Assembly: GCA_021325235.1 (NCBI GenBank)
Contig: JAJPHN010000044.1
Location: 186,001-250,000 of the forward strand
Reading direction: 5' to 3'
From: Terriglobia bacterium
GTDB lineage: Bacteria; Acidobacteriota; Terriglobia; Bryobacterales; Bryobacteraceae
Length of the DNA: 64,000 nt
Part shown: in pieces, positions 1-64,000 of the stretch
How positions within the stretch are numbered: position 1 is the first letter of the stretch
How the letters are laid out: every line of letters starts with the position of its first letter
Made by a program: the position numbers and the translations under genes
The notes under the pieces: generated by a model
Databases searched by the model: none
Told to the model about the DNA's origin: nothing
What the model saw: the letters and a program-made list of their open reading frames with translations, nothing else

Positions 1-1030
1 CAATCATGGCCGCGTCGCGCGAGCCATACGCCTGCCAGTTGCCGGGCGCATCGATTGAGAATCCGCTGCCCTTGAACGTGCGCCAATCGTTGCTGATGTT
101 CAGATCCACGGTGCCCGGCGCACCCGCCTGCGTTACCGGCTGATTCACTCCGCTGCCGACCGTGTCGTTCGCGCCTTCGCTGCGCCATCGGCCAGACGCA
201 ACTTCCCGAGCCGTGTAGGCGTGCATCGGCCCAACTTCTTTCTGAATGGCTACGAACTCGGGCGTATTCGTTGTGTAATTCGATTTCGGCACAAAGGTAG
301 CGATCTCTTTATTCACATACTCCGTACGATTGCCGGGATTCGGATGGTCGCTCATGAATTGCGCGCCGCCTTCGCCGTACTTCGCTTTGATTGTCTCGAA
401 AAATTGCGCCATGCCGTGCGGATCGTAACCGGCATCGTACAAAATGCCGACGCCCATCAGATCCGCTTGCTGCTCGGCCCCACGCGACATCTTCAGAAAT
501 CCGAGCCCGGCCGTCATCCCGATGCCCTGCGCCGCGAGCTGTCCGGCCGCTCCGCCCAGCAGCACACCTGCGGCGACCTGCCCGAGTCCCGCCATCAGCC
601 CAACGCGCTGCTCCTTGACGGCGTTGCAGACCGAGTGCTGGAGCACCACGTGCGAAATCTCGTGCGCCATCACGCCGGCCAGTTGCGATTCGTTGGCCGC
701 AGCCTGTATGGTTCCGAGATTGACGAAGATGGTTCCGCCTGGCAGCGCGAAAGCGTTTATTTCTGCTACGTTTGCGACGTGAAAGTTATAGGGCCACTTG
801 TAGCCCGGCGCCTGCGCTACCAGCTTCTCTCCCAGGCGCTGGATGTACTGCGTTACCGGGCTCGAGTCCGGCAGCACCGGCATTTGCTTATAGACCTGCT
901 GCGCGGCTTTGCGGCCAAGCGCGATCTGCTGATCGGGCGGAACGTTGTTCTTGCACGGCGATAGTTCCACTCGCGCCTGGCAAATTGTTGTCTCGCTTAT
1001 CAGAGCAAGTATCAGCAGAATCGTACGCAT
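1..1030 (-). CDS. M48 family metalloprotease, secreted (C-terminus outside window)
   Basis: The reverse strand reads open from an ATG at 1030 to the window edge, giving about 343 residues without the C-terminus. A short hydrophobic signal peptide (residues 1-19) is followed by an M48 peptidase domain. The zinc motif HEISH lies at 123-127, and the likely third ligand is the Glu of AEQQAD near 186. The alanine/glycine-rich stretch between them is typical of the YfgC/BepA-like and YggG groups. These are periplasmic zinc proteases, some of which act in outer-membrane protein quality control. Past residue 290 the chain leaves the peptidase domain and enters a region ([17 protein letters not shown]) that looks like a separate beta-rich C-terminal domain. 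It is divergent from queC with a 35-nt gap. Its substrate cannot be told from sequence. Confidence 0.88.
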
Positions 1031-1065
1031 GCGGGTCGGCAGCCTTTCTCTCCTATTCTTATACT

Positions 1066-1767
1066 GTGGACACTCGATCGCAGCCTCGCGCCGTCTGCCT
1101 GCTGAGCGGCGGACTCGACTCGACCACCTGTCTGGCCATCGCGCGGGCGCAGGGCTTCGATTGCTATTGCCTGTCGTTTGATTACGGACAGCGGCACCGG
1201 GTTGAGCTTGAGGCGGCCGAGCGCGTGGCGCATTCCCTCGGGGTACGCGAGCACCGCACCGCTCGGATCGATCTGCGCGTTTTTGGCGGTTCGGCGTTAA
1301 CCGCGGCCATCGACGTTCCCAAGGATCGAGGGGGCGCTGAAATGACGAGCGGCATTCCCGTCACATACGTGCCCGCGCGCAACACGATCTTCCTTTCGTT
1401 CGCGCTTGCATACGCCGAGGTCATCGAGGCGGAGCACATTTTCATTGGCGTGAATGCGATCGATTACTCAGGCTATCCGGATTGCCGGTCCGAATTTATT
1501 GCAGCTTTCGAGAATATGGCCAATCTCGCGACTAAGGCGGCCGTCGAGGGCCGGACGCATCTGAAAATCGATACTCCGCTGCTTCGTATGACCAAGGCCG
1601 ACATCGTGCGCACGGCAGTCGAACTCGGTGTTGATCTGAGCCTGACACACAGCTGCTACGATCCCGACGCACAGGGCCGTCCATGCGGGCACTGCGATTC
1701 ATGTATCCTGCGCGCCAAGGGTTTTGCGGAAGCGGGTTTGGCGGATCCGGCGTTGAGCTCAACGTGA
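1066..1767 (+). CDS. queC: 7-cyano-7-deazaguanine synthase QueC
   Basis: QueC converts 7-carboxy-7-deazaguanine to preQ0 with ATP and ammonia, in the queuosine tRNA-modification pathway. The N-terminal PP-loop SGGLDS sits at residues 14-19. The C-terminus holds the four zinc cysteines of the family (C197, C207, C210, C213, in [17 protein letters not shown]). The length of 233 residues matches the family. I chose the GTG at 1066 because the frame stays open upstream only across the divergent protease gene, and the family N-terminus begins just before the PP-loop. The stop overlaps the queE start (GTGA), so the two are co-translated. No queD or queF is beside them, so the rest of the pathway must lie elsewhere or use salvage. 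Confidence 0.95.
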
Positions 1768-2447
1768 AGATTTCGGAGATTTTCTATTCGCTGCAAGGGG
1801 AAGGCTCGCTGGTGGGTGTTCCGTCGGTATTCGTACGAACTTCCGGATGCAATCTGCGCTGCGTCTGGTGTGACACGCCGTATACATCCTGGGCTCCCGA
1901 AGGCGAAACGCTGAGCATTGGCGAGATTGTCGAGCGTGTTCTCGAGAGTCCAACGCGGCACGTCGTCGTCACGGGCGGTGAGCCGATGATCGCGCCCGAA
2001 ATCGTGCCTCTGACGGAGCGGCTGCGAACGGCCGGCCTGCACATCACGATCGAGACCGCCGGAACCGTATTTGCTCCGGTTGTGTGCGACTTGTTGAGCA
2101 TCAGCCCGAAGCTTGCCAACTCGGTTCCGCACGAGCGAGAAGGCGGACGCTGGGCGGCACAGCACGATCGCGTGCGTCTGCAGCCGGAAATCCTGAAACG
2201 CCTCACGTCCGAATACGAATATCAGCTCAAATTCGTGGTTTCCTCACCGGACGATCTGGCTGAAATCGAGCAGATTCGGTCGCTTTGTGCGGCGCCGGAG
2301 GAAAAAGTCATTCTCATGCCGGAAGGCACGAAGAGCAACCTGCTGCACGAGCGCGCGTTGTGGCTTGCGGAGCTTTGTAAAGAGCGCGGCTACCGCTTCA
2401 GCCCGAGGCTGCACGTTGATCTCTGGGGAGATCGCCGTGGCGTCTAA
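1764..2447 (+). CDS. queE: 7-carboxy-7-deazaguanine synthase QueE (radical SAM)
   Basis: QueE is the radical-SAM enzyme that contracts 6-carboxytetrahydropterin to 7-carboxy-7-deazaguanine, the step before QueC. The 4Fe-4S motif CNLRCVWC (C29, C33, C36) follows the family opening FYSLQGEG. The TGGEP motif of radical-SAM proteins is present (VVVTGGEPM). The protein has 227 residues. The GTG at 1764 overlaps the queC stop by 4 nt and gives the expected N-terminus (VKISEIF); longer starts would lie inside the end of queC. The 3' end overlaps the convergent MOSC gene by 4 nt. Confidence 0.95.
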
Positions 2448-3112
2448 TCCTCTGCCCGGCGAGCCATCCAGTGTTCATCGCCCTCGCCCAGGCGTTCCCG
2501 CATCTGCTGTTTCCACCATTCGGCGAGTCCCGGCATTTGAAGCATGCGCATCGCGAATGCCGGATCGAAATCTAAGTACGCGCAGCGGTTCAGCGCTGGA
2601 ATGGACGCGCCCTCGTTCAGCCGCTCCTCAAGGACGTACGGGTCGCCGGTTTCGAGCACACCTGCCTCGAGTACTCGCAGATAAAAGCCGGTGCGATTCT
2701 CACGTACGGTCAGCTTGACCCAATCGCGCCGCCCGATGCGCCGTGCCTGGTTGGCGCAAGGAACGCGCGGCCCGCTTACCTGTACGAGCGCCGTGCCGAG
2801 GCGCACGATGTCGCCCACGCAGATCTCTTCTTCCGCTACATCTGCGAGCGTGATGTTCTCGCCGACATTACCGGGCCCGAGTTGCATGCCGTGGTTGGCG
2901 TTCCAGAATCGATAATGATCGGCCAGATGCACGCAGATCGCGCCATCCGGGCCTCCATGATACGGCTGTGCAACGGCGTCGCCTTCGAGCCCGTCCGCGG
3001 AAACGCGCACCGGTCCGGCGATGGGGTCGCGAAAGATGGACGACACCCATCTGCCGCGCGCATCTTCCAATTGCTTCGGCTTGCCGACGAAGACGCCGCA
3101 TACGATCGCCAT
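2444..3112 (-). CDS. MOSC domain-containing protein (YiiM-like)
   Basis: This 222-residue protein has the MOSC (molybdenum cofactor sulfurase C-terminal) layout of the YiiM family. It shows the conserved HGGPD (about residues 52-56), the GENI strand motif (around 84-87), and the presumed sulfur-carrying cysteine in SGPRVPC (near 118), followed by the usual C-terminal helical part. MOSC proteins carry sulfur to, or use, molybdenum cofactor; YiiM-type members serve in reduction of N-hydroxylated compounds. It stands alone on the reverse strand between queE (4-nt tail overlap) and mqnA. No molybdoenzyme or Moco gene is nearby, so its partner is unknown. Confidence 0.88.
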   Translation of the reverse strand: MAIVCGVFVGKPKQLEDARGRWVSSIFRDPIAGPVRVSADGLEGDAVAQPYHGGPDGAICVHLADHYRFWNANHGMQLGPGNVGENITLADVAEEEICVGDIVRLGTALVQVSGPRVPCANQARRIGRRDWVKLTVRENRTGFYLRVLEAGVLETGDPYVLEERLNEGASIPALNRCAYLDFDPAFAMRMLQMPGLAEWWKQQMRERLGEGDEHWMARRAED

Positions 3113-3149
3113 TCTCTGAGCCTACATCGCCACTCCGATAGACTGGAAT

Positions 3150-3944
3150 TTGAAGCCCGATCACAACAAGCTGCGAGTGCGCGCGGTGAGCTATCTCAAC
3201 ACGGTTCCGCTGGTCTGGGGCATGCTGCACGGTGCTGAGCGCGATGAGGTGGATTTGTCGTTTTCGATTCCCTCCGAGTGTGCGCGTGATGTCGAGCGGG
3301 GCGGGGCAGAGGTCGGCCTCGTTCCCGTCGCCGAGATCGCCCGGCAAGGTCTTGAGATCGCGCCCGGAGTTGGTATCGCCTGCTACGGCGCGGTGCGCAG
3401 TATTCTGCTCTGTTCCCGCGTGCCGTGGTCTCAGGTCAAAACGCTGGCAGCCGATGCGAGTTCGCGCACATCGGTGGAGCTGGCGCGTGTAATTCTGCGG
3501 GAGCGCTATGGCGTGGAGCCCGCTATCAGCAGCGAACCGCCCGATCTCGCTCAGATGCTGGCGCACGCCGATAGCGCGCTCCTTATTGGCGATCCCGCGC
3601 TTCGAACCGACCCGCTGCGCACCGGGTATCAATGCCTCGACCTGGGGGCTGAATGGCTCGCGCTCACCGGTCTGCCGTTTGTTTTCGCCGCCTGGGCGGC
3701 CAAACCCGGCGTCGATTTAGACCGCGTTGCGCGCGTCACCACTGCTTCTTATGCATTCGGCCGCGATCACATCGACGAGATTGTCGAAGCCGAGCGCGAG
3801 CGGCGCGGCGTTTCGCGCGAACTGGCGCGCCGGTATCTCACCGAACACATCCGTTTCGAGATCGGCCCCGAAGAGCAACGCGGCTTGGAGACGTTTTTCG
3901 AACTGGCGAACCTGCGCACTCCCGCGCTCACCGCACGAACATGA
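3150..3944 (+). CDS. mqnA: Chorismate dehydratase MqnA (futalosine pathway)
   Basis: MqnA removes water from chorismate to give 3-[(1-carboxyvinyl)oxy]benzoate, the first step of menaquinone synthesis by the futalosine route. The protein (264 residues) opens with the family motif RVRAVSYLNTVPLVWG. It has the periplasmic-binding-like fold signatures seen in MqnA (SIPSECARDV, GLVPVAEI, ALLIGDPAL, LGAEWLALTGLPFVFAAW). The start is a TTG at 3150, the only good candidate ahead of the conserved N-terminus. The stop overlaps the mqnC start by 4 nt (ATGA), so the two enzymes are translationally coupled. mqnB and mqnD are not in this window. Confidence 0.95.
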   Translation: MKPDHNKLRVRAVSYLNTVPLVWGMLHGAERDEVDLSFSIPSECARDVERGGAEVGLVPVAEIARQGLEIAPGVGIACYGAVRSILLCSRVPWSQVKTLAADASSRTSVELARVILRERYGVEPAISSEPPDLAQMLAHADSALLIGDPALRTDPLRTGYQCLDLGAEWLALTGLPFVFAAWAAKPGVDLDRVARVTTASYAFGRDHIDEIVEAERERRGVSRELARRYLTEHIRFEIGPEEQRGLETFFELANLRTPALTART

Positions 3945-4972
3945 TGACCAGACAACAGGCAATCGATTTTTTCCGCAGCGACGACCTGGTCGGTATTGGC
4001 ATGGAAGCCGATGCCGTGCGCCGCAGGCTGCATCCGGATGGCGTAGTCAGCTACATCATCGATCGCAATATCAACTACACCAATTTCTGCACCGAGTACT
4101 GCAGCTTCTGCGCCTTCTATCGTCCCATGGGCCACAAAGAAGGCTACATTCTGCCCGATGAAGTCATCCTCGATAAGATCCAGGAGACGATCGACCTGGG
4201 CGGCACCGGTATTCTCATGCAGGGCGGCTTGCATCCCGATCTCAAGATTGAGTGGTACGAGAACCTGCTCCGAAAAATCAAGTCGCGCTTCGATATCTGG
4301 TGTCACTGCTTTTCTGCGCCGGAAATCGTCAACATCGCCGAAGTCAGCGGCCTCTCGCTGCACGACACGATCGCGCGCCTGCGCGACGCCGGGCTCGATT
4401 CCATTCCGGGCGGCGGCGCTGAGATTCTGGACGACGACGTTCGGCATCGTATCAGCCGTCTGAAATGTCATACGCAAGAGTGGATCGATGTGCACCGAAC
4501 CGCACATGCGCTCGGGATGCGCACCACCGCGACCATGATGTTCGGCACCGGCGAGACCATCGAGCAGCGGCTCAACCATTTCGAGATCGTGCGCCAGATT
4601 CAGGAAGACACCGGCGGCTTCACAGCATTCATTCCGTGGTTTTTTCAACGCGAGTATACCTCGCTCGGCCGCTTCGTGAAGCAAGAGGCGACGGCTGTTG
4701 AATACCTGAAGATGCTCGCGCTTTCACGCGTCTATCTAGATAACATCCTCAACGTTCAGGCTTCCTGGGTAACGCCCGGCCTGAAGGTGTGCCAGCTCGG
4801 CCTGCGCTTCGGCGGTAACGATGTCGGGAGCATCATGATCGAGGAGAACGTGGTCTCGGCAGCCGGCACGCACCATCGCGCCACTGAAGAAGAGCTGCGC
4901 CGCTTGATCCGCGACGCCGGGTTCATACCCAAGCAGCGCGATACGCTCTACCGCACGTATTTTCTAAATTAG
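3941..4972 (+). CDS. mqnC: Cyclic dehypoxanthinylfutalosine synthase MqnC (radical SAM)
   Basis: MqnC cyclises dehypoxanthinyl futalosine in menaquinone synthesis. The 4Fe-4S cluster motif CTEYCSFC (C50, C54, C57) follows the family opening VSYIIDRNINYTNFC. Other landmarks are ILMQGGLHPD, DSIPGGGAEIL and TTATMMFGTGE, all typical of the MqnC/MqnE/CofH group. The length of 343 residues and the IPGGGAEIL segment fit MqnC. The ATG at 3941 overlaps the mqnA stop; upstream extension would run inside mqnA. A symmetrical hairpin terminator follows directly. Confidence 0.95.
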   Translation: MMTRQQAIDFFRSDDLVGIGMEADAVRRRLHPDGVVSYIIDRNINYTNFCTEYCSFCAFYRPMGHKEGYILPDEVILDKIQETIDLGGTGILMQGGLHPDLKIEWYENLLRKIKSRFDIWCHCFSAPEIVNIAEVSGLSLHDTIARLRDAGLDSIPGGGAEILDDDVRHRISRLKCHTQEWIDVHRTAHALGMRTTATMMFGTGETIEQRLNHFEIVRQIQEDTGGFTAFIPWFFQREYTSLGRFVKQEATAVEYLKMLALSRVYLDNILNVQASWVTPGLKVCQLGLRFGGNDVGSIMIEENVVSAAGTHHRATEEELRRLIRDAGFIPKQRDTLYRTYFLN

Positions 4973-4978
4973 AGAAGC

Positions 4979-5010
4979 AAAAAAGGCAGGCCCGAAAGCC
5001 TGCCCTTCTT
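4979..5010. terminator. Bidirectional Rho-independent terminator
   Basis: A perfect 7-bp GC-rich stem (GGCAGGC at 4985-4991, GCCTGCC at 4998-5004) closes a CCGAAA loop. It is flanked by six A's on the left (4979-4984) and a T-rich tail on the right. It lies between the convergent mqnC and TPR-lipoprotein genes and can serve both, being stronger on the reverse strand where the tail is six uridines. Confidence 0.85.
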
Positions 5011-5032
5011 TGTCTTACGCTCCAGCTGATTC

Positions 5033-5866
5033 TTAACTCGTCTGCTGCTTGGCCGGACGCGCAGCCTTGATGCGCTTCATGTTGAGCGATTTCTCCAGCC
5101 AGTCGTCGGCTTCCTTCCAGAGTGCTTTTGCCTCCTCCGGACTATCAGCCAGAGCGGCCTTTTCGCGAAGGAGGAGGTTCACATATGACATTGCATCTTC
5201 GTTCTCTTTGTCGATGGCGAGCGCCTTCTTCAACTGATCGAGACCGCTGTCAATCGTTTTCCCATACTTGTCCTTCAGGTCCGCCCGGACTTTCTTGTCG
5301 GGCAACGGACCCGGATCGTTCGGTCCGGTCAGTTTCTCGGTGACGCGAGCCGTCTGGATGTCGCCCAGCGCGTCGTAGTAATCAATTACGCCCAGATAGT
5401 AGTACGCTTCGCCATCCTTCGGATTCACCTCGATGCGGCGCTCGTTCCACTTGCGCGCTTCTTCAAATGCTGCTTTGCGCTTGTCGGGCGGGGCAGAAGT
5501 GGCCGAGTTGTAGGCCATGCTGGCCATCGATGCCAGCGCCTGTTCGTTCGAGGGATCCTTCTGCAGAATCTTCTTGAACTCGGCCTGAGCCATGTCGTAG
5601 TTCTTCTTGTTGTCCGGCGAATCCGCGCCGGGAACCCATTGGATGAAGTACGACGTGGCCAGATACGCCTGGGCGTTGGTGTTGTTCGGATCGAGCCGCA
5701 CCGCTTCCTGGAAATGGCGCACGGCATCCGGGTACTTATTGTTCTTAAAGGCGATAACGCCCTGGTTCATCTGGTCGTTCGATTCAAGATGCGCGCAGCC
5801 GGATAAGAACAGCAAGCCCGAACCGAGAACAACCGGCAGAACGTTCGACTTTCGCATGATCGACAT
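5033..5866 (-). CDS. TPR-repeat lipoprotein
   Basis: This 277-residue protein begins with a signal peptide ending in a lipobox (LSGC, lipidated C24). Tetratricopeptide repeats follow, for example residues about 35-65 (GVIAFKNNKYPDAVRHFQEA) and further copies to about 250. TPR lipoproteins act as periplasmic scaffolds. It is the last gene of the reverse-strand block tonB-exbB-exbD-exbD (21 nt after the last exbD), so it may assist the TonB energiser or the envelope assembly it drives; that role is inferred from position only. The tail is basic and ends before a strong terminator. Confidence 0.85.
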   Translation of the reverse strand: MSIMRKSNVLPVVLGSGLLFLSGCAHLESNDQMNQGVIAFKNNKYPDAVRHFQEAVRLDPNNTNAQAYLATSYFIQWVPGADSPDNKKNYDMAQAEFKKILQKDPSNEQALASMASMAYNSATSAPPDKRKAAFEEARKWNERRIEVNPKDGEAYYYLGVIDYYDALGDIQTARVTEKLTGPNDPGPLPDKKVRADLKDKYGKTIDSGLDQLKKALAIDKENEDAMSYVNLLLREKAALADSPEEAKALWKEADDWLEKSLNMKRIKAARPAKQQTS

Positions 5867-5886
5867 GTGATTCGCTCCCCGAGAGG

Positions 5887-6315
5887 CTATTGGCCCGCTT
5901 CCACTTTCGGCGTCATGATGCCGACTTTGTCGAGTCCGGCGCCCTTGGCGTCGTCTACAGCCTGCGCCACATAGCGATAATCGACGTCGGGATCGCCCTT
6001 CACGAACACCACCTTGGTGGCGCGCGTTTTGAAGATGTCTTCCAGCCGGGCCTGCAGATCAGCCTCTTTGATGGGCTGCCCATTGATCTCCATGCTGGTG
6101 TCCTTCTTGATCTCGACCACCACGTTCGGGTCCTGATTCGGCGGAGGTGGAGGCGTATTGGGCGGCGGCGGTTGTGGAACAAGTGTGTCCAAACCGTGCG
6201 GCGTCAACGGCGTGATCACCATGAAGATGATCAGCAGCACCAGCAGCACATCGATGAGCGGCGTAACGTTGATATCGGATTTGGTTCCCCCGGAACCGCC
6301 AACTGCAAATGCCAT
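5887..6315 (-). CDS. exbD: ExbD/TolR-type biopolymer transport protein (second copy, proline-rich)
   Basis: ExbD proteins pair with ExbB in the inner membrane and use the proton gradient to energise TonB. This 142-residue copy has the family start SDINVTPLIDVLLVLLIIF, with the essential membrane aspartate at D22, one N-terminal membrane helix and a periplasmic C-terminal domain. Between them lies a linker rich in proline (about residues 48-61, PQPPPPNTPPPPPN), not usual for ExbD and reminiscent of TonB. It is 24 nt downstream of another exbD. Confidence 0.93.
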   Translation of the reverse strand: MAFAVGGSGGTKSDINVTPLIDVLLVLLIIFMVITPLTPHGLDTLVPQPPPPNTPPPPPNQDPNVVVEIKKDTSMEINGQPIKEADLQARLEDIFKTRATKVVFVKGDPDVDYRYVAQAVDDAKGAGLDKVGIMTPKVEAGQ

Positions 6316-6339
6316 TTGTGTTTTTCCTCCCGTCCTCTC

Positions 6340-6783
6340 TTACATCACCGAGCTGACGTGCCGTTTATCCTTCACGTCTTCGGTAATCAGGCCGATCTGA
6401 TCGACCCCAACCGTGCGCAGCGCATCCATTACGTCCGTCACGCTCGAAAACCGGGCGCGCGCATCGGCCTGGATGTAAACGGTTTTGTCCGACCGGTTCT
6501 GCTGCAGGTCTTTCACTTTGCCCGGCAGATCGTTGGCCTGCATCATCAGATTGCCGGGGCTGAGATAGATATGTCCGTCGCGGGTGATGGAAATCATCAC
6601 CGCGTCTTCGCGGTCCGCTTCCTGCATTTTGATGTCGTTGTGCGTCTTGACCTTGTTGACCTGGACGCCTTTCGACAACATAGGCGTGATGACCATGAAG
6701 ATGATCAGCAGCACGAGCATCACGTCCACCATGGGCGTGACGTTGATGTCGGAGACCACCGGCGGCGCTTTGGGCTGTTTCAT
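6340..6783 (-). CDS. exbD: ExbD/TolR-type biopolymer transport protein (first copy)
   Basis: The 147-residue protein has the ExbD signature SDINVTPMVDVMLVLLIIF with proton-relay aspartate D20, one membrane helix (about 18-36) and a periplasmic domain ending in a typical strand-helix pattern (VGVDQIGLITE). It lacks the proline linker of the second copy. Two exbD genes after one exbB is an arrangement known from several phyla, where the copies may form a mixed dimer. That is not shown by sequence alone. Confidence 0.93.
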   Translation of the reverse strand: MKQPKAPPVVSDINVTPMVDVMLVLLIIFMVITPMLSKGVQVNKVKTHNDIKMQEADREDAVMISITRDGHIYLSPGNLMMQANDLPGKVKDLQQNRSDKTVYIQADARARFSSVTDVMDALRTVGVDQIGLITEDVKDKRHVSSVM

Positions 6784-6904
6784 TTCAATGCTCCTTTAAT
6801 CGGAACGGGTGGCCGGCTTCCTGGTTTGGCGGAGAAGAGCGCCAGCCGCCCTCCTCCGCGTATCGATTCAACCGAGGTGAAACCTGCTCCGGACCGCTTC
6901 TGCT

Positions 6905-7639
6905 TTACTTGGCAACCGTGCGAGCTTGCGTCCGCTTCAAGAAGTAGTCGATCAGCTCGGAGCTCGAGTTGCCCATTTCTACGTCGAACGCTTCAATGCG
7001 GTTGGTGAAGTAGTTGAACACCCAGACCGCGGGAATCGCGACCAGAAGACCGAGAGCGGTGGTGATCAGCGCTTCGGCGATACCGCCGGCGACCGCGCCG
7101 AGACCGGTGGTCTTCGAAGTCGAAATCTGCTGGAACGCGTGCATGATGCCGACCACCGTTCCGAACAGTCCGACGAACGGAGCAGTGGAACCGATGGTGG
7201 CGAGGCTGCTGACGCCGCGCTTCAGTTCCGCGTGCACAATCGCTTCTGCACGTTCGAGCGCACGGCGCGAAGCTTCGATGTCCTCACCCGGAATGTCGCT
7301 GCTCAGCTGATGCGCTTTGAATTCCTGCAGACCGGCCACGACAACCTTGGCCAGATGGCTCTTGTTGAAGCGGTCGGCAATCTTGATGGCTTCGTCCAGT
7401 TTGCCTTCGCGGAGCGCACCGGCCACCGCGGGAGCAAACTGCCGCGATTGCTTGCGGGCTGCGTTATACGCAATCCAGCGATCGATCATGACGCCCAGCG
7501 ACCAGGCGGACATGATGAACAGAATCGCGACGACAACCTTCGCGATGATACTCATACTGCCCCAGATCGTGCGCAGGTCGAAGTTGACGGTTTCTTCCTG
7601 GAGCAACCAGAGTGCCCAGATTTGAAGTTGCAATAGCAT
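6905..7639 (-). CDS. exbB: ExbB/TolQ/MotA-type proton channel protein
   Basis: This 244-residue inner-membrane protein has three hydrophobic segments (about 30-52, 148-172 and 183-208). It carries the MotA/TolQ/ExbB signature around the second and third helices: LATIGSTAPFVGLFGTVVGI and GIAEALITTALGLLVAIPAV. It forms the proton channel that works with ExbD to energise TonB. It sits between tonB (44 nt upstream) and the two exbD genes on the same strand; the 121-nt gap to the first exbD shows no clear signal. TolQ is a possible alternative name, but the tonB neighbour favours ExbB. Confidence 0.92.
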   Translation of the reverse strand: MLLQLQIWALWLLQEETVNFDLRTIWGSMSIIAKVVVAILFIMSAWSLGVMIDRWIAYNAARKQSRQFAPAVAGALREGKLDEAIKIADRFNKSHLAKVVVAGLQEFKAHQLSSDIPGEDIEASRRALERAEAIVHAELKRGVSSLATIGSTAPFVGLFGTVVGIMHAFQQISTSKTTGLGAVAGGIAEALITTALGLLVAIPAVWVFNYFTNRIEAFDVEMGNSSSELIDYFLKRTQARTVAK

Positions 7640-7683
7640 GTTTCTCTCCTAAGTTGAATCGATAGTTTTCTGACAATCGGAAG

Positions 7684-8424
7684 TTACTGGCTCAGCGTGA
7701 AATTCACGATGATATCAGTAACGACATCCACTGGCTGACCATTGAGCATGGTCGGCTTGTACCGCCATTGCTCCACGGCTTCTTTCGCGGCATTCACCAG
7801 AAGCGGATGACCGCGTACAAGCTGCAAGTGTTCAATCCTGCCCTCTTTGTTGATGACGGCAGTAAACTCTACCGTGCCCTGCACGCGAGCCGATTTGGCC
7901 AGCGGCGGATACACCGGCTGTACTTTGTGGATCAGGTTGGCCTCGGCCACGTTGCCGCCGATGCGCACCGGACCCGAAGGAGCTTTGGGCTTGGGAGGCG
8001 GTGGAGGCGGCGCAGCGCTGGGCACACCGCCGAGGACGCCGCCGAGCACACCGCCGGCGGTGCCGCCGGCTTCGCCCGTTCCACCCACCACACCGACTCC
8101 GGCGTCGGGCGGAGGTGCGGCTTCTTCAATCTTGTTGATCTGCTTCGGAATCGCCTTCGGTGCGATCAGCTGGTTGGCGATGAACTGCTTCACCACCGGC
8201 TTCTGCTGCACGACTTTGGGTGCAGGCGGCGGCGGTGGCGGCGGTGGCGGCGGTGGCGGTGGCGCCACCAGCATGCTCTTCAACTGCGCCGTCGGCAGCG
8301 TCTGCGTGTAGATCAGCGGGATCAGAATCGCGATCACGATAATCGAGCACTGTATCAGCAACGAGAGCAGAATCGTTGCGGGCTTCTTGGTTTTCCCCGT
8401 GTTAGTGAATGTTTGCTCAAACAT
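7684..8424 (-). CDS. tonB: TonB energy transducer
   Basis: TonB couples the ExbB/ExbD motor to outer-membrane receptors. The 246-residue protein has one N-terminal membrane anchor (about 17-40), a run of about 13 prolines near residues 55-67, a glycine/proline periplasmic spacer, and a C-terminal TonB domain (about 165-246). The domain carries the family pattern VQPVYPPLAKSARVQGTVEF and ends in VVTDIIVNFTLSQ. The proline run is encoded by an almost pure GGC/GGT repeat on the plus strand (8224-8264), prone to slippage. A TonB-dependent receptor is encoded at 26.4 kb. Confidence 0.95.
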   Translation of the reverse strand: MFEQTFTNTGKTKKPATILLSLLIQCSIIVIAILIPLIYTQTLPTAQLKSMLVAPPPPPPPPPPPPPAPKVVQQKPVVKQFIANQLIAPKAIPKQINKIEEAAPPPDAGVGVVGGTGEAGGTAGGVLGGVLGGVPSAAPPPPPPKPKAPSGPVRIGGNVAEANLIHKVQPVYPPLAKSARVQGTVEFTAVINKEGRIEHLQLVRGHPLLVNAAKEAVEQWRYKPTMLNGQPVDVVTDIIVNFTLSQ

Positions 8425-8466
8425 CTTGTTTGCTCCCTGGGCTTTGCTCCCCTCCGGTGCGGCGCC

Positions 8467-9708
8467 TTACTTCGCGGTGCGCACCGCCTTTACGTTCTTC
8501 ACTGCGCTGGGCGGCTTGGAAACCGCTACCGCCGGGCGTCCCTTCTTGCGGTTCTCAGAGATGTTATGCCAGAACACCAGAATCGGGCTGGCGATAAAGA
8601 TCGATGAATAGGTTCCGATGATGATACCAACGACCAGCGCAAACGAAAATCCGTTCAGCACCTGGCCGCCGAATAAAAACAGCGAGAGCGCGGTCAGAAA
8701 CGTCAGCCCCGAGGTCAGCACCGTCCGGCTCAGCGTCTGGTTGATGCTCAGATTGACAATCTGCGGGAACGTTCCGCGCACACCGAGCTTCAGATTCTCG
8801 CGAATGCGGTCGAAGGTGACGATGGTATCGTTCATCGAGTAGCCGACCAGCGTGAGCAGCGCGGCGATCACGGTCAGGTCAATCTGTTTATTAAACAACG
8901 AGAAGAGTCCGATGGTAATGATCGTGTCGTGAAAGACAGCGATCACGGCCGCGACGCCGTAAATCCACTCGAAGCGGAACGCGATGTAAACCAGCATCGC
9001 CGCCAGCGCCAGCAGTACCACGTTGACCGCCTGCTGGCGGAGGTCAGCGCCGATTTTCGGCCCGACAAACTCGAAGCTGCGGATGGTGAAATTGCCGGCG
9101 AAACACTGCGCTTTGATAACGTTCAGCACTTGCGGCGTAACGCCCGGGACGGAGGAAAGTTCGTCGAGGTTCCGAACCAGGCCCGAGTGCGCATCGCGAT
9201 AGCCAGCGATGTTCTTAACGAGAGTCTGGAGCTGGTCGTCGGAGAGCGTAACGCCGGCTGCCGTCAGCGGGTCGCGCAGCCGGTCGGCAAGAGCAGTCTG
9301 GCCGGAGGTGTTGATATCGAGCTTGCCGTTCGCATTCGGATTGAACGCGGCGTTCAGAGTGGTGAGCATGTTGTTGCGCACCGTCTCGAGGCCGTGCTCG
9401 GCATTTCCGGCCGCTCCAGCATTCGCGCCGGTAGAGATTAAGACTTCCTGCGAACCTGCGTTGTTTACTTCCTGCACTTCGATCTCACCGGAGATTCGTT
9501 GGCGAAGCGCGGACCGTATGGCCTCCGCGTGCGGGCGGCTGATGAAATTGACATCCATGAGCGCTCCACCGGTAAAATCAATGCCGTACTTCGGGCCGCC
9601 TTTCACCCATAGACTGATCAGCCCAGCCGCAGTGAGCACCAGCGACAGGATGATGAACGGCCACTTCCTGCCCAGAAAGTCAAAGTTGGTTTGCTTGAAG
9701 ATTTCCAT
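8467..9708 (-). CDS. secF: Protein-export membrane protein SecF with extra periplasmic domain
   Basis: SecF works with SecD to help the Sec translocon release exported proteins using the proton gradient. The first helix (about 16-34) is followed by the family motif YGIDFTGGALMDV, and the C-terminal five-helix RND-like domain includes GYSMNDTIVTFDRIRENL. At 413 residues it is about 100 longer than usual. The excess lies at about 100-205, between the first periplasmic strands and the return motif FEFVGPKIGADLR. That insert contains NIAGYRDAHSG (167-177) and LDELSSVPGVTPQVL (181-195), which resemble the helix-hairpin-helix region of GspK-type pseudopilins. secD is 122 nt upstream on the same strand. 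Confidence 0.95.
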   Translation of the reverse strand: MEIFKQTNFDFLGRKWPFIILSLVLTAAGLISLWVKGGPKYGIDFTGGALMDVNFISRPHAEAIRSALRQRISGEIEVQEVNNAGSQEVLISTGANAGAAGNAEHGLETVRNNMLTTLNAAFNPNANGKLDINTSGQTALADRLRDPLTAAGVTLSDDQLQTLVKNIAGYRDAHSGLVRNLDELSSVPGVTPQVLNVIKAQCFAGNFTIRSFEFVGPKIGADLRQQAVNVVLLALAAMLVYIAFRFEWIYGVAAVIAVFHDTIITIGLFSLFNKQIDLTVIAALLTLVGYSMNDTIVTFDRIRENLKLGVRGTFPQIVNLSINQTLSRTVLTSGLTFLTALSLFLFGGQVLNGFSFALVVGIIIGTYSSIFIASPILVFWHNISENRKKGRPAVAVSKPPSAVKNVKAVRTAK

Positions 9709-9830
9709 CGAACCTTAATGGCAGGCATCTATAGGAGATAGACACCAGTCTGTTATAAATGTTCCCAATTCCGTGAAGAAGTTGTGGCCCCGCGCGGCCC
9801 TTTTTCGAGCGCTGGCGGGACCTTGCCTTC

Positions 9831-11450
9831 TCAAATGCTCAGCGCCTCAACCGGCTTGGCCCCCGAGAGCTCCCAATCGAAGATAAAGCGCGAGACAAAC
9901 ACCGCCGTAAACAGGTTCGCCACCAGGCCAATCACCAGCGTCACTGCGAAGCCCTTGACCGGGCCCGAGCCGAACAGAAACAGGATGGCGCAGGACACCA
10001 CCGTCGTGATGTGGGTGTCGATAATGGTCACAAAGGCCTTGCTGAAGCCGGCATCTACCGCGGCCCGGACCGCTTTGCCCGCCCGCAGCTCCTCTCGAAT
10101 GCGCTCGAAGATCAGCACATTGCTATCGACTGCCATACCGATGGTCAGCACGATGCCGGCAATACCGGGCAGAGTTAAAACTGCGTCGAAGTAAGCCAGG
10201 CAGGCGATCAGAATAACTGCGTTGAGAATCAGGGCCAGCGTGGCATTAATCCCGCTCCGCTTGTAATAAATCAGCATGGCGATGATGACCGCCAGGACGC
10301 CCGCAATACCCGCCGCAAATCCTTCGTGAATGGAATCGACTCCGAGCGATGGCCCAACCGTATTCTCCTGCTCGTAAACCACTCTCGCCGGCAGCGAACC
10401 CGCCTTCAGGTTCAGCGCTAAATCGCTTGCATCCTGCTGGCTGCCAATGTTGTTGATCACGCCGTTGTCGCTGATCTGTCCTTCGATGACCGGCGCGCTA
10501 AGCACTTTGCCGTCCAGCACGATGGCCGCCCGGTGGCCGATATTGGCTCCGGTGTATTTCGAGAAGCGCTCGGCTGCGTCCTGGCTCAGGACGAAGTTGG
10601 CTTCCCACATGCCGGACGCCTGCGCCTGCTGCGGTTTGGCATCGCGAATGTCCGTTCCGCGTACGACTGGCGTACGCGCTACCAGGTAGACCCCGCCCTC
10701 ACGCGAGCCGCCCTGCGAGGCGGAGCCGATCAGCTTCGTTCCGGGGGGTAAAATCCCGTTGTTCTGCGCCAGCGCCTCCTCTCGGCTGGCGTACGGTCCG
10801 CCCTTGACGTCGTACCACTCGAGTTGCGCGGCCGTCTGCAAAATCTGCTTCACGCGGGTCGGATCGTCCACGTTCGGCAGCTGAATCAGCAGTTCCGCAT
10901 CGGCATCTTCCCGCCGCTGCTGCACGCTCGCCTCGCTTAAGCCGAGCGCGTTCACCTTCTTATCCAGCGTGTTCTTGGTCTGGGCCAGTACCCGCTGCCA
11001 CATGGTGAGTGCTTCGGAAGGCTTCATCGTGAGCCGGTAATCGGTCGCGTTCACCGGCGTCATGAGATAATTCGCGAACTTCTCGTTGACCACGCCGCGC
11101 AGCGTGCCGCCCTGGGTCGAAGGAACGCCGCGGATCACGATAGCGGCCTTGGTTGCCGATTTCAGGTCCTTTGCTTCATCGACGTCAACCGAGGAGTAGG
11201 TCAGGTTCGCCTGGTTCGCGGCCGTTTTCATCCGGTCAGCGTCCAGCGCCACCTGGGCGTTGAAAGCGTCCTGCTCCTGCACCTGCACCACCAGGTACGT
11301 GCCGCCCGTGAGATCGAGACCGAGGTGAATATTTTTGTTCCAGTTCTCCACCAGCTGCGCCTTGCTGGTCGGGACGCCGATGATGCCGTAAATACAAACC
11401 AGGATCACCGCGATAATGAACAGGAACTTGTAGCGTAAATTGCGTGTCAT
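9831..11450 (-). CDS. secD: Protein-export membrane protein SecD
   Basis: The 539-residue SecD has a first membrane helix (about 6-25), the motif HLGLDLTGGTYLVVQVQ, a large periplasmic P1 region, and a C-terminal block of five membrane helices. That block holds the SecD signature GIVLTIGMAVDSNVLIFERIREEL. The end contains GFAVTLVIGLVANLFTAVFVSR as in other SecD proteins. It lies between yajC (30 nt upstream) and secF, the standard order of the SecDF-YajC complex. Confidence 0.96.
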   Translation of the reverse strand: MTRNLRYKFLFIIAVILVCIYGIIGVPTSKAQLVENWNKNIHLGLDLTGGTYLVVQVQEQDAFNAQVALDADRMKTAANQANLTYSSVDVDEAKDLKSATKAAIVIRGVPSTQGGTLRGVVNEKFANYLMTPVNATDYRLTMKPSEALTMWQRVLAQTKNTLDKKVNALGLSEASVQQRREDADAELLIQLPNVDDPTRVKQILQTAAQLEWYDVKGGPYASREEALAQNNGILPPGTKLIGSASQGGSREGGVYLVARTPVVRGTDIRDAKPQQAQASGMWEANFVLSQDAAERFSKYTGANIGHRAAIVLDGKVLSAPVIEGQISDNGVINNIGSQQDASDLALNLKAGSLPARVVYEQENTVGPSLGVDSIHEGFAAGIAGVLAVIIAMLIYYKRSGINATLALILNAVILIACLAYFDAVLTLPGIAGIVLTIGMAVDSNVLIFERIREELRAGKAVRAAVDAGFSKAFVTIIDTHITTVVSCAILFLFGSGPVKGFAVTLVIGLVANLFTAVFVSRFIFDWELSGAKPVEALSI

Positions 11451-11480
11451 CAGTCTAAAGCTTCGAGAATAGCCGAGGCG

Positions 11481-11816
11481 TTACTTCTTTGCGCCTTCAT
11501 CGGAAGGAACCACACCCGTGACGGCGCTGCGGGCGACCTGTATTTTCAGGTTGTCCGGCTTGATTCGCAGTATTAGCGTATCATCATTCACCGCCACAAT
11601 GGTGCCGATGATGCCGCCGGAGGTCTGCACGGTTTGCCCGCTCTGTAGTGATTTGATCATCTCCCGGGTATTTTTCTGCTGCCGCCGCATTGGCATAAAC
11701 ACCAAGAAATAGAAGATGGCGATCATCAGAACGATCGGCAGAATCCCGGTCAGGAACGAGGCTCCGGGCGCAGCAGGAGCGGCAGCCTGCAGCCAGGCGA
11801 GTAGAGAAAGGTGCAT
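11481..11816 (-). CDS. yajC: Sec translocon accessory protein YajC
   Basis: This 111-residue protein has one membrane helix (about 22-42), followed by the YajC hallmark FMPMRRQQKNTREMIKSLQSGQTVQTSGGIIG, split here as RRQQK and the glycine motif. YajC forms a subcomplex with SecD and SecF. It opens the reverse-strand block yajC-secD-secF and diverges from uvrA with a 90-nt gap. Confidence 0.95.
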   Translation of the reverse strand: MHLSLLAWLQAAAPAAPGASFLTGILPIVLMIAIFYFLVFMPMRRQQKNTREMIKSLQSGQTVQTSGGIIGTIVAVNDDTLILRIKPDNLKIQVARSAVTGVVPSDEGAKK

Positions 11817-11906
11817 AAGTCCTGCATAAGATCATATCCGCCCGCGCGAGCACCGGTTGTAAGCGGGACGGCATGGGAGAAGATTTGACGAAGATTTATA
11901 CTGGTA

Positions 11907-14825
<2,919 letters not shown>

Positions 14826-14828
14826 CTC

Positions 14829-16157
14829 ATGCCGAGTGCCCGCGATCTGCCTTCCGTCGATGAAGTCCTGCGCACAATCGGGATCATCGATGGTGTTCCA
14901 CGGCGGCTGATCGCGAATGAAATCCGCCGGGTGCTCGCCGAGCGGCGCGAGGTCTTGCAAAAAGGCGAAGAACCCGATTCGCTCCCCATTCAGGAACAAG
15001 TTCGTCTGCGAATAAGGGCGCTGCTCGAGCCAAGCCTGCGGCGTGTGATCAATGCCACCGGCGTGGTGCTGCACACCAATCTCGGCCGTGCGCCCTTACC
15101 CGAGTTTCAGCCGCTCACCGGATATACAAACCTCGAATACGACATCGAAAGCGGGAAACGCGGCAAACGTGACTCGCATATCGCCCGGCTGCTCGAGGCG
15201 CTTCTGAAGCGGCCGGGGATCGTCGTCAATAACAACGCGGCGGCGGTCTATCTCGTGCTTCGCGAACTGGCCAAGGGCGGGGAAGTGATCGTTTCGCGCG
15301 GCGAACTGATCGAGATCGGGGATGGTTTTCGTATTCCCGATATCATGCTCGAATCGGGCGCGCTACTGCGGGAAGTGGGCACGACGAATCGCACGCGCAT
15401 TGAAGATTACGAGCAGGCGATGTCCGAAAGGACGCGGCTCATCCTGCGCGTGCATCGCTCGAATTTTCACCTGAGCGGCTTTACTGAGCGGCCATCGTTG
15501 CAGCAGCTGGCGCAACTGGGCAGGAAAAGCGGTATTCCCGTCTACGAAGATCTGGGCAGCGGGTGTCTAACGGATCCGCGTAGAGCGGGTATCGAGGAAC
15601 CCGTCGTTGGCGAGAGTTTAAAGGCGGGCGTCAACCTGGTTTCGTTTAGCGGCGACAAGCTTTTGGGCGGTCCGCAGGCTGGCATTATCGCGGGAGATGG
15701 GGCGCTCGTCGCGCGCATTCGGCGCAACCCGATGTATCGCGCCTTTCGTGTCGACAAGCTTATCCTGCAGTCGCTCGAAACGACTCTGCATTTCGCACTG
15801 CAAGAAGATTGGGGGCGTATTCCGGCATTGCGCATGATCATGACGCCGGTAAGCGAGCTTCGGGCGCGCGCCGAACGGCTTTGTGCGCAGCTCGAATCCT
15901 CTATCTATTGCGTACGCGAAACCGCCTCGCTGATCGGAGGTGGCTCGACGCCCGAGCAGACGTTGCCGACCTGTGTGATTGAAGCGAAGGTGCCGAATGC
16001 GGCGCAATTCGAGCGGCACCTGCGAGCCGCTTCGACTCCGGTAATCGCGCGAGTCGAGCAAGGAGCCGTACGGATCGACTTGCGTACCGTATTAGAAGAA
16101 GAAGAAACGGAGCTTGTGGCTGCCCTTAAGGGAGCAGAGGCGTGCCTGGAGCGTTGA
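14829..16157 (+). CDS. selA: L-seryl-tRNA(Sec) selenium transferase SelA
   Basis: SelA is the PLP enzyme that converts seryl-tRNA(Sec) to selenocysteyl-tRNA(Sec) with selenophosphate. The 442-residue protein shows the family blocks INATGVVLHTNLGRAPL, NNNAAAVYLVL, VHRSNFHLSGF and EDLGSGCL. The PLP-lysine motif SFSGDKLLGGPQAG places the Schiff-base lysine at about K277. selB, selD and a tRNA-Sec gene are not in this window, and no selenoprotein gene was recognised. The start ATG is 3 nt after the uvrA stop, and another gene follows 3 nt after its own stop, so selA lies inside an unusual three-gene transcript. Confidence 0.93.
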   Translation: MPSARDLPSVDEVLRTIGIIDGVPRRLIANEIRRVLAERREVLQKGEEPDSLPIQEQVRLRIRALLEPSLRRVINATGVVLHTNLGRAPLPEFQPLTGYTNLEYDIESGKRGKRDSHIARLLEALLKRPGIVVNNNAAAVYLVLRELAKGGEVIVSRGELIEIGDGFRIPDIMLESGALLREVGTTNRTRIEDYEQAMSERTRLILRVHRSNFHLSGFTERPSLQQLAQLGRKSGIPVYEDLGSGCLTDPRRAGIEEPVVGESLKAGVNLVSFSGDKLLGGPQAGIIAGDGALVARIRRNPMYRAFRVDKLILQSLETTLHFALQEDWGRIPALRMIMTPVSELRARAERLCAQLESSIYCVRETASLIGGGSTPEQTLPTCVIEAKVPNAAQFERHLRAASTPVIARVEQGAVRIDLRTVLEEEETELVAALKGAEACLER

Positions 16158-16160
16158 GAT

Positions 16161-16784
16161 ATGCCGGCCAAACACAACTCGCTCATCTATCAACTTCGGG
16201 TCGCGCTGCGCGACATTGAACCGGCGATCTGGCGGCGCATTCAGGTCCGCGACGACATCACGCTCGCGCAGCTTCACCGGGTTCTGCAGATTGTGATGGG
16301 CTGGGAGGATTATCACCTTCACAATTTTTTGGTCGGAGGTCGAACGTACAGCGTCCCCGATCCGGATGATTCCTTTCATGAGCGTCGCGTGATCGACGAG
16401 CGGGGCGTCCGGCTGCGGAGTGTCATCACGCGGGTTGGAACTAGCTTTGAATATGTATACGACTTCGGAGATGACTGGCAGCACGACATTCTTCTCGAGG
16501 CGATCCTGCTGCCCGAAGCGGCCGCGTTCTACCCCCACTGTGTGTGCGGAGAGCGCTGCGGACCACCGGAGGATGTAGGCGGTTGGGGCGGGTACGCCAA
16601 CTACCTCGAAGCGCTGGCCGACCCGCAACACGAAGAGCACGAGCAAATGCTCGAATGGCGGGGTCCATTCGAGCCGGAATCGTTCTCTGTGGCCGACGTG
16701 AACCGCCGATTAGAGAAGCAATTTCGTGCCGCGCGGAAGACAAAGACTGCCGAAGATCATACGATTGGAGGCACGCTGCAGTGA
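16161..16784 (+). CDS. Plasmid pRiA4b ORF-3 family protein
   Basis: The 207-residue protein matches the pRiA4b ORF-3-like family: YQLRVALRDIEPAIWRRIQV at the start, then HRVLQIVMGWEDYHLHNF, the strand FEYVYDFGDDWQHDI, and a cysteine pair near CVCGERCGPPEDVGG. The biochemical role of the family is not established. Members occur on plasmids, near mobile elements and in chromosomes. Here it follows selA after 3 nt and converges on a NUDIX gene 3 nt away. No transposase, repeat or integrase is adjacent, so nothing shows recent transfer. Confidence 0.88.
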   Translation: MPAKHNSLIYQLRVALRDIEPAIWRRIQVRDDITLAQLHRVLQIVMGWEDYHLHNFLVGGRTYSVPDPDDSFHERRVIDERGVRLRSVITRVGTSFEYVYDFGDDWQHDILLEAILLPEAAAFYPHCVCGERCGPPEDVGGWGGYANYLEALADPQHEEHEQMLEWRGPFEPESFSVADVNRRLEKQFRAARKTKTAEDHTIGGTLQ

Positions 16785-16787
16785 GCG

Positions 16788-17225
16788 TTAGTGCGCTTCA
16801 CGTGTGAGAGTTAGCTGATCGCGAAAGTCGCCGCGCGAAAGCCGCCGGATGAAATCGAGATCGCCTTCGAGAAAATCGAGCCTCGGCAGCGCAGAAAGCT
16901 CGATCCAGCAGATCTGCTCGTAAACTCGACCGACAGGCTCCCCGGCAAACTCGGGAACTGAAAAGAACAGCAGATGGACGCGGCTGCCGCTGGGATAATC
17001 ATGTTCATAGCGCGCCAATTCGCCGCCGACGCGAGCCGAGATGTGCAGCTCTTCCCATAGCTCGCGAACGAGAGCCTCGCGCGGGGTTTCGCCATACTCG
17101 ACTTTTCCGCCAGGAAACTCCCATTTGAGCGAATGCCGATCGCCTTTGCGCCGCTGGCCTACAAGCACTTTTCCGTTTTGATGAATAATGCCGGCAGACA
17201 CGAGCAGCGGCGGACGTTGCTTCAT
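16788..17225 (-). CDS. NUDIX hydrolase, MutT-like
   Basis: The 145-residue protein begins with the MutT-like opening VSAGIIHQNGKVLVGQRR. The complete Nudix box GGKVEYGETPREALVRELWEEL is at about residues 40-61, with the metal-binding glutamates in RELWEEL. MutT-type enzymes remove oxidised dNTPs such as 8-oxo-dGTP. The WEFPGGK context and short length favour this group, but other nucleoside diphosphate substrates are possible. It lies alone between acnA (upstream, same strand) and the convergent pRiA4b-type gene. Confidence 0.9.
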   Translation of the reverse strand: MKQRPPLLVSAGIIHQNGKVLVGQRRKGDRHSLKWEFPGGKVEYGETPREALVRELWEELHISARVGGELARYEHDYPSGSRVHLLFFSVPEFAGEPVGRVYEQICWIELSALPRLDFLEGDLDFIRRLSRGDFRDQLTLTREAH

Positions 17226-17263
17226 GAGCGCCTTTGGCGGGCTAGCTCCATTGCCTCTCGATT

Positions 17264-19960
17264 CTAAACCAGCGCTTCGGCTTTGGGTTTTTCGGCCATG
17301 AGCTGGCGCAGCACGTAGGGGAGAATCCCGCCGTGCCGGTAGTACTCGGCTTCCTGCGGCGTGTCGATGCGGACCTTGGCCTCGAACGAAATCTTCTTGC
17401 CTTTGGGTGTCGTAGCAGTGACCGAAACGTTGCCGCCTCCGGCTGTGATCGCTTGGCGGATACCGGCTATGTCGAATACTTCTTCTCCGGTGAGATGCAG
17501 GCTTTCGCGGGTGTGGCCGGCAGTGAACTGAAGCGGCAGAACGCCCATCTGGACCAAATTGGAGCGATGGATGCGCTCAAAACTCTCGGCGATCACGGCG
17601 CGAATGCCGAGCAGCAGCGTTCCTTTGGCCGCCCAGTCGCGCGACGATCCCGACCCATATTCTTTCCCGGCGATAATCACCAGCGGCACGCCTTCGGCTT
17701 TGTACTTCATGGCCGCATCGTAGATGGACATCTTTTCGCCATCGGGCAGATGCCGCGTAACGCCACCTTCTACGCCCGGTACCAGCTGGTTTTTCAGGCG
17801 GATGTTGGCGAACGTGCCGCGGACCATGACCTCGTGGTTGCCGCGGCGGGAGCCGTAGCTGTTGAAATCTGCCGGTTTCACGCCGAGCAAGATGAGATAT
17901 TTGGCTGCGGGGCTATCGATCGCAATGGAGCCGGCTGGCGAAATGTGGTCGGTGGTAACGGAATCGCCCAGCACAGCCAGTGCGCGCATACCGTGAAAAT
18001 CATTGACGAATGTTTCCGGGTCGGCGATCGTTTCAAAGTACGGCGGCTGTTTGATGTAGGTGGACTCGTCGCTCCATGCATAAATACTGCCTTCCGGAAC
18101 ATGCAGCGCATTCCACGACTGGTCGCCGCCGAAGACCTCGCTGTATTCTTTGTGGAAGAATTCCGTGCGGGCGGATTTCTTCACAACGGCATCGACTTCT
18201 TCCGCGGTCGGCCAGATGTCTTTGAGATAGATCTTTTCACCCTGCGCATTTTGGCCAATCGCGTCCTTAGTGAGATCGAGATCGATGCGGCCGGCCAGCG
18301 CGTAAGCCACCACGAGCGGCGGCGATGCGAGATAGTTTGAGCGCACGAGCGGATTGACCCGCCCTTCGAAATTGCGATTGCCGCTGAGCACGGCGGCGAC
18401 GTTCAGTTTTCCTTCATTAACAGCAGCGGCTACGTTGTCAGGAAGCGGGCCGCTGTTACCGATACAGGTCGTGCAGCCATAGCCGACGAGGTGGAAATTC
18501 AGCTGCTCGAGATAGGGCATCAGACCGGCATCACTCAGGTAATCGAAGACAACTTTAGAGCCGGGCGCGAGCGACGTTTTCACCCACGGTTTTACGCTGA
18601 GCCCGTGCTCGATGGCTTTCTTGGCGAGCAGACCCGCCGCGATCATGACGGACGGATTGGAGGTGTTGGTGCAGCTGGTGATGGCGGCGATCACAACTGC
18701 GCCGTCATGAATCGTTTCCTGATGGCTGTTGACCGAAACCGACGCGGAATTCGGTGTATGACCGAGCGACGTCAGAAAATTATCCTTCACCTCCGGCAGT
18801 TCGACGCGGTCCTGCGGACGGCGTGGCCCCGCCAGCGAGGGAGTCACTTTCGATAGATCGAGGGAGAGCGTATCGGAGTAAACGGGATCGGTCGATTCGG
18901 GTGTGAGGAACAGTCCCTGCTCTTTGGCATAGGCCTCGACGAGCGCGATGTGGTCCGGTTTGCGTCCGGTGAGGCGAAGATAATCGAGCGTGACGCCGTC
19001 AATGGGGAAAAACCCGATGGTGGCGCCATATTCGGGCGCCATGTTGCTGATGGTGGCGCGGTCGGCAAGCGAGAGCGCGCTGACGCCGGGCCCGTAGAAC
19101 TCGACGAACTTGCCGACGACGCCTTTCTTGCGCAGCATCTGTGTGACGGTGAGTACGAGATCGGTTGCTGTCGCACCTTCGGGAAGTATGCCGCTCAGTT
19201 TGAAGCCAACCACCTGCGGCAGCAGCATCGAAATCGGCTGACCGAGCATGCAGGCTTCGGCTTCAATGCCGCCCACGCCCCAACCGACCACGCCTACGCC
19301 ATTGATCATGGTGGTGTGCGAGTCGGTACCCATCAGGGTGTCGGGATACGCCTGGGCGATGCCATTCTTGCGGTCATCGAATACGACGCTTGCCAGATAT
19401 TCGAGATTCACCTGGTGCACGATGCCGGTGTCGGGCGGCACAACGCGGAAGTTGTGAAAAGCTTTCTGGCCCCAGCGCAGAAAAGCGTAACGCTCCTGGT
19501 TGCGTGCGAACTCGAGGATTGCATTTTCGGCAAAGGCCTGGTGCGAACCGAAGGCGTCGACCTGAACGGAGTGATCGATGACGAGGTCGGCCGGAATGAG
19601 CGGGTTGGCAAGCTCCGGATCTGCGCCTAATTTTTTAAGCGCATCGCGCATGGCGGCCAGATCGACCACGCAGGGAACACCCGTAAAGTCCTGCAGAAGA
19701 ATGCGCGCGGGGCGAAACTGAATTTCCTGGGGCGGAGCCTTCGCGTCCCACTTGGCAACGTATTCGATATCGGCTGCTTTTACAGTGCGCTCATCTTCAA
19801 ATCGCAGAAGATTTTCAAGCAGCACACGGATGGAATACGGCAGGCGCGCGATTTTAACGCCGGTGGCGCTTTTTTCGAGAGCATCAAGGCGAAAAATTTG
19901 ATACTCATCGCGATTGACGTGAAGTGTGGCAGCAGCGCCAAAGGTATTCTTACTGGGCAT
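17264..19960 (-). CDS. acnA: Aconitate hydratase AcnA
   Basis: Aconitase interconverts citrate and isocitrate in the TCA cycle. The 898-residue protein is of the AcnA/IRP type, with N-terminal motifs [14 protein letters not shown] and [15 protein letters not shown]. The three 4Fe-4S cysteines lie in [10 protein letters not shown] and [10 protein letters not shown], and the swivel-domain substrate loop in [16 protein letters not shown]. The length matches AcnA, not AcnB. It follows argS on the reverse strand after 42 nt. Confidence 0.96.
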
Positions 19961-20002
19961 TTACTTTCAGTTTAGAACCGGCGGTGTGTTTTGAACATTG
20001 GC

Positions 20003-21964
20003 CTACATATAGACGGGTTGCTCAATACCAAGCACGTGAAGCACGGCGGCGAGCTGGTCGCGCACAAATGTTGTGAGCCAGAGTAACGCCGAGCGCCGGG
20101 CAAGGTCCGGCTCAGCGATAACCGAGTGCTCGTGATAGAAATTGTTGAACGCCTGCGCGAGCTGAAAGGCGTATTTCGCTACGTGTGCGGGCTCGCCGGA
20201 GGCAATCGCGCGCTCGAGCAGGGAGCCGCTTTTCGAGGCCAGCAGCAGTAATTGCCAGAGTGTCTCGTCGGCGAAACACTGCGCCAGCAGATCGCCTGAA
20301 AGCGCCGCGGCAAAATCGGGTGGCGGTCCGAAGCGTTCTTCGACTTTACGGAGGATGTTGCCGGCGCGCACGGCCGCGTACTGAACGTAAGGACCGGTTT
20401 CTCCTTCAAAACTGAGCGCCTCATGAAAATCGAAGGCGATGACGGAGTTGCGTGTGAATTTGAGCATGAAATAGCGCAGCGCGCCAACCGCAATCTGTTC
20501 AGCAACTCGCTTACGTTCGTCGGCTGGCGCGTCCGGGTGCCGATCTTCGACTTCGCACAGGGCGTTTTCGATGAGTTTGTCGATCAGATCGTCGGCTTTG
20601 ACGCCCAGCCCTTTGCGGCCGGAGACTTCAACGTAGGGGCGGCGCTTGTCTTCTTCGGAGAGCGCAATCCCGAGCTCGAGGCAGGTGCGGGGTGAGAGCG
20701 CGACCATCTCGTAGGAGAAGTGCGTGGAAGCATCGGCCTGAGCGTTGTAGTCGAGCGCGCGCAGCCCGGCTACGACGACATCCTGCAGATACGACTGGCG
20801 CGAATCGATCACGTTGAAGACTTGTTTGGCGCGACCGAAAGAAGGCGCGCCGCTCTCTGAGAGGTGATCGGTCGTGACCCATACCTGCGAGCCATCCGGA
20901 TACGCGGACCAGCGCCGGTAAAAGAAATCCTTACCGAGCAGACCGAATTTCCAGAGCTGATAGGCGATGTCTTTACCGACGTAGGTGACCGTGCCGTTGG
21001 AGCGCACGATAATCTTGTCGTCATCCTCGGAGCGTTCGCCTTCACGGAAGGCCGTCGCGGGCATCACCCAGCAGTCCTTGTTCTTGCCTTGCTCTTCGAA
21101 GTAGATTGCCTTTCGTTCTTTGAGAAGTTCGAAGGCAGTTGCCCAGAACTTCAGATGCAGGATTTCGCTTTCGCGCGGCAGGAGCTGATACGTAACCCCG
21201 ATGCGGAACATGGTGGCGAGATGCAGACGCACAATCGCATCGGCCACGAGTGTTCCGAGTTCGGCGAGTGTGCCTTCGCCCGCTTCGATGGCATGCAGCG
21301 TGTCGCCTCGCCAGGCGAGAGCGGCTGGTTCCTGCTGGTAATGCGATGAGACGCGCGCGTAGAGATCCCAGCACAAGTAATCGAAGCGAACAGCCGGATC
21401 TTCGATCAGCGCGCGCACCTCGGCTGGGGTTTTCTTTTCGAGAAAGTGAAAGCCGGCGACAACGTCGGCGACCTGAACGCCGGTGTTATCGATGTAATTC
21501 TGAACTTCGACCTCTCGCCCCCGCTCGCGCAGCATACGGACGAAGGTGTCTCCCAGAATCGCGTTGCGCAGGTGGCCAATATGGGCGGCCTTGTTGGGGT
21601 TGATGTTGGTGTGCTCGACGACGATCTTGCCCGGAACAGGAGCCGGTCCGCCTCTGCTGGCCGCGAAGAGTGACTGTGCGTAAGCAGCGCGGTCAAGCCG
21701 TACGTTTATGTAACCGTTTCCGGCGATCTCAAATGACGAAACACCGGCGATTGCATCCAATCCGGCGGCGAGCTCTTCGGCGATCCGGCGCGGCGGACGC
21801 TTGAGCTGGCGTGCAAGCTGGAAGGCTACGGGAATGGCCAGTTCGCCGAATGAAGCCTGCTTGGGCTGCTCGAGCGAAACGTCAAGAGTCAGGTCAAAAC
21901 GCTCGCGTAAGCGGCGCTGAATGGCAGTGCTGATTGCGCTTTCAATCTCCTGGAACACTGCCAT
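20003..21964 (-). CDS. argS: Arginyl-tRNA synthetase
   Basis: ArgS charges tRNA-Arg. The 653-residue protein has the N-terminal Add-1 domain (about 1-110), the class I HIGH motif in NPNKAAHIGHLRNAILGD (HIGH at 128-131), and the ArgS substitute for KMSKS in SGRKGLGVKADDL. A DALR anticodon-binding domain closes the chain (YVQYAAVRAGNIL, then a helical tail). It starts 24 nt after the collagen-like gene on the same strand and may have its own promoter or depend on read-through. Confidence 0.96.
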   Translation of the reverse strand: MAVFQEIESAISTAIQRRLRERFDLTLDVSLEQPKQASFGELAIPVAFQLARQLKRPPRRIAEELAAGLDAIAGVSSFEIAGNGYINVRLDRAAYAQSLFAASRGGPAPVPGKIVVEHTNINPNKAAHIGHLRNAILGDTFVRMLRERGREVEVQNYIDNTGVQVADVVAGFHFLEKKTPAEVRALIEDPAVRFDYLCWDLYARVSSHYQQEPAALAWRGDTLHAIEAGEGTLAELGTLVADAIVRLHLATMFRIGVTYQLLPRESEILHLKFWATAFELLKERKAIYFEEQGKNKDCWVMPATAFREGERSEDDDKIIVRSNGTVTYVGKDIAYQLWKFGLLGKDFFYRRWSAYPDGSQVWVTTDHLSESGAPSFGRAKQVFNVIDSRQSYLQDVVVAGLRALDYNAQADASTHFSYEMVALSPRTCLELGIALSEEDKRRPYVEVSGRKGLGVKADDLIDKLIENALCEVEDRHPDAPADERKRVAEQIAVGALRYFMLKFTRNSVIAFDFHEALSFEGETGPYVQYAAVRAGNILRKVEERFGPPPDFAAALSGDLLAQCFADETLWQLLLLASKSGSLLERAIASGEPAHVAKYAFQLAQAFNNFYHEHSVIAEPDLARRSALLWLTTFVRDQLAAVLHVLGIEQPVYM

Positions 21965-21988
21965 TCAGTATGGCGGATCGTCCTGCGC

Positions 21989-24900
21989 TTACATGGTTCC
22001 GATGACCGTGAGATTGGTAGTCCCCGAGCCGCTTGCGGTTGAGTTCTGCAGGCCCCAGGCGATCTTTGTCGGATTGCCGGAGGTGAAGAACGTTGCAGCC
22101 GTTACGGAGCTGTATCGGGAGCAGTTATCGTAATCGGTGCAGACATTTATCGTCAGCGTGGTGCCGTCGTTGACAAGTTGTACATACTGGACCCCGCCCA
22201 GGCCGCTTGGGAACGGAGCAATGTTCTGCTGCGTAGCGGAGTAGCTGCCCGCCATGCTGAAGGTCGCCATCCGGCACCCTGCGCTCGTGCCGAAGGATGT
22301 ATTGCCGGTACCGCAGTTCATGCCCTGGAAACCGGTTGTACCGTCGGTCCATCCGAAAAAGATCTGCCGGTAATTGAGCGTATCGTCGAGCAGCGGCAGC
22401 TTGACAGGCAGGGTGACAGTGTAGGGAGTCGCCGGTGCTGCGAAATAGCGCATGGTCAGACTACTGGAGCCCGCGGCCGGAGCGCTGTCGAGTTCATAGC
22501 CGTTCGTGTTGGTGGAAGTGACGGTGCTGCTGGCGCCCGATGTTGTGACGCTCAGCTTGCCGGCCGGAGTGATCGGCCGGCCGCCGTAGTAGTAGGTCCA
22601 GGTATTGGTGGCGGTGCACAGGGCGCGATCGAACAAGCCGCTGATCACGATGTACAGCGTCCCGGCCGTACAGGTCGATGGCACGTTGGCATAAGTGCCG
22701 TAAAGGACAGTTCCTGCCGGACCTTGGGGGCCGGTTGCTCCCGTGGGGCCTTGTGGCCCTGTGGGTCCGACGAGCGAAGTGCCGCTGCTGGGCCAGGCTC
22801 CGGAGGCTTTCGGACCGTAGAGCGTGCTGGTGGAAGTGTTCAGGTAGAAGTCGCCGTTCTGGCCGAGTGAGCTGGAGGGCGTGGAGGTGCCGTTCCAGAT
22901 GGTATTGCCGTTCGTGCCGGCAGCACCCGTTGGGCCTGCTGGTCCTGTCGCGCCAGTTGGCCCGGTTGCACCGGTCGCTCCGGTGGGACCCTGTGGACCG
23001 GTAGGTCCGATGAGCGATGTACCGCTGCTGGGCCAGGCTCCGGAGGCTTTCGGGCCATAGAGCGTGTTGGTGGAGGTGTTCAGGTAGAAGTCGCCGTTCT
23101 GGCCGAGTGAGCTGGAGGGCGTGGAGGTGCCGTTCCAGATGGTATTGCCGTTCGTGCCGGCAGCACCCGTTGGGCCTGTTGGTCCTGTCGCGCCAGTTGG
23201 CCCGGTTGCACCGGTCGCTCCAGTTGGGCCTTGTGGACCGGTAGGTCCGATGAGCGATGTACCGCTGCTGGGCCAGGCTCCGGAGGCTTTCGGGCCATAG
23301 AGCGTGCTGGTGGAAGTGTTCAGGTAGAAGTCGCCGTTCTGGCCGAGTGAGCTGGAGGGCGTAGAGGTGCCATTCCAGATGGTATTGCCGTTCGTGCCAG
23401 CAGCACCCGTTGGGCCTGTCGCTCCGGTGGGACCCTGTGGACCGGTGGGTCCGACGAGCGATGTACCGCTGCTAGGCCAGGCTCCGGAAGCTTTCGGACC
23501 GTAGAGCGTGTTGGTGGAGGTGTTCAGGTAGAAGTCGCCGTTCTGGCCGAGCGAGTTGGAGGGCGTGGAGGTGCCGTTCCAGATAGTATTGCCGTTCGTG
23601 CCAGCAGCACCTGTTGCACCCGTTGGTCCTGTGGGCCCGGTTGCACCCGTCGCGCCGGTTGGTCCGACGAGCGAGGTGCCCGTCCCGGGCCAAGTGCCGG
23701 TGGCTTTCGGTCCGTAGAGTACGTGCGTCGACGTATTCAGATAAAAATCGCCGTTCTGGCCGAGCGTACTCGCCGGCGTAGAGGTTCCGTTCCAGATCGT
23801 GTTGCCATTCGTACCTGCAGCGCCAGTGGGTCCGACGAGTGACACACCTGTGCCGGGCCACGCGCCCGAGGCTTTCGGGCCGTAGAGCGTGTTGGTAGAC
23901 GTATTCAGATAAAAATCACCGTTCTGGCCGAGCGTGCTGGCGGGCGTAGAGGTTCCGTTCCAGATCGTGTTGCCGTTTGTGCCGGGGACGCCCGTAGCAC
24001 CTGTTGGTCCCGTCGGGCCTTGTGGACCCGTGGGTCCGACGAGCGACGTACCACTGCTGGGCCATGTGCCGGAGGCTTTCGGGCCGTAGAGCGTATTGGT
24101 AGACGTGTTCAGATAAAAGTCGCCATTCTGGCCGAGCGTACTCGCCGGCGTAGACGTTCCGTTCCAGATCGTGTTGCCGTTTGTCCCGGCCGGGCCCTGC
24201 GGACCCGTTGCACCGGTGCTTCCGGTTGGACCCTGCGGGCCTGCTGCACCAGTGGCTCCTGTGGGACCTTGTGGCCCGGTTGCGCCAGTCGGACCCTGCG
24301 GACCAATGAGCGAGACACCCGTGCCAGGCCAGGCACCCGAGGCTTTCGGGCCGTAGAGCGTGTTGGTAGAAGTGTTCAGGTAGAAATCCCCGTTCTGGCC
24401 GAGCGTGCTCGCTGGGGTCGATGTTCCGCTCCAGATCGTGTTGCCGTTGGTACCGGCTGGCCCCTGCGGACCGGTTGATCCCGCTGGACCGGTCGCGCCT
24501 TGCGGCCCCGGAACTCCTGTCGGACCCTGCGGACCCGTCGCTCCCTGTGCTCCAGTCGCGCCTGCTGGACCGGCTGGCCCCTGCGGACCAATCAGCGCAA
24601 CGCCGCTCGAAGGCCAGGACCCGTTCGCCTTTGGACCGTAGACTTTCTCGGCTGCCGTGTCGAGATAGAAGTCGCCGTTTGCGCCAACGGATGCGGGCGG
24701 CGCCCCTGTTCCATTCCAGATCGTGTTCCCGTTCGCGCCGGCTGGTCCCTGCGGACCGGCGGGACCCTGCGGCCCCTGAATGGTGGAAATCGTGGCGAGC
24801 GTGTTCGCCAGTAACTGATCGGTGTATGTCTTCGCCGCTGACTGTGCATTCGCAGCCGCGCCCAACGGGTCGTATGTGCTGTTGAGCGAACCGTATTTCA

Positions 24901-25459
24901 ATCCGGTCGGCTGGGTCGGATCCGTTTCCAGAACCAGCCCGGGGGTGGTCGGCGCGGGCAACCGCACCACGTTTATTCCGTCGGATGTGGCAAGATCGCC
25001 TTTCATCGACGGCGGAGCGGAATTTACGATGGTCGTGGTCGTTACCACCACGTCAGCGATGTTCTCCGTGGCGGTGGTGTCCGGGACAGCCCAGTTTTCG
25101 GTGTAGGTCGGTATGGGGCCGTTGTCGCCGATCAGATGATATTCGACGGTGTAGCGAAACGGAAACGTCGCAGTTGCGGTGGGCTCGAGCTGGATCGAGA
25201 AACTGCCGTTCACAAGAGGCACTTTGAGCGTATTCGGCGCTACGGGCCGGTCGGTACTCGAGGTAAAGCGAGGCCAGTTGATGACCAGGTACGAGCCGGG
25301 CTTTGGCGTGCTGCCGGTCGCGGTATAGATGGTATCGGCCACGCGCGTCAGTGCGGCCAGAGTGAAGGGAAGCGCGAGCAGGGCAAACAGAGTCTTGCCC
25401 AAAGGGAAGCCGCAGCGGCGGCGGCCGTGTGAGCTGGATCGAGTAGTCGGCACGCGCAC
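21989..25459 (-). CDS. Large secreted collagen-like (Gly-X-Y) repeat protein with nine modules
   Basis: The 1156-residue protein starts at a GTG with a basic, then hydrophobic N-terminus (about 1-42) that looks like a signal peptide. An N-terminal domain (about 45-220) ends in a short coiled segment. Collagen-like Gly-X-Y stretches ([13 protein letters not shown] and similar) then alternate nine times with a conserved module of about 48 residues, recognisable by [24 protein letters not shown] and LYGPKASG. A final domain of about 230 residues (from [12 protein letters not shown]) contains several cysteines and resembles a beta-rich trimeric head. Bacterial collagen-like proteins are trimeric surface fibres; the head-and-stalk layout also recalls phage tail fibres. 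Ligand and attachment are unknown, and there is no LPXTG or lipobox. Confidence 0.85.
22780..24790 (-). repeat. Nine tandem DNA repeats inside the collagen-like gene
   Basis: A core ending in the GNTIW codons recurs near 22893, 23133, 23373, 23577, 23790, 23956, 24161, 24430 and 24715. Spacing varies from about 170 to 290 bases, always in frame because the number of Gly-X-Y triplets changes. The units nearest the C-terminal end (22.8-23.4 kb) are almost identical and spaced 240 bases apart, suggesting recent duplication. The unit nearest the signal peptide is the most diverged. Confidence 0.9.
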
Positions 25460-25605
25460 ACTGTAGCCGCGCGGAAGGCCGGATTTGGCGGGTGCGAGAT
25501 GGCCGGCTTACCCGAGCCGCTGCTGACAAGTCCTTGCCTTTTCCGCATTTACGCCCAGCCGAAGTCCTTGCCGAAAAAGTGATGAACTGTTGTGACCGAA
25601 CTGGA

Positions 25606-26394
25606 CTAGGGTCGTGCGGATAGCAGAATGCGGCGCAGCAGATCGTCACTCAGATCGGGCGGGTACTTTCCGTCGATAAAGACCGACGATCCATCGCGCT
25701 TCACCTGAAGCACTTCATAAAGCCGCGCCTCGCCGGGATCTTTTGCGATTGCGGAGAGCCTGGCGAACCCGATTCCGGCGCGGAGGGCGACATCCACACG
25801 CTCGGAACCCTCGGTGGAGAAGCAATCGATGCGGGCATGCAAATTCAAACCCGATTGAGCCTCGAGACCGACAGCCGTGCGCCGGACATGACCGCGGAAA
25901 TTCGCCAGAAGGGACGCGTATTCGGAGGGCAGGTGCAGATCTTCGACTGGCAGACCACGAAGGAGAATGCGGATCTGATCGGCATCGGCCAGCGATGCGA
26001 GTGCCCCGGAAAGCTCTTCGGGCAGATTGCCGCCTCCGCTCCTGGCAAGCTCCTGCGAGCGCCGCACCAGCGCGGGATCGCCGCTGAGCCGAACCGGTTC
26101 GCCCGGCGCTTTCTGTTGAGCAATGAGAACGCCCTTGCCATTCCACACCAGCAGCACGCGATCCGCATCGCTGGCTGGGAGCGCTCCTCCCAACGTGGTT
26201 TGATTGCGATGAAAGAATGCGGTCTGCCGGAGCTTTGCCGCTTCGATATCCGCAACCAGGAGCGCATCGGGCGAGATGTACTTCTGGAATGCTGGATCCA
26301 GGTGCGCTCCCGCAACCCGGTTCGGGCCGCATGCGGCGCTTGCGAACACCAGCGCGAGCAGTGTGCCCAGGCTTCGAGTGCCATAATTGGTCAT
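25606..26394 (-). CDS. Putative lipoprotein of unknown function
   Basis: I do not recognise a family. From the ATG at 26394 the 262-residue product begins with a signal peptide ending in a lipobox-like ASAAC (C about 21). A soluble region follows with patterns such as SPDALLVADIEAAKLRQT and VLLVWNGKGVLIAQQ, and the C-terminal half resembles a repeated alpha/beta unit. A TTG nine bases earlier is possible but less likely. It is divergent from, and its start just overlaps, the longest reading of the TonB-dependent receptor gene. Its job is unknown. Confidence 0.75.
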   Translation of the reverse strand: MTNYGTRSLGTLLALVFASAACGPNRVAGAHLDPAFQKYISPDALLVADIEAAKLRQTAFFHRNQTTLGGALPASDADRVLLVWNGKGVLIAQQKAPGEPVRLSGDPALVRRSQELARSGGGNLPEELSGALASLADADQIRILLRGLPVEDLHLPSEYASLLANFRGHVRRTAVGLEAQSGLNLHARIDCFSTEGSERVDVALRAGIGFARLSAIAKDPGEARLYEVLQVKRDGSSVFIDGKYPPDLSDDLLRRILLSARP

Positions 26395-28390
26395 CGCCAG
26401 CAATCCTCAGCATACGAGGCCACAGCTTTGGAGCTGTGCCCTCTCACAGGTTTCCGTTCACCGGACGATTTCGCTCTGGGTGCTGCTTCTCACGCCGGTT
26501 TTTGCTTTTGGACAAACGGGCCCGAACAACTCCGATGCGGGTACGCCAGCCGTTCCGCCGCTCAAAACAACTGTGACGGTTAGTTCTGCCGTCGCCAACG
26601 AGGTCCCTACCTCGATCGTCGTCCTGAACACGGAAGAGTTGCAGTTGATTCCGGGTATTGAGACAGACGACCGGCTTCGGCAGATCCCAGGGTTCAGCTT
26701 GTTTCGGCGCAGCTCAGGGCTGGTGGCGAATCCGACCACGCAGGGCGTATCGCTGCGCGCCACGGGTTCCTCAGGAGCGAGCCGGACCCTGATCCTCTGG
26801 GATGGCTTTCCGATCAACGATCCCTTTGGCGGCTGGGTGTACTGGGATCGTATCGATCCTGATTACATTGGCGAAGTCGATGTGAACCGGGGCGCGGCAA
26901 CCAGCGTATTCGGCGATCGGGCGATGGGCGGGACGATTTCGCTCTTTTCACCGCCGGAGCAGAATCAGCATCTGGTGGCCGATGTGATGGCGGGCAACGA
27001 GGATACGATGGATGCAGCGGCGGGATATTCCAACCTGTGGGGACTCTGGGGATTATCGCTCCACTCGCGCGCGCTCACGACAGATGGCTACTACATCACG
27101 CCGGAGCCAGTGCGCGGAAGCGTTGATACGAAAGCGAACGTGCGCTTTGCAACGGGCGATATGCGTCTTGACTACCTGGGGATCACCAACCGGCTTTCGC
27201 TGCACTTCGACGCGCTGGCGGAAGAGCGCCAGAACGGCACGCGGCTGACGCACAACTCGACCGGACTCGGGCTGCTGGGACTGAATTACACGCATTCCTG
27301 GTCGAACGATCAGATTTCGTTTCTCGGCTTTCACAGCGAAGAGCAGTTTCACAGCACCTATTCGAGTGTTTCGCTGAACCGCGATCACGAGACGCTGACC
27401 TCCCGGCAGACAGTGCCCGTGCAGGACACGGGAGGTGCTCTCTACTGGCAGCATCATGCACACAGCTGGCACACGATCGCCGGAGCCGATACGGACGACA
27501 CGCATGGCGTCAGTAACGATTATTCTTACAGTGCGCACAAACTCACCCAGAGCGGCGGAACTCTGCTCGGGCACGGACTGTTCGGGCAAGGCGATGTCAG
27601 TTTTGGACGCGTGCGTTTGTTTGCGGGGATCCGGCACCAGTTCACCGGCCTGCGCGGGGAAACCTTTGTCAGTCCGAACGGCGGAATCGCAGTTGGCCTC
27701 AAGCGGTTCCGGCTGCGAGCTTCCGGGTATCGCAGCTTTCGATCCCCGACACTGAATGAGCTCTATCGCAGTTTTCGCGTGGGCAATGCGCTTACGCTGG
27801 CCAACTCCGATCTTGTGCCGGAAGGACTGGTCGGCGTGGAAACAGGATTCGACTGGAACACCGAAACAAGCGCGGTCGCGTTCACACTGTTCCGCAACGA
27901 GCTCAACAACCTGATCGATAACGCCACGATCAGCATCACTCCGACGCTGATCCTGCGGCAACGCGAGAACTTCCCCAGCGCGCTTTCGCGCGGTCTTGAA
28001 TTCAACGTGAATCATCGCTGGCAGCACTGGCGCGCGGAAGCCGGATATATGTACGCCGATGCACGACTTGCGAGCGGTCAACGGATTCCCGAAGTACCAA
28101 AACAGCAGGGAACAGCACAGCTTGTTTTCAGTGCCGGCAAGACGCTGATCGCCGGCGGCATTCGCAGCTATAGCCTGGTTTTTGATGACGACTTGAACCA
28201 GTTCAAACTGCCCGGCTATGCTTCGTTGCAGCTTTCCGCCCAGCAACGGCTGACACGGCGCCTTTCGGCAGTTGCCTCGATCGATAATTTGCTGGATCGC
28301 ACCTATCTGGTCGCGTTGACGCCTTCCCCAAACACCGGCTCGCCGCGCTTGTGGCGGGTTGGTCTGCGTTGGAGCGGTTCTATTAAGTAG
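26387..28390 (+). CDS. TonB-dependent outer-membrane receptor
   Basis: The 667-residue protein shows a plug domain with a TonB-box-like stretch (TTVTVSSAV, about 60-68). The plug motifs follow: EVPTSIVVLNTEELQLIPG, SLRATGSSGASRTLILWDGFPIND, and IGEVDVNRGAATSVFGDRAMGGTI (split). A beta-barrel with alternating aromatic strands ends in LLDRTYLVAL...RLWRVGLRWSGS. It resembles BtuB/siderophore-type receptors, but the substrate cannot be read and no cobalamin riboswitch was seen upstream. The start is uncertain: the TTG at 26387 is the only canonical start before the signal segment LWVLLLTPVFAFGQ and overlaps the divergent gene by 8 nt. Confidence 0.92.
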   Translation: MVIASNPQHTRPQLWSCALSQVSVHRTISLWVLLLTPVFAFGQTGPNNSDAGTPAVPPLKTTVTVSSAVANEVPTSIVVLNTEELQLIPGIETDDRLRQIPGFSLFRRSSGLVANPTTQGVSLRATGSSGASRTLILWDGFPINDPFGGWVYWDRIDPDYIGEVDVNRGAATSVFGDRAMGGTISLFSPPEQNQHLVADVMAGNEDTMDAAAGYSNLWGLWGLSLHSRALTTDGYYITPEPVRGSVDTKANVRFATGDMRLDYLGITNRLSLHFDALAEERQNGTRLTHNSTGLGLLGLNYTHSWSNDQISFLGFHSEEQFHSTYSSVSLNRDHETLTSRQTVPVQDTGGALYWQHHAHSWHTIAGADTDDTHGVSNDYSYSAHKLTQSGGTLLGHGLFGQGDVSFGRVRLFAGIRHQFTGLRGETFVSPNGGIAVGLKRFRLRASGYRSFRSPTLNELYRSFRVGNALTLANSDLVPEGLVGVETGFDWNTETSAVAFTLFRNELNNLIDNATISITPTLILRQRENFPSALSRGLEFNVNHRWQHWRAEAGYMYADARLASGQRIPEVPKQQGTAQLVFSAGKTLIAGGIRSYSLVFDDDLNQFKLPGYASLQLSAQQRLTRRLSAVASIDNLLDRTYLVALTPSPNTGSPRLWRVGLRWSGSIK

Positions 28391-28544
28391 CTTGCCGCTA
28401 TTTCCACGGCGATTTTTGCGATCCGGCAAGAATTACCTGACGCTAGGATGGCGCTCCGGCCGTGGGAATACTCTAAGTCTCTGAAAGCAAAACGCGGCGC
28501 AGATCAACCCGCAGCGGCCCCTTTCGTGCATCACAAAACGCTGG

Positions 28545-28931
28545 ATGAATATGATCTGCAGATTCGCATCGCGCGTGTGCCTTTTCAGTCTGTTCGGATT
28601 TGTTTTGACCGCAACTTTTCCTGCAGCCCCGCTGCAGGAACCCGACAACACATCCGTCAATAAGGCTGATCGCGGCAACACACCGAACGCCGACAAAGCG
28701 AAAAACGACACATCCGATCGCGAGCTGATGCGTCATATCCGTCACGACGTGATCACGGATAAGTCGCTCTCCACCTACGGCCACAATGTCAAAATTATTG
28801 CGGTCAACGGGAAAGTCACTCTGCGCGGCGTGGTGCGCTCGGACGACGAGAAGAAGGCAATCGAGGAGCACGCGGCCAAGTACGCGGGCGCGGGAAACGT
28901 AACCAACGAACTGACGGTAAAGGGAAGCTGA
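28545..28931 (+). CDS. BON-domain periplasmic protein (OsmY-like)
   Basis: The 128-residue product has a signal peptide (about 1-27, ending near FPAAP), a polar linker, and one BON domain (about 58-126) with the pattern HNVKIIAVNGKVTLRGVV and EEHAAKYAGAGNVTNELTV. BON domains bind phospholipid or other envelope components and are common in osmotic-stress proteins. It is 22 nt ahead of a glycine-zipper stress-type gene on the same strand. The 154 bases before it, after the receptor gene, show only a weak inverted repeat (CTTGCCG at 28391, CGGCAAG at 28424). Confidence 0.85.
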   Translation: MNMICRFASRVCLFSLFGFVLTATFPAAPLQEPDNTSVNKADRGNTPNADKAKNDTSDRELMRHIRHDVITDKSLSTYGHNVKIIAVNGKVTLRGVVRSDDEKKAIEEHAAKYAGAGNVTNELTVKGS

Positions 28932-28953
28932 TTTTTACGGAGGACAATTCTTT

Positions 28954-29529
28954 ATGGCAGGGAAAAATACAGTCGTTTACGGCATTTTTGCGACACGCGA
29001 GATGGCGGAGAGCGCGGTCGACCAGTTCTTAGCGGCAGGTTTCCGCAATGAAGATATCTCGGTGCTGTTACAGGACAACACCGGCACCAAAGACTTCGCG
29101 CACGAAAAGGCTACCAAAGCGCCGGAAGGCACCGCAGCCGGCGTCGTTACCGGTGGCGTGATTGGCGGGACGTTAGGACTGCTCGCGGGAATCGGCGCGC
29201 TTGCTATTCCCGGCCTCGGACCGTTCATTGCTGCCGGCCCGATCATGGGTGCACTGGCTGGCATCGGCTCGGGCGGCGTTGTGGGAGGAATCGTCGGGGC
29301 TTTGATTGGCATGGGCATTCCCGAGTACGAAGCTAAGCGCTATGAAGGGCGCGTCAAGGCCGGTGGCATTTTGTTTTCGGTACACTGCGACAACGGCGAC
29401 TGGGCCAGCAAAGCTAAAGATCTTTTGAAGCGCACGGGCGCCGAGGATATTTCTTCGAGCGGCGAAGCCTCGGCCGATTATGCGAAATCGGACCGGCCCG
29501 AACCGCGCACGGTTTCGAAGACGGTTTAG
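28954..29529 (+). CDS. Glycine-zipper general-stress-type protein
   Basis: The 191-residue protein has an N-terminal domain like the general stress protein 17M/YflT group (TVVYGIFATREMAESAVDQFLAAGF, first 40 residues). A central glycine/alanine-rich hydrophobic hairpin follows (about 66-128) with repeated GxxxG spacing, as in membrane-inserting glycine zippers. The C-terminal part contains GGILFSVHCDNGDW. A good ribosome site (GGAGGA) precedes the ATG. The BON gene lies 22 nt upstream, so both may belong to one envelope-stress unit. The exact function is unknown. Confidence 0.8.
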   Translation: MAGKNTVVYGIFATREMAESAVDQFLAAGFRNEDISVLLQDNTGTKDFAHEKATKAPEGTAAGVVTGGVIGGTLGLLAGIGALAIPGLGPFIAAGPIMGALAGIGSGGVVGGIVGALIGMGIPEYEAKRYEGRVKAGGILFSVHCDNGDWASKAKDLLKRTGAEDISSSGEASADYAKSDRPEPRTVSKTV

Positions 29530-29627
29530 CCGTCGAGTCGAAAAAGTCTGCCGAGAAGCTCTCCCGCGGCCCGCGGCACTAAGTTAAGCCGCTAGCGATA
29601 TGATGCGAATGGAGTTCAAGAACCGCA

Positions 29628-31175
29628 ATGAAACGCGAGGGAGTTTCCCGCAGATATTTCTTCTTTGGCAGCCTGCTCGCAGGCGCTGTTCCGCTGGCTG
29701 GCTTCGGCAGTGAGCCATCGCTGAAGGCCCTGGGCTATAAGTCGCCGAACGAAAAGCTGAACATCGCCTCCATCGGCGCCGGTGGCAAAGCGACCAGTGA
29801 TATCGAAGCCTGTGCGCAGACCGAAAACATCGTCGCGCTGTGCGATGTCGATGATAAGCGCGCTGCACCGGTCTACGCCAAATATCCGAACGCGCCGACT
29901 TTTCGCGATTACCGCGTCATGCTCGACAAGCAGGGCAACAATATCGACGCGGTGATCGTTACGATTCCGGATCATATGCACGCAGCTGCAGCGATTCATG
30001 CAATGTCGCTCGGCAAGCATGTTTACGTGCAGAAGCCGCTGGCGCACACCGTTTGGGAGTGCCGCGAACTGCTGAAAGCGGCCGAAAAGTACAAGGTCGC
30101 CACCCAAATGGGGAATCAGGGCTATTCGAATGAGGGTACGCGCCAGTGCGCTGAGATGATCTGGCGCGGCGATATCGGCAACGTTACGGAAGTGCACGCC
30201 TGGACGAATCGTCCGGTGTGGCCACAGGGCGATCTGCCCGCACCGAAACCGATGCCCGTGCCGTCGAGCCTCGATTGGGACCTGTGGCTGGGTGTTGCAG
30301 CGGAACGGCCCTATAGCGAAGACTACCTGCCATTCATCTGGCGCGGATTTTATGATTTCGGCTCCGGCTCGCTCGGTGATATGGCGTGCCACATCCTCGG
30401 GGCAGCGAATATGGCGCTGCAGTTGACTGCGCCGACTTCGGTCGAATGCGTCAATCTGGAAGGCCGCAGCGACATTTTCTTTCCGGCGAAATCGGTCATC
30501 CGTTTTGATTTCCCCGCGCGCGCCAACATGCCGCCCGTCAAGATTTTCTGGTATGACGGCAAGCGCGAGGATCAGCCCGATCTGCCGAATGCGCCGAAGG
30601 ACCAGATTCTCGGCGACCTGCCGCGGAATCGGACCAGCGATGCGCGCCCCAACGTACAGCCGCGCGAACGGCAGATCATCGGCGAAGTCTTCACCGATCA
30701 GTTCTTCACACCCAAACAGGAGCAGCCGCGGCCCGCGCGCCAGCGCAATGCTGAACGGGAAGAGCAGTTGACCCCGCACGAGCGGGAGCTTGAGAAATGG
30801 ATGAGCCTGATCAGCAAAGGCACCAATGGCAGCCTGTTCGTCGGGGACAAAGGCATGATTACGACCGGAACCTACGGCGAGAACACGCGGCTCATTCCCG
30901 TCGAAAAAATGCGCGACTACGAGTTTCCGCCGGAAGTTCTGCCGCGCTCCCCTGGTCACTATCGCGACTGGATCCGGGCCTGCAAAGGCGGCGTTCCGGC
31001 CTGCTCGAATTTCAGCGTTTCGGCTCCGTTCACGGAATGGATTGCACTGGGTGCAATTGCGGTCAAGCTCAATTGCAAGCTCGAATGGGACGCCGAAAAA
31101 ATGAAGATCACCAATAATTCGGACGCCGATGAGCTGCTGAAGCCGAAAGTCCGCAAGGGCTGGAAGATCGCGTAA
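29628..31175 (+). CDS. Tat-exported Gfo/Idh/MocA family oxidoreductase
   Basis: The 515-residue protein begins with a twin-arginine signal (SRRYFFFGSLLAGAVPLAGFG, residues 7-27). A Rossmann NAD-binding part follows, with IASIGAGGKATSDI near 45-58, then the family motif VYVQKPLAHT (QKP in place of the more usual EKP). The middle has WDLWLG and GSGSLGDMACHI, and the C-terminal half is typical of the large Gfo/Idh/MocA members common in Acidobacteriota and Planctomycetes. Such enzymes use tightly bound NAD(P) on sugars or sugar derivatives in the periplasm. The substrate is unknown. A hairpin terminator follows the stop. Confidence 0.92.
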   Translation: MKREGVSRRYFFFGSLLAGAVPLAGFGSEPSLKALGYKSPNEKLNIASIGAGGKATSDIEACAQTENIVALCDVDDKRAAPVYAKYPNAPTFRDYRVMLDKQGNNIDAVIVTIPDHMHAAAAIHAMSLGKHVYVQKPLAHTVWECRELLKAAEKYKVATQMGNQGYSNEGTRQCAEMIWRGDIGNVTEVHAWTNRPVWPQGDLPAPKPMPVPSSLDWDLWLGVAAERPYSEDYLPFIWRGFYDFGSGSLGDMACHILGAANMALQLTAPTSVECVNLEGRSDIFFPAKSVIRFDFPARANMPPVKIFWYDGKREDQPDLPNAPKDQILGDLPRNRTSDARPNVQPRERQIIGEVFTDQFFTPKQEQPRPARQRNAEREEQLTPHERELEKWMSLISKGTNGSLFVGDKGMITTGTYGENTRLIPVEKMRDYEFPPEVLPRSPGHYRDWIRACKGGVPACSNFSVSAPFTEWIALGAIAVKLNCKLEWDAEKMKITNNSDADELLKPKVRKGWKIA

Positions 31176-31183
31176 TTCGCGTG

Positions 31184-31216
31184 GGCGGTTGAGCCGCGAC
31201 CGGCTCAGCCGTCTTT
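31184..31216 (+). terminator. Probable terminator of the Gfo/Idh/MocA gene
   Basis: Arms GGCGGTTGAGCC (31184-31195) and GGCTCAGCCGTC (31202-31213) pair over 12 positions with one wobble and one mismatch around a 6-nt loop, followed by TTT. It overlaps the stop of the convergent pyrC gene. Confidence 0.5.
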
Positions 31217-32488
31217 ACGCCACACGATTTCGCCGGCGACGACTGTTGCAACCGGGCCGCCCTTGAAGCGGTGCCCGTGGAACGGCGTGTTGCGGCTCTT
31301 GGATGGCGACTGGTTCACATCGTACGTCCATTCGTGTTCGGTGCCGAAGATGGTCACATCGCCGGGAGCGCCTTCGCGCAATGTGCCGCGTTCGGGAAGT
31401 ACGATCGCAGCCGGCCCGCTTGTGAACAGATGAATCAGATGCGGCAGCGTCGTTTTGCCCGTGTGAAACAGCTGCTCCAGCGCCAATCCGAGAGCGGTCT
31501 CGAATCCCAGAATTCCGAAGGGGCAGCGTTCAAACTCCCGCATCTTTTCGGCCCCGGCGTGCGGGGCGTGGTCGGTCGCGATGGCGTCGATGGTACCGTC
31601 GCAGAGTCCGTTCGCTACGGCGGCAATATCGCGCTGCTCGCGTAGCGGCGGCTTCATCTTGTAGTTGCTGTCGTAGGGCGCCATGTCCCGATCGGCCAGC
31701 GCGAAATGATGCGGAGTAGCTTCAGACGTCACGCGCAGCCCGCGCCGCTTTGCATCGGCAACCAGATTCACAGAATTCGCCGAGGAAATGTGGGCCACGT
31801 GATAGCGGACGCCGGTGACTTCCGCGAGGATGATGTCGCGCGCCACCATCACATCTTCGGAACAGCGGGGAATGCCGCGCAGGCCCAGTCTGGTCGATTC
31901 GAGTCCTTCGTGCATATCTCCACCCGCGCTCAGGTGCAGATCTTCGCAGTGTTCAATGAGCGGCAGATCGAGCCCAGCCGCAAATTCCATGGCGCGACGC
32001 ACGACTCGCGCATTCATAACCGGCTTCCCGTCATCGGAGATCGCCACGATACCGGCCTGTTTCATGGAAGCAATCGCGGCCAGTTCTTCGCCGGCGCTGT
32101 TGCGCGTGATAGCTCCGATTGGAAACACATTCACCTTGGCAAAACGGCGCGCCCGGTCCACGATATAGCTGGTCACGGTCGCGTTATCGTTCACCGGCTG
32201 CGTATTCGGCATGCAGCAGATGGAGGTAAAGCCACCCGCTGCAGCGGCTCTCGAACCCGTCTCGATCGTTTCGGCGTGCTCGAAGCCAGGCTCGCGCAGG
32301 TGCACATGCATGTCGATGAAGCCAGGCGCCACAATCAAGCCGCGCGCATCGAAGACCTCTGCGCCCGCCGCATCGATGTTCTCGCCGATTTCGCGCAGAA
32401 CACCATTCTCAATGCCAAGATTCGCAATCCGATTGAGGTTCTGCGACGGATCGATGACCCGTCCGCCTTTGATGACGAGCTTGCTCAT
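31205..32488 (-). CDS. pyrC: Dihydroorotase PyrC
   Basis: PyrC closes carbamoyl aspartate to dihydroorotate in pyrimidine synthesis. The 427-residue protein is a class I (long) dihydroorotase. The zinc motif DMHVHLREPG has ligand histidines H61 and H63. Further landmarks are ISDDGKPV, the histidines in LIEHCEDL and YHVAHISS, and the catalytic aspartate motif ATDHAPH. Since the catalytic residues are present, it is judged active and not a structural partner. Its start overlaps the pyrB stop by 4 nt. Confidence 0.96.
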   Translation of the reverse strand: MSKLVIKGGRVIDPSQNLNRIANLGIENGVLREIGENIDAAGAEVFDARGLIVAPGFIDMHVHLREPGFEHAETIETGSRAAAAGGFTSICCMPNTQPVNDNATVTSYIVDRARRFAKVNVFPIGAITRNSAGEELAAIASMKQAGIVAISDDGKPVMNARVVRRAMEFAAGLDLPLIEHCEDLHLSAGGDMHEGLESTRLGLRGIPRCSEDVMVARDIILAEVTGVRYHVAHISSANSVNLVADAKRRGLRVTSEATPHHFALADRDMAPYDSNYKMKPPLREQRDIAAVANGLCDGTIDAIATDHAPHAGAEKMREFERCPFGILGFETALGLALEQLFHTGKTTLPHLIHLFTSGPAAIVLPERGTLREGAPGDVTIFGTEHEWTYDVNQSPSKSRNTPFHGHRFKGGPVATVVAGEIVWRKDG

Positions 32489-33399
32489 GCCGCCAGCACC
32501 CGTTCGAGAACAGCCATGCGGACGGCGATCCCGTTGCCCACCTGGTTGAGAATCGCCGAACGCTGGCTGTCTGCTACTTCGGAGGAGATTTCGCGGCCAC
32601 GATTGATCGGCCCCGGATGCATGACGATCACATCCGGTTTTGCGAGCTCGACGTGCTCGGGCCGCAGACCGTAAAACTGGAAATATTCATTGGCGGGAAA
32701 CGCCGCTTCATGCTGCCGCTCGAGCTGTACGCGCAGCATCATGATGACGTCCACACCGCGAATCGCCTTTTCCATATCGGTCGTCAGCTCGAGACCGGGC
32801 GCGATCTGCCCGATTTCGCGCGGCAGCAGAGAAGGCGGCCCGCATAGCACCACCCGCACGCCGAATTTCGAGAGCAGAAAAATATTGGAGCGCGCCACAC
32901 GGCTATGTGCGATATCGCCAATAATGGCCACACGCAGATCTTCGAGACTACCGCGCCGGTCAAGAATGGTTCGGGCATCGAGCAGTGCCTGGGTCGGATG
33001 CTCATGGGTGCCGTCGCCCGCGTTCACGAAAGGTATAGGCAGGTAACGCGAGAGAAAATGCGGAGCGCCCGATGCGGAGTGGCGCATCACTATGCAATCG
33101 GGACGCATCGCGCCGAGAGTGTTCAGCGTGTCCACCAGCGATTCGCCTTTAGAGACACTGGAGCCCGCCGCAGTAATGGAGATCACCTCGCCTCCCAGCC
33201 TCCGCGCGGCAATTTCGAAACTGGTACGTGTGCGGGTCGACGCTTCAAAAAACAGGTTGACGATTGTCCGGTTGCGCAGGATATCGAAACGCTGAAAACT
33301 CTGGCCCGGAGGTGGTTGAAAATCTTTCGAGCGCGCCAGAATGGATTCGATATCTTCTCGCGGCAGAGATTCGATATCGAGTAATCCGCGGCGTTTCAT
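32485..33399 (-). CDS. pyrB: Aspartate carbamoyltransferase catalytic subunit PyrB
   Basis: PyrB condenses carbamoyl phosphate with aspartate. The 304-residue protein has the carbamoyl-phosphate motif STRTRTS (54-60), the HPTQALLD block in GDGTHEHPTQALLD, and the aspartate-binding PGPINRG near the C-terminus (VIVMHPGPINRGREI). No pyrI regulatory subunit gene is beside it. It lies 2 nt downstream of pyrR and overlaps pyrC, forming one operon. Confidence 0.96.
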   Translation of the reverse strand: MKRRGLLDIESLPREDIESILARSKDFQPPPGQSFQRFDILRNRTIVNLFFEASTRTRTSFEIAARRLGGEVISITAAGSSVSKGESLVDTLNTLGAMRPDCIVMRHSASGAPHFLSRYLPIPFVNAGDGTHEHPTQALLDARTILDRRGSLEDLRVAIIGDIAHSRVARSNIFLLSKFGVRVVLCGPPSLLPREIGQIAPGLELTTDMEKAIRGVDVIMMLRVQLERQHEAAFPANEYFQFYGLRPEHVELAKPDVIVMHPGPINRGREISSEVADSQRSAILNQVGNGIAVRMAVLERVLAA

Positions 33400-33401
33400 C
33401 T

Positions 33402-33977
33402 TCAGGCGAGCGCGGCCTCTACGGGATCTCCGATGCGTTCCACAACCAGCACCTTCTCCTGGCCGTCGATCTCCTGGAACTTCACTTCGATGATCTCCTG
33501 TTCCGTTGTTTGTACCATCCGGCCGACGTAGCGCGCTTCGATCGGTAGTTCGCGGTGTCCCCGATCGATAAGGACAAGCAGTTGAACACGGGCCGGGCGT
33601 CCATGATCGAAGAGCGCATCGAGCGCCGAACGGATCGTCCTTCCGGTATATAGAACGTCGTCCATCAGTACAACGTCTTTTCCGGCAATTGGGAATTCGA
33701 TTTGCCGGGCATGCACGACCGGGCGCTCTGCTATCAGCGACAGGTCGTCGCGATACAGATTGATGTCGAGAATGCCGACTGGAATCTTCAGCCCCTCGAT
33801 ACTTTCGATCTTGGCCGCGATACGTTCGGCCAGCGGCACGCCTCTGCGCTTGACTCCGATAAACGCCAGCTGCTTTGGATCCGCCGTTCGCTCCAGAATC
33901 TCGTGCGCGAGCCGGACCAGCGTGCGATCGATCTCGGAGGCGCTCATGATCTGCTTCTTTTCGCGAATGGTAGGCAT
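33402..33977 (-). CDS. pyrR: PyrR bifunctional regulator/uracil phosphoribosyltransferase
   Basis: PyrR is a PRTase-fold protein that binds pyr mRNA in some bacteria and may have uracil phosphoribosyltransferase activity. The PRPP loop VVLMDDVLYTGRTIRSALDAL (split here as DDVLYTGRTIR) is intact, as are the N-terminal TLVRLAHEILER and FIGVKRRGVPLAERIA. From the ATG at 33977 the length is 191 residues; a TTG at 33986 is less likely. It heads pyrR-pyrB-pyrC. I could not identify a convincing PyrR-binding loop or attenuator in the short leader before it (33978-34036), so control of this operon is unclear. Confidence 0.94.
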   Translation of the reverse strand: MPTIREKKQIMSASEIDRTLVRLAHEILERTADPKQLAFIGVKRRGVPLAERIAAKIESIEGLKIPVGILDINLYRDDLSLIAERPVVHARQIEFPIAGKDVVLMDDVLYTGRTIRSALDALFDHGRPARVQLLVLIDRGHRELPIEARYVGRMVQTTEQEIIEVKFQEIDGQEKVLVVERIGDPVEAALA

Positions 33978-34036
33978 CGGATTCAAACGTGCAGAGCGGC
34001 TGCTCAGAGGCAGATTACCACGCGCTGCAATCGAGA

Positions 34037-34396
34037 TCAGTATCGCAACCGGCCGCGAATACGCTTGGCAATCTTCTCAATCTCTTCGGTCTTCTTCACA
34101 GCGCTCACCGGGACCACAAAATCGCCCGCCTTGCGCAATTCGTCTCTCAATTCGCCGGCTACGTCGCATAATTGATTGGCATCCTTGAGCGCCTGCTCGT
34201 GCTGCTGTTTGGCGATCGCGTTCTTTTGTGAGCGTCCGTCGGGAAGCCGCTGGTCATCGTTGTTATCGGGCAATTTCAGGCGATCATCGGTGGGCGGATT
34301 CTGCTGATCGATGGCTTGGGCGCGCAGCGCGCGAGCGATTACGGAGCCGCCAGAGAGGACACGCAGCAGCCAGCGGCGCGAGAGGTCCCACTTCAT
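34037..34396 (-). CDS. Small exported protein of unknown function
   Basis: The ATG at 34396 gives 119 residues; a start 21 bases further upstream is possible. The N-terminus (MKWDLSRRWLLRVLSGGS) has a twin-arginine-like SRRWLLR followed by a hydrophobic stretch. The rest is polar and probably helical (AIAKQQHEQALKDANQLCDVAGELRDEL). I do not recognise the family. It lies 59 nt upstream of pyrR on the same strand and is divergent from hom (49 nt), so it could be the first gene of the pyr transcript or separate. Confidence 0.65.
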   Translation of the reverse strand: MKWDLSRRWLLRVLSGGSVIARALRAQAIDQQNPPTDDRLKLPDNNDDQRLPDGRSQKNAIAKQQHEQALKDANQLCDVAGELRDELRKAGDFVVPVSAVKKTEEIEKIAKRIRGRLRY

Positions 34397-34445
34397 CCCG
34401 TTGCTATCATAAGCCACTTATGCTCACCAGCGAGGCGCACCCGAA

Positions 34446-35747
34446 ATGGAGGTAGCCGTCGGCTTGATTGGTCTGGGAAACGTCGGTTCCGGCACGCTCG
34501 ACATTCTTCTGGAAAATGCGCAATCGATTCGCGAGAAGCTGGGATTTCCGCTGCGCGTGGCTGCCGTTTGCAGCCGCAGTGTTGGGACAAGACCGCTGCC
34601 CGAGTTCGCCGAACCAGTGCTTCGCACGGCCGATTGGCGCGAAGTGGTTTCGCATCCTGAGATCGATATCGTTGTGGAAGCGGTCGGAGGCACCGGCACG
34701 GCGCGCCAGATCATCGAAGAGGCTTTGCGCAAACATAAGTCTGTCGTGACCGCGAACAAAGAGCTGATGGCGCAGCGCGGCGCCGAGCTCTGGAACCTGG
34801 CGCATCGCAACGGCGTGAACCTCGCCATGGAAGCAAGCGTGGCCGGCGGAATTCCGATCCATACCGTTTTGAGGGAAGGCATCGCGGGAGATCGCGTTGT
34901 TGAACTATACGGAATTCTCAATGGCACGAGCAATTTCATCCTTACCGAAATCGAAAAAAGCCAAGCCAACTTTCAGTCGGTACTAGCCGAGGCGCAGCAG
35001 CTCGGTTACGCAGAAGCGGATCCTTCGGCCGATGTCGACGGTCTCGATGCTGCGGCCAAGCTGGCGATTATCTCCGCACTGGCGTTTGGTGAACGGCTCA
35101 CGCCAGCAGACATCTATACCGAGGGCATCCGGCGCATCATGCCGATTGACTTCGAGTACGCGCATCAGCTCAAGCACACGATCCGGCTGTTGTGCATCGC
35201 GCGTCAAAGCGAGAATGGACTGCTCTTATCGGTTCGTCCCAGTCTGATTCCGCAGCAGACGATCCTTGCACAGGTAAAAGGCGCTTACAACGCGATCTGG
35301 ATTCGCGGTTCGTATGGCGAAGATACGTTCTATTACGGCCGCGGCGCCGGGCCGAAACCCACCGGTGTTGCGGTTGTGAGCGATCTGATGAAGGTCGCGC
35401 GCGAAATTCGCTTTGGCAGTCCTGAGCGCGTGAGCCCTTTCGCGCATGAACGGCTCGGCGAATATCGGCCTCAGGAGATCTCGACGCAATCGGCGCCTTA
35501 TTATCTGCGATTCCGCGTGGAAGATAAGGCGGGCATCATCGCTACCCTCGCGGCTATTCTCGCGAAGCACAAGATCGGGATCGACGCCGTCCTGCAGCTT
35601 CCCAGAGAGGACTGGCGCGACCTGCCATTTGTGATCACGACTGAGCCTGCGCGCGAGAAAGCGATTCGCGATGCCCTGATCGAAATCCGCGAACTCGAGT
35701 TTCTGGTCGAGCCGCCGCTTGCGATGCCGATGGTGCGAGGTTTCTAG
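34446..35747 (+). CDS. hom: Homoserine dehydrogenase
   Basis: Homoserine dehydrogenase reduces aspartate semialdehyde to homoserine, for threonine and methionine. The 433-residue protein has the NAD(P) motif GLIGLGNVGSGT (about 7-18) and the catalytic-domain blocks VTANKELMAQRG, GGIPIHTVLREG, LNGTSNFILTEI and EADPSADVDGLDAAAKLAI. A C-terminal ACT domain (about 353-425, YYLRFRVEDKAGIIATLA) probably senses threonine. It is not fused to an aspartokinase. A GAGG ribosome site precedes the ATG. thrS, also in the threonine economy, lies further right but is not linked. Confidence 0.96.
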   Translation: MEVAVGLIGLGNVGSGTLDILLENAQSIREKLGFPLRVAAVCSRSVGTRPLPEFAEPVLRTADWREVVSHPEIDIVVEAVGGTGTARQIIEEALRKHKSVVTANKELMAQRGAELWNLAHRNGVNLAMEASVAGGIPIHTVLREGIAGDRVVELYGILNGTSNFILTEIEKSQANFQSVLAEAQQLGYAEADPSADVDGLDAAAKLAIISALAFGERLTPADIYTEGIRRIMPIDFEYAHQLKHTIRLLCIARQSENGLLLSVRPSLIPQQTILAQVKGAYNAIWIRGSYGEDTFYYGRGAGPKPTGVAVVSDLMKVAREIRFGSPERVSPFAHERLGEYRPQEISTQSAPYYLRFRVEDKAGIIATLAAILAKHKIGIDAVLQLPREDWRDLPFVITTEPAREKAIRDALIEIRELEFLVEPPLAMPMVRGF

Positions 35748-35756
35748 CGAGTCGGC

Positions 35757-35783
35757 AGCACGCTCTAGCGTGTTAGCATTTTG
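35757..35783 (+). terminator. Possible terminator after hom
   Basis: The hairpin CACGC-TCTA-GCGTG (35759-35772, extendable by two weak pairs) is followed after a few bases by TTTT. It separates hom from the tRNA-Ser gene. Confidence 0.3.
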
Positions 35784-35804
35784 AGGAGAACACTCCCGCG
35801 GCAA

Positions 35805-35898
<94 letters not shown>

Positions 35899-36026
35899 GA
35901 TTGCATCCCTCCCTCTTCTCCTGTTTCAGATAACTCTTACTCCGCAAAGTCAGTTACAGTACTGAATGGCGCTCGGCTGGGCTGCTCAACGCTCATGCAA
36001 TCGCGAGACGTGCCGATAAGAGCGCT

Positions 36027-36530
36027 ATGTCTCAACTGCAACACGCAAAACTTAGTTCGTTCCGGAAAATCGTTGCGAGTGGCGTTACCACCGCGCTGTT
36101 TTCTGCTGTCCTGTGCGCCGGCACACCTACCTACAAAGAGAAGTACTCGGGTGGCTCTCTCAATGAGTTGAAGCCGGGCGATTCAATCGGTCTTACCATC
36201 GAGGGCGACAAGATTCAGCTGAGCCAAGGCAAAGGAGCTGTGCTTACCATTCCTGCCGCAGCGGTGACGGAGGTGAACTACGGACAGGATGTGCATCGGC
36301 GCGTAGGAACGGCGATCGGTCTGGCTGCGGTATCGTTTGGGGCCGGCGCATTCATGCTCTTGTCCAAGAGCAAGAAACACTTCATCGGACTCACATGGGA
36401 CGACGCAGGGAAGAAAGGTGGGCTGGCGATTCAGGCCGACAAGAACGACTATCGTGGTTTACTGACTGCTCTCGAGGGTGTCACAGGGAAGAAAGCCGTC
36501 AACTCCGACACCATGAACGTGAAAAACTGA
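36027..36530 (+). CDS. Secreted or membrane-bound protein of unknown function
   Basis: The 167-residue product has a signal-like N-terminus (hydrophobic about 14-32, ending in CAGTPTYKEKYSGG). A beta-rich middle follows (ELKPGDSIGLTIEGDKIQLSQGKGAVLTIP), then a second hydrophobic segment (about 90-112, GTAIGLAAVSFGAGAFMLL), and a basic C-terminal part with HFIGLTWDDAGKKGGLAIQADKNDYRGLL. It resembles small acidobacterial proteins that pair a PH-like or Sm-like strand domain with a membrane helix, but I do not recognise a named family. No operon partner is visible. Confidence 0.7.
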   Translation: MSQLQHAKLSSFRKIVASGVTTALFSAVLCAGTPTYKEKYSGGSLNELKPGDSIGLTIEGDKIQLSQGKGAVLTIPAAAVTEVNYGQDVHRRVGTAIGLAAVSFGAGAFMLLSKSKKHFIGLTWDDAGKKGGLAIQADKNDYRGLLTALEGVTGKKAVNSDTMNVKN

Positions 36531-36667
36531 ACCCTTCACGTATCCCAATTTGGGACGCTATCTTCAGGGAAAAGCTACTTAGAATGTAGCGGCCGATTAC
36601 GAACTACGCATGTGGAAATCACATGCACCCTCCAGTAATCATTGACGACCTCTTCACTCATATCCTG

Positions 36668-36690
36668 AGCTGGTTCGCTTAGCTTTTTTT
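36668..36690 (+). terminator. Possible terminator; description of the 36531-36819 gap
   Basis: AGCTGG-TTCGC-TTAGCT (36668-36684) forms a weak 6-bp stem with two G-U pairs and is followed by seven T's. The surrounding 289-base gap before yebC also holds a perfect 7-bp inverted repeat GCATGTG-GAAAT-CACATGC (36608-36626) and the palindrome TCCCAA-T-TTGGGA (36543-36555). I see no gene in the gap. Confidence 0.35.
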
Positions 36691-36819
36691 ACCCTCTGAA
36701 TCTTTCCTTCGAGCGTGGAATCGTCTTACCGGATGATGCCGCGCCCGGGCCGGCTTCGCAACTCAAGAAGTTCCTACTCTCTGATATGCTCGGAGGTTAG
36801 GAACTCCTGAGGTTTTTCG

Positions 36820-37563
36820 ATGTCCGGACACAGTAAATGGGCCACAATTAAGCACAAGAAAGCGGCCCTCGACAGCAAGCGCGGCAAGATGTTCACGCGC
36901 TTGATCAAAGAAATACAAATCGCTGCGCGCAACGGCGGAGATCCTGACTCAAACCCGCGTCTTCGGACCGCCGTGCTCGCCGCGAAAGCCGTTTCGATGC
37001 CCGCCGATAATATCAAGCGCGCCATCATGCGCGGTACCGGCGAACTCGAAGGCGGTCAGATCGACGAAATTCTATTCGAAGGCTACGGCCCCGGCGGCGC
37101 GGCTGTTCTGGTGAACGTGGCCACTGACAATCGCAATCGCACAGTGAGCGAAATTCGCCACGTTTTCTCGAAAAACGGCGGGAATCTTGGTGAAGTTGGA
37201 AGCGTCGCCTGGATGTTCGAGCGTAAGAGCCAGGTCATCGTCGATGCTGAGAAGGCCTCCGAAGATCAGCTGATGAGTATTGTGCTCGATGCCGGCGCCG
37301 ACGATATTCGCGATCAGGGCGGAGCCTGGGAAATCCTTTCAGCACCGGAAGCACACGAGTCTGTTCTGAAGGCTTTGGAACAGGCCGGCATTCCCACCGA
37401 ATCGGCCGAGATCGCGATGGTGCCAAAGAACACCATTAAGCTCGAGGGCAAGACCGCACAGGCCATGCTCAAACTCTACGAAGTGCTCGAAGAGCACGAT
37501 GACGTTCAAAACGTTTACGGCAATTACGAAGTCGACGAGGCTGAAGTAGAAGCCCTGGCCTGA
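36820..37563 (+). CDS. YebC/PmpR family DNA-binding protein
   Basis: The 247-residue protein opens with the family hallmark MSGHSKWATIKHKKAALDSKRGKMFTRLIKEI (first 32 residues). It continues with NPRLRTAVLAAKAVSMPADNIKRAI, YEGYGPGG-type IEGYGPGGAAVLV and the domain ending MVPKNTIKLEGKTAQAMLKLYE. YebC proteins have been linked to transcription control and, for some, to translation through difficult sequences. It is 30 nt upstream of ruvC, a classic neighbour of yebC. Confidence 0.95.
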   Translation: MSGHSKWATIKHKKAALDSKRGKMFTRLIKEIQIAARNGGDPDSNPRLRTAVLAAKAVSMPADNIKRAIMRGTGELEGGQIDEILFEGYGPGGAAVLVNVATDNRNRTVSEIRHVFSKNGGNLGEVGSVAWMFERKSQVIVDAEKASEDQLMSIVLDAGADDIRDQGGAWEILSAPEAHESVLKALEQAGIPTESAEIAMVPKNTIKLEGKTAQAMLKLYEVLEEHDDVQNVYGNYEVDEAEVEALA

Positions 37564-37593
37564 AGCTCGGAAGCGAGCGGACGGCCGTCACTG

Positions 37594-38091
37594 ATGCGCA
37601 TCGTGGGCATAGATTGCGGAACCGAGCGGACTGGCTTCGGCATTATCGAAACCGATGGCCGGTCCCACCGCTTTATCGAAGCCGGCGTGATTCGTACGCG
37701 CCCGGGCGAGCTTCTCGAGCGGCGGCTGCTCAGCATTGCCAGCGAACTGCGCCAGGTGTTCGAGCAGTTTTCACCCCAGATCGTTGCCGTCGAAGAAGTC
37801 TTTCATGCGGTCAACACGAAATCCGCGCTGAAACTCGCTCACGTGAGGGGTGTGGTGATGCTGGTTGCTGCCGAGGCGGGCTTGCCGGTCAACGAATATT
37901 CCGCGCTCGAAGTGAAAATGAGCGTCGTGGGTTATGGCCGCGCCGAAAAGGAACAGGTGCAGATGATGGTTCTGTCGCTGCTGGGCATCAATCGCCAGTT
38001 CGCGTCCATGGATGCCACCGATGCCCTCGCGGTCGCAATTTGCCACGGCACAAGGTGGCAATTTCCCGCTGCCGCCGGAGGGCGAGCGTGA
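37594..38091 (+). CDS. ruvC: Crossover junction endodeoxyribonuclease RuvC
   Basis: RuvC cuts Holliday junctions during recombination. The 165-residue protein has the four acidic active-site positions of the RNase H fold: D7 in [14 protein letters not shown]67 or E68 in [20 protein letters not shown], and the two aspartates of [12 protein letters not shown] near 138-141. ruvA and ruvB are not beside it. The stop overlaps the start of the next gene by 4 nt (GTGA), and yebC lies 30 nt upstream. Confidence 0.96.
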
Positions 38092-38738
38092 AAGCTGCGG
38101 CTTTTTGGGCGATGGCACTGCCGCTTTTGGCCGCGCCATCGCCCCGGCTCATTTATACGAAGACATTTCCGCACAGCAGCCCCGAATATCTGAAGCTTGT
38201 CATCGACCGCAGCGGGGCATTGCAATACAGCGAAGCACCAAACGACCCGCAGCCGGTAACGGCGCATCTTTCGGATTCCGATACCGCACAGTTGTTTGAT
38301 CTGGCCGGCCAGCTGAACTATTTCAAAACGCCTCTCGAATCCGGTCTCAAGGTGGCAAATACCGGTAAGAAGGTCTTTCGATACGAAGATGGGGCAGGCG
38401 CCTCTTCGGAGGAAACGTTTAATTACTCGATCGACGAGGCCGCCCAAAAGCTGCTGGCGAAATTGGAAGACATTGCGTCGAGTGAGCGCGCCTACATCGA
38501 TCTGGATCGCACGGTGCATTTCGACAAGCTCGGGGTCAATGATGCCCTCGCTGAAATCGAGGCATTGTGGCTGAGAAAAGAATTGGCCGCGCCCGACCAA
38601 TTCGTTCCCCTGCTCACTCGAATCGCGAATCACGAATCTTTCATGCACCTGGCGCGCGAGCGGGCAGCGCGACTAAAGGACGAATTCTCGAAGCCAATTG
38701 CTGCTTCCGATACCGGTACGGTGGCGAATCAGCAATGA
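38088..38738 (+). CDS. Exported protein of unknown function between ruvC and deoB
   Basis: The GTG at 38088 overlaps the ruvC stop and gives 216 residues. A short hydrophobic N-terminus ([17 protein letters not shown]) looks like a signal peptide. The rest is soluble, with [18 protein letters not shown] and [21 protein letters not shown], and ends in a long helical stretch. No known family is apparent. The tail overlaps the deoB start by 4 nt, so its translation is coupled to both a DNA-repair and a nucleotide-salvage gene, although it seems to be exported. Confidence 0.75.
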
Positions 38739-39937
38739 GCGGCGAGCAGGGCGGTTTCGCGCGCGTTGTCTGGATTGTGCTCGATAGCGTCGGGATCGGC
38801 GCGATGCCGGATGCCGCCCAATTTGGTGACGTAGGCAGTGACACACTCGGCAACATCGCCAAAAAACATCGACTTCGGCTTCCCAATCTGACACGCCTTG
38901 GGCTGGCGAACATTAAGCCTCTGCCCGGTCTCTCGGCTGTCGATCAACCGGCAGGTGCTTTCGGGCGTTGTACCCTCGCGTCTCCAGGTAAAGATACAAC
39001 GACGGGCCATTGGGAGATGGCGGGCATTATACTCGAGCATCCGTTCCCGCTTTATCCGCACGGGTTTCCATCGAACCTTATCTCCGAGTTCGAAGCAAGA
39101 ATTGGGCGCAGGACGCTCGGCAACAAACCCGCTTCGGGCACCGAGATCATTCAGGAGCTCGGTGCGCGCCATATGGAAACGGGCTGGCCGATCATCTATA
39201 CATCGGCCGACAGTGTGTTTCAAGTGGCTGCGCATGAGCAGGTGATTTCGCTCGATGAACTTTACCGCATTTGCGAAATCGCGCGCCAGATGCTGAAGGG
39301 ACCGAACGAAGTTGGGCGCGTCATTGCCAGACCGTTCGTCGGCGAGCCCGGTAATTTCAAACGTACACCGAACCGCCACGATTACGCCGTCCCTCCGCCA
39401 CATGGCATGTTGCTCGATTGTCTGGCGGAAGCGCAGGTCCCCGTGTGGGCGATTGGAAAAATCTCCGACATATTTCTCGGCCGCGGCATCACGCAGTCAA
39501 CCAAGACAGTCGATAACGCGGACGGCATGCAGAAGACGATCGCGAGCATGCGCGAGCAGCAAAGCGGGCTGATTTGGGTGAACCTGGTCGACTTCGACCA
39601 GCAGTACGGGCATCGCAACGACGTGAAGGGCTACGCTGATGCCCTCGAAGCGGTGGATCGCTGGTTGCCCACGCTCGAACTCGCTCCAGACGATCTGCTG
39701 ATTCTAACGGCCGATCACGGCTGCGATCCCACAACTCCGTCTACCGATCATTCGCGTGAATACACACCCTTGCTGCTGTTCGGCGAACACGTGCAGAGCG
39801 GAGTCGATCTGGGTACACGGTCCACGCTTGCCGATATCGGCCAGACTGTTGCCGAGATCTTCGGTACGCGTCTCGGCGCGGGCACCAGCTTTTTGCGCCA
39901 AATCCAGAAAGGACAAATCAACACAGCCACCGTATGA
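38735..39937 (+). CDS. deoB: Phosphopentomutase DeoB
   Basis: DeoB interconverts (deoxy)ribose 1- and 5-phosphate in nucleoside salvage. The 400-residue protein has the alkaline-phosphatase-superfamily metal site of the family: [17 protein letters not shown] at the start, [13 protein letters not shown] (the threonine that is phosphorylated) near 87-99, [15 protein letters not shown] and [21 protein letters not shown]. The ATG at 38735 overlaps the previous stop by 4 nt and gives the expected N-terminus; longer readings run into the upstream gene. tpiA overlaps its end by 4 nt. Confidence 0.96.
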
Positions 39938-40689
39938 GACGGCGGATAACAGCAGGTAACTGGAAGATGTACAAGACCGCTTCCGAAGCGGTGGCATTTC
40001 TCGAAAAGTTCAAAGCGCTGGCGGCGGATGTCACAAATTGTGAGCTCGCTCTTTTTCCGCCAGCCTTGAGCATCCCCGCGGCCGTGGAAGCAGCAAAGGA
40101 AAGTCGGATTCATATCGGCGGCCAAAATATTCACTGGTGTGCCGAAGGCGCTTACACCGGCGAAATCTCTGCCCCCATGCTGCGCGCCGCAGGTGCCACC
40201 TGGGTTTTGGTCGGCCATAGCGAACGCCGGCATCAAGTCTGCCAGGAAACAGATGCGGATGTTCTCAGAAAAGCCCAAGCCGCCATCTCGGCCGGGCTCA
40301 AGCCGATCATCTGCGTCGGCGAAAAGCTGGAAGAGCACAAAGCGGGTAAAGCCCACGAAGTGCTGATCCGGCAGTTCGCTGGGGGCGTTGCGGGTCTGAC
40401 CGAAGAGCAATTCGCCGAAATCGTGATTGCGTACGAGCCCGTCTGGGCAATCGGAACCGGCCACACGGCTACGCCGGAAATTGCTTCGGAAGCGCATCGC
40501 CTGATACGTGCCGAGGCCGATAAGCGCTTTGGGTCGGAAGCGGCCCAGCGGCTGCGGATCCTTTACGGAGGCAGCGTGAAGCCGGATAACATCGAGGGTC
40601 TCATGCGCGAACCGGAAATAGACGGGACACTCGTCGGGGGTGCCAGCCTCGATCCCGATTCCTTCGTGAAGATCGCGCGGGCGGCTTAA
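39934..40689 (+). CDS. tpiA: Triose-phosphate isomerase
   Basis: TpiA interconverts glyceraldehyde 3-phosphate and dihydroxyacetone phosphate in glycolysis. The 251-residue protein has the N-terminal AGNWKMYKT (catalytic Lys), VLVGHSERR (catalytic His), the signature [15 protein letters not shown] (catalytic Glu) and the phosphate loop [11 protein letters not shown] with [12 protein letters not shown]. The ATG overlaps the deoB stop (ATGA), making it the last gene of yebC-ruvC-unknown-deoB-tpiA. Confidence 0.97.
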
Positions 40690-40754
40690 ACGCGCAATGA
40701 AGCGGGATCCATCTTAGGGAAACTCACCGCGTCAGCTGCACAATCGAACAACGC

Positions 40755-42071
40755 ATGAATCATTCAGCAGAGACCGACGGCGGCGGCTTCCCGGACGTGT
40801 TCTCGAAGAGAATCGGGCTGATTTGTGTTTTGATTTTCGTCGCCGGATTCGGCTTGCGTGCGGCTCTTTGGTTCCACAGCGGAGCGCGTATCCTCTTCAA
40901 TCACGTGGAAGTGGTGCAGACGGCCATGTGCTTCGCGCGCAATGGATTCCTCGGCAACCCCTTTATTCTTCCGACCGGCCCCACGGCGCACGTGACTCCC
41001 GCATTTCCGTTTCTGATCGGATTGATGTACAAGATCGCACCCGATCTCCGAACCGGCGAGACGCTTAAAAATGTGCTCACAATCGCCATTGCAAGCCTTC
41101 AGTTTGCGCTCCTGCCGCTTCTGGCCCGCGCCGCGCGATTAGGTATCCGGGCCGGTTTGATCGCGGGCGTTATCGGCGCGCTTATGCCGGTGCTTTATCT
41201 TGATTGCTCGGGCGATTACGAGGCCCCGCTCGTCGGGCTCACATTGATCCTTTGTGTGCTGGCGACTTTTCGTCTGGCAAGCCCGAGCCGCGCTCCCTGG
41301 AACGCGTTTTCTATTGGAATCGCCTGGGGTCTGACTGCTCTGGTCTCGGCCCAGCTGCTCCTCTGCGGCGTCGTCTACATGCTCGCGCGCGAGATCTTCG
41401 TTCGTGATCGGCTGCGCCATCGCATCGTGCGTATCGGCATCTTTGCTGCTGGCGTGCTTGCTGCGGTCCTGCCCTGGGGTATTCGCAACTATGTCGAGCT
41501 GGGCGCACCCGTCATCTCTCGCGACAATGCCGGTCTTGAACTATATGTCTCAAATAACGATATCGCTGCTCCGACGCTGGATCAAAACCTCAAAAATCGC
41601 ATATTCGTTACCCTGCATCCGCACGGGAGTGTTCCGGAAGCTAAGCTGGTGCAGCGTTTGGGCGAAATCCGCTATAACGAACTGAAACGCGGCGAGGCGA
41701 TGCAGTGGATCGAATCTCACCGATGGCGCTTCCTGCTGCTAGCTTTCGAACGCGAGCGCGCGTTCTGGTTCAGTCCGGGCGGCAGCCTTGTGCAGCGCGT
41801 CTACTGGATGGGGATATTCGTTCTAGGGCTTGCCGGTTTGATTGTCGCCGGCCCCTACCGGCGTGCCAAGTTGCTCATCTTCGTCGTTATGTTGTCCGTT
41901 TACTCGCTGCCTCACCTGCTAATCGAAGCCAGTGCGCGGTATCGCTATCCGCTGAATCCGATTTTGCTGCTCTTTACAGGATTTTTTTTCGTCTGGTTTA
42001 TTGAGCGCGCTGTGGCACCGTATCTCAACCGCAGCTTGCGGCGGCACATTGCTCCTTCGCCGCTTGCCTGA
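40755..42071 (+). CDS. Multi-spanning membrane protein, GT39-like glycosyltransferase
   Basis: The 438-residue protein has about ten hydrophobic segments. It begins with a membrane helix (RIGLICVLIFVAGFGLRAAL) followed by a short polar loop, and ends in TMs with HLLIEASARYRYPLNPILLLF. This ArnT/GT39 style (RYRYPLxP near the end) is typical of the dolichyl-phosphate-mannose-type and RgtA/B/C/D-like transferases, which move a lipid-linked sugar to an acceptor in the periplasm. The catalytic acidic residue expected after the first helix is not clearly identifiable, so the family call is tentative. No polysaccharide gene is adjacent. Confidence 0.7.
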   Translation: MNHSAETDGGGFPDVFSKRIGLICVLIFVAGFGLRAALWFHSGARILFNHVEVVQTAMCFARNGFLGNPFILPTGPTAHVTPAFPFLIGLMYKIAPDLRTGETLKNVLTIAIASLQFALLPLLARAARLGIRAGLIAGVIGALMPVLYLDCSGDYEAPLVGLTLILCVLATFRLASPSRAPWNAFSIGIAWGLTALVSAQLLLCGVVYMLAREIFVRDRLRHRIVRIGIFAAGVLAAVLPWGIRNYVELGAPVISRDNAGLELYVSNNDIAAPTLDQNLKNRIFVTLHPHGSVPEAKLVQRLGEIRYNELKRGEAMQWIESHRWRFLLLAFERERAFWFSPGGSLVQRVYWMGIFVLGLAGLIVAGPYRRAKLLIFVVMLSVYSLPHLLIEASARYRYPLNPILLLFTGFFFVWFIERAVAPYLNRSLRRHIAPSPLA

Positions 42072-42087
42072 GAATTCAGGGAACGTA

Positions 42088-42150
42088 CGCTTCTGCCGCA
42101 CGCAGCGCTTGAGCGTTCAACTTTCGTAGCTAGTGGGCGTTGCAGAAGCG
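42088..42150 (+). promoter_or_regulatory. Possible structured leader of thrS
   Basis: In the 111 bases between the preceding gene and thrS, CGCTTCTGC (42088-42096) and GCAGAAGCG (42142-42150) form a perfect 9-bp inverted repeat around a 45-base loop that contains a smaller self-complementary segment (AGCGCTTGAGCGTT). In E. coli, ThrS represses its own mRNA through a tRNA-like leader. A similar role here is only a guess. No T-box sequence was recognised. Confidence 0.3.
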
Positions 42151-42182
42151 CGCTCGTTTGATAACCTCGAATTTATCCCCGA

Positions 42183-44120
42183 ATGAGCAGTTCGATAACA
42201 ATCACTCTGCCCGATGGCAGCCAGCAGCAGGTCTCTGCCGGTACGCGCCCGCTCGATATTGCAAAGTCGATCAGCCCGCGCCTCGCCAACGACGCTATCG
42301 TGGCCCGTGTCAACGGGAACCTTTTCGATCTCACCCGTCCGCTCGAAGAGAGCGCTTCAGTCGAAATACTCACCACCAAAAGTCCCGAAGCGCTTCAGGT
42401 TTACCGGCATTCTACGGCGCACCTGCTCGCCGCGGCGGTGCTCGAGCTCTTCCCGGAAACCAAACTCGGCATCGGACCGCCCACCGAAAACGGCTTCTAC
42501 TACGATTTTCAGCGCGATGCCAAATTCACGCCCGAGGATCTGGAGCGCATTGAAGCCAAAATGCGCGAAATCCAGGCGCGCAACCTGCCGTTCGACCGTG
42601 TACTCACGCCGAAGCCTGCCGGCCTGGAAAAGTACAAAGACGACTGGATGAAGCGCGAGCTGATTGAAGAGCGCGCCGGGGACGTCTTCTCTGAATACAC
42701 CCTTGGTCCGAACTTTATCGACTTCTGCCGCGGCCCGCATGTTTCTTCGACCGAAAAGCTGAAAGCTTTCAGGCTGCTATCGATTGCAGGCGCCTACTGG
42801 AAAGGCGACGAACACAACCCGCAGCTTCAGCGCATCTATGGGACCGCTTTCTTCACGCAGAAGGAGCTTGACGACTATCTCCATCGTCTCGAAGAAGCCA
42901 AGAAGCGCGATCATCGCAAACTCGGCCAGGAGCTCGACCTCTTTTCAATCCAGGAACTCGCCGGACCGGGCCTGATCTTCTTCCATCCGAAAGGCGGCGC
43001 TGTTCGCAAAATCATCGAGGACTGGATGCGCGACCAGTACCTCAAGCGCGGTTACTCGCTGGTCTACACGCCGCACGTCGCGCGCCACGATCTCTGGAAA
43101 ACTTCCGGGCACGCCGGCTACTACTCCGAAAATATGTTCACTCCGATGGAATTGGAGGACGCGGAGTATCAGCTGAAGCCGATGAACTGTCCGTTCCACA
43201 TCCTGATCTACCGCGATCGGCAACGCAGCTATCGCGACTTGCCCGTGCGACTCGGTGAGCTCGGAACTGTCTATCGCTACGAGCGCTCCGGCGTCGTCCA
43301 CGGGTTGCTTCGGGTCCGCGGCTTCACGCAGGACGATGCCCACATCTTCTGCACTCCGGAGCAGATCGAGGACGAAGTCGTGTCGTGCCTTCAGTTCGCA
43401 ATCGACACGCTCAATACTTTTGGGTTCACCAGCTACGAAGCCGAGCTCTCGACGTGGGATAAGGGCGCCAGCGGAAAATACGATGGCAGCCCGGAGCAGT
43501 GGCAGATCGGTGAAAACGCGCTCCAGCGTGCAGTCGAGCGCGTTGGCATGAAAGTCAAAGTTGCACCCGATGAGGCTGCGTTCTATGGGCCGAAAATCGA
43601 TGTCAAGCTCGTGGACGCGATCGGACGCCTGTGGCAGCTTTCCACCGTCCAGTTCGATTTCACGCTTCCGCGCCGGTTCGGCCTCGAATACATCGGCGAA
43701 GATGGTAAAGCGCATCAGCCTCTCATGGTTCATCGCGCGCTCTACGGCTCGATTGAACGCTTTTTTGGCATCCTGATCGAGCACTACGCCGGTGCATTCC
43801 CGGTCTGGCTCGCGCCTGTGCAGGCGATCGTGCTGCCGATAACGGACAAACAGACCGGCTACGCACGCGAAGTGAAAAACCGTCTGGGGGATCTCGGCAT
43901 TCGTGCCGAACTCGACGATCGCAGTGAAAAAGTCAATCTCAAAATCCGCGACGCACAAGTGCAAAAAATTCCCTTTATGCTCGTCGTAGGCGCGCGTGAA
44001 GCCGAATCGGGCCAGGTCTCGGTTCGGAATCGGAAAGCAGGCGACCAGGGCGTGACGAGTCTTGAGGCTTTCATAGAGCGCCTATCCGGTCTCATCGCCT
44101 CCAAGAGTCTCGCAGAATAA
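42183..44120 (+). CDS. thrS: Threonyl-tRNA synthetase
   Basis: ThrS charges tRNA-Thr. The 645-residue class II synthetase has an N-terminal TGS domain (about 1-65) and the second additional domain with the editing zinc site (HSTAHLLAAAVLELFP, then HxxxH-like and FIDFCRGPHV). The catalytic core follows, with motif 2 (YRYERSGVVHGLLRVRGFTQDDAH), MNCPFH and motif 3 (MVHRALYGSIERFFGILIEHYAG). An anticodon-binding domain closes the chain. The ATG at 42183 lacks a strong Shine-Dalgarno sequence. Confidence 0.97.
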   Translation: MSSSITITLPDGSQQQVSAGTRPLDIAKSISPRLANDAIVARVNGNLFDLTRPLEESASVEILTTKSPEALQVYRHSTAHLLAAAVLELFPETKLGIGPPTENGFYYDFQRDAKFTPEDLERIEAKMREIQARNLPFDRVLTPKPAGLEKYKDDWMKRELIEERAGDVFSEYTLGPNFIDFCRGPHVSSTEKLKAFRLLSIAGAYWKGDEHNPQLQRIYGTAFFTQKELDDYLHRLEEAKKRDHRKLGQELDLFSIQELAGPGLIFFHPKGGAVRKIIEDWMRDQYLKRGYSLVYTPHVARHDLWKTSGHAGYYSENMFTPMELEDAEYQLKPMNCPFHILIYRDRQRSYRDLPVRLGELGTVYRYERSGVVHGLLRVRGFTQDDAHIFCTPEQIEDEVVSCLQFAIDTLNTFGFTSYEAELSTWDKGASGKYDGSPEQWQIGENALQRAVERVGMKVKVAPDEAAFYGPKIDVKLVDAIGRLWQLSTVQFDFTLPRRFGLEYIGEDGKAHQPLMVHRALYGSIERFFGILIEHYAGAFPVWLAPVQAIVLPITDKQTGYAREVKNRLGDLGIRAELDDRSEKVNLKIRDAQVQKIPFMLVVGAREAESGQVSVRNRKAGDQGVTSLEAFIERLSGLIASKSLAE

Positions 44121-44122
44121 GC

Positions 44123-45244
44123 TTGCTGCGCTTTTTCGCGTTCGCTCTGCTGCTTGGATGCTGGACTTATTCCGTTCTGGCCGTCGTGGCAGCTGAGCGC
44201 TACCGCAGGCGTAAGCCCTCGCAGGAAAAGGCATCTCCCGCGACTGGCATCAGCATACTGAAACCGCTCGCCGGCCTGGACATGGGGCTGGAAGCGAACC
44301 TGCGCAGCTACTTCGAGCAGGACTATCCACTCTTTGAACTTCTCTTCGCGGTGCGCGACTCCGGTGATGCGCCCGCGCAGATCGTCCGCGATCTGCAGGC
44401 TCAGTACCCGCATGTGGCCAGCCAGCTCATCGTTACGGGCGAGCCGCCCTATCCGCACGACAAAGTCTTCAAACTGCAATGCCTGCTTGAAATCGCTCGG
44501 TACGAGCTTATCGCGATGGCCGACAGTGATGTGCGTGCGGGAAGCGATTTCTGCCGCCAGCTGGCCGCTGAATTTTCAAACCAAAACCTCGCCCTGACTA
44601 CCTGTCCGTATCGCGCAATCGGCGGCCCGAGCCTGTGGTCGCGGCTCGAAGCTCTGAGCATGAATACCGATTTCTTCGCTGGAGTCTTCACGGCCGTCAT
44701 GCTCGAAGGCGCGAAATTCGCCATTGGCCCGACCATTGTCGCCCGGCGCAGTCTGCTTCAATCGCTGGGCGGCATTGAGCGCTTTCGCGACTATATCTCC
44801 GAAGATTTCGTCCTTGGGCACACGGCCTCTGAGCAGGGTTTCGGAGTCGATTTGTCATCGTACACTGTCGAGCACCGGATCGGCAGCGAGGTCCTCCTCA
44901 AAAATTTTGCCCATCGAGCGCGCTGGGCTCGCACCACGCGGCGCTCCCGTCCGGCCGGTTATATAGGCCAGTTCTTTACCTATCCGGTTTCGGCGCTGTC
45001 GTGTATCCTGTTCCTGCTGCCATTCTGGAAGCCGCTGCTCGCAATTACGGTCGTGCTTCGCGTCCTGAATGCGTACGTCATCTCCGACCGCGTGCTCAGA
45101 GCGCGCGTGCCCTGGCATCTGCTGCCGCTTCAGGACCTCCTCAGCTTCGCATTCTGGCTGGCTGGCTTCTTCGGGAATTCAGTCGAATGGCGCGGCCGCC
45201 GTTACCTGATCAAACGCGACGGCACCCTCGAAGCACAGAACTAG
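44123..45244 (+). CDS. Glycosyltransferase family 2/21, HpnI or ceramide-glucosyltransferase-like
   Basis: The 373-residue protein starts at a TTG 2 nt after thrS. An N-terminal membrane helix precedes a GT-A domain with SILKPLAGLD, YFEQDYPLFELLFAVRDSGDA, the second acidic site MADSDVR and EDFVLGH. The (Q/R)xxRW-type motif occurs in HRARWARTTR. C-terminal membrane helices (about 270-345) end the protein. This is the layout of ceramide glucosyltransferases and of HpnI, which acts in hopanoid side-chain synthesis. No other hopanoid gene is here, so glycolipid synthesis in general is all that can be claimed. Confidence 0.85.
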   Translation: MLRFFAFALLLGCWTYSVLAVVAAERYRRRKPSQEKASPATGISILKPLAGLDMGLEANLRSYFEQDYPLFELLFAVRDSGDAPAQIVRDLQAQYPHVASQLIVTGEPPYPHDKVFKLQCLLEIARYELIAMADSDVRAGSDFCRQLAAEFSNQNLALTTCPYRAIGGPSLWSRLEALSMNTDFFAGVFTAVMLEGAKFAIGPTIVARRSLLQSLGGIERFRDYISEDFVLGHTASEQGFGVDLSSYTVEHRIGSEVLLKNFAHRARWARTTRRSRPAGYIGQFFTYPVSALSCILFLLPFWKPLLAITVVLRVLNAYVISDRVLRARVPWHLLPLQDLLSFAFWLAGFFGNSVEWRGRRYLIKRDGTLEAQN

Positions 45245-45627
45245 TGCTCCATCGCTTTCTTGAGATCGTTAGCCAAATGATCGGCAACCTTCTGCTCACC
45301 GCCGTGCTTTACTCCCAGAAACTTGCCGTCGCGATCCCCGGCGCTTCCGCTCCATAGCACCACCTCACCCTTTGGGTCTTTTAGGTCGACCGTGGCGCTC
45401 TGCGTGCGCTGCGCACCCATGTTCGGCGCGCTCATAATCGCGTCGGCTTGCGACTTGTCCAGCACGATCGTAATCCGATCGTGGAACTTCTTGGAGATGG
45501 CAGCTCGCAGGTACTCATCGAGCCCGTTGTCCATCTTCTCGATGTAAATCTTTTTGACGTCGGCAAGGCGGATCGCCTCCGCCCCGAGCAGCAGGCCGGC
45601 AGTCGCCAATAGCAGCAGAGTTTTCAT
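45241..45627 (-). CDS. Small secreted protein of unknown function
   Basis: From the ATG at 45627 the product has 128 residues with a signal peptide (MKTLLLLATAGLLLGAEA). The mature part has ADVKKIYIEKMDNGLDEYLRAAISKKF and VLDKSQADAIMS, a pattern seen in small acidobacterial periplasmic proteins. It may be related to LptE/DUF-type lipopolysaccharide-assembly folds, but I cannot name the family. An upstream start at 45663 is less likely. Its stop codon interlocks with that of the convergent glycosyltransferase. Confidence 0.7.
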   Translation of the reverse strand: MKTLLLLATAGLLLGAEAIRLADVKKIYIEKMDNGLDEYLRAAISKKFHDRITIVLDKSQADAIMSAPNMGAQRTQSATVDLKDPKGEVVLWSGSAGDRDGKFLGVKHGGEQKVADHLANDLKKAMEH

Positions 45628-45680
45628 TCGTACAGATTGTAGCCGAGCCGCGATTCGCAGCAAAGCGAGTCCCGTACGGA

Positions 45681-46754
45681 CTACAGCAGGTCTTCCCGCT
45701 TCTGCTGATCCAAGGTCTTGACCAGTTTGCTCACGTCCTGTGCCTGCTCGCGGCTCGCGACCAGCAGCGCATCGGGTGTATCGACAACCACCAGATTATG
45801 CACACCCACAAGCGCCACTGTCTTCGCGGCATCTACATAGTTGCCACGGCTGTTTTCCGCAACCAGGTCTCCGCGTGACGCATTTCCGTTTTGGTCCTTA
45901 TCGGCCAGATCATAAACCGCGCTCCAGCTCCCGACATCGTTCCATCCGATATCGTCGAGCGCGATTCCGCTCACTTCCTCAGCTTTCTCGAGAATCGCGT
46001 AATCTACCGAAATGTCTTCGCACAGCGGATAGACTTCCGCGAGTTCCTCTTTGAACGACTTACTGCGAAACGAAGGCAATCCCGCCAGCAGAGTTGCCGT
46101 CTTCGGCTGATGCTTTCGCATCAAGTCCAAAATCAGCTCCGCTCGCCAGAAAAACATTCCGGCGTTCCAGAAAAAATTTCCGCGCTCCACGAACCGCTTG
46201 GCGGTCCTGGCGTCGGGTTTTTCGCGGAAGCTTGTCACCGCAAGAGCTTCAGTCGCCCCCGCCTTCACATTCTTCGGAAATTCGATGTATCCGTAGCCCG
46301 TCTCCGCCCAGCGCGGTTGAATTCCGAGCACGACCACCCGGTTGCCTTCGGCCGCGCGATAGGCCGCCTTTACGAAATTGCGAAACCGGCTTTCTTTGAG
46401 GATCAGATGATCGGCCGGAAAAACGCCGAGCACCGCTTCCGGGTTCATCTTGTGAAGAATCTGCGCCGCCAGTCCGATGCAAGGTGCCGTATTGCGCTGA
46501 GCGGGCTCGGCCAGAATCTGTTTCTTGGGTATCTCAGGCAACTGGCTGCGAATCTCTCCTTGCAGCAGTTCGTTGGTGATGACCCAAATGTTTTCGGGTG
46601 GGAGCACGGGCTTCAGACGGTCCACCGTCTGTTGAATCAGTGTCCTCTCGCCGAAAAACCGCAGAACCTGTTTTGCGTTCCGCTTGCGGCTGCGCGGCCA
46701 AAAGCGGGTTCCGCGTCCGCCGGCCATAATCAGGCCGTACCGGTTGTTACTCAT
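45681..46754 (-). CDS. manC: Mannose-1-phosphate guanylyltransferase (GDP-mannose pyrophosphorylase)
   Basis: This enzyme makes GDP-mannose from mannose 1-phosphate and GTP for surface glycans. The 357-residue protein has the nucleotidyltransferase signature MAGGRGTRFWPRSRKRNAKQ (about 10-29), FPADHLI, ETGYGYIEF, FREKPDA and WNAGMFFW. It has only the pyrophosphorylase part, without the phosphomannose-isomerase half of bifunctional ManC/AlgA. The C-terminal part (VYDLADKDQNGN, ALVGVHNLVVVDTPDALLV) matches the family. Neighbours do not form a glycan operon. Confidence 0.94.
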   Translation of the reverse strand: MSNNRYGLIMAGGRGTRFWPRSRKRNAKQVLRFFGERTLIQQTVDRLKPVLPPENIWVITNELLQGEIRSQLPEIPKKQILAEPAQRNTAPCIGLAAQILHKMNPEAVLGVFPADHLILKESRFRNFVKAAYRAAEGNRVVVLGIQPRWAETGYGYIEFPKNVKAGATEALAVTSFREKPDARTAKRFVERGNFFWNAGMFFWRAELILDLMRKHQPKTATLLAGLPSFRSKSFKEELAEVYPLCEDISVDYAILEKAEEVSGIALDDIGWNDVGSWSAVYDLADKDQNGNASRGDLVAENSRGNYVDAAKTVALVGVHNLVVVDTPDALLVASREQAQDVSKLVKTLDQQKREDLL

Positions 46755-46796
46755 CTTCGATCGGGGTTCGTTTCAATGTAGCAGCAGCCGTCGTTC

Positions 46797-47768
46797 TTAC
46801 ACCGAGCGCACGAATGCGGCGATTCGCTCCAGGCCATCAATTGCTGCGCGAACTGTAGCGCCCCATAGCAGGAAGCCGTGTGGCATGGCTGCATAGTGCT
46901 CGTGCTCGACGCGTACGCCTGCTTCGCGCAGAGCGTTTCCGTAACTCAATCCGTCGTCGCGCAGGATGTCGTATTCGGCGGTAAGAATCAACGCAGCGGG
47001 CTGGCGCTGCAGAGCATCCGGCTTAGCATACAGCGGCGAAATATGCGCCGTTCGCCGATCGGCATCACGCGGCAGGAATAACTGCCAGACGTATACGCAA
47101 TCGAGAAGCGTGAAGGGCGGTACGAGTGCATTTTCTACATACGCGGGCAGCGACATCACCGCATCGAGCATCGGATAAATCAGCACTTGCGCGTCGATAC
47201 GAACGTCGCTCCCATCTGCCTGAAGCGCTGCGCAGGCAGCCAGATTTCCGCCGGCGCTGTCTCCGGCAATAATCAATCGCCGCGGCCGCAGAGTTTGAGT
47301 GATCCACAGCAATGCATCGAAGCAATCATCCAGGGCCGCCGGCCAGCGATGCTCCGGAGCCAGGCGGTAATCCACCGACACAACCTGAGCGGGCGTAAGA
47401 TTTGCGATGGCGCGGCACACCGGCTCATGTGTCTCGAGACTACCTGCAAAAAATCCACCGCCATGCACGTACAGCACGACTGGTAGATTGCCGCGCGACT
47501 GCTCGGGCCGGTACAGGCGCACGCGGAGCTTTTCACCGGCCCGCGTGAGCATCGAGTGATCTTCGATCGCGGCAACCGGAGCGGGTTCGCCGGCGCGTAC
47601 AATGCCCTTGAGTTGAAGCGCTCGCTTCTGCTCAATCGACATAACGGCGCAATTCCCGCGCGGGTCCATCTGCGCCAGAATCTCGCGAACCTTCTCGTCG
47701 GGTATATCCTCGACACTCCGCAACCGGATCATCTCTTCAATATCGCAGCGCCTCTGCAATTGCGCCAC
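46797..47768 (-). CDS. Alpha/beta hydrolase of the hormone-sensitive-lipase (HSL) esterase family
   Basis: The 323-residue protein has the HSL oxyanion motif HGGG (102-105, in VVLYVHGGGFFAGS) and the nucleophile elbow GDSAGG (Ser171). The catalytic aspartate is in ILTAEYDILRDDG and the histidine in AAMPHGFL near the C-terminus. Such enzymes hydrolyse short-chain esters in the cytoplasm. The N-terminal 60 residues (RLRSVEDIPDEKVREIL) form the usual cap. The physiological substrate is unknown. Confidence 0.93.
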   Translation of the reverse strand: MAQLQRRCDIEEMIRLRSVEDIPDEKVREILAQMDPRGNCAVMSIEQKRALQLKGIVRAGEPAPVAAIEDHSMLTRAGEKLRVRLYRPEQSRGNLPVVLYVHGGGFFAGSLETHEPVCRAIANLTPAQVVSVDYRLAPEHRWPAALDDCFDALLWITQTLRPRRLIIAGDSAGGNLAACAALQADGSDVRIDAQVLIYPMLDAVMSLPAYVENALVPPFTLLDCVYVWQLFLPRDADRRTAHISPLYAKPDALQRQPAALILTAEYDILRDDGLSYGNALREAGVRVEHEHYAAMPHGFLLWGATVRAAIDGLERIAAFVRSV

Positions 47769-47813
47769 TGAGCTCGCACCGTAATAGAAATCTCTCTGCC
47801 GCGTCGAACGAGC

Positions 47814-48803
47814 ATGTTCGAATGTCCGGTGTGCGGTGGATCGGCTTCAACCCTGCTGATGAGTGCGGCTGCCCTGGATGCCGAAGCTCAATTGCGCAGC
47901 AGGTTCATACGGCAGCGAGTCACACATCCGCTCGCCCCTGCCGAGAAGAAAGATCTCACGGATTTCTTCCACAACGAAGAAGCCGACCTGCTCACCTGCG
48001 TCCATTGCGGCCTCTTGGTACGCGCGCGTCATCATTCGCCGCCTGCCGGAGATTATTCGGCAGATTCCTACGACCAGGCGGCAATCGAGCGCCTCTATCC
48101 GGACTATCTCAAAGCTTTCACAGCAAAAGAATCGCCTTATCGCGCGCTGCTCCCGCCAACCGCTCGCGTTATCGAGCTGGGAAGCCACTACGGCGCATTT
48201 CTTGAAACCGCTGCAAACTGGGGCTGGAAGGCAACCGGCGTGGATGTCGGAGAAGACTCGTCGCGATTTGCGCGTTCGCGCGGTCTCGACGTGCGCATCG
48301 GAGAATTGAAAGATTGCAGCTTTGAGGCGGGCGCCTGCGACGGCGTTTTCATCTGGAATTGCTTCGACCAGATCGAGGATCCGCGGTCCGTTCTCCAGGA
48401 AGCCGCGCGCATCCTGAAGCGCAGTGGGCTGCTGGTCGTACGTACTCCGAACGGTCTCTTCTACACCTTGTGTCAAACGCTTCTTCGAGACTCGTCGCTT
48501 TCAGCCGAAGCTGCGAATTTTCTGATCGAAGCCATGGCCTACAACAATTTGCTCGCTTTCCCTTACCAATATGGCTACAGCCGCGCAACACTCGAGCTTC
48601 TCATTGAGCCGTTCGGCTTTCATCCGGAGGGCATGCTGAACTCCGAGTTGCTGACACTTCCGCTTCCCGAGCGTCCGGATTGGGTGGTCGCGCAGGAACG
48701 GCAGATTCGGCAGGGCGTCGATCTGCTTGAGCGCTCCGTTCTTAGAAGTCAAGATGGGGAGCTTGCCGGTCTCTGGATCGAGCTCTGGTTTCGCAAGACT
48801 TGA
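47814..48803 (+). CDS. SAM-dependent methyltransferase with N-terminal zinc ribbon
   Basis: The 329-residue protein starts with a zinc-ribbon pair CPVC (C4, C7) and CVHC (C62, C65). A class I methyltransferase core follows, with motif I VIELGSHYGAFLE (about 119-131) and the acidic end of strand 2 in TGVDVGEDS. A middle block GVFIWNCFDQIEDPRSVLQEAARILKRSGLLVVRTPNG matches class I enzymes. This layout is common in methyltransferases acting on sugars or natural products. The target is unknown. It is divergent from the esterase and converges on the ADOP gene 12 nt away. Confidence 0.88.
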   Translation: MFECPVCGGSASTLLMSAAALDAEAQLRSRFIRQRVTHPLAPAEKKDLTDFFHNEEADLLTCVHCGLLVRARHHSPPAGDYSADSYDQAAIERLYPDYLKAFTAKESPYRALLPPTARVIELGSHYGAFLETAANWGWKATGVDVGEDSSRFARSRGLDVRIGELKDCSFEAGACDGVFIWNCFDQIEDPRSVLQEAARILKRSGLLVVRTPNGLFYTLCQTLLRDSSLSAEAANFLIEAMAYNNLLAFPYQYGYSRATLELLIEPFGFHPEGMLNSELLTLPLPERPDWVVAQERQIRQGVDLLERSVLRSQDGELAGLWIELWFRKT

Positions 48804-48815
48804 TCCAGGCGGGTC

Positions 48816-51290
48816 CTATACCTCATCCCGCAGCGCTGTCGCGGGATCGATTCGCGCTGCTCGCAGTGCCGGCACCCAAGTCGAAAAAAGAGCCACAAGC
48901 AGCAAGACCAGCGCAACCGAAGCGTAAGTCAGCGGATCATTCGCCTTCACTCCGTAGAGCAGCGTTGAAAGTAGTTGAGTTAAAGCAAACGCGATCGCCA
49001 GGCCCACGGCAACCCCCGCGATTGCCGGAATCATACCCTGGCGCACAATAAGCCGCAGGACTTCTGCCCGGCCCGCTCCGAGTGCCATGCGAATTCCCAA
49101 CTCCTGCGTCTGCTGCTCCACCGAGTACGACATCAGCCCGTAAATACCGATGGCCGCGAGAATGAGAGCAATACCCGCAAAAATGCTCAGCAGCAGCATA
49201 TTGAACCGCTGCCGAGCGACACCCTCGGCCAGCACTTCTTCCATCGGCCGCATCTTGGAAACCGGCATCAGGCTATCGACTGCCTGAAACTCCCGCTGCA
49301 CGGCTGTGCGCAGAGTATTCGGGTCGGTTGCGGTCCGAATACACCAGCCAAGCGGCAGCGCGCTGTTCGCGAGTTGTGTCACACCGTCGGGCACCTGGCT
49401 TTGCGGCAGATACATCACGCCCACGTCTTTATCGGCCAACCCGCTCTCACGCACATCGCCCACAATCCCGACCACCTGCCGCGGCGCATCCTCAAACTGC
49501 GGTCCCAGTCCCTTGCCAATCGTGATCACGGCGCCGAGCGCGTCGTCTTTGGGCCAGTATTTCTTAGCCATCGCCTGATTGATAATGACCACCTTGGCGC
49601 CATTCTGAACGTCGCGTTCATCGAAGTAACGTCCGCGCAGCAAGGGAATTTTGAACACCGCGAAATAGTGCGGTGAAATGAACCGGTACTGCTCGTCGCC
49701 ATTGTAGGTTTGTCCCGACTTTGGCGCTTTGCCCGCAATCGCGAAGGGCAGATCGATTTCCGTCTGAGTCGGAAGTGCCACCGCGAGCGCCGCAGACTGT
49801 ACACCGGGCAGAGTTTCGAGCCGCCGGACCACTTGTGTTGCAAAGCGGTCAACCTTGTCCGTTGTCGAGTAGTTTCCGCCCGCCAGCGACGTCTGCAGGG
49901 TCAACACGTTATGCGGATCGATGCCCGATTGCACGCTGCTCAACCCTACGAACGTGCGAATCAGTAGCACCGCCGAGGTCAGCAGTACCAGCGCGAGAGC
50001 CATTTCGATTCCGACCAGCACCTTGCGCACACGATTCTGCTTTCGGCCGGTACCGGTTCGTCCGCTAGCCTCGCGAAGGGTGGATGCGACATCAGGATTC
50101 GAAATGTGCAGCGCTGGAAACAGACCGAAAATGATCCCCGTCAGAAACGAAACGCCTACTGCGAACAGCACGATCCGCCAGTCCAGAATCGAGAAAAGAC
50201 CCTGCACGTGCTCCTGCGACGTCAGGCGCGGAATATCGCCCGGGACAAACAGCAGCAGCGTCCGTACTCCCCAGCCGCCAAGCAGCAGTCCGCAGATGCC
50301 GCCGATACATGCAAGAATCACGCTTTCCGTCAGTAACTGCCGGATGACACGTCCGCGCGTAGCTCCGATCGCGGCTCGAATCGCCAGTTCGCGTTGCCTT
50401 GTTGCTGCCCGCGCAAGCAGCAGGTTCGCCACGTTCGCGCATGCAATCAACAGGACGAGCAGCACCGCACCAAGCAGCACGTAAAGCGCGATCTTGACAT
50501 TTCCGACCATCGCCTCTCGCATCGGCACGACTGCTACGCTTTCGTTCTTATCCATCCACTTCGGGTTTTCGCGTCGAAACCCTTCGCCCACGCGCTTCAT
50601 CTCGCCGCGTGCCTGCTCGATCGTTACGCCCGGCTTCAGGCGAGCCGCCACCGAGAGATAATGCCCCTGATTGGTGCTGTTCGGATCTGCCTGTATGGGT
50701 ATCCAGACGTCCGCCGGCGGGTCCGGCACAAAGCTGCCCGGCATAATGCCAACTACCGGATACGCTTCGCCGTTCAGCTGAATCGTTCGGCCAACCATCT
50801 GCGGATCGCCTCCGAACCGGCTGCGCCAGAGCTTCTCGCTGATGATTGCAGCTTTCGGTCCGTTCGGCGAATCTTCCTGCGCCGAAAAATATCGCCCGCG
50901 CATCGGGCTCGCACCGAACACCTTGAAGTAGTCGGCCGAGACGTGAATGCCTTTGACCTGCTCCGGGCGATCACCGGCTGTCAGATTCAAGCCCGGGCCG
51001 CCCTGATCGTAAATCGCCATCTCCGAGAAAACATCGTTGTGCCGCCAGGCCATGTATTTCGGAACAGAGTTCGAATAACCGGTGCCGTCCGGGTACTTGC
51101 GCCCGAGTTTCACAATGCGCTCCGGCTGCGGGTAGGGCAGCGGCTCAAGAATGACTTTATTGATGACGCTGAAGATTCCGGTGTTTGCGCCGATTCCGAG
51201 CGCCAGTGCTGCAATTGCCACAGCCGTGAATCCCGGGCTCTTGCGGAGCAGCCTCAACGATTGGCGAACGTCGGCCAAAACAGATTCCAT
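48816..51290 (-). CDS. ADOP-type duplicated FtsX-like permease (MacB-like)
   Basis: The ATG at 51290 gives 824 residues; a start 13 codons upstream is less likely. The N-terminus (VRQSLRLLRKSPGFTAVAIAALALGIGANTGIFSVIN) is the typical start of the acidobacterial duplicated orphan permeases. A large periplasmic MacB-like domain precedes three membrane helices around residues 275-410. A second copy of the same order follows, ending in membrane helices with GIRMALGAGRAEVLRLIVRQGM. Such proteins lack an ATPase of their own and are thought to work with MacB-type export systems. No ATPase gene or PadR regulator is adjacent here. Confidence 0.93.
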   Translation of the reverse strand: MESVLADVRQSLRLLRKSPGFTAVAIAALALGIGANTGIFSVINKVILEPLPYPQPERIVKLGRKYPDGTGYSNSVPKYMAWRHNDVFSEMAIYDQGGPGLNLTAGDRPEQVKGIHVSADYFKVFGASPMRGRYFSAQEDSPNGPKAAIISEKLWRSRFGGDPQMVGRTIQLNGEAYPVVGIMPGSFVPDPPADVWIPIQADPNSTNQGHYLSVAARLKPGVTIEQARGEMKRVGEGFRRENPKWMDKNESVAVVPMREAMVGNVKIALYVLLGAVLLVLLIACANVANLLLARAATRQRELAIRAAIGATRGRVIRQLLTESVILACIGGICGLLLGGWGVRTLLLFVPGDIPRLTSQEHVQGLFSILDWRIVLFAVGVSFLTGIIFGLFPALHISNPDVASTLREASGRTGTGRKQNRVRKVLVGIEMALALVLLTSAVLLIRTFVGLSSVQSGIDPHNVLTLQTSLAGGNYSTTDKVDRFATQVVRRLETLPGVQSAALAVALPTQTEIDLPFAIAGKAPKSGQTYNGDEQYRFISPHYFAVFKIPLLRGRYFDERDVQNGAKVVIINQAMAKKYWPKDDALGAVITIGKGLGPQFEDAPRQVVGIVGDVRESGLADKDVGVMYLPQSQVPDGVTQLANSALPLGWCIRTATDPNTLRTAVQREFQAVDSLMPVSKMRPMEEVLAEGVARQRFNMLLLSIFAGIALILAAIGIYGLMSYSVEQQTQELGIRMALGAGRAEVLRLIVRQGMIPAIAGVAVGLAIAFALTQLLSTLLYGVKANDPLTYASVALVLLLVALFSTWVPALRAARIDPATALRDEV

Positions 51291-51364
51291 GCAAACCTGG
51301 TTACGAGAAAAAGACCTGCTCGGTTCCAAAACTTGCCGGCACCCGACGGGTTATGCTGACAGGA

Positions 51365-51682
51365 ATGACCAAACAGCAATTAATTGAACAGGTCGCGTCA
51401 TCGACCGGACAGTCTAAGGCCGACGTGGAACGTACGCTTGAGGCCCTCGTGGAGAAAACGGCCCAGGCGCTGGTTGCGGGGGAGAAAGTCGAATTTCGCG
51501 GGCTCGGAACACTCGTCGGGAAAGAGACGAAAGCCCGCACCGGCCGCAATCCCAGCACGGGCGAGAAGATCGATATACCCGCCAGCCGCAAAGCCAGTTT
51601 CCGCCCAAGTAAAGAGCTAAAGGATCGCCTCGCCGGTAAACGCGGCGAAAACGCGCCCGTAGCTGCCGGCGCGGAAGGCTAA
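51365..51682 (+). CDS. HU family DNA-binding protein
   Basis: The ATG at 51365 gives 105 residues (a start 4 codons earlier also reads). The HU/IHF domain (about 1-90) is complete: MTKQQLIEQVASSTGQSKADVERTLEALVEK, GEKVEFRGLGTLVGKETKARTGRNPSTGEKIDIPA and SFRPSKELKD. The tail is short and alanine-rich (GENAPVAAGAEG). HU bends and compacts DNA. It faces the divergent ADOP permease across a 74-nt gap and shows no co-transcribed gene downstream. Confidence 0.94.
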   Translation: MTKQQLIEQVASSTGQSKADVERTLEALVEKTAQALVAGEKVEFRGLGTLVGKETKARTGRNPSTGEKIDIPASRKASFRPSKELKDRLAGKRGENAPVAAGAEG

Positions 51683-51782
51683 GCGCGCCGCGTTAACACT
51701 CGGGCCTGGCTGCCCGTCTCCTCCACAGAGCTTCGGAAGTTCTGATGGGCAGAGCTTTTGAAGAGTTCTGGAATGGAGAAAT

Positions 51783-52247
51783 ATGCGAACTGTCGTAACC
51801 TCGCTCGCTGCTCTTTCGCTCGCGATTCCGCTTTGTGCTGGAGCGCTGGCGCTGCAAATTCTGAATCCGGCCGATAGCGCCGAAGCGCAATCGAAACATC
51901 TGGTCCTGCTAGCGCGAACGACCGCCTGCCATTCGCCCGACAAGACCCGTATCAGCGCGAGCGCTGAGGGGATGGCAAATGGCGCGCGCCAAAGCATTCC
52001 GTTGCGTGTCATTGCGCTCTCTGTCCCCGGCACTTTCGGCGTGGCTCAGGAGTGGCCAGCGCAAGGGCAGTGGGTCGTCAAAGTCGTCGCGACCAATCCC
52101 GAGTATCAGAATTACGCCACCGGTGCGCTGGTCGCTTTCGAAAACGGTTCCCGGCAATCGGCCTCGTCCCGGACTTATTTCCACGCACCGACCGAGGCTG
52201 AAACCTTAGCGCTGCTGACGTCCACGCAACGCGCGTCGCTGAAGTAA
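51783..52247 (+). CDS. Small secreted protein upstream of an ECF sigma factor
   Basis: The 154-residue product has a signal peptide (MRTVVTSLAALSLAIPLCAGALA). The mature part has no known domain (LQILNPADSAEAQSKHLVLLARTT, and SVPGTFGVAQEWPAQGQWVVKVVATNPEY), with a beta-rich character. A GGAG ribosome site precedes the ATG. The sigma factor starts 13 nt after the stop, so the three genes (this, sigma factor, FecR-like) probably form one unit, with this protein as a possible envelope component. The 100 bases before it contain two near-identical elements CAGAGCTT...GAAGTTCTG. Confidence 0.7.
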   Translation: MRTVVTSLAALSLAIPLCAGALALQILNPADSAEAQSKHLVLLARTTACHSPDKTRISASAEGMANGARQSIPLRVIALSVPGTFGVAQEWPAQGQWVVKVVATNPEYQNYATGALVAFENGSRQSASSRTYFHAPTEAETLALLTSTQRASLK

Positions 52248-52260
52248 TTGAGCGGGCAAA

Positions 52261-52782
52261 GTGCTTCTGGCGATCGAGCAACGCTCATCGGAGGTCGCGC
52301 TGATCCGTGCCGCGCAGGACGGCGATCGCGCGGCTTTCGGTGAGTTGTATCGCCAATACGAGCGTCTCGTTCATGGCATCCTGCTCGCGCAGGTCAGCTA
52401 TCACGACGCCGAAGATCTCATGCACGATGTGTTCGTCAAAGCACTCGAGCAGCTTTCCGCCTTGCGTGAGCCAGCCGCGTTTCCGGGCTGGCTGATCACC
52501 ATTGCGCGCCGCCTCGCGGCCGATCATCAACGCGGTGCACAATCCAGGCGTCTTTTCCACTGGCTCGCTCGCCCGGCGAAGTACTCAAACGCCGAACCGC
52601 TGGCCATTCTGCGTACGCTCCAGCAACTGCCTGAGACATACCGCGAGACGCTCATTCTACGTCTGGTCGAAGGCATGACTGGACCCGAAATCGCCGCGCG
52701 AACAGGGCTCACTCCCGAATCGGTACGAGTCAATCTCTGCCGCGGTATGAAAATCCTGCGCGAAGGACTGAAACAGCGATGA
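52261..52782 (+). CDS. ECF-type RNA polymerase sigma factor
   Basis: The 173-residue protein (GTG start at 52261) has sigma region 2 (ELYRQYERLVHGILLAQVSYHDAEDLMHDVFVKAL, about 30-64) and region 4 (LPETYRETLILRLVEGMTGPEIAARTGLTPESVRVNLCRGMKILREGL, about 122-171). It is a typical group 4 sigma factor. Its stop overlaps the start of the FecR-like gene by 4 nt, the usual coupling of a sigma factor and its membrane regulator. Confidence 0.94.
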   Translation: MLLAIEQRSSEVALIRAAQDGDRAAFGELYRQYERLVHGILLAQVSYHDAEDLMHDVFVKALEQLSALREPAAFPGWLITIARRLAADHQRGAQSRRLFHWLARPAKYSNAEPLAILRTLQQLPETYRETLILRLVEGMTGPEIAARTGLTPESVRVNLCRGMKILREGLKQR

Positions 52783-53696
52783 ACGACGATTATCTTTGGG
52801 ATCGATCCGGCACCCCTGATCCGGAAATCGCACATCTCGAACAGGCGCTCGCGCCGCTCCGCTGGTCGCGCACGAACAAACGTTGCGGCCATCTGCTCGC
52901 GATCGCCGCATTGATTTTGCTCGCCGCCGGGGTGTCTTTCCTTTGGAGCAGAAAGATGGTGGCGACCCCGTGGCAGCTGGTCGCGAACGACCGGCCGCAG
53001 CATATACGTACGGGCCAATGGATCGAGACTCCCCCGCATCGAGCAGCGGTCGTGCGCTCGGACGCGATCGGAACCCTCGAGATCGAACCGGGTTCGCGGC
53101 TGCAGTTGCTTGATTCAGGCAAAGACAAGCAGCGTTTCTCACTGGCCCGCGGCACCATACACGCGCTCATCTGGGCGCCTCCAGCAACCTTTGTTGTGGA
53201 TACCCCGGCTGCCAAAACCGTTGATCTCGGCTGCGAATACACACTGCATGTGGATAACGACGGAACCGGTCTCATCACAGTTGAAATGGGATGGGTGGCG
53301 TTCGCGTGGCAGAGTGTTGAATCCTTCATTCCTGCCGGCGCTTCGTGCACGACGCGTCCAGGCCATGGCCCCGGTACTCCGTTTTTCAACGACGCTTCGC
53401 CCGCTTTCAAAACAGCACTTGCACAATTCGACAACGATCATTCTGCAGAATCACTTCAGAGCCTACTCGCCGCAGCGCGTTCCCGTGATGCCATGAGCCT
53501 CTGGCACCTCCTGCAGCGCACTTCCGGAGAGGATCGCGCCCAAGCCTTCAGCCGTTACGCTCAGTTGGTTGCTCTTCCACCAGTTGCGACGCGCGATGCC
53601 ATCCTCCGAGGCGATCCGAAAGCTCTCGATGCTGCGTGGAACGCGCTCGATTTAGGTGATACCGCCTGGTGGCGCGAGTGGAAACGAAGCTGGTAA
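52779..53696 (+). CDS. FecR-like membrane regulator (putative anti-sigma factor)
   Basis: The 305-residue protein has a short cytoplasmic N-terminus, one membrane helix (about 40-58, HLLAIAALILLAAGVSFLW) and a periplasmic FecR-type domain (about 85-185). That domain is recognisable from FVVDTPAAKTVDLGCEYTLHVDNDGTGLITVEMGWVAF and the RTGQWIETPPHRAAVV start. The C-terminal 110 residues are helical. The position right after the ECF sigma gene indicates that it senses an envelope signal and controls the sigma factor. A zinc-binding anti-sigma motif is not seen in the short N-terminus, so the mechanism is unclear. Confidence 0.82.
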   Translation: MNDDYLWDRSGTPDPEIAHLEQALAPLRWSRTNKRCGHLLAIAALILLAAGVSFLWSRKMVATPWQLVANDRPQHIRTGQWIETPPHRAAVVRSDAIGTLEIEPGSRLQLLDSGKDKQRFSLARGTIHALIWAPPATFVVDTPAAKTVDLGCEYTLHVDNDGTGLITVEMGWVAFAWQSVESFIPAGASCTTRPGHGPGTPFFNDASPAFKTALAQFDNDHSAESLQSLLAAARSRDAMSLWHLLQRTSGEDRAQAFSRYAQLVALPPVATRDAILRGDPKALDAAWNALDLGDTAWWREWKRSW

Positions 53697-53698
53697 TC

Positions 53699-53830
53699 TC
53701 AGGCCGCAGAGACCCGGCTCGCTCTTCTGACAAAAGAAACGCGAATCATCCATTCCGCCACGGCCAGGTTCGGCACCCAGCACAACCAGGCTATGAGCGG
53801 GTACGCCACCTGATAGCGAACTCCGCTCAT
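53699..53830 (-). pseudogene. Remnant of a membrane-protein C-terminus (possible GT39-like tail)
   Basis: In reverse, an ATG at 53830 leads to a 43-residue hydrophobic protein-like fragment (VRYQVAYPLIAWLCWVPNLA) ending in a TGA at 53699. The frame continues upstream through RDRLRLF before becoming unlike protein. The sequence looks like the tail of a multi-spanning membrane protein, such as the GT39-like transferases, with the rest lost. It could also be a chance open frame; no start context supports expression. Confidence 0.3.
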
Positions 53831-53837
53831 CACGAAG

Positions 53838-53996
53838 AGCCGCAGGCGATCGCGGCCCTGGTCTTGTATCCGATCGTGTGGCTGATCCTGCTTGCCATTT
53901 CGAATCGTGGGCGTCGCGGTCCACGGGGTACTGGGACTGATTGCCGCGATTATTTTTCTTCCGGCCCGGGCTCTGCGCGCCGTAGGGGCACGTTAG
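53838..53996 (+). pseudogene. Frameshifted small membrane protein remnant
   Basis: On the plus strand a hydrophobic frame (AIAALVLYPIVWLIL) runs up to about 53889 and, after removal of one extra C near 53890, joins the frame LPFRIVGVAVHGVLGLIAAI ending at a TAG at 53994. Together they would form a two-helix protein of about 50 residues. The one-base frameshift and missing start suggest decay, or an assembly error. Confidence 0.35.
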
Positions 53997-55030
53997 GACG
54001 CCAGCGAAAGAGCGGACGGTTCGAAATTTTTCAATTTCGCGAGCAGTGTTGTGCGCTTGATACCGAGCAGATCGGCGGCGTGTGACTTGTTGCCATTCGT
54101 TATCGATAGCGCCTGATCGATCAGCGAACGTTCAAACTCGCTCACTACCGCATCGAAATCCAAGCCGTCTTTGCTCACCTTAACCAGCGGTCCCGGTTCG
54201 CTACTCACGATCGCGATGGGTGCGCGCCGCGGACGAAAATCGTTAGTCGTTAGAATCTGGCGATCGCCGCTGAGCGCCGCCGCTTTCTGTACCGCATGCT
54301 CGAGCTGGCGCACATTACCGGGCCACGCCTGCTGCTGAAGATACTCGACAGCATCGCTCGTGATCTGCTTCAGCGGTGAACCCTCCGCCTGCGCGATCTT
54401 TTCGAGAAAATGTTCCACCAACAGCGGAATATCGCTTCGCCGCTCCCGCAGGGTGGGCATGTGGATCGGAACCACGTTCAGCCGGTAGTAGAGGTCTTCG
54501 CGAAACTTGCGGTTGCGGGCTGCGGCTTCCAGATCAATATTGGTAGCCGCAATCACGCGCACATCGACGCGTACGGTCTCCGAACTGCCCACTCGCTCGA
54601 ACTCGCGCTCCTGCAGCACGCGTAAGAGTTTCGCCTGTACATCGAGCGGAAGGTCACCAATCTCATCGAGAAAAATCGTGCCGCGATGCGCCTGTTCGAA
54701 ACGGCCACCACGATTGGAATGTGCACCCGTAAAAGCGCCCTTCACATGACCAAACAGTTCGGATTCGACCAGGTTGGCCGGCAGCGCAGTGCAATTGACC
54801 GACACCATTGGCGCGTCGGCGCGGTTGCTTGCGGCGTGAATCGCACGGGCGATGACTTCCTTACCCGTACCGGTTTCGCCGCTGATGAGTACCGTGCAGC
54901 GCTTCGACGCAATGAGATGGATAATTTCGCAGATTTCCAGAATCGGAGCGCTTTCGCCGATCAGGAACCGCCGCCAGCTTGCCGAGTCAGTTGCAATCAT
55001 TCCAGGTTGAGGAGTCGTCGTGACGACCAT
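53993..55030 (-). CDS. Sigma-54-dependent transcriptional activator without receiver domain
   Basis: The 345-residue protein consists of a short N-terminus (about 24 residues), a full AAA+ domain and a Fis-type DNA-binding domain. The AAA+ domain has Walker A GETGTGKE (51-58), the sigma-54 contact loop GAFTGA (98-103), Walker B GTIFLDEIG (117-125), then the arginine-finger region LYYRLNVVPIHMPTLRERRSDI. The DNA-binding domain (about 290-335) ends in AADLLGIKRTTLLAKLKNF. It lacks a receiver or GAF sensor, so it may be always active or controlled by a partner protein. It is the last gene of the flagellar operon, overlapping fliJ by 44 nt (14 if the ATG at 55000 is used), and probably drives flagellar genes, like FlrA/FleQ/FlgR. 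Confidence 0.92.
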   Translation of the reverse strand: MVVTTTPQPGMIATDSASWRRFLIGESAPILEICEIIHLIASKRCTVLISGETGTGKEVIARAIHAASNRADAPMVSVNCTALPANLVESELFGHVKGAFTGAHSNRGGRFEQAHRGTIFLDEIGDLPLDVQAKLLRVLQEREFERVGSSETVRVDVRVIAATNIDLEAAARNRKFREDLYYRLNVVPIHMPTLRERRSDIPLLVEHFLEKIAQAEGSPLKQITSDAVEYLQQQAWPGNVRQLEHAVQKAAALSGDRQILTTNDFRPRRAPIAIVSSEPGPLVKVSKDGLDFDAVVSEFERSLIDQALSITNGNKSHAADLLGIKRTTLLAKLKNFEPSALSLAS

Positions 55031-55469
55031 CCAAGCTATTAGTGCGCGCAGCCAGCCAAAGTTCTTGCGATGCCGCCTCGATTTCGCGCGAAATCTTCGT
55101 GTTCCATTCGCTCTGCCGCTTCTCCTTCAGCTTCTCGAGCGAGCGCTCATTGCGTTCGGCGGCCAGCACCTTGCGCTTTTGCTCCACGATTTGCCAGCCG
55201 ACCGCTTTTATTGCGTCTTCGAACTGCTTTGCGCGCGCCTTCAGGCCGATCGAAAACAGCGCCAGCGCACGTACATCCTGCGCACCCGGCTCTTCTGATG
55301 AGCGCACAAAATCGGCCGCATCGGTGCGCTCCTGCCAGAGATCCGCGAGCGATTTCTCGAGCCGTTTCTCCCGCGCGATCAGTTCCTGCAGCCGTGCGCG
55401 TTCCTGCTCGGTTTCGAGGTGCCGTAGCCGCAGCGCCGGATCGAGCCGAAATTTGAATGCAGTTGGCAT
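54987..55469 (-). CDS. fliJ: Flagellar export chaperone FliJ-like protein
   Basis: The 160-residue protein is almost all coiled-coil (KFRLDPALRLRHLETEQERARLQELIAREKRLEKSLADL), with high Arg, Glu, Leu and Ala, as in FliJ. FliJ binds the FliI ATPase ring and helps load export substrates. FliJ sequences are poorly conserved. The call rests on the start KFRLDPALRLR, the coiled-coil nature and the place just after fliI (4 nt). The last 44 nt overlap the sigma-54 activator gene. Confidence 0.85.
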   Translation of the reverse strand: MPTAFKFRLDPALRLRHLETEQERARLQELIAREKRLEKSLADLWQERTDAADFVRSSEEPGAQDVRALALFSIGLKARAKQFEDAIKAVGWQIVEQKRKVLAAERNERSLEKLKEKRQSEWNTKISREIEAASQELWLAARTNSLDGRHDDSSTWNDCN

Positions 55470-55473
55470 CGGG

Positions 55474-56808
55474 CTAGAGCACCGCGGCGAGTTCGCTCAA
55501 GCCGTGCAGCGTGCGGTCGAGCGGTGCCTTTTCCTGCGCATCCTGGCGCAGAAAACTCAGAATCTGGTCTCGTGAGCGAATGCTGGCATCGAGCTTTGGA
55601 TTGGAACCCGAGACGTATGCCCCAAGCTGGATCAGATCCTCGGCATTACGATATACGGCCAGCGCCTCGCGGAGCTTTTGCGCAGCTTTGATCTGGTTCG
55701 GCTTGGCAACCAGCGAGGCCACGCGCGAAACGGAGGAAAGCACATCAATAGCCGGGTAATGCCCCGCCGCACCCAACTCGCGCGAGAGCACAATGTGCCC
55801 ATCGAGAATGCCGCGCACCGCGTCGGCGATTGGCTCGTTGTGATCGTCACCCTCAACCAATACCGTAAAAAATCCGGTAATCGAGCCGGCTTTGAACGAG
55901 CCCGCACGTTCAAAAATTTTGGGCAGAATCGCGAATACTGACGGCGTGTAACCCTTCTGGCTAGGCGGCTCGCCGGCAGCCAATCCGATCTCCCGCTGCG
56001 CCATAGCAAGACGCGTAACCGAATCCATGACGAGCAGCACATTCTTGCCCTGATCGCGAAAATACTCCGCAATCGCAATCGCCACAAAACAGGCGCGAAC
56101 TCGCAGCGGCGCCGGACGATCGGAAGTCGCGCAGACCACCACCGAGCGCTTGCGGCCCTCCGGTCCCAGTTCGTGTTCGATAAACTGCCGAACTTCCCGG
56201 TTGCGCTCGCCGATCAGCGCGATTACCGTAACATCGGCTGAATTCTCGCGCGACATCGCTCCGAGCAGCGTGCTTTTGCCCACGCCGCTTCCGCCGAAGA
56301 TGCCGATACGTTGTCCAAGCCCGCAAGGCAGGAGACTGTCGATGGCGCGGATACCGCTTGAGAGCATCGTGTTGATGTGCTCGCGCTCCATCGGTCCGGG
56401 AGGATCCGCGAACAGGCTGTAGCTTTCATTCCCGCCGATCGCTGGACCGCCATCCATTGGCTTGCCGAATCCGTCGAGCACGCGCCCGAGCAGATCGGGT
56501 CCCACGCGTACCTGTGCCTCCGATGGACGCGCATAGATCGGGTCGCCCGGCTCGAGTCCTTCCACTTCTTCCAGCGGAATCGAAAGAATCCGGCCTTTGC
56601 GGAAACCCGCCACCTGCGTGCGAATCGTGCGGCCCTGGCGTGTGCGGATTTCGCAGAAGCTGCCCACTGCCGCCGGTGGTCCCTGTGATTCGATCACCAG
56701 GCCCGTGACTTCGCTTACGACTCCGCGCCAGCGCAACAGATCGTACCCCGGCAGGTCGTCTGCAAACCGCGAAAGGTCGAGTGGTTCTTCTGTGGCAGTG
56801 ATGGACAT
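55474..56808 (-). CDS. fliI: Flagellum-specific ATPase FliI
   Basis: FliI powers unfolding and release of flagellar export substrates at the base. The 444-residue F1-ATPase-like protein has the Walker A GGSGVGKST (172-180), a Walker B in LLVMDSVTRLAMAQREIGL, and the FliI-type blocks MLSSGIRAIDSLLPCGLGQRIGIFG, GEPPSQKGYTPSVFAILPK and RELGAAGHYPAIDVLSSVSR (the last is the PAIDVLxSxSR signature). It abuts fliH, and fliJ follows after 4 nt. Confidence 0.96.
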   Translation of the reverse strand: MSITATEEPLDLSRFADDLPGYDLLRWRGVVSEVTGLVIESQGPPAAVGSFCEIRTRQGRTIRTQVAGFRKGRILSIPLEEVEGLEPGDPIYARPSEAQVRVGPDLLGRVLDGFGKPMDGGPAIGGNESYSLFADPPGPMEREHINTMLSSGIRAIDSLLPCGLGQRIGIFGGSGVGKSTLLGAMSRENSADVTVIALIGERNREVRQFIEHELGPEGRKRSVVVCATSDRPAPLRVRACFVAIAIAEYFRDQGKNVLLVMDSVTRLAMAQREIGLAAGEPPSQKGYTPSVFAILPKIFERAGSFKAGSITGFFTVLVEGDDHNEPIADAVRGILDGHIVLSRELGAAGHYPAIDVLSSVSRVASLVAKPNQIKAAQKLREALAVYRNAEDLIQLGAYVSGSNPKLDASIRSRDQILSFLRQDAQEKAPLDRTLHGLSELAAVL

Positions 56809-57471
56809 TTATAAGCCGAGCCGGTCCGCAAAACCGCGCTCAATTTCCTGCAACTGTGTCTCAACCGAGCCGTCAAGCTCGCCCAGACTGGTTTCGAACA
56901 AAATATCGCCGGGGCGCAGTTTCGTATCGGCCACAATGTTTACCGCCGGGGCCAGTCCCGCGCGTTCGAGCGCGCCGCGCACCGGTTCGAGTGCTACGGG
57001 GGGGATCCGAACCCGTGAAATCTCGCGATTCTGCAGCTTCTGCAGACCGGCATACACGATGCCCTGAATCGACTCCGGATCGGCGTTCAGCTCGCGATGC
57101 AGAATACGCCGGGCAATTGCGAGCGAAAGCTTCACAACATCGGCTTCCGCTTCGCTGCGCATGCGCTTCTTGAGAGCGAGCAGATCGCGCAGCGTGGTGG
57201 CCAGCCGGTCGCTTGCCGCCTTGATCTCGTTCGCGGCAGCCTCACGGCCCTTCTTGATGCCCTCTTCGAGTGCGGCCTGGCGGCACTGAGCCAGCTCCAT
57301 CTGATGTGCGCTCTGGAGTTCGGCCAGCTTTCCGCCATCAAGCGTGGGCTGCTCCGGCGTGCGGCTCTGTTGTGCAACCGGGCGGAGCTGCGTTTGTGAA
57401 CGCGCGTTCCCGCTTGTTGGCCATTCGAAGCGTTGAATCACGCTCTCGTCTTCTGCGATGCGGCAAGCCAT
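56809..57471 (-). CDS. fliH: Flagellar assembly protein FliH
   Basis: FliH binds FliI and links it to the export gate. The 220-residue protein has a polar N-terminus, a central coiled coil (QMELAQCRQAALEEGIKKGREAAANEI) and the conserved C-terminal FliH/SctL domain (about 115-220, VVKLSLAIARRILHRELNADPESI, ending with GDILFETSLGELDGSVETQLQEIERGF). It starts 15 nt after fliF and abuts fliI. fliG, normally between fliF and fliH, is not present here. Confidence 0.93.
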   Translation of the reverse strand: MACRIAEDESVIQRFEWPTSGNARSQTQLRPVAQQSRTPEQPTLDGGKLAELQSAHQMELAQCRQAALEEGIKKGREAAANEIKAASDRLATTLRDLLALKKRMRSEAEADVVKLSLAIARRILHRELNADPESIQGIVYAGLQKLQNREISRVRIPPVALEPVRGALERAGLAPAVNIVADTKLRPGDILFETSLGELDGSVETQLQEIERGFADRLGL

Positions 57472-57486
57472 TGTTATTTCCGCGAA

Positions 57487-59133
57487 CTACCGGGTTTCCG
57501 TCTGGGCGATCCAGCTCCGGATCACGCCCGCTGCCAGCGAAGGATCGCGGGAGACCGTCTGCCGGACGTTCTCGCGCAGCGTCTCTACCTGGACTGCGAT
57601 GTCGGGCAGCGCCGGGATGTGCGGTTTCGTTTCGATCTGTGGCTTGTCGGCGTCAGGCAATGCTGGTTTCTCCGTTGTCTGTTCGGCTTTATCAGCCGCA
57701 TTGAGTGCGGCGGTCACGCGAACTTCGGCCTCTTGCTTTTTCTTCCGGGTCATCGCGAAGAACGCCAGCCCGATCAGCAGCACCACGCCTACGCCCGCGC
57801 CGATCAAGAGCATCGGGTTCTTGATCAGATTGCGAATATCGTTCTTTTCAGGCGCGGTCCGCAGCGGACTGCCTACGCCGCCGGGATCGCCTTCCACCGT
57901 TTGCTGGAACGGCAGCGCTTCGATCACCAGCTGATCGCCGCGATTCGGCGTAAAACCGATGATGCCGGCCACCAGTTCATGAATGGCTTTGATTTTTTCG
58001 GGGCTGGGCGGAACGAGCACGCGTTTCGCTTTTGCTCCGCTGCCCTGAATCTGCACATCGTTATCGAGCAACACTGAGGCCGTGACCCGCCGTATCGTGC
58101 CGCGCGGAATCAGAACTTTGTGAACGCTGCGCGAAGTTTCGTAATTGACGTTCTCGGTGCGATGCGACACGCTGGCCCCGGTGCTCACCGGACGCGAGGT
58201 CGGACGCGGTAGATTCGAAGCTGTGCCCGGCACACCCGAGACATCGGGACGATTCGACATATCCTCAGACTTCTGCGAACTCGTCATCACCGAGCGGCTC
58301 GGATCGAAGGTTTCATCGGTCTGCTCGCTCGTGCTGAAATCGCAATCGGCCGAGATGCCAACCCGGAAATGATCTTCGCCCAGCAGCGGCGAGAGCGTCG
58401 ATTCCACTTTCGCCAGCAGATCTTTTTCGACTGCGTGTTTGTACTCGAGCGTGGCATCATCCGACCCCGAAACATCGCCGGTGGCGCGTTTGGCGCGGCT
58501 CAGCAGGTTGCCGCGCATATCCACCACCGAAACGTACTCCGGGCTCAGCCCTTCCACCGCTCCGGCGACCAGATTCGTCACCGCCAGAATGTTGTTATCG
58601 CTCAGCCGCATGCCCGAGCGCAGCGTCAGTACTACACTCGCTTTTGCCGGCTCACGCGAATCGAGGAACACGGAATCCTTGGGAAAGCTGATGTGAACCC
58701 GCGCCTGCTCGACCTCGCTCAGCGATCGGATGGAGCGCTCCAGCTCGCCTTCGAGCGCGCGGCGGTAGTTGATGTGTTCGGTAAAATCGGTCGCGCCCAG
58801 GTTCGTTTTGTCGAAGAGCTCGAAGCCGATGCGTCCGGTGCGCGGCAGTCCGGCGCCGGCGAGTTCCAGGCGCAGCTCATCCACCTTCGCCGCCGGAACC
58901 AGAACTTCGCTGCCATTGGCGTCGAGCCGGTATTCGGTCCCCGATTCCTTCAGCTTCTGCACCACCGTGGCCGCATCTTCAGCTGCCATTCCGGTGAACA
59001 GCGGCCGGAAGTCGCTTTCATGGTGCCAGCGCACCAGGCTGACGATCCCCGCCACCAGCATGAGAACCACGGCCGCAATTCCAATCCGCTGGCCGGGTGA
59101 AAGAGCTTTGAAAACTTTTGCGAATTGATTCAT
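57487..59133 (-). CDS. fliF: Flagellar MS-ring protein FliF
   Basis: FliF forms the membrane ring on which the flagellum is built. The 548-residue protein has two membrane helices (about 16-34 and 448-468), with the large periplasmic ring-building region between them, and family motifs LSEVEQARVHISFPKDSVF and VVDMRGNLLSR. The cytoplasmic tail ends in LRENVRQTVSRDPSLAAGVIRSWI, the FliG-binding helix pattern. So FliF keeps its FliG-binding end although no fliG follows. It lies 13 nt after fliE. Confidence 0.96.
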   Translation of the reverse strand: MNQFAKVFKALSPGQRIGIAAVVLMLVAGIVSLVRWHHESDFRPLFTGMAAEDAATVVQKLKESGTEYRLDANGSEVLVPAAKVDELRLELAGAGLPRTGRIGFELFDKTNLGATDFTEHINYRRALEGELERSIRSLSEVEQARVHISFPKDSVFLDSREPAKASVVLTLRSGMRLSDNNILAVTNLVAGAVEGLSPEYVSVVDMRGNLLSRAKRATGDVSGSDDATLEYKHAVEKDLLAKVESTLSPLLGEDHFRVGISADCDFSTSEQTDETFDPSRSVMTSSQKSEDMSNRPDVSGVPGTASNLPRPTSRPVSTGASVSHRTENVNYETSRSVHKVLIPRGTIRRVTASVLLDNDVQIQGSGAKAKRVLVPPSPEKIKAIHELVAGIIGFTPNRGDQLVIEALPFQQTVEGDPGGVGSPLRTAPEKNDIRNLIKNPMLLIGAGVGVVLLIGLAFFAMTRKKKQEAEVRVTAALNAADKAEQTTEKPALPDADKPQIETKPHIPALPDIAVQVETLRENVRQTVSRDPSLAAGVIRSWIAQTETR

Positions 59134-59146
59134 GGCTGGTGTTTGT

Positions 59147-59449
59147 TCAGAGCTGCATCTTCATAATTTCTTCGTAGGCGGAAACCACTTTGTTTCGCAC
59201 CTGCATGAACATCTCAAAATCGAGTTCGGCGTTCTGTGCGGCCAGGATGGTCGAGTGCAGTTCCTGATTGCCGCCGTTCATGAAGCTTTCCGCTGCCTGA
59301 TCGGCGTTGACCCGCGAAGCCTCCACATGCTGAACCGCCGAGGAGAAGACATCCTGAAAAGATACGTTCTGCGCCGCCCCGGGAGCGGAAATCGGCTCGA
59401 ATGTGCTCTGAATCGGAGCGATATGTGATACGGATGAGATCGGGGACAT
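59147..59449 (-). CDS. fliE: Flagellar hook-basal body protein FliE
   Basis: The 100-residue protein is of FliE type: a disordered N-terminus, then SFQDVFSSAVQHVEASRVNADQAAESFMNGGNQELHSTILAAQNAELDFEMFMQVRNKVVSAYEEIMKMQL (parts at about 30-100). The ends match the family, NKVVSAYEEIMKMQ being the C-terminal signature. FliE joins the MS ring to the proximal rod and is the first axial protein exported. It sits between flgC and fliF. Confidence 0.95.
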   Translation of the reverse strand: MSPISSVSHIAPIQSTFEPISAPGAAQNVSFQDVFSSAVQHVEASRVNADQAAESFMNGGNQELHSTILAAQNAELDFEMFMQVRNKVVSAYEEIMKMQL

Positions 59450-59471
59450 TTCGGATCAGCGAGTCAAGAAA

Positions 59472-59915
59472 TTAGCGAAAGAGGTCAATGGACCTTTGGA
59501 TCATGTCTTTTACAGCCGAAATGGCCGACACGTTCGCCTGATACGAACGCGATGCGCCAAGCAGATCCACCATGTCTTCGGCCGGATTGATCTTCGGAAA
59601 CGCGACGTAGCCGTCCTTGTCGGCGTCCGGATGGCCCGGCATGTAGCGCCGGTCGGGCTCGCTTGTGTCCTGCACGATATCGCCGACTCCGACACCGTTT
59701 GCGCTGCCTTGGCCCATATTGGCGGAGAGCAGGGAAGAGAAGGAACCCTCCACCGGCTGCGTTTCAAAGACTACGTCGCGGCGGCGGTACGGGCCGCCCT
59801 CGGCGGTACGCGTAGTATTCGCATTGGCGATGTTTTCGACCAGAACTTCCGCACGCGTGCGCTCGGCCGACATGCCCGAAGCGCTGACCGAAATCGCTCC
59901 AAACAGGCTGCTCAT
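59472..59915 (-). CDS. flgC: Flagellar proximal rod protein FlgC
   Basis: The 147-residue protein has the axial N-terminus LFGAISVSASGMSAERTRAEVLVENIANANTT (first 35 residues) and the C-terminus NPAEDMVDLLGASRSYQANVSAISAVKDMIQRSIDLFR, with the YVAFPKINPAEDM stretch typical of FlgC. It forms part of the proximal rod with FlgB. Its start overlaps the flgB stop by 4 nt (ATGA). Confidence 0.96.
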   Translation of the reverse strand: MSSLFGAISVSASGMSAERTRAEVLVENIANANTTRTAEGGPYRRRDVVFETQPVEGSFSSLLSANMGQGSANGVGVGDIVQDTSEPDRRYMPGHPDADKDGYVAFPKINPAEDMVDLLGASRSYQANVSAISAVKDMIQRSIDLFR

Positions 59916-60250
59916 GCCGCGGAACTCCCGTTCTCAATGGCCATGCGCATGATCTTCAGCTTCGAATGCATAAGATTCGAGGCCAGATTGAAGCGAAGCG
60001 CATTCTCGGCCAGCAGCCGCGACTCGCGATCGAGATTCACGTTGTTGCCGTCGTTCTTGTTTACCAGTCCGGAGACTTCGTGCGCAGTGGGCGCGGAATT
60101 CAGCGCGTTCTGAAGTTCGCTGTCGAAATCGATATCGAGGGTTTTGTAACCGGGTGTGTCGGCGTTGGCAATATTGGAGGCGACCAGCCGCTGGCGCGTG
60201 CTCAGCAGGGTCATGTAATGCTCCAGATTGCCGGCTACGGGATCAAGCAT
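59912..60250 (-). CDS. flgB: Flagellar proximal rod protein FlgB
   Basis: From the ATG at 60250 the product has 112 residues. It carries the axial-family motif LLSTRQRLVASNIANADTPGYKT and the C-terminal segment ENALRFNLASNLMHSKLKIMRMAI. A longer reading upstream is possible but unlike the family. FlgB is the first rod protein over FliE. It opens the flgB-flgC-fliE-fliF-fliH-fliI-fliJ-activator operon. Confidence 0.95.
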   Translation of the reverse strand: MLDPVAGNLEHYMTLLSTRQRLVASNIANADTPGYKTLDIDFDSELQNALNSAPTAHEVSGLVNKNDGNNVNLDRESRLLAENALRFNLASNLMHSKLKIMRMAIENGSSAA

Positions 60251-60268
60251 AGGCTCGCATTCAGATAG

Positions 60269-60337
60269 TGCATGCGAATGGCCGTGCTCTCTCACGCTAA
60301 ATGATTGAAAAAGGGAATACTTGTTCCAAAATGGAAC
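60269..60337 (-). promoter_or_regulatory. Possible sigma-54 promoter and upstream palindrome before flgB
   Basis: Read on the reverse strand, CGGCCATTCGCATGCA (60284 to 60269) matches the GG-N10-GC spacing and most positions of the sigma-54 consensus. Upstream lies a perfect palindrome GTTCCATTTTGGAAC (60337 to 60323), of the kind bound by dimeric activators. The predicted start of transcription would leave only a very short leader before the flgB ATG, which weakens the case. Confidence 0.35.
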
Positions 60338-60394
60338 ACCTGCGGCGGCGTTCGTGTGCCAGTTCCCGTCGAGTCTTCGACAGCCGGCTTCGAG

Positions 60395-60700
60395 TCAGCC
60401 TTCGCAATGCCAGCTTCGCTGCTCGTTTGCGAAGTTCTGATACGAGGCAAGTCCCGCTGCGGCGCGGTACTGTGCTCCGACATGAGCTCGCAGAACACGC
60501 GCCAGATGCAGCCGGTCCTCTAGAAATGCGCGCGCCTCTTCGAGTATCGAGTCCCGCTTGCGCGGGTCTGGGGTGGCTTCGATCTGTTCCCGGATCGCCT
60601 GGCCGTAGGCTTCCGCCAGCGCCGGGGCGTGCTCGAAATCGACAGCCTCGATCGCGGTCTTCAGGCGTTCAGCCGCCAGATCAGCCGGCCGCGCGTTCAT
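60395..60700 (-). CDS. FliT-like flagellar chaperone candidate
   Basis: The 101-residue protein is mostly helical (AAERLKTAIEAVDFEHAPALAEAYGQAIREQIEATPDPRKRDSILEEARAFLEDRLHLARVLRAHVGAQYRA). Its start (ATG 60700) overlaps the fliD stop by 20 nt, the place where fliS or fliT lies in many flagellar clusters. The size, helix content and position suggest a chaperone for FliD or flagellin; the sequence itself does not give a firm family assignment. No separate fliS was found. Confidence 0.55.
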   Translation of the reverse strand: MNARPADLAAERLKTAIEAVDFEHAPALAEAYGQAIREQIEATPDPRKRDSILEEARAFLEDRLHLARVLRAHVGAQYRAAAGLASYQNFANEQRSWHCEG

Positions 60701-62057
60701 TCGCCTGTTCCTGCGCAAAGAGGTTCGTCATCATCGAGAGCTGGTTCTGGAGTGAGGCGATGGTTGCGTCGGCAGCTGACATCTGCTGGGTCAGCGTATC
60801 CTGCAGATTTGAGATTTTGCTCTGTTCGTCTGTAATCTGACTGGCAATCGTGGTGAGCTGATTGGTGAAATTCGTGTTCGCCGTCGTCAGCGATCCAGTA
60901 GTAGGGTCGGTGATCGATGTCAGCGTGTTGCTCGCCGTCTGCAGGAAGCCGCCCGAGGTCGAGGTGCCGATGAAGTTCAGAACATCGTTCGGATTCGCAG
61001 CGAATGCGGCGGTGAACGTCGACTGGTTGAAGTTGAGGTTTCCGTTCTGGTCGAACGTCAAACCAATCGAAGAGAGTGACTGAATCGACCCGCTCGACAT
61101 CGAAAAGTTCGCAAGCGACCCCAACTGGCTCTCCAGCTGATAAATCAGGCTGTTGCCGGTGAGCGCGCCGCCATTCTGGCCGCGGTTCTTATTCAGCTCG
61201 GCATTGATGCTGTTGTATGCGGTCGCAAACGAGGAGAGCGCGTTTGCCAGATTCGTCGGGCTCTGGGACACCGTCACCTGCGAAGTGCCGGTTTGCAGCA
61301 GCTGCACGTTCAGGCCGGTGGAAAGTGTGACGCTTCGTGTGTTGGAGCTGATCGGCGTACTGGGTTGCCCGTTCACCTGGTACGTGACATTCGAGCCGGT
61401 CGACAACGTATTCAGCAGGCTATTGTTCGAGCTGTCGGTCAGCTGAATGGTATCGGGTGCGTAGTTCAGGCTCTGAACCGACAGCCGGTAATCGGGAGAA
61501 GAGGGGCTGCCGATGTTGATAACGCTCGCCTGCACGTTTGCGCCGCTCAGATTGATCGCCTGCGCAAGGCCGTCAAGTGTGCCGGACGAATCTGAAATGT
61601 TGTAGTTCGTGCCGTTCAGGGTAAGCGTGTAGCTGGTGCTCGAATCGAGGTTGTCGCTGGTCGGATCAGTGACAGTGGTGAGCCCGTTGGCGCTGATCGT
61701 GTTCGTCTGGGAACCAATGCTCGAGACGTTCACCGTGTAATTGCCGGCCATGACGCCGGAGGAAACGGTTGCCGAGGCCACGGTGGAATCGCTCACGGTG
61801 GCGGCATAGGCGCCACTTCCCGAAGAAGAGCTGAGCGAATTGAGGGCGGTTTGCAGCGAGCTGAAGGTACTCGTGATGGTCTGCAGTTCACTCTGCTCAT
61901 TGGTCAGCGTCGTCTGCGTGCTTTGCAATTGAGTGAGCGGCAGGGACGCGATGGACACGGCGCGGGTAATCGTCTGCTGCAGCTGGGACGCGTACGTGCT
62001 CGTGCCATTGAAGGTCGAAGTGGAGCTGCTCGTTGCGCTGGTTGTGCTGGTGGCCAT
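60681..62057 (-). CDS. fliD: Flagellar hook-associated protein 2 / filament cap FliD
   Basis: FliD caps the filament and helps flagellin polymerise. The 458-residue protein begins with low-complexity Ser/Thr, followed by FNGTSTYASQLQQTITRAVSIASLPLTQLQSTQTTLTNEQSELQTI (FliD N-terminal domain). The C-terminal FliD domain (about 240-430) includes NRGQNGGALTGNSLIYQLESQL and a long coiled-coil, TIASQITDEQSKISNLQDTLTQQMSAADATIASLQNQLSMM. This matches the usual structure. It lies 107 nt downstream of flagellin, behind strong hairpins. Confidence 0.95.
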   Translation of the reverse strand: MATSTTSATSSSTSTFNGTSTYASQLQQTITRAVSIASLPLTQLQSTQTTLTNEQSELQTITSTFSSLQTALNSLSSSSGSGAYAATVSDSTVASATVSSGVMAGNYTVNVSSIGSQTNTISANGLTTVTDPTSDNLDSSTSYTLTLNGTNYNISDSSGTLDGLAQAINLSGANVQASVINIGSPSSPDYRLSVQSLNYAPDTIQLTDSSNNSLLNTLSTGSNVTYQVNGQPSTPISSNTRSVTLSTGLNVQLLQTGTSQVTVSQSPTNLANALSSFATAYNSINAELNKNRGQNGGALTGNSLIYQLESQLGSLANFSMSSGSIQSLSSIGLTFDQNGNLNFNQSTFTAAFAANPNDVLNFIGTSTSGGFLQTASNTLTSITDPTTGSLTTANTNFTNQLTTIASQITDEQSKISNLQDTLTQQMSAADATIASLQNQLSMMTNLFAQEQANERAAG

Positions 62058-62076
62058 AAAGAATCAGACGGAAAAT

Positions 62077-62151
62077 CGGTCGCGCGGCTAAACGGCGTTA
62101 GCGCGCGCGACCGGTTGGGGGTTAACGGTCCGGAGTTTGTTGACAAACTCC
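62077..62151 (-). terminator. Hairpins between flagellin and fliD, probable terminator
   Basis: On the reverse strand two stem-loops follow the flagellin stop: an 8-bp stem GGAGTTTG/CAAACTCC (62132-62151) and a long GC-rich stem of about 15 bp with one bulge around loop CGCCGT (62077-62113), followed by ATTTT. They would limit read-through from the strong flagellin transcript into fliD. Confidence 0.6.
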
Positions 62152-62164
62152 ATTACTCAGAAGA

Positions 62165-63001
62165 TCAGCCCTGCAGGAGCTTGAGGACCGACTGAGACTC
62201 CTGGTTCGCCTGCGCCATCGCGGCAACCGAGGTCTGCATCAGAACCTGGCCCTTGCTGAGGTTGGCAGCATCGGCAGCCACGTCTGCATCGCGGATCTGG
62301 CTCTGCGCGGCCGAGAAGTTTGCGATCTGGGAGTTCGCCAGACCGACGGCATAGTTCAGCTTGTTCTCACCCGCACCAACGACGCCCTGGACGTTGCCGA
62401 GGTTCGAAATAGCAGTGGTGATAGCCGCAATGGCGGCATTGGCGTTTCCGGTGGTGATAGAGGTACCGCCTAATCCGAGACTTGAGCTATCCACGAGATT
62501 TGTCGCGCCGCTGAGATCGACGGTTACAGCCGCATTTGCCGCGCTGGATCCGCCGCCGACATAGATGCTCAGTTTGCTGTTGAAGGTGGCGCTGCCGCCC
62601 AGTGCGCCGCTCAGGTTGATGTTGCTTGCCTGGCGATCGATTTCTTTCAGGAGACCCTGGTACTCATTGTCGAGAACCGTACGGCTCCCCGTGAAGGTGT
62701 CCGAAGCGGACTGCGTGGCCAGGGTCTGCATACGATCAAGAATGTTCGAGATGTTGCTCAAACCGCCGTCAACAATCTGCAGCTGGCTGATGCCGTCGTT
62801 GGCGTTCCGAACGCCCTGGTTGAGCTGCGCGATGTTGTCGCGGTAGGTGTTGGCAATGGCCAGGCCCGCCGCGTCGTCGGCGCTGCTGTTAATCCGATAT
62901 CCCGACGTCAACTGCTGGATCGTTTTGCTCTGAGCCGCCTGGTTGACGTTCATGTTCGACTGCGCAACCAGCGAGTCGACATTAGTTTGAATAGAAATCA
63001 T
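62165..63001 (-). CDS. fliC: Flagellin
   Basis: The 278-residue protein is a short flagellin with the conserved N-terminal D0/D1 region (ISIQTNVDSLVAQSNMNVNQAAQSKTIQQLTSGYRINSSADDAAGLAIANTYR, in parts) and the C-terminal D0/D1 region (LNYAVGLANSQIANFSAAQSQIRDADVAADAANLSKGQVLMQTSVAAMAQANQESQSVLKLLQG). The middle (about 130-215) is small and Ser/Ala-rich, so the outer domains are minimal. A ribosome site (AGGA) precedes the ATG, and a sigma-28-like promoter lies about 50 nt upstream. Confidence 0.97.
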   Translation of the reverse strand: MISIQTNVDSLVAQSNMNVNQAAQSKTIQQLTSGYRINSSADDAAGLAIANTYRDNIAQLNQGVRNANDGISQLQIVDGGLSNISNILDRMQTLATQSASDTFTGSRTVLDNEYQGLLKEIDRQASNINLSGALGGSATFNSKLSIYVGGGSSAANAAVTVDLSGATNLVDSSSLGLGGTSITTGNANAAIAAITTAISNLGNVQGVVGAGENKLNYAVGLANSQIANFSAAQSQIRDADVAADAANLSKGQVLMQTSVAAMAQANQESQSVLKLLQG

Positions 63002-63052
63002 TGTGTTGTCCTAGTTCCTTTCAGCCGGCGGCTTGCCGTCGACTTCTGTTAC

Positions 63053-63373
63053 TCATTTCGGCAAATTTGTGGCCGATTTAGAATTTTTTTCTTCCAGGGT
63101 TTTTCCGCCCAGGTCGAGGCTGAGATGCGCCAGCAGTGACAACGCGCCGTTTCGTCCCGCCGGAGCAGGAATGACTTCCCGGTTGGCAAGCTGCCGCAGA
63201 TGATCGACAATGCTCTCGAGTACCTCGCCTCGCTCGCTCTCGATTCCCGCTGCCTTCTGGCTCGTGCGCGATACGGATGCCGAATCCAGTGCCGCTCCCA
63301 AACCGGAATAATCCTGTAACTTCCAGGCGTCGAGAATGTTTGTTGCGTGCTGCGCGATGGTCATCACTTGCAT
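63053..63373 (-). CDS. Unknown small protein upstream of flagellin
   Basis: The 106-residue product (ATG at 63373, or 63364) has no signal peptide and no recognised family. The sequence is helical and polar (TIAQHATNILDAWKLQDYSGLGAALDSASV, ESIVDHLRQLANREVIPAPAGRNGALSLLAHLSLDLGG), with a basic tail (KTLEEKNSKSATNLPK). It lies between flgL and flagellin on the same strand, and its 3' end overlaps the sigma-28-like promoter of flagellin. The position suggests a flagellar role, perhaps a regulator or chaperone, without proof. Confidence 0.65.
   Translation of the reverse strand: MQVMTIAQHATNILDAWKLQDYSGLGAALDSASVSRTSQKAAGIESERGEVLESIVDHLRQLANREVIPAPAGRNGALSLLAHLSLDLGGKTLEEKNSKSATNLPK
63055..63080 (-). 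promoter_or_regulatory. Sigma-28 (FliA)-type promoter for flagellin
   Basis: On the reverse strand TAAA (63080-63077) is followed after 14 bases by GCCGAAAT (63062-63055), close to the FliA consensus TAAA-N15-GCCGATAA. It would start transcription about 45-50 nt before the flagellin ATG. The spacing is one base shorter than the consensus. fliA itself is not in the window. Confidence 0.55.
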
Positions 63374-63443
63374 TGCCTATCGCTGTTCTTATCGCGCGTG
63401 AGGGGTGGGTTCTAGAAGGGAATTTTTGTGGCCGGTTGCAAAA

Positions 63444-63516
63444 GCACCAATCGCTTCGCTCATGGCTCTGATAACCGATAATGTCGCGTCAGAGCCATTA
63501 GCGAAGCGATTGGTGC
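63444..63516. repeat. 28-bp near-perfect inverted repeat
   Basis: Arms at 63444-63471 and 63489-63516 match over 28 bp with one mismatch, around a 17-base loop. The element sits in the 167-base gap between flgL and the 106-residue gene. On the reverse strand it is followed by TTTT, so it can act as a terminator for flgL. Its length is more than a terminator needs, so a small repeat element is also possible. Confidence 0.85.
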
Positions 63517-63540
63517 GATATTCGGTCGCGCTTGCGGGAG

Positions 63541-63999
63541 TTATCCCATGTAGTCAAACAGCGACTTCATGTTATTGAGGCTGCCATCCGCCGCAATGGC
63601 GGCCTGCATCGCCGTCTGATCAGTGGTTAATTCAGTGGCCAGGGTCGGCAGATCCGCATCGCGTACGGCACTCAATGCTTGCGTGAGATTGTTGACGTGC
63701 GAAGTTGCGGTACTGATCCCGTTCGTGATCCAGGTTTCGATGTTCCCGTAACTCACGCTTGCCGCTGTGAGTTGCTGGGAGCCGGTCTGCACTTCGGTCA
63801 GCGCAGTCTGAATCCCGGTCTGATTATTGGCGAGCAGTGCGCTGCTGAGGTCGTACGCGGCCTGGAAAATGCTGCCATTCGACGAATCGAAGATCTGCTG
63901 CGCGGTCAGGCTGGGCGTGATCTCGTTTCCATCACTGTCGCGCAGAATCTGGGTGTTCGTAGGGGTACCGTTCTGCGTCACGCCATTAGGGCCGGTTCC
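63541..63999 (-). CDS. flgL: Flagellar hook-associated protein 3 FlgL (C-terminal part)
   Basis: The reading frame is open from the right edge of the window, so only the last 152 or so residues are present. They contain the FlgL-type C-terminal half: SLTAQQIFDSSNGSIFQAAYDLSSALLANNQTGIQTALTEVQTGSQQL, a helical region, and the flagellin-like ending TDQTAMQAAIAADGSLNNMKSLFDYMG. FlgL joins hook to filament with FlgK. An internal GTG at 63981 is not the true start, since the family homology begins further upstream. Confidence 0.88.
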   Translation of the reverse strand, partial: GTGPNGVTQNGTPTNTQILRDSDGNEITPSLTAQQIFDSSNGSIFQAAYDLSSALLANNQTGIQTALTEVQTGSQQLTAASVSYGNIETWITNGISTATSHVNNLTQALSAVRDADLPTLATELTTDQTAMQAAIAADGSLNNMKSLFDYMG

Positions 64000-64000
64000 G

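Follow-up and report, generated by a model that had tools for sequence, protein, structure and literature searches.

Phage receptor-binding fibres, which are made in the cytoplasm, and exported bacterial adhesins are usually treated apart. In the available part of their description, EPclA and EPclB, the collagen-like side-tail fibres of E. coli O157:H7 prophages, carry an N-terminal domain, a predicted helical or coiled-coil region, collagen and a C-terminal head in that order, together with the PfN (PF08400) and PfC (PF06820) domains; their collagen differs in length typically by multiples of three, and in EPclB two collagen stretches are separated by a non-collagen insert (PMC3368898). The Scl1/Scl2, Lcl, BclA and PclA adhesins are collagen-like proteins with non-collagen ends, according to the part of PMC8968730 at hand. 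Here we describe a gene of an acidobacterium (Terriglobia bacterium, Bryobacterales), located in a 64,000-nucleotide stretch of contig JAJPHN010000044.1 (the window), whose product has the domain order of the EPcl fibres and, like the adhesins, non-collagen ends, and has neither PfN nor PfC (Pfam at E up to 1). We think it fairly probable that it is a Sec-exported, presumably trimeric, collagen-like fibre of the bacterium made from phage tail-fibre parts. It links the two kinds of protein. Within one bacterial order, phage and exported settings alike contain this head, this module and the collagen stalk.

The gene is a single open reading frame with a GTG start. Its features are given below, with module boundaries set as GNTIW...SL[IV], and the basis of each in brackets.

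21989..25459, minus strand: collagen-like fibre gene, 1156 aa (ORF, sequence, Pfam)
25352..25459, minus: signal-peptide-like N-terminus, residues ~1-36, cleavage site not clear-cut (sequence, home-made rule, inference)
24980..25345, minus: N-terminal domain (profile relatives in 206/237 family genomes)
24782..24868, minus: predicted helix, residues 198-226, possible coiled coil, just ahead of the first collagen stretch (structure model)
24731..24775, minus: collagen stretch ahead of module 1, 15 aa (sequence)
24590..24730, minus: module 1, diverged (sequence and structure model)
24446..24589, minus: collagen stretch between modules 1 and 2, 48 aa (sequence)
24305..24445, minus: module 2 (sequence)
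24179..24304, minus: collagen stretch between modules 2 and 3, 42 aa (sequence)
24038..24178, minus: module 3 (sequence)
23975..24037, minus: collagen stretch between modules 3 and 4, 21 aa (sequence)
23834..23974, minus: module 4 (sequence)
23807..23833, minus: collagen stretch between modules 4 and 5, 9 aa (sequence)
23666..23806, minus: module 5 (sequence)
23594..23665, minus: collagen stretch between modules 5 and 6, 24 aa (sequence)
23453..23593, minus: module 6 (sequence)
23390..23452, minus: collagen stretch between modules 6 and 7, 21 aa (sequence)
23249..23389, minus: module 7 (sequence)
23150..23248, minus: collagen stretch between modules 7 and 8, 33 aa (sequence)
23009..23149, minus: module 8 (sequence)
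22910..23008, minus: collagen stretch between modules 8 and 9, 33 aa (sequence)
22769..22909, minus: module 9 (sequence)
22731..23419, no strand: 240-base tandem period over modules 7-9 (Tandem Repeats Finder)
22712..22768, minus: last collagen stretch, 19 aa (sequence)
21992..22711, minus: C-terminal head, 240 aa, six Cys, predicted lectin-like beta-sandwich (sequence and structure model)

A sequence-only reading of this DNA had described nine modules of roughly 48 residues alternating with unequal Gly-X-Y stretches, framed by a signal peptide, an N-terminal domain and a cysteine-bearing head. This architecture is indeed present, each module being exactly 47 aa by our definition and the N-terminus being signal-peptide-like. 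The collagen assignment was equally sound, with a Pfam Collagen (PF01391) match over nine stretches (E 2.7e-38); all ten Gly-X-Y stretches have Gly at every third position and not one charged residue among their 265. The head cysteines are residues 930, 948, 1049, 1062, 1107 and 1113, and the sole further Cys of the protein is residue 16. In a single-chain model of residues 36-300 (overall pTM 0.30) the N-terminal domain was poorly predicted, modelling indicated the helix ahead of the collagen, and module 1 was predicted as a self-contained small beta fold (pLDDT 95-97 for the block of residues 246-285, ~84 at the module end). Against solved structures the best match of the module (E 0.019) was to short propeller-blade proteins and established no relative, and Foldseek with the N-terminal domain and module model gave nothing usable (best E 0.85). 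A promoter scan of 21800-25800 found none.

A profile of the module retrieved 28 loci in genome contigs from many phyla and 85 relatives in viral contigs, 80 of which were kept, and a single module used as query retrieved 30 phage records, in several of which the annotation reads tail fibre or minor tail protein. This supports the likeness to phage tail fibre repeats suspected from the sequence. In the bacterial family it is present in 15 of 237 genomes. Across 111 non-redundant, non-orthologous proteins, none cut at the 5' end and some perhaps cut at the 3' end, the module count ranged from 1 to 9, with 44 proteins having one and another 44 having two; the nine of the window protein are the maximum. 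Outside the window, the closest match to every one of modules 2-9 is a module either of a phage contig of the same assembly (C39, see below) or of L101, a locus of the same genus where the module sits in a baseplate-type protein with the baseplate N-terminal domain PF18352 (Gp138).

The closest relative of the head, 52% identical and with three matching cysteine pairs, is the head encoded by gene 10 of C39, in a tail cassette. At E up to 0.001 it was found in six of the 237 family genomes, two of these being marginal (one match, in G158, spans only 49 residues, mostly collagen, and the other, in G236, a part containing a stop), and in none of the 16 other genomes of the genus, some of which are only 55-80% complete. 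Three head homologues match the phage family PHROG 19068 (E 4.7e-9 to 3e-4), as does the end of a fibre in another family genome (L231, E 1.7e-13) that is without a signal peptide and directly follows the gene for central tail fibre J; the window head gave no match to this profile at E up to 1, nor did the head of viral locus L210 match any named phage record. The model of the head (pTM 0.72, mean pLDDT 67.5, built from 3 sequences) suggests a lectin-like beta-sandwich. Near the top of its VIA-align results were beta-sandwiches of GH43 xylosidases (160 residues aligned at rmsd 3.8, Z 10.9) and galectins (126 aligned at rmsd 3.2, Z up to 9.8); Foldseek returned nothing at E 0.001 (best E 1.5e-3), and the head profile reached E 0.47 at best against the PDB. 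The cysteine hairpin of the head was also considered as a variant of the module, and hhalign did not support this (probability 7.8%). Judged by their relatives, head and modules are phage-tail parts, and those relatives that come nearest are proteins of tail cassettes in the same assembly or genus.

The N-terminal domain has other affinities. The 206 family genomes with relatives often have them in proteins of ~440 residues (e.g., L072, L078, L087), and in the five such proteins that we viewed the domain is preceded by what looks by eye like a signal peptide. Thirteen homologues from family genomes, taken irrespective of their individual contexts, share 34-44% identity with it, and those of viral contigs L163 and L145 28-29%. 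It is closest to signal-bearing proteins spread across the bacterial family. Pfam gave no convincing family, and the PDB a single weak match (9cod, E 0.044). The window protein itself is positive by our home-made signal-peptide rule, albeit with a cleavage site that is not textbook, and no membrane anchor or sorting signal was identified in it; its sequence suggests Sec export.

At the locus, argS begins 24 bases past the stop codon of the gene, and in eight relatives of the genus argS and the upstream neighbour (a 265-residue protein) share one contig with no collagen gene between them. A ferredoxin gene lies no more than 1.5 kb from argS in 11 genomes of the genus, directly adjoining it in nine of these, and with the G035 copy as query, nine ferredoxin copies aligned over 100-114 of the 114 residues show 85-91% identity to it. 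The ferredoxin was found (E up to 0.001) in 14 of the 17 genus genomes (among them G035, the source of the query, and G038, where the match is only weak) and not in G037, G039 or the genome of the window, which is 95.7% complete; the usual place of the ferredoxin beside argS is therefore taken, in this region of the window (20003-26403), by the collagen gene. The window also contains a selA gene (selenium transferase, 14829-16157) and a tRNA-Ser gene (35805-35898). A search of the genome for Peptidase_S78 as a prophage marker found none.

This setting bears on the possibility that the gene encodes an orphan tail fibre of a decayed prophage, or the fibre of a tailocin whose other genes lie elsewhere, and that its product assembles in the cytoplasm without being exported. 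Its head and modules are of the phage-tail type, and the order of its domains parallels that of the E. coli prophage fibres, as far as the accessible portion of PMC3368898 describes them. However, no phage family was found among the 16 other window ORFs scanned with Pfam, which are housekeeping, transport or unnamed genes, one being without any family; the N-terminus is signal-peptide-like, the N-terminal domain is common to signal-bearing proteins of the family, and the pooled pN/pS of modules 2-9 is low (0.14). We consider a fibre of either kind unlikely.

The phage side of the comparison is best seen in C39, a 43.9 kb contig of the same assembly whose gene list, as we read it, includes terminase, portal, sheath, tape measure and integrase. 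Its baseplate families were confirmed by PHROGs, and a 9336-base stretch of IMG/VR contig L129 is 100% identical to it. C39 is tied to this genome by assembly only, and with a contamination of 4.77% mis-binning is possible. The product of its gene 10, 762 residues long, starts like a signal peptide and contains collagen and two modules besides the head. By the home-made rule, on which our signal-peptide calls rest, 32 module ORFs of genome loci have a signal, 11 do not and 3 are truncated (the window gene and C39 are counted here, and one protein a few times over). Unlike the window protein, module ORFs of viral contigs mostly start without a recognisable signal (70 of 84, against 11 with one and 3 truncated). 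Unexpectedly, six fibre or spike genes that are signal-bearing by this rule stand near a tail gene of known PHROG family:

C39, signal-bearing fibre gene: neighbour baseplate (PHROG)
L136, signal-bearing fibre/spike gene: neighbour distal tail protein (PHROG)
L139, signal-bearing fibre/spike gene: neighbour central tail fibre J (PHROG)
L190, signal-bearing fibre/spike gene: neighbour tail sheath (PHROG)
L220, fibre/spike gene 7799-10168: between tape measure and distal tail protein (PHROG)
L221, fibre/spike gene 5470-7767: between tape measure and distal tail protein (PHROG)

The last two loci are prophage-like and from the genus of the window, and contain no match to module or head; the L220 protein has a pectate-lyase-like domain, which suggests a tail spike. 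In L136, five consecutive genes (1021-7719) upstream of the distal tail protein gene seem by eye to be signal-bearing, one of them via an internal start. Neighbours in L135, L143, L145 and L163 gave no informative PHROG match. Other ORFs served as controls. On the nine viral loci with a signal-bearing module ORF the rule flagged 14 of 37 of them, and on all other viral loci 27 of 372; on C39 it flagged two of 48 ORFs, gene 10 and an internal start in the presumed tape measure, and in L220 and L221 also the central tail fibre (hub) genes, probably wrongly. A cysteine pair in the module was associated with signal peptides in viral contigs (6/8 vs 2/63, Fisher 5e-6), a result confounded by relatedness, for which repeated and 5'-truncated loci were dropped and rule calls entered by hand, the doubtful L208 being taken as signal-bearing and L133 and L138, both of which may have an upstream signal, as signal-less. 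Among genome loci there was no such association (6/30 with, 3/17 without), which counts against the export reading. No title or abstract among the literature matches listed (in several cases the best 10-20 of up to 165 papers, with few subscription journals) dealt with signal peptides in tail fibres of acidobacterial phages or with this protein. A survey of diversity-generating retroelements counted the absence of a signal peptide in favour of phage origin, as far as the part of it available to us states (PMC6199706); this would be an unsafe criterion if tail clusters do contain signal-bearing fibre genes.

Such genes also raise the possibility of a product of lysogenic conversion or phage defence, in which an exported copy of a phage receptor-binding head occupies or masks the receptors of the host and blocks adsorption of related phages. 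In lambda, lom is positioned in the tail region. It offers a precedent, being a phage-encoded outer-membrane protein linked to adhesion in the accessible part of PMC3342100. The head shared with the C39 gene would fit a mask as well, and so would the fibre genes with signals that related phages have in their tail clusters. However, a stalk of nine beads exceeds what a mask needs, and no prophage was seen around the gene, so this too seems improbable to us.

How the stalk reached its length can be read from the array. Near-identical modules by the head, a 240-base period and a diverged first module had been noted from the sequence, and all three are borne out. Modules 6-9 are 91-97% identical to each other in DNA, while module 1 is 60-64% identical to the others (pN/pS 0.32-0.41, pS 0.65-0.78). 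Tandem Repeats Finder reported at 22731-23419 a period of 240 bases in 2.9 copies with 94% matches and a score of 1238, far above chance. The 240-base units starting from modules 7 and 8 are 96% identical; those of modules 8 and 9 are just 75% identical owing to the shorter spacer that follows module 9, their modules alone being 95% identical. Identity declines weakly with distance along the array (Mantel p 0.032), and the mean identity among modules of the same protein (0.83) is the highest of the 24 listed proteins with at least three modules. A FastTree phylogeny of 249 modules places 16 tips under the common ancestor of modules 2-9 (support 0.96), which are not a strict clade, because these tips include modules of C39, L101 and others. 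The tandem period and the identities of modules and units support the proposed expansion by unit duplication near the head, and we regard the array as a clean, if ordinary, case of lengthening of a collagen stalk. Although 240-base repeats at ~95% identity are difficult for short reads, an assembly artefact is unlikely, and a real copy number other than nine has very little chance, because the copies are imperfect, with spacers of different lengths, everything is in frame, the longest exact repeat is 103 bases and the locus sits in a contig of 298 kb.

The simplest account of these data is a beaded fibre borne by the host, exported, built of tail-fibre parts and ending in an adhesive, lectin-like head. 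In the gene, an N-terminal domain that is common in the family is joined with a head and a module array such as phages of the same genus carry. The predicted signal peptide would take the chain out of the cytoplasm, the N-terminal domain would remain on the cell side, and the helix ahead of the collagen could nucleate a trimer. Nine beads of 47 residues, with short uncharged triple helices between them, would form the stalk, and the head, probably stabilised by disulphides, may bind glycan on a surface or on a neighbouring cell. Module-plus-collagen units duplicated in tandem have lengthened the stalk under purifying selection, the latest of them near the head. More tentatively, and with rather less confidence than for the exported fibre itself, the phage and bacterial genes can be read together. 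Temperate phages of Bryobacterales may encode receptor-binding fibres or spikes with Sec signals within their tail clusters, the products of which would either be added to the virion after leaving the cytoplasm or cover the surface of the lysogen. In that case the window gene would be a chromosomal, lengthened version of an exported tail fibre, with fibre parts moving in both directions between virions and the host surface.

Compared with described systems, the collagen stalk is of a known kind, and what is new is the mosaic, together with the export-like signals that the home-made rule finds inside tail clusters. From the EPcl fibres, which are located in prophages, the window protein differs by its signal-peptide-like N-terminus, its nine inserts and the lack of any prophage seen around its gene. 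With the adhesins it falls below the NCBIfam cut-offs (192/325 bits for Scl2, 118/500 for Lcl and 111/400 for Scl1). Tail proteins of Burkholderia, Dinoroseobacter, Erwinia, Sinorhizobium and Streptomyces phages have the same 47-residue module, often beside Gly-X-Y, but usually one or two copies of it instead of nine. Gene 10 of C39 resembles the window protein in its signal-peptide-like start, collagen, modules and head with matching cysteine pairs, whereas its N-terminal domain is another one (unmatched by the search with the window domain), its modules are two instead of nine, and it stands inside a phage tail cassette. Candidatus Solibacter usitatus belongs to the Solibacteraceae, which are listed under Bryobacterales. 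Earlier work on it, in the part available, lists paralogues of the phage tail collar as a group that shows signs of positive selection (PMC3174227), which would fit a lineage that keeps tail-type genes.
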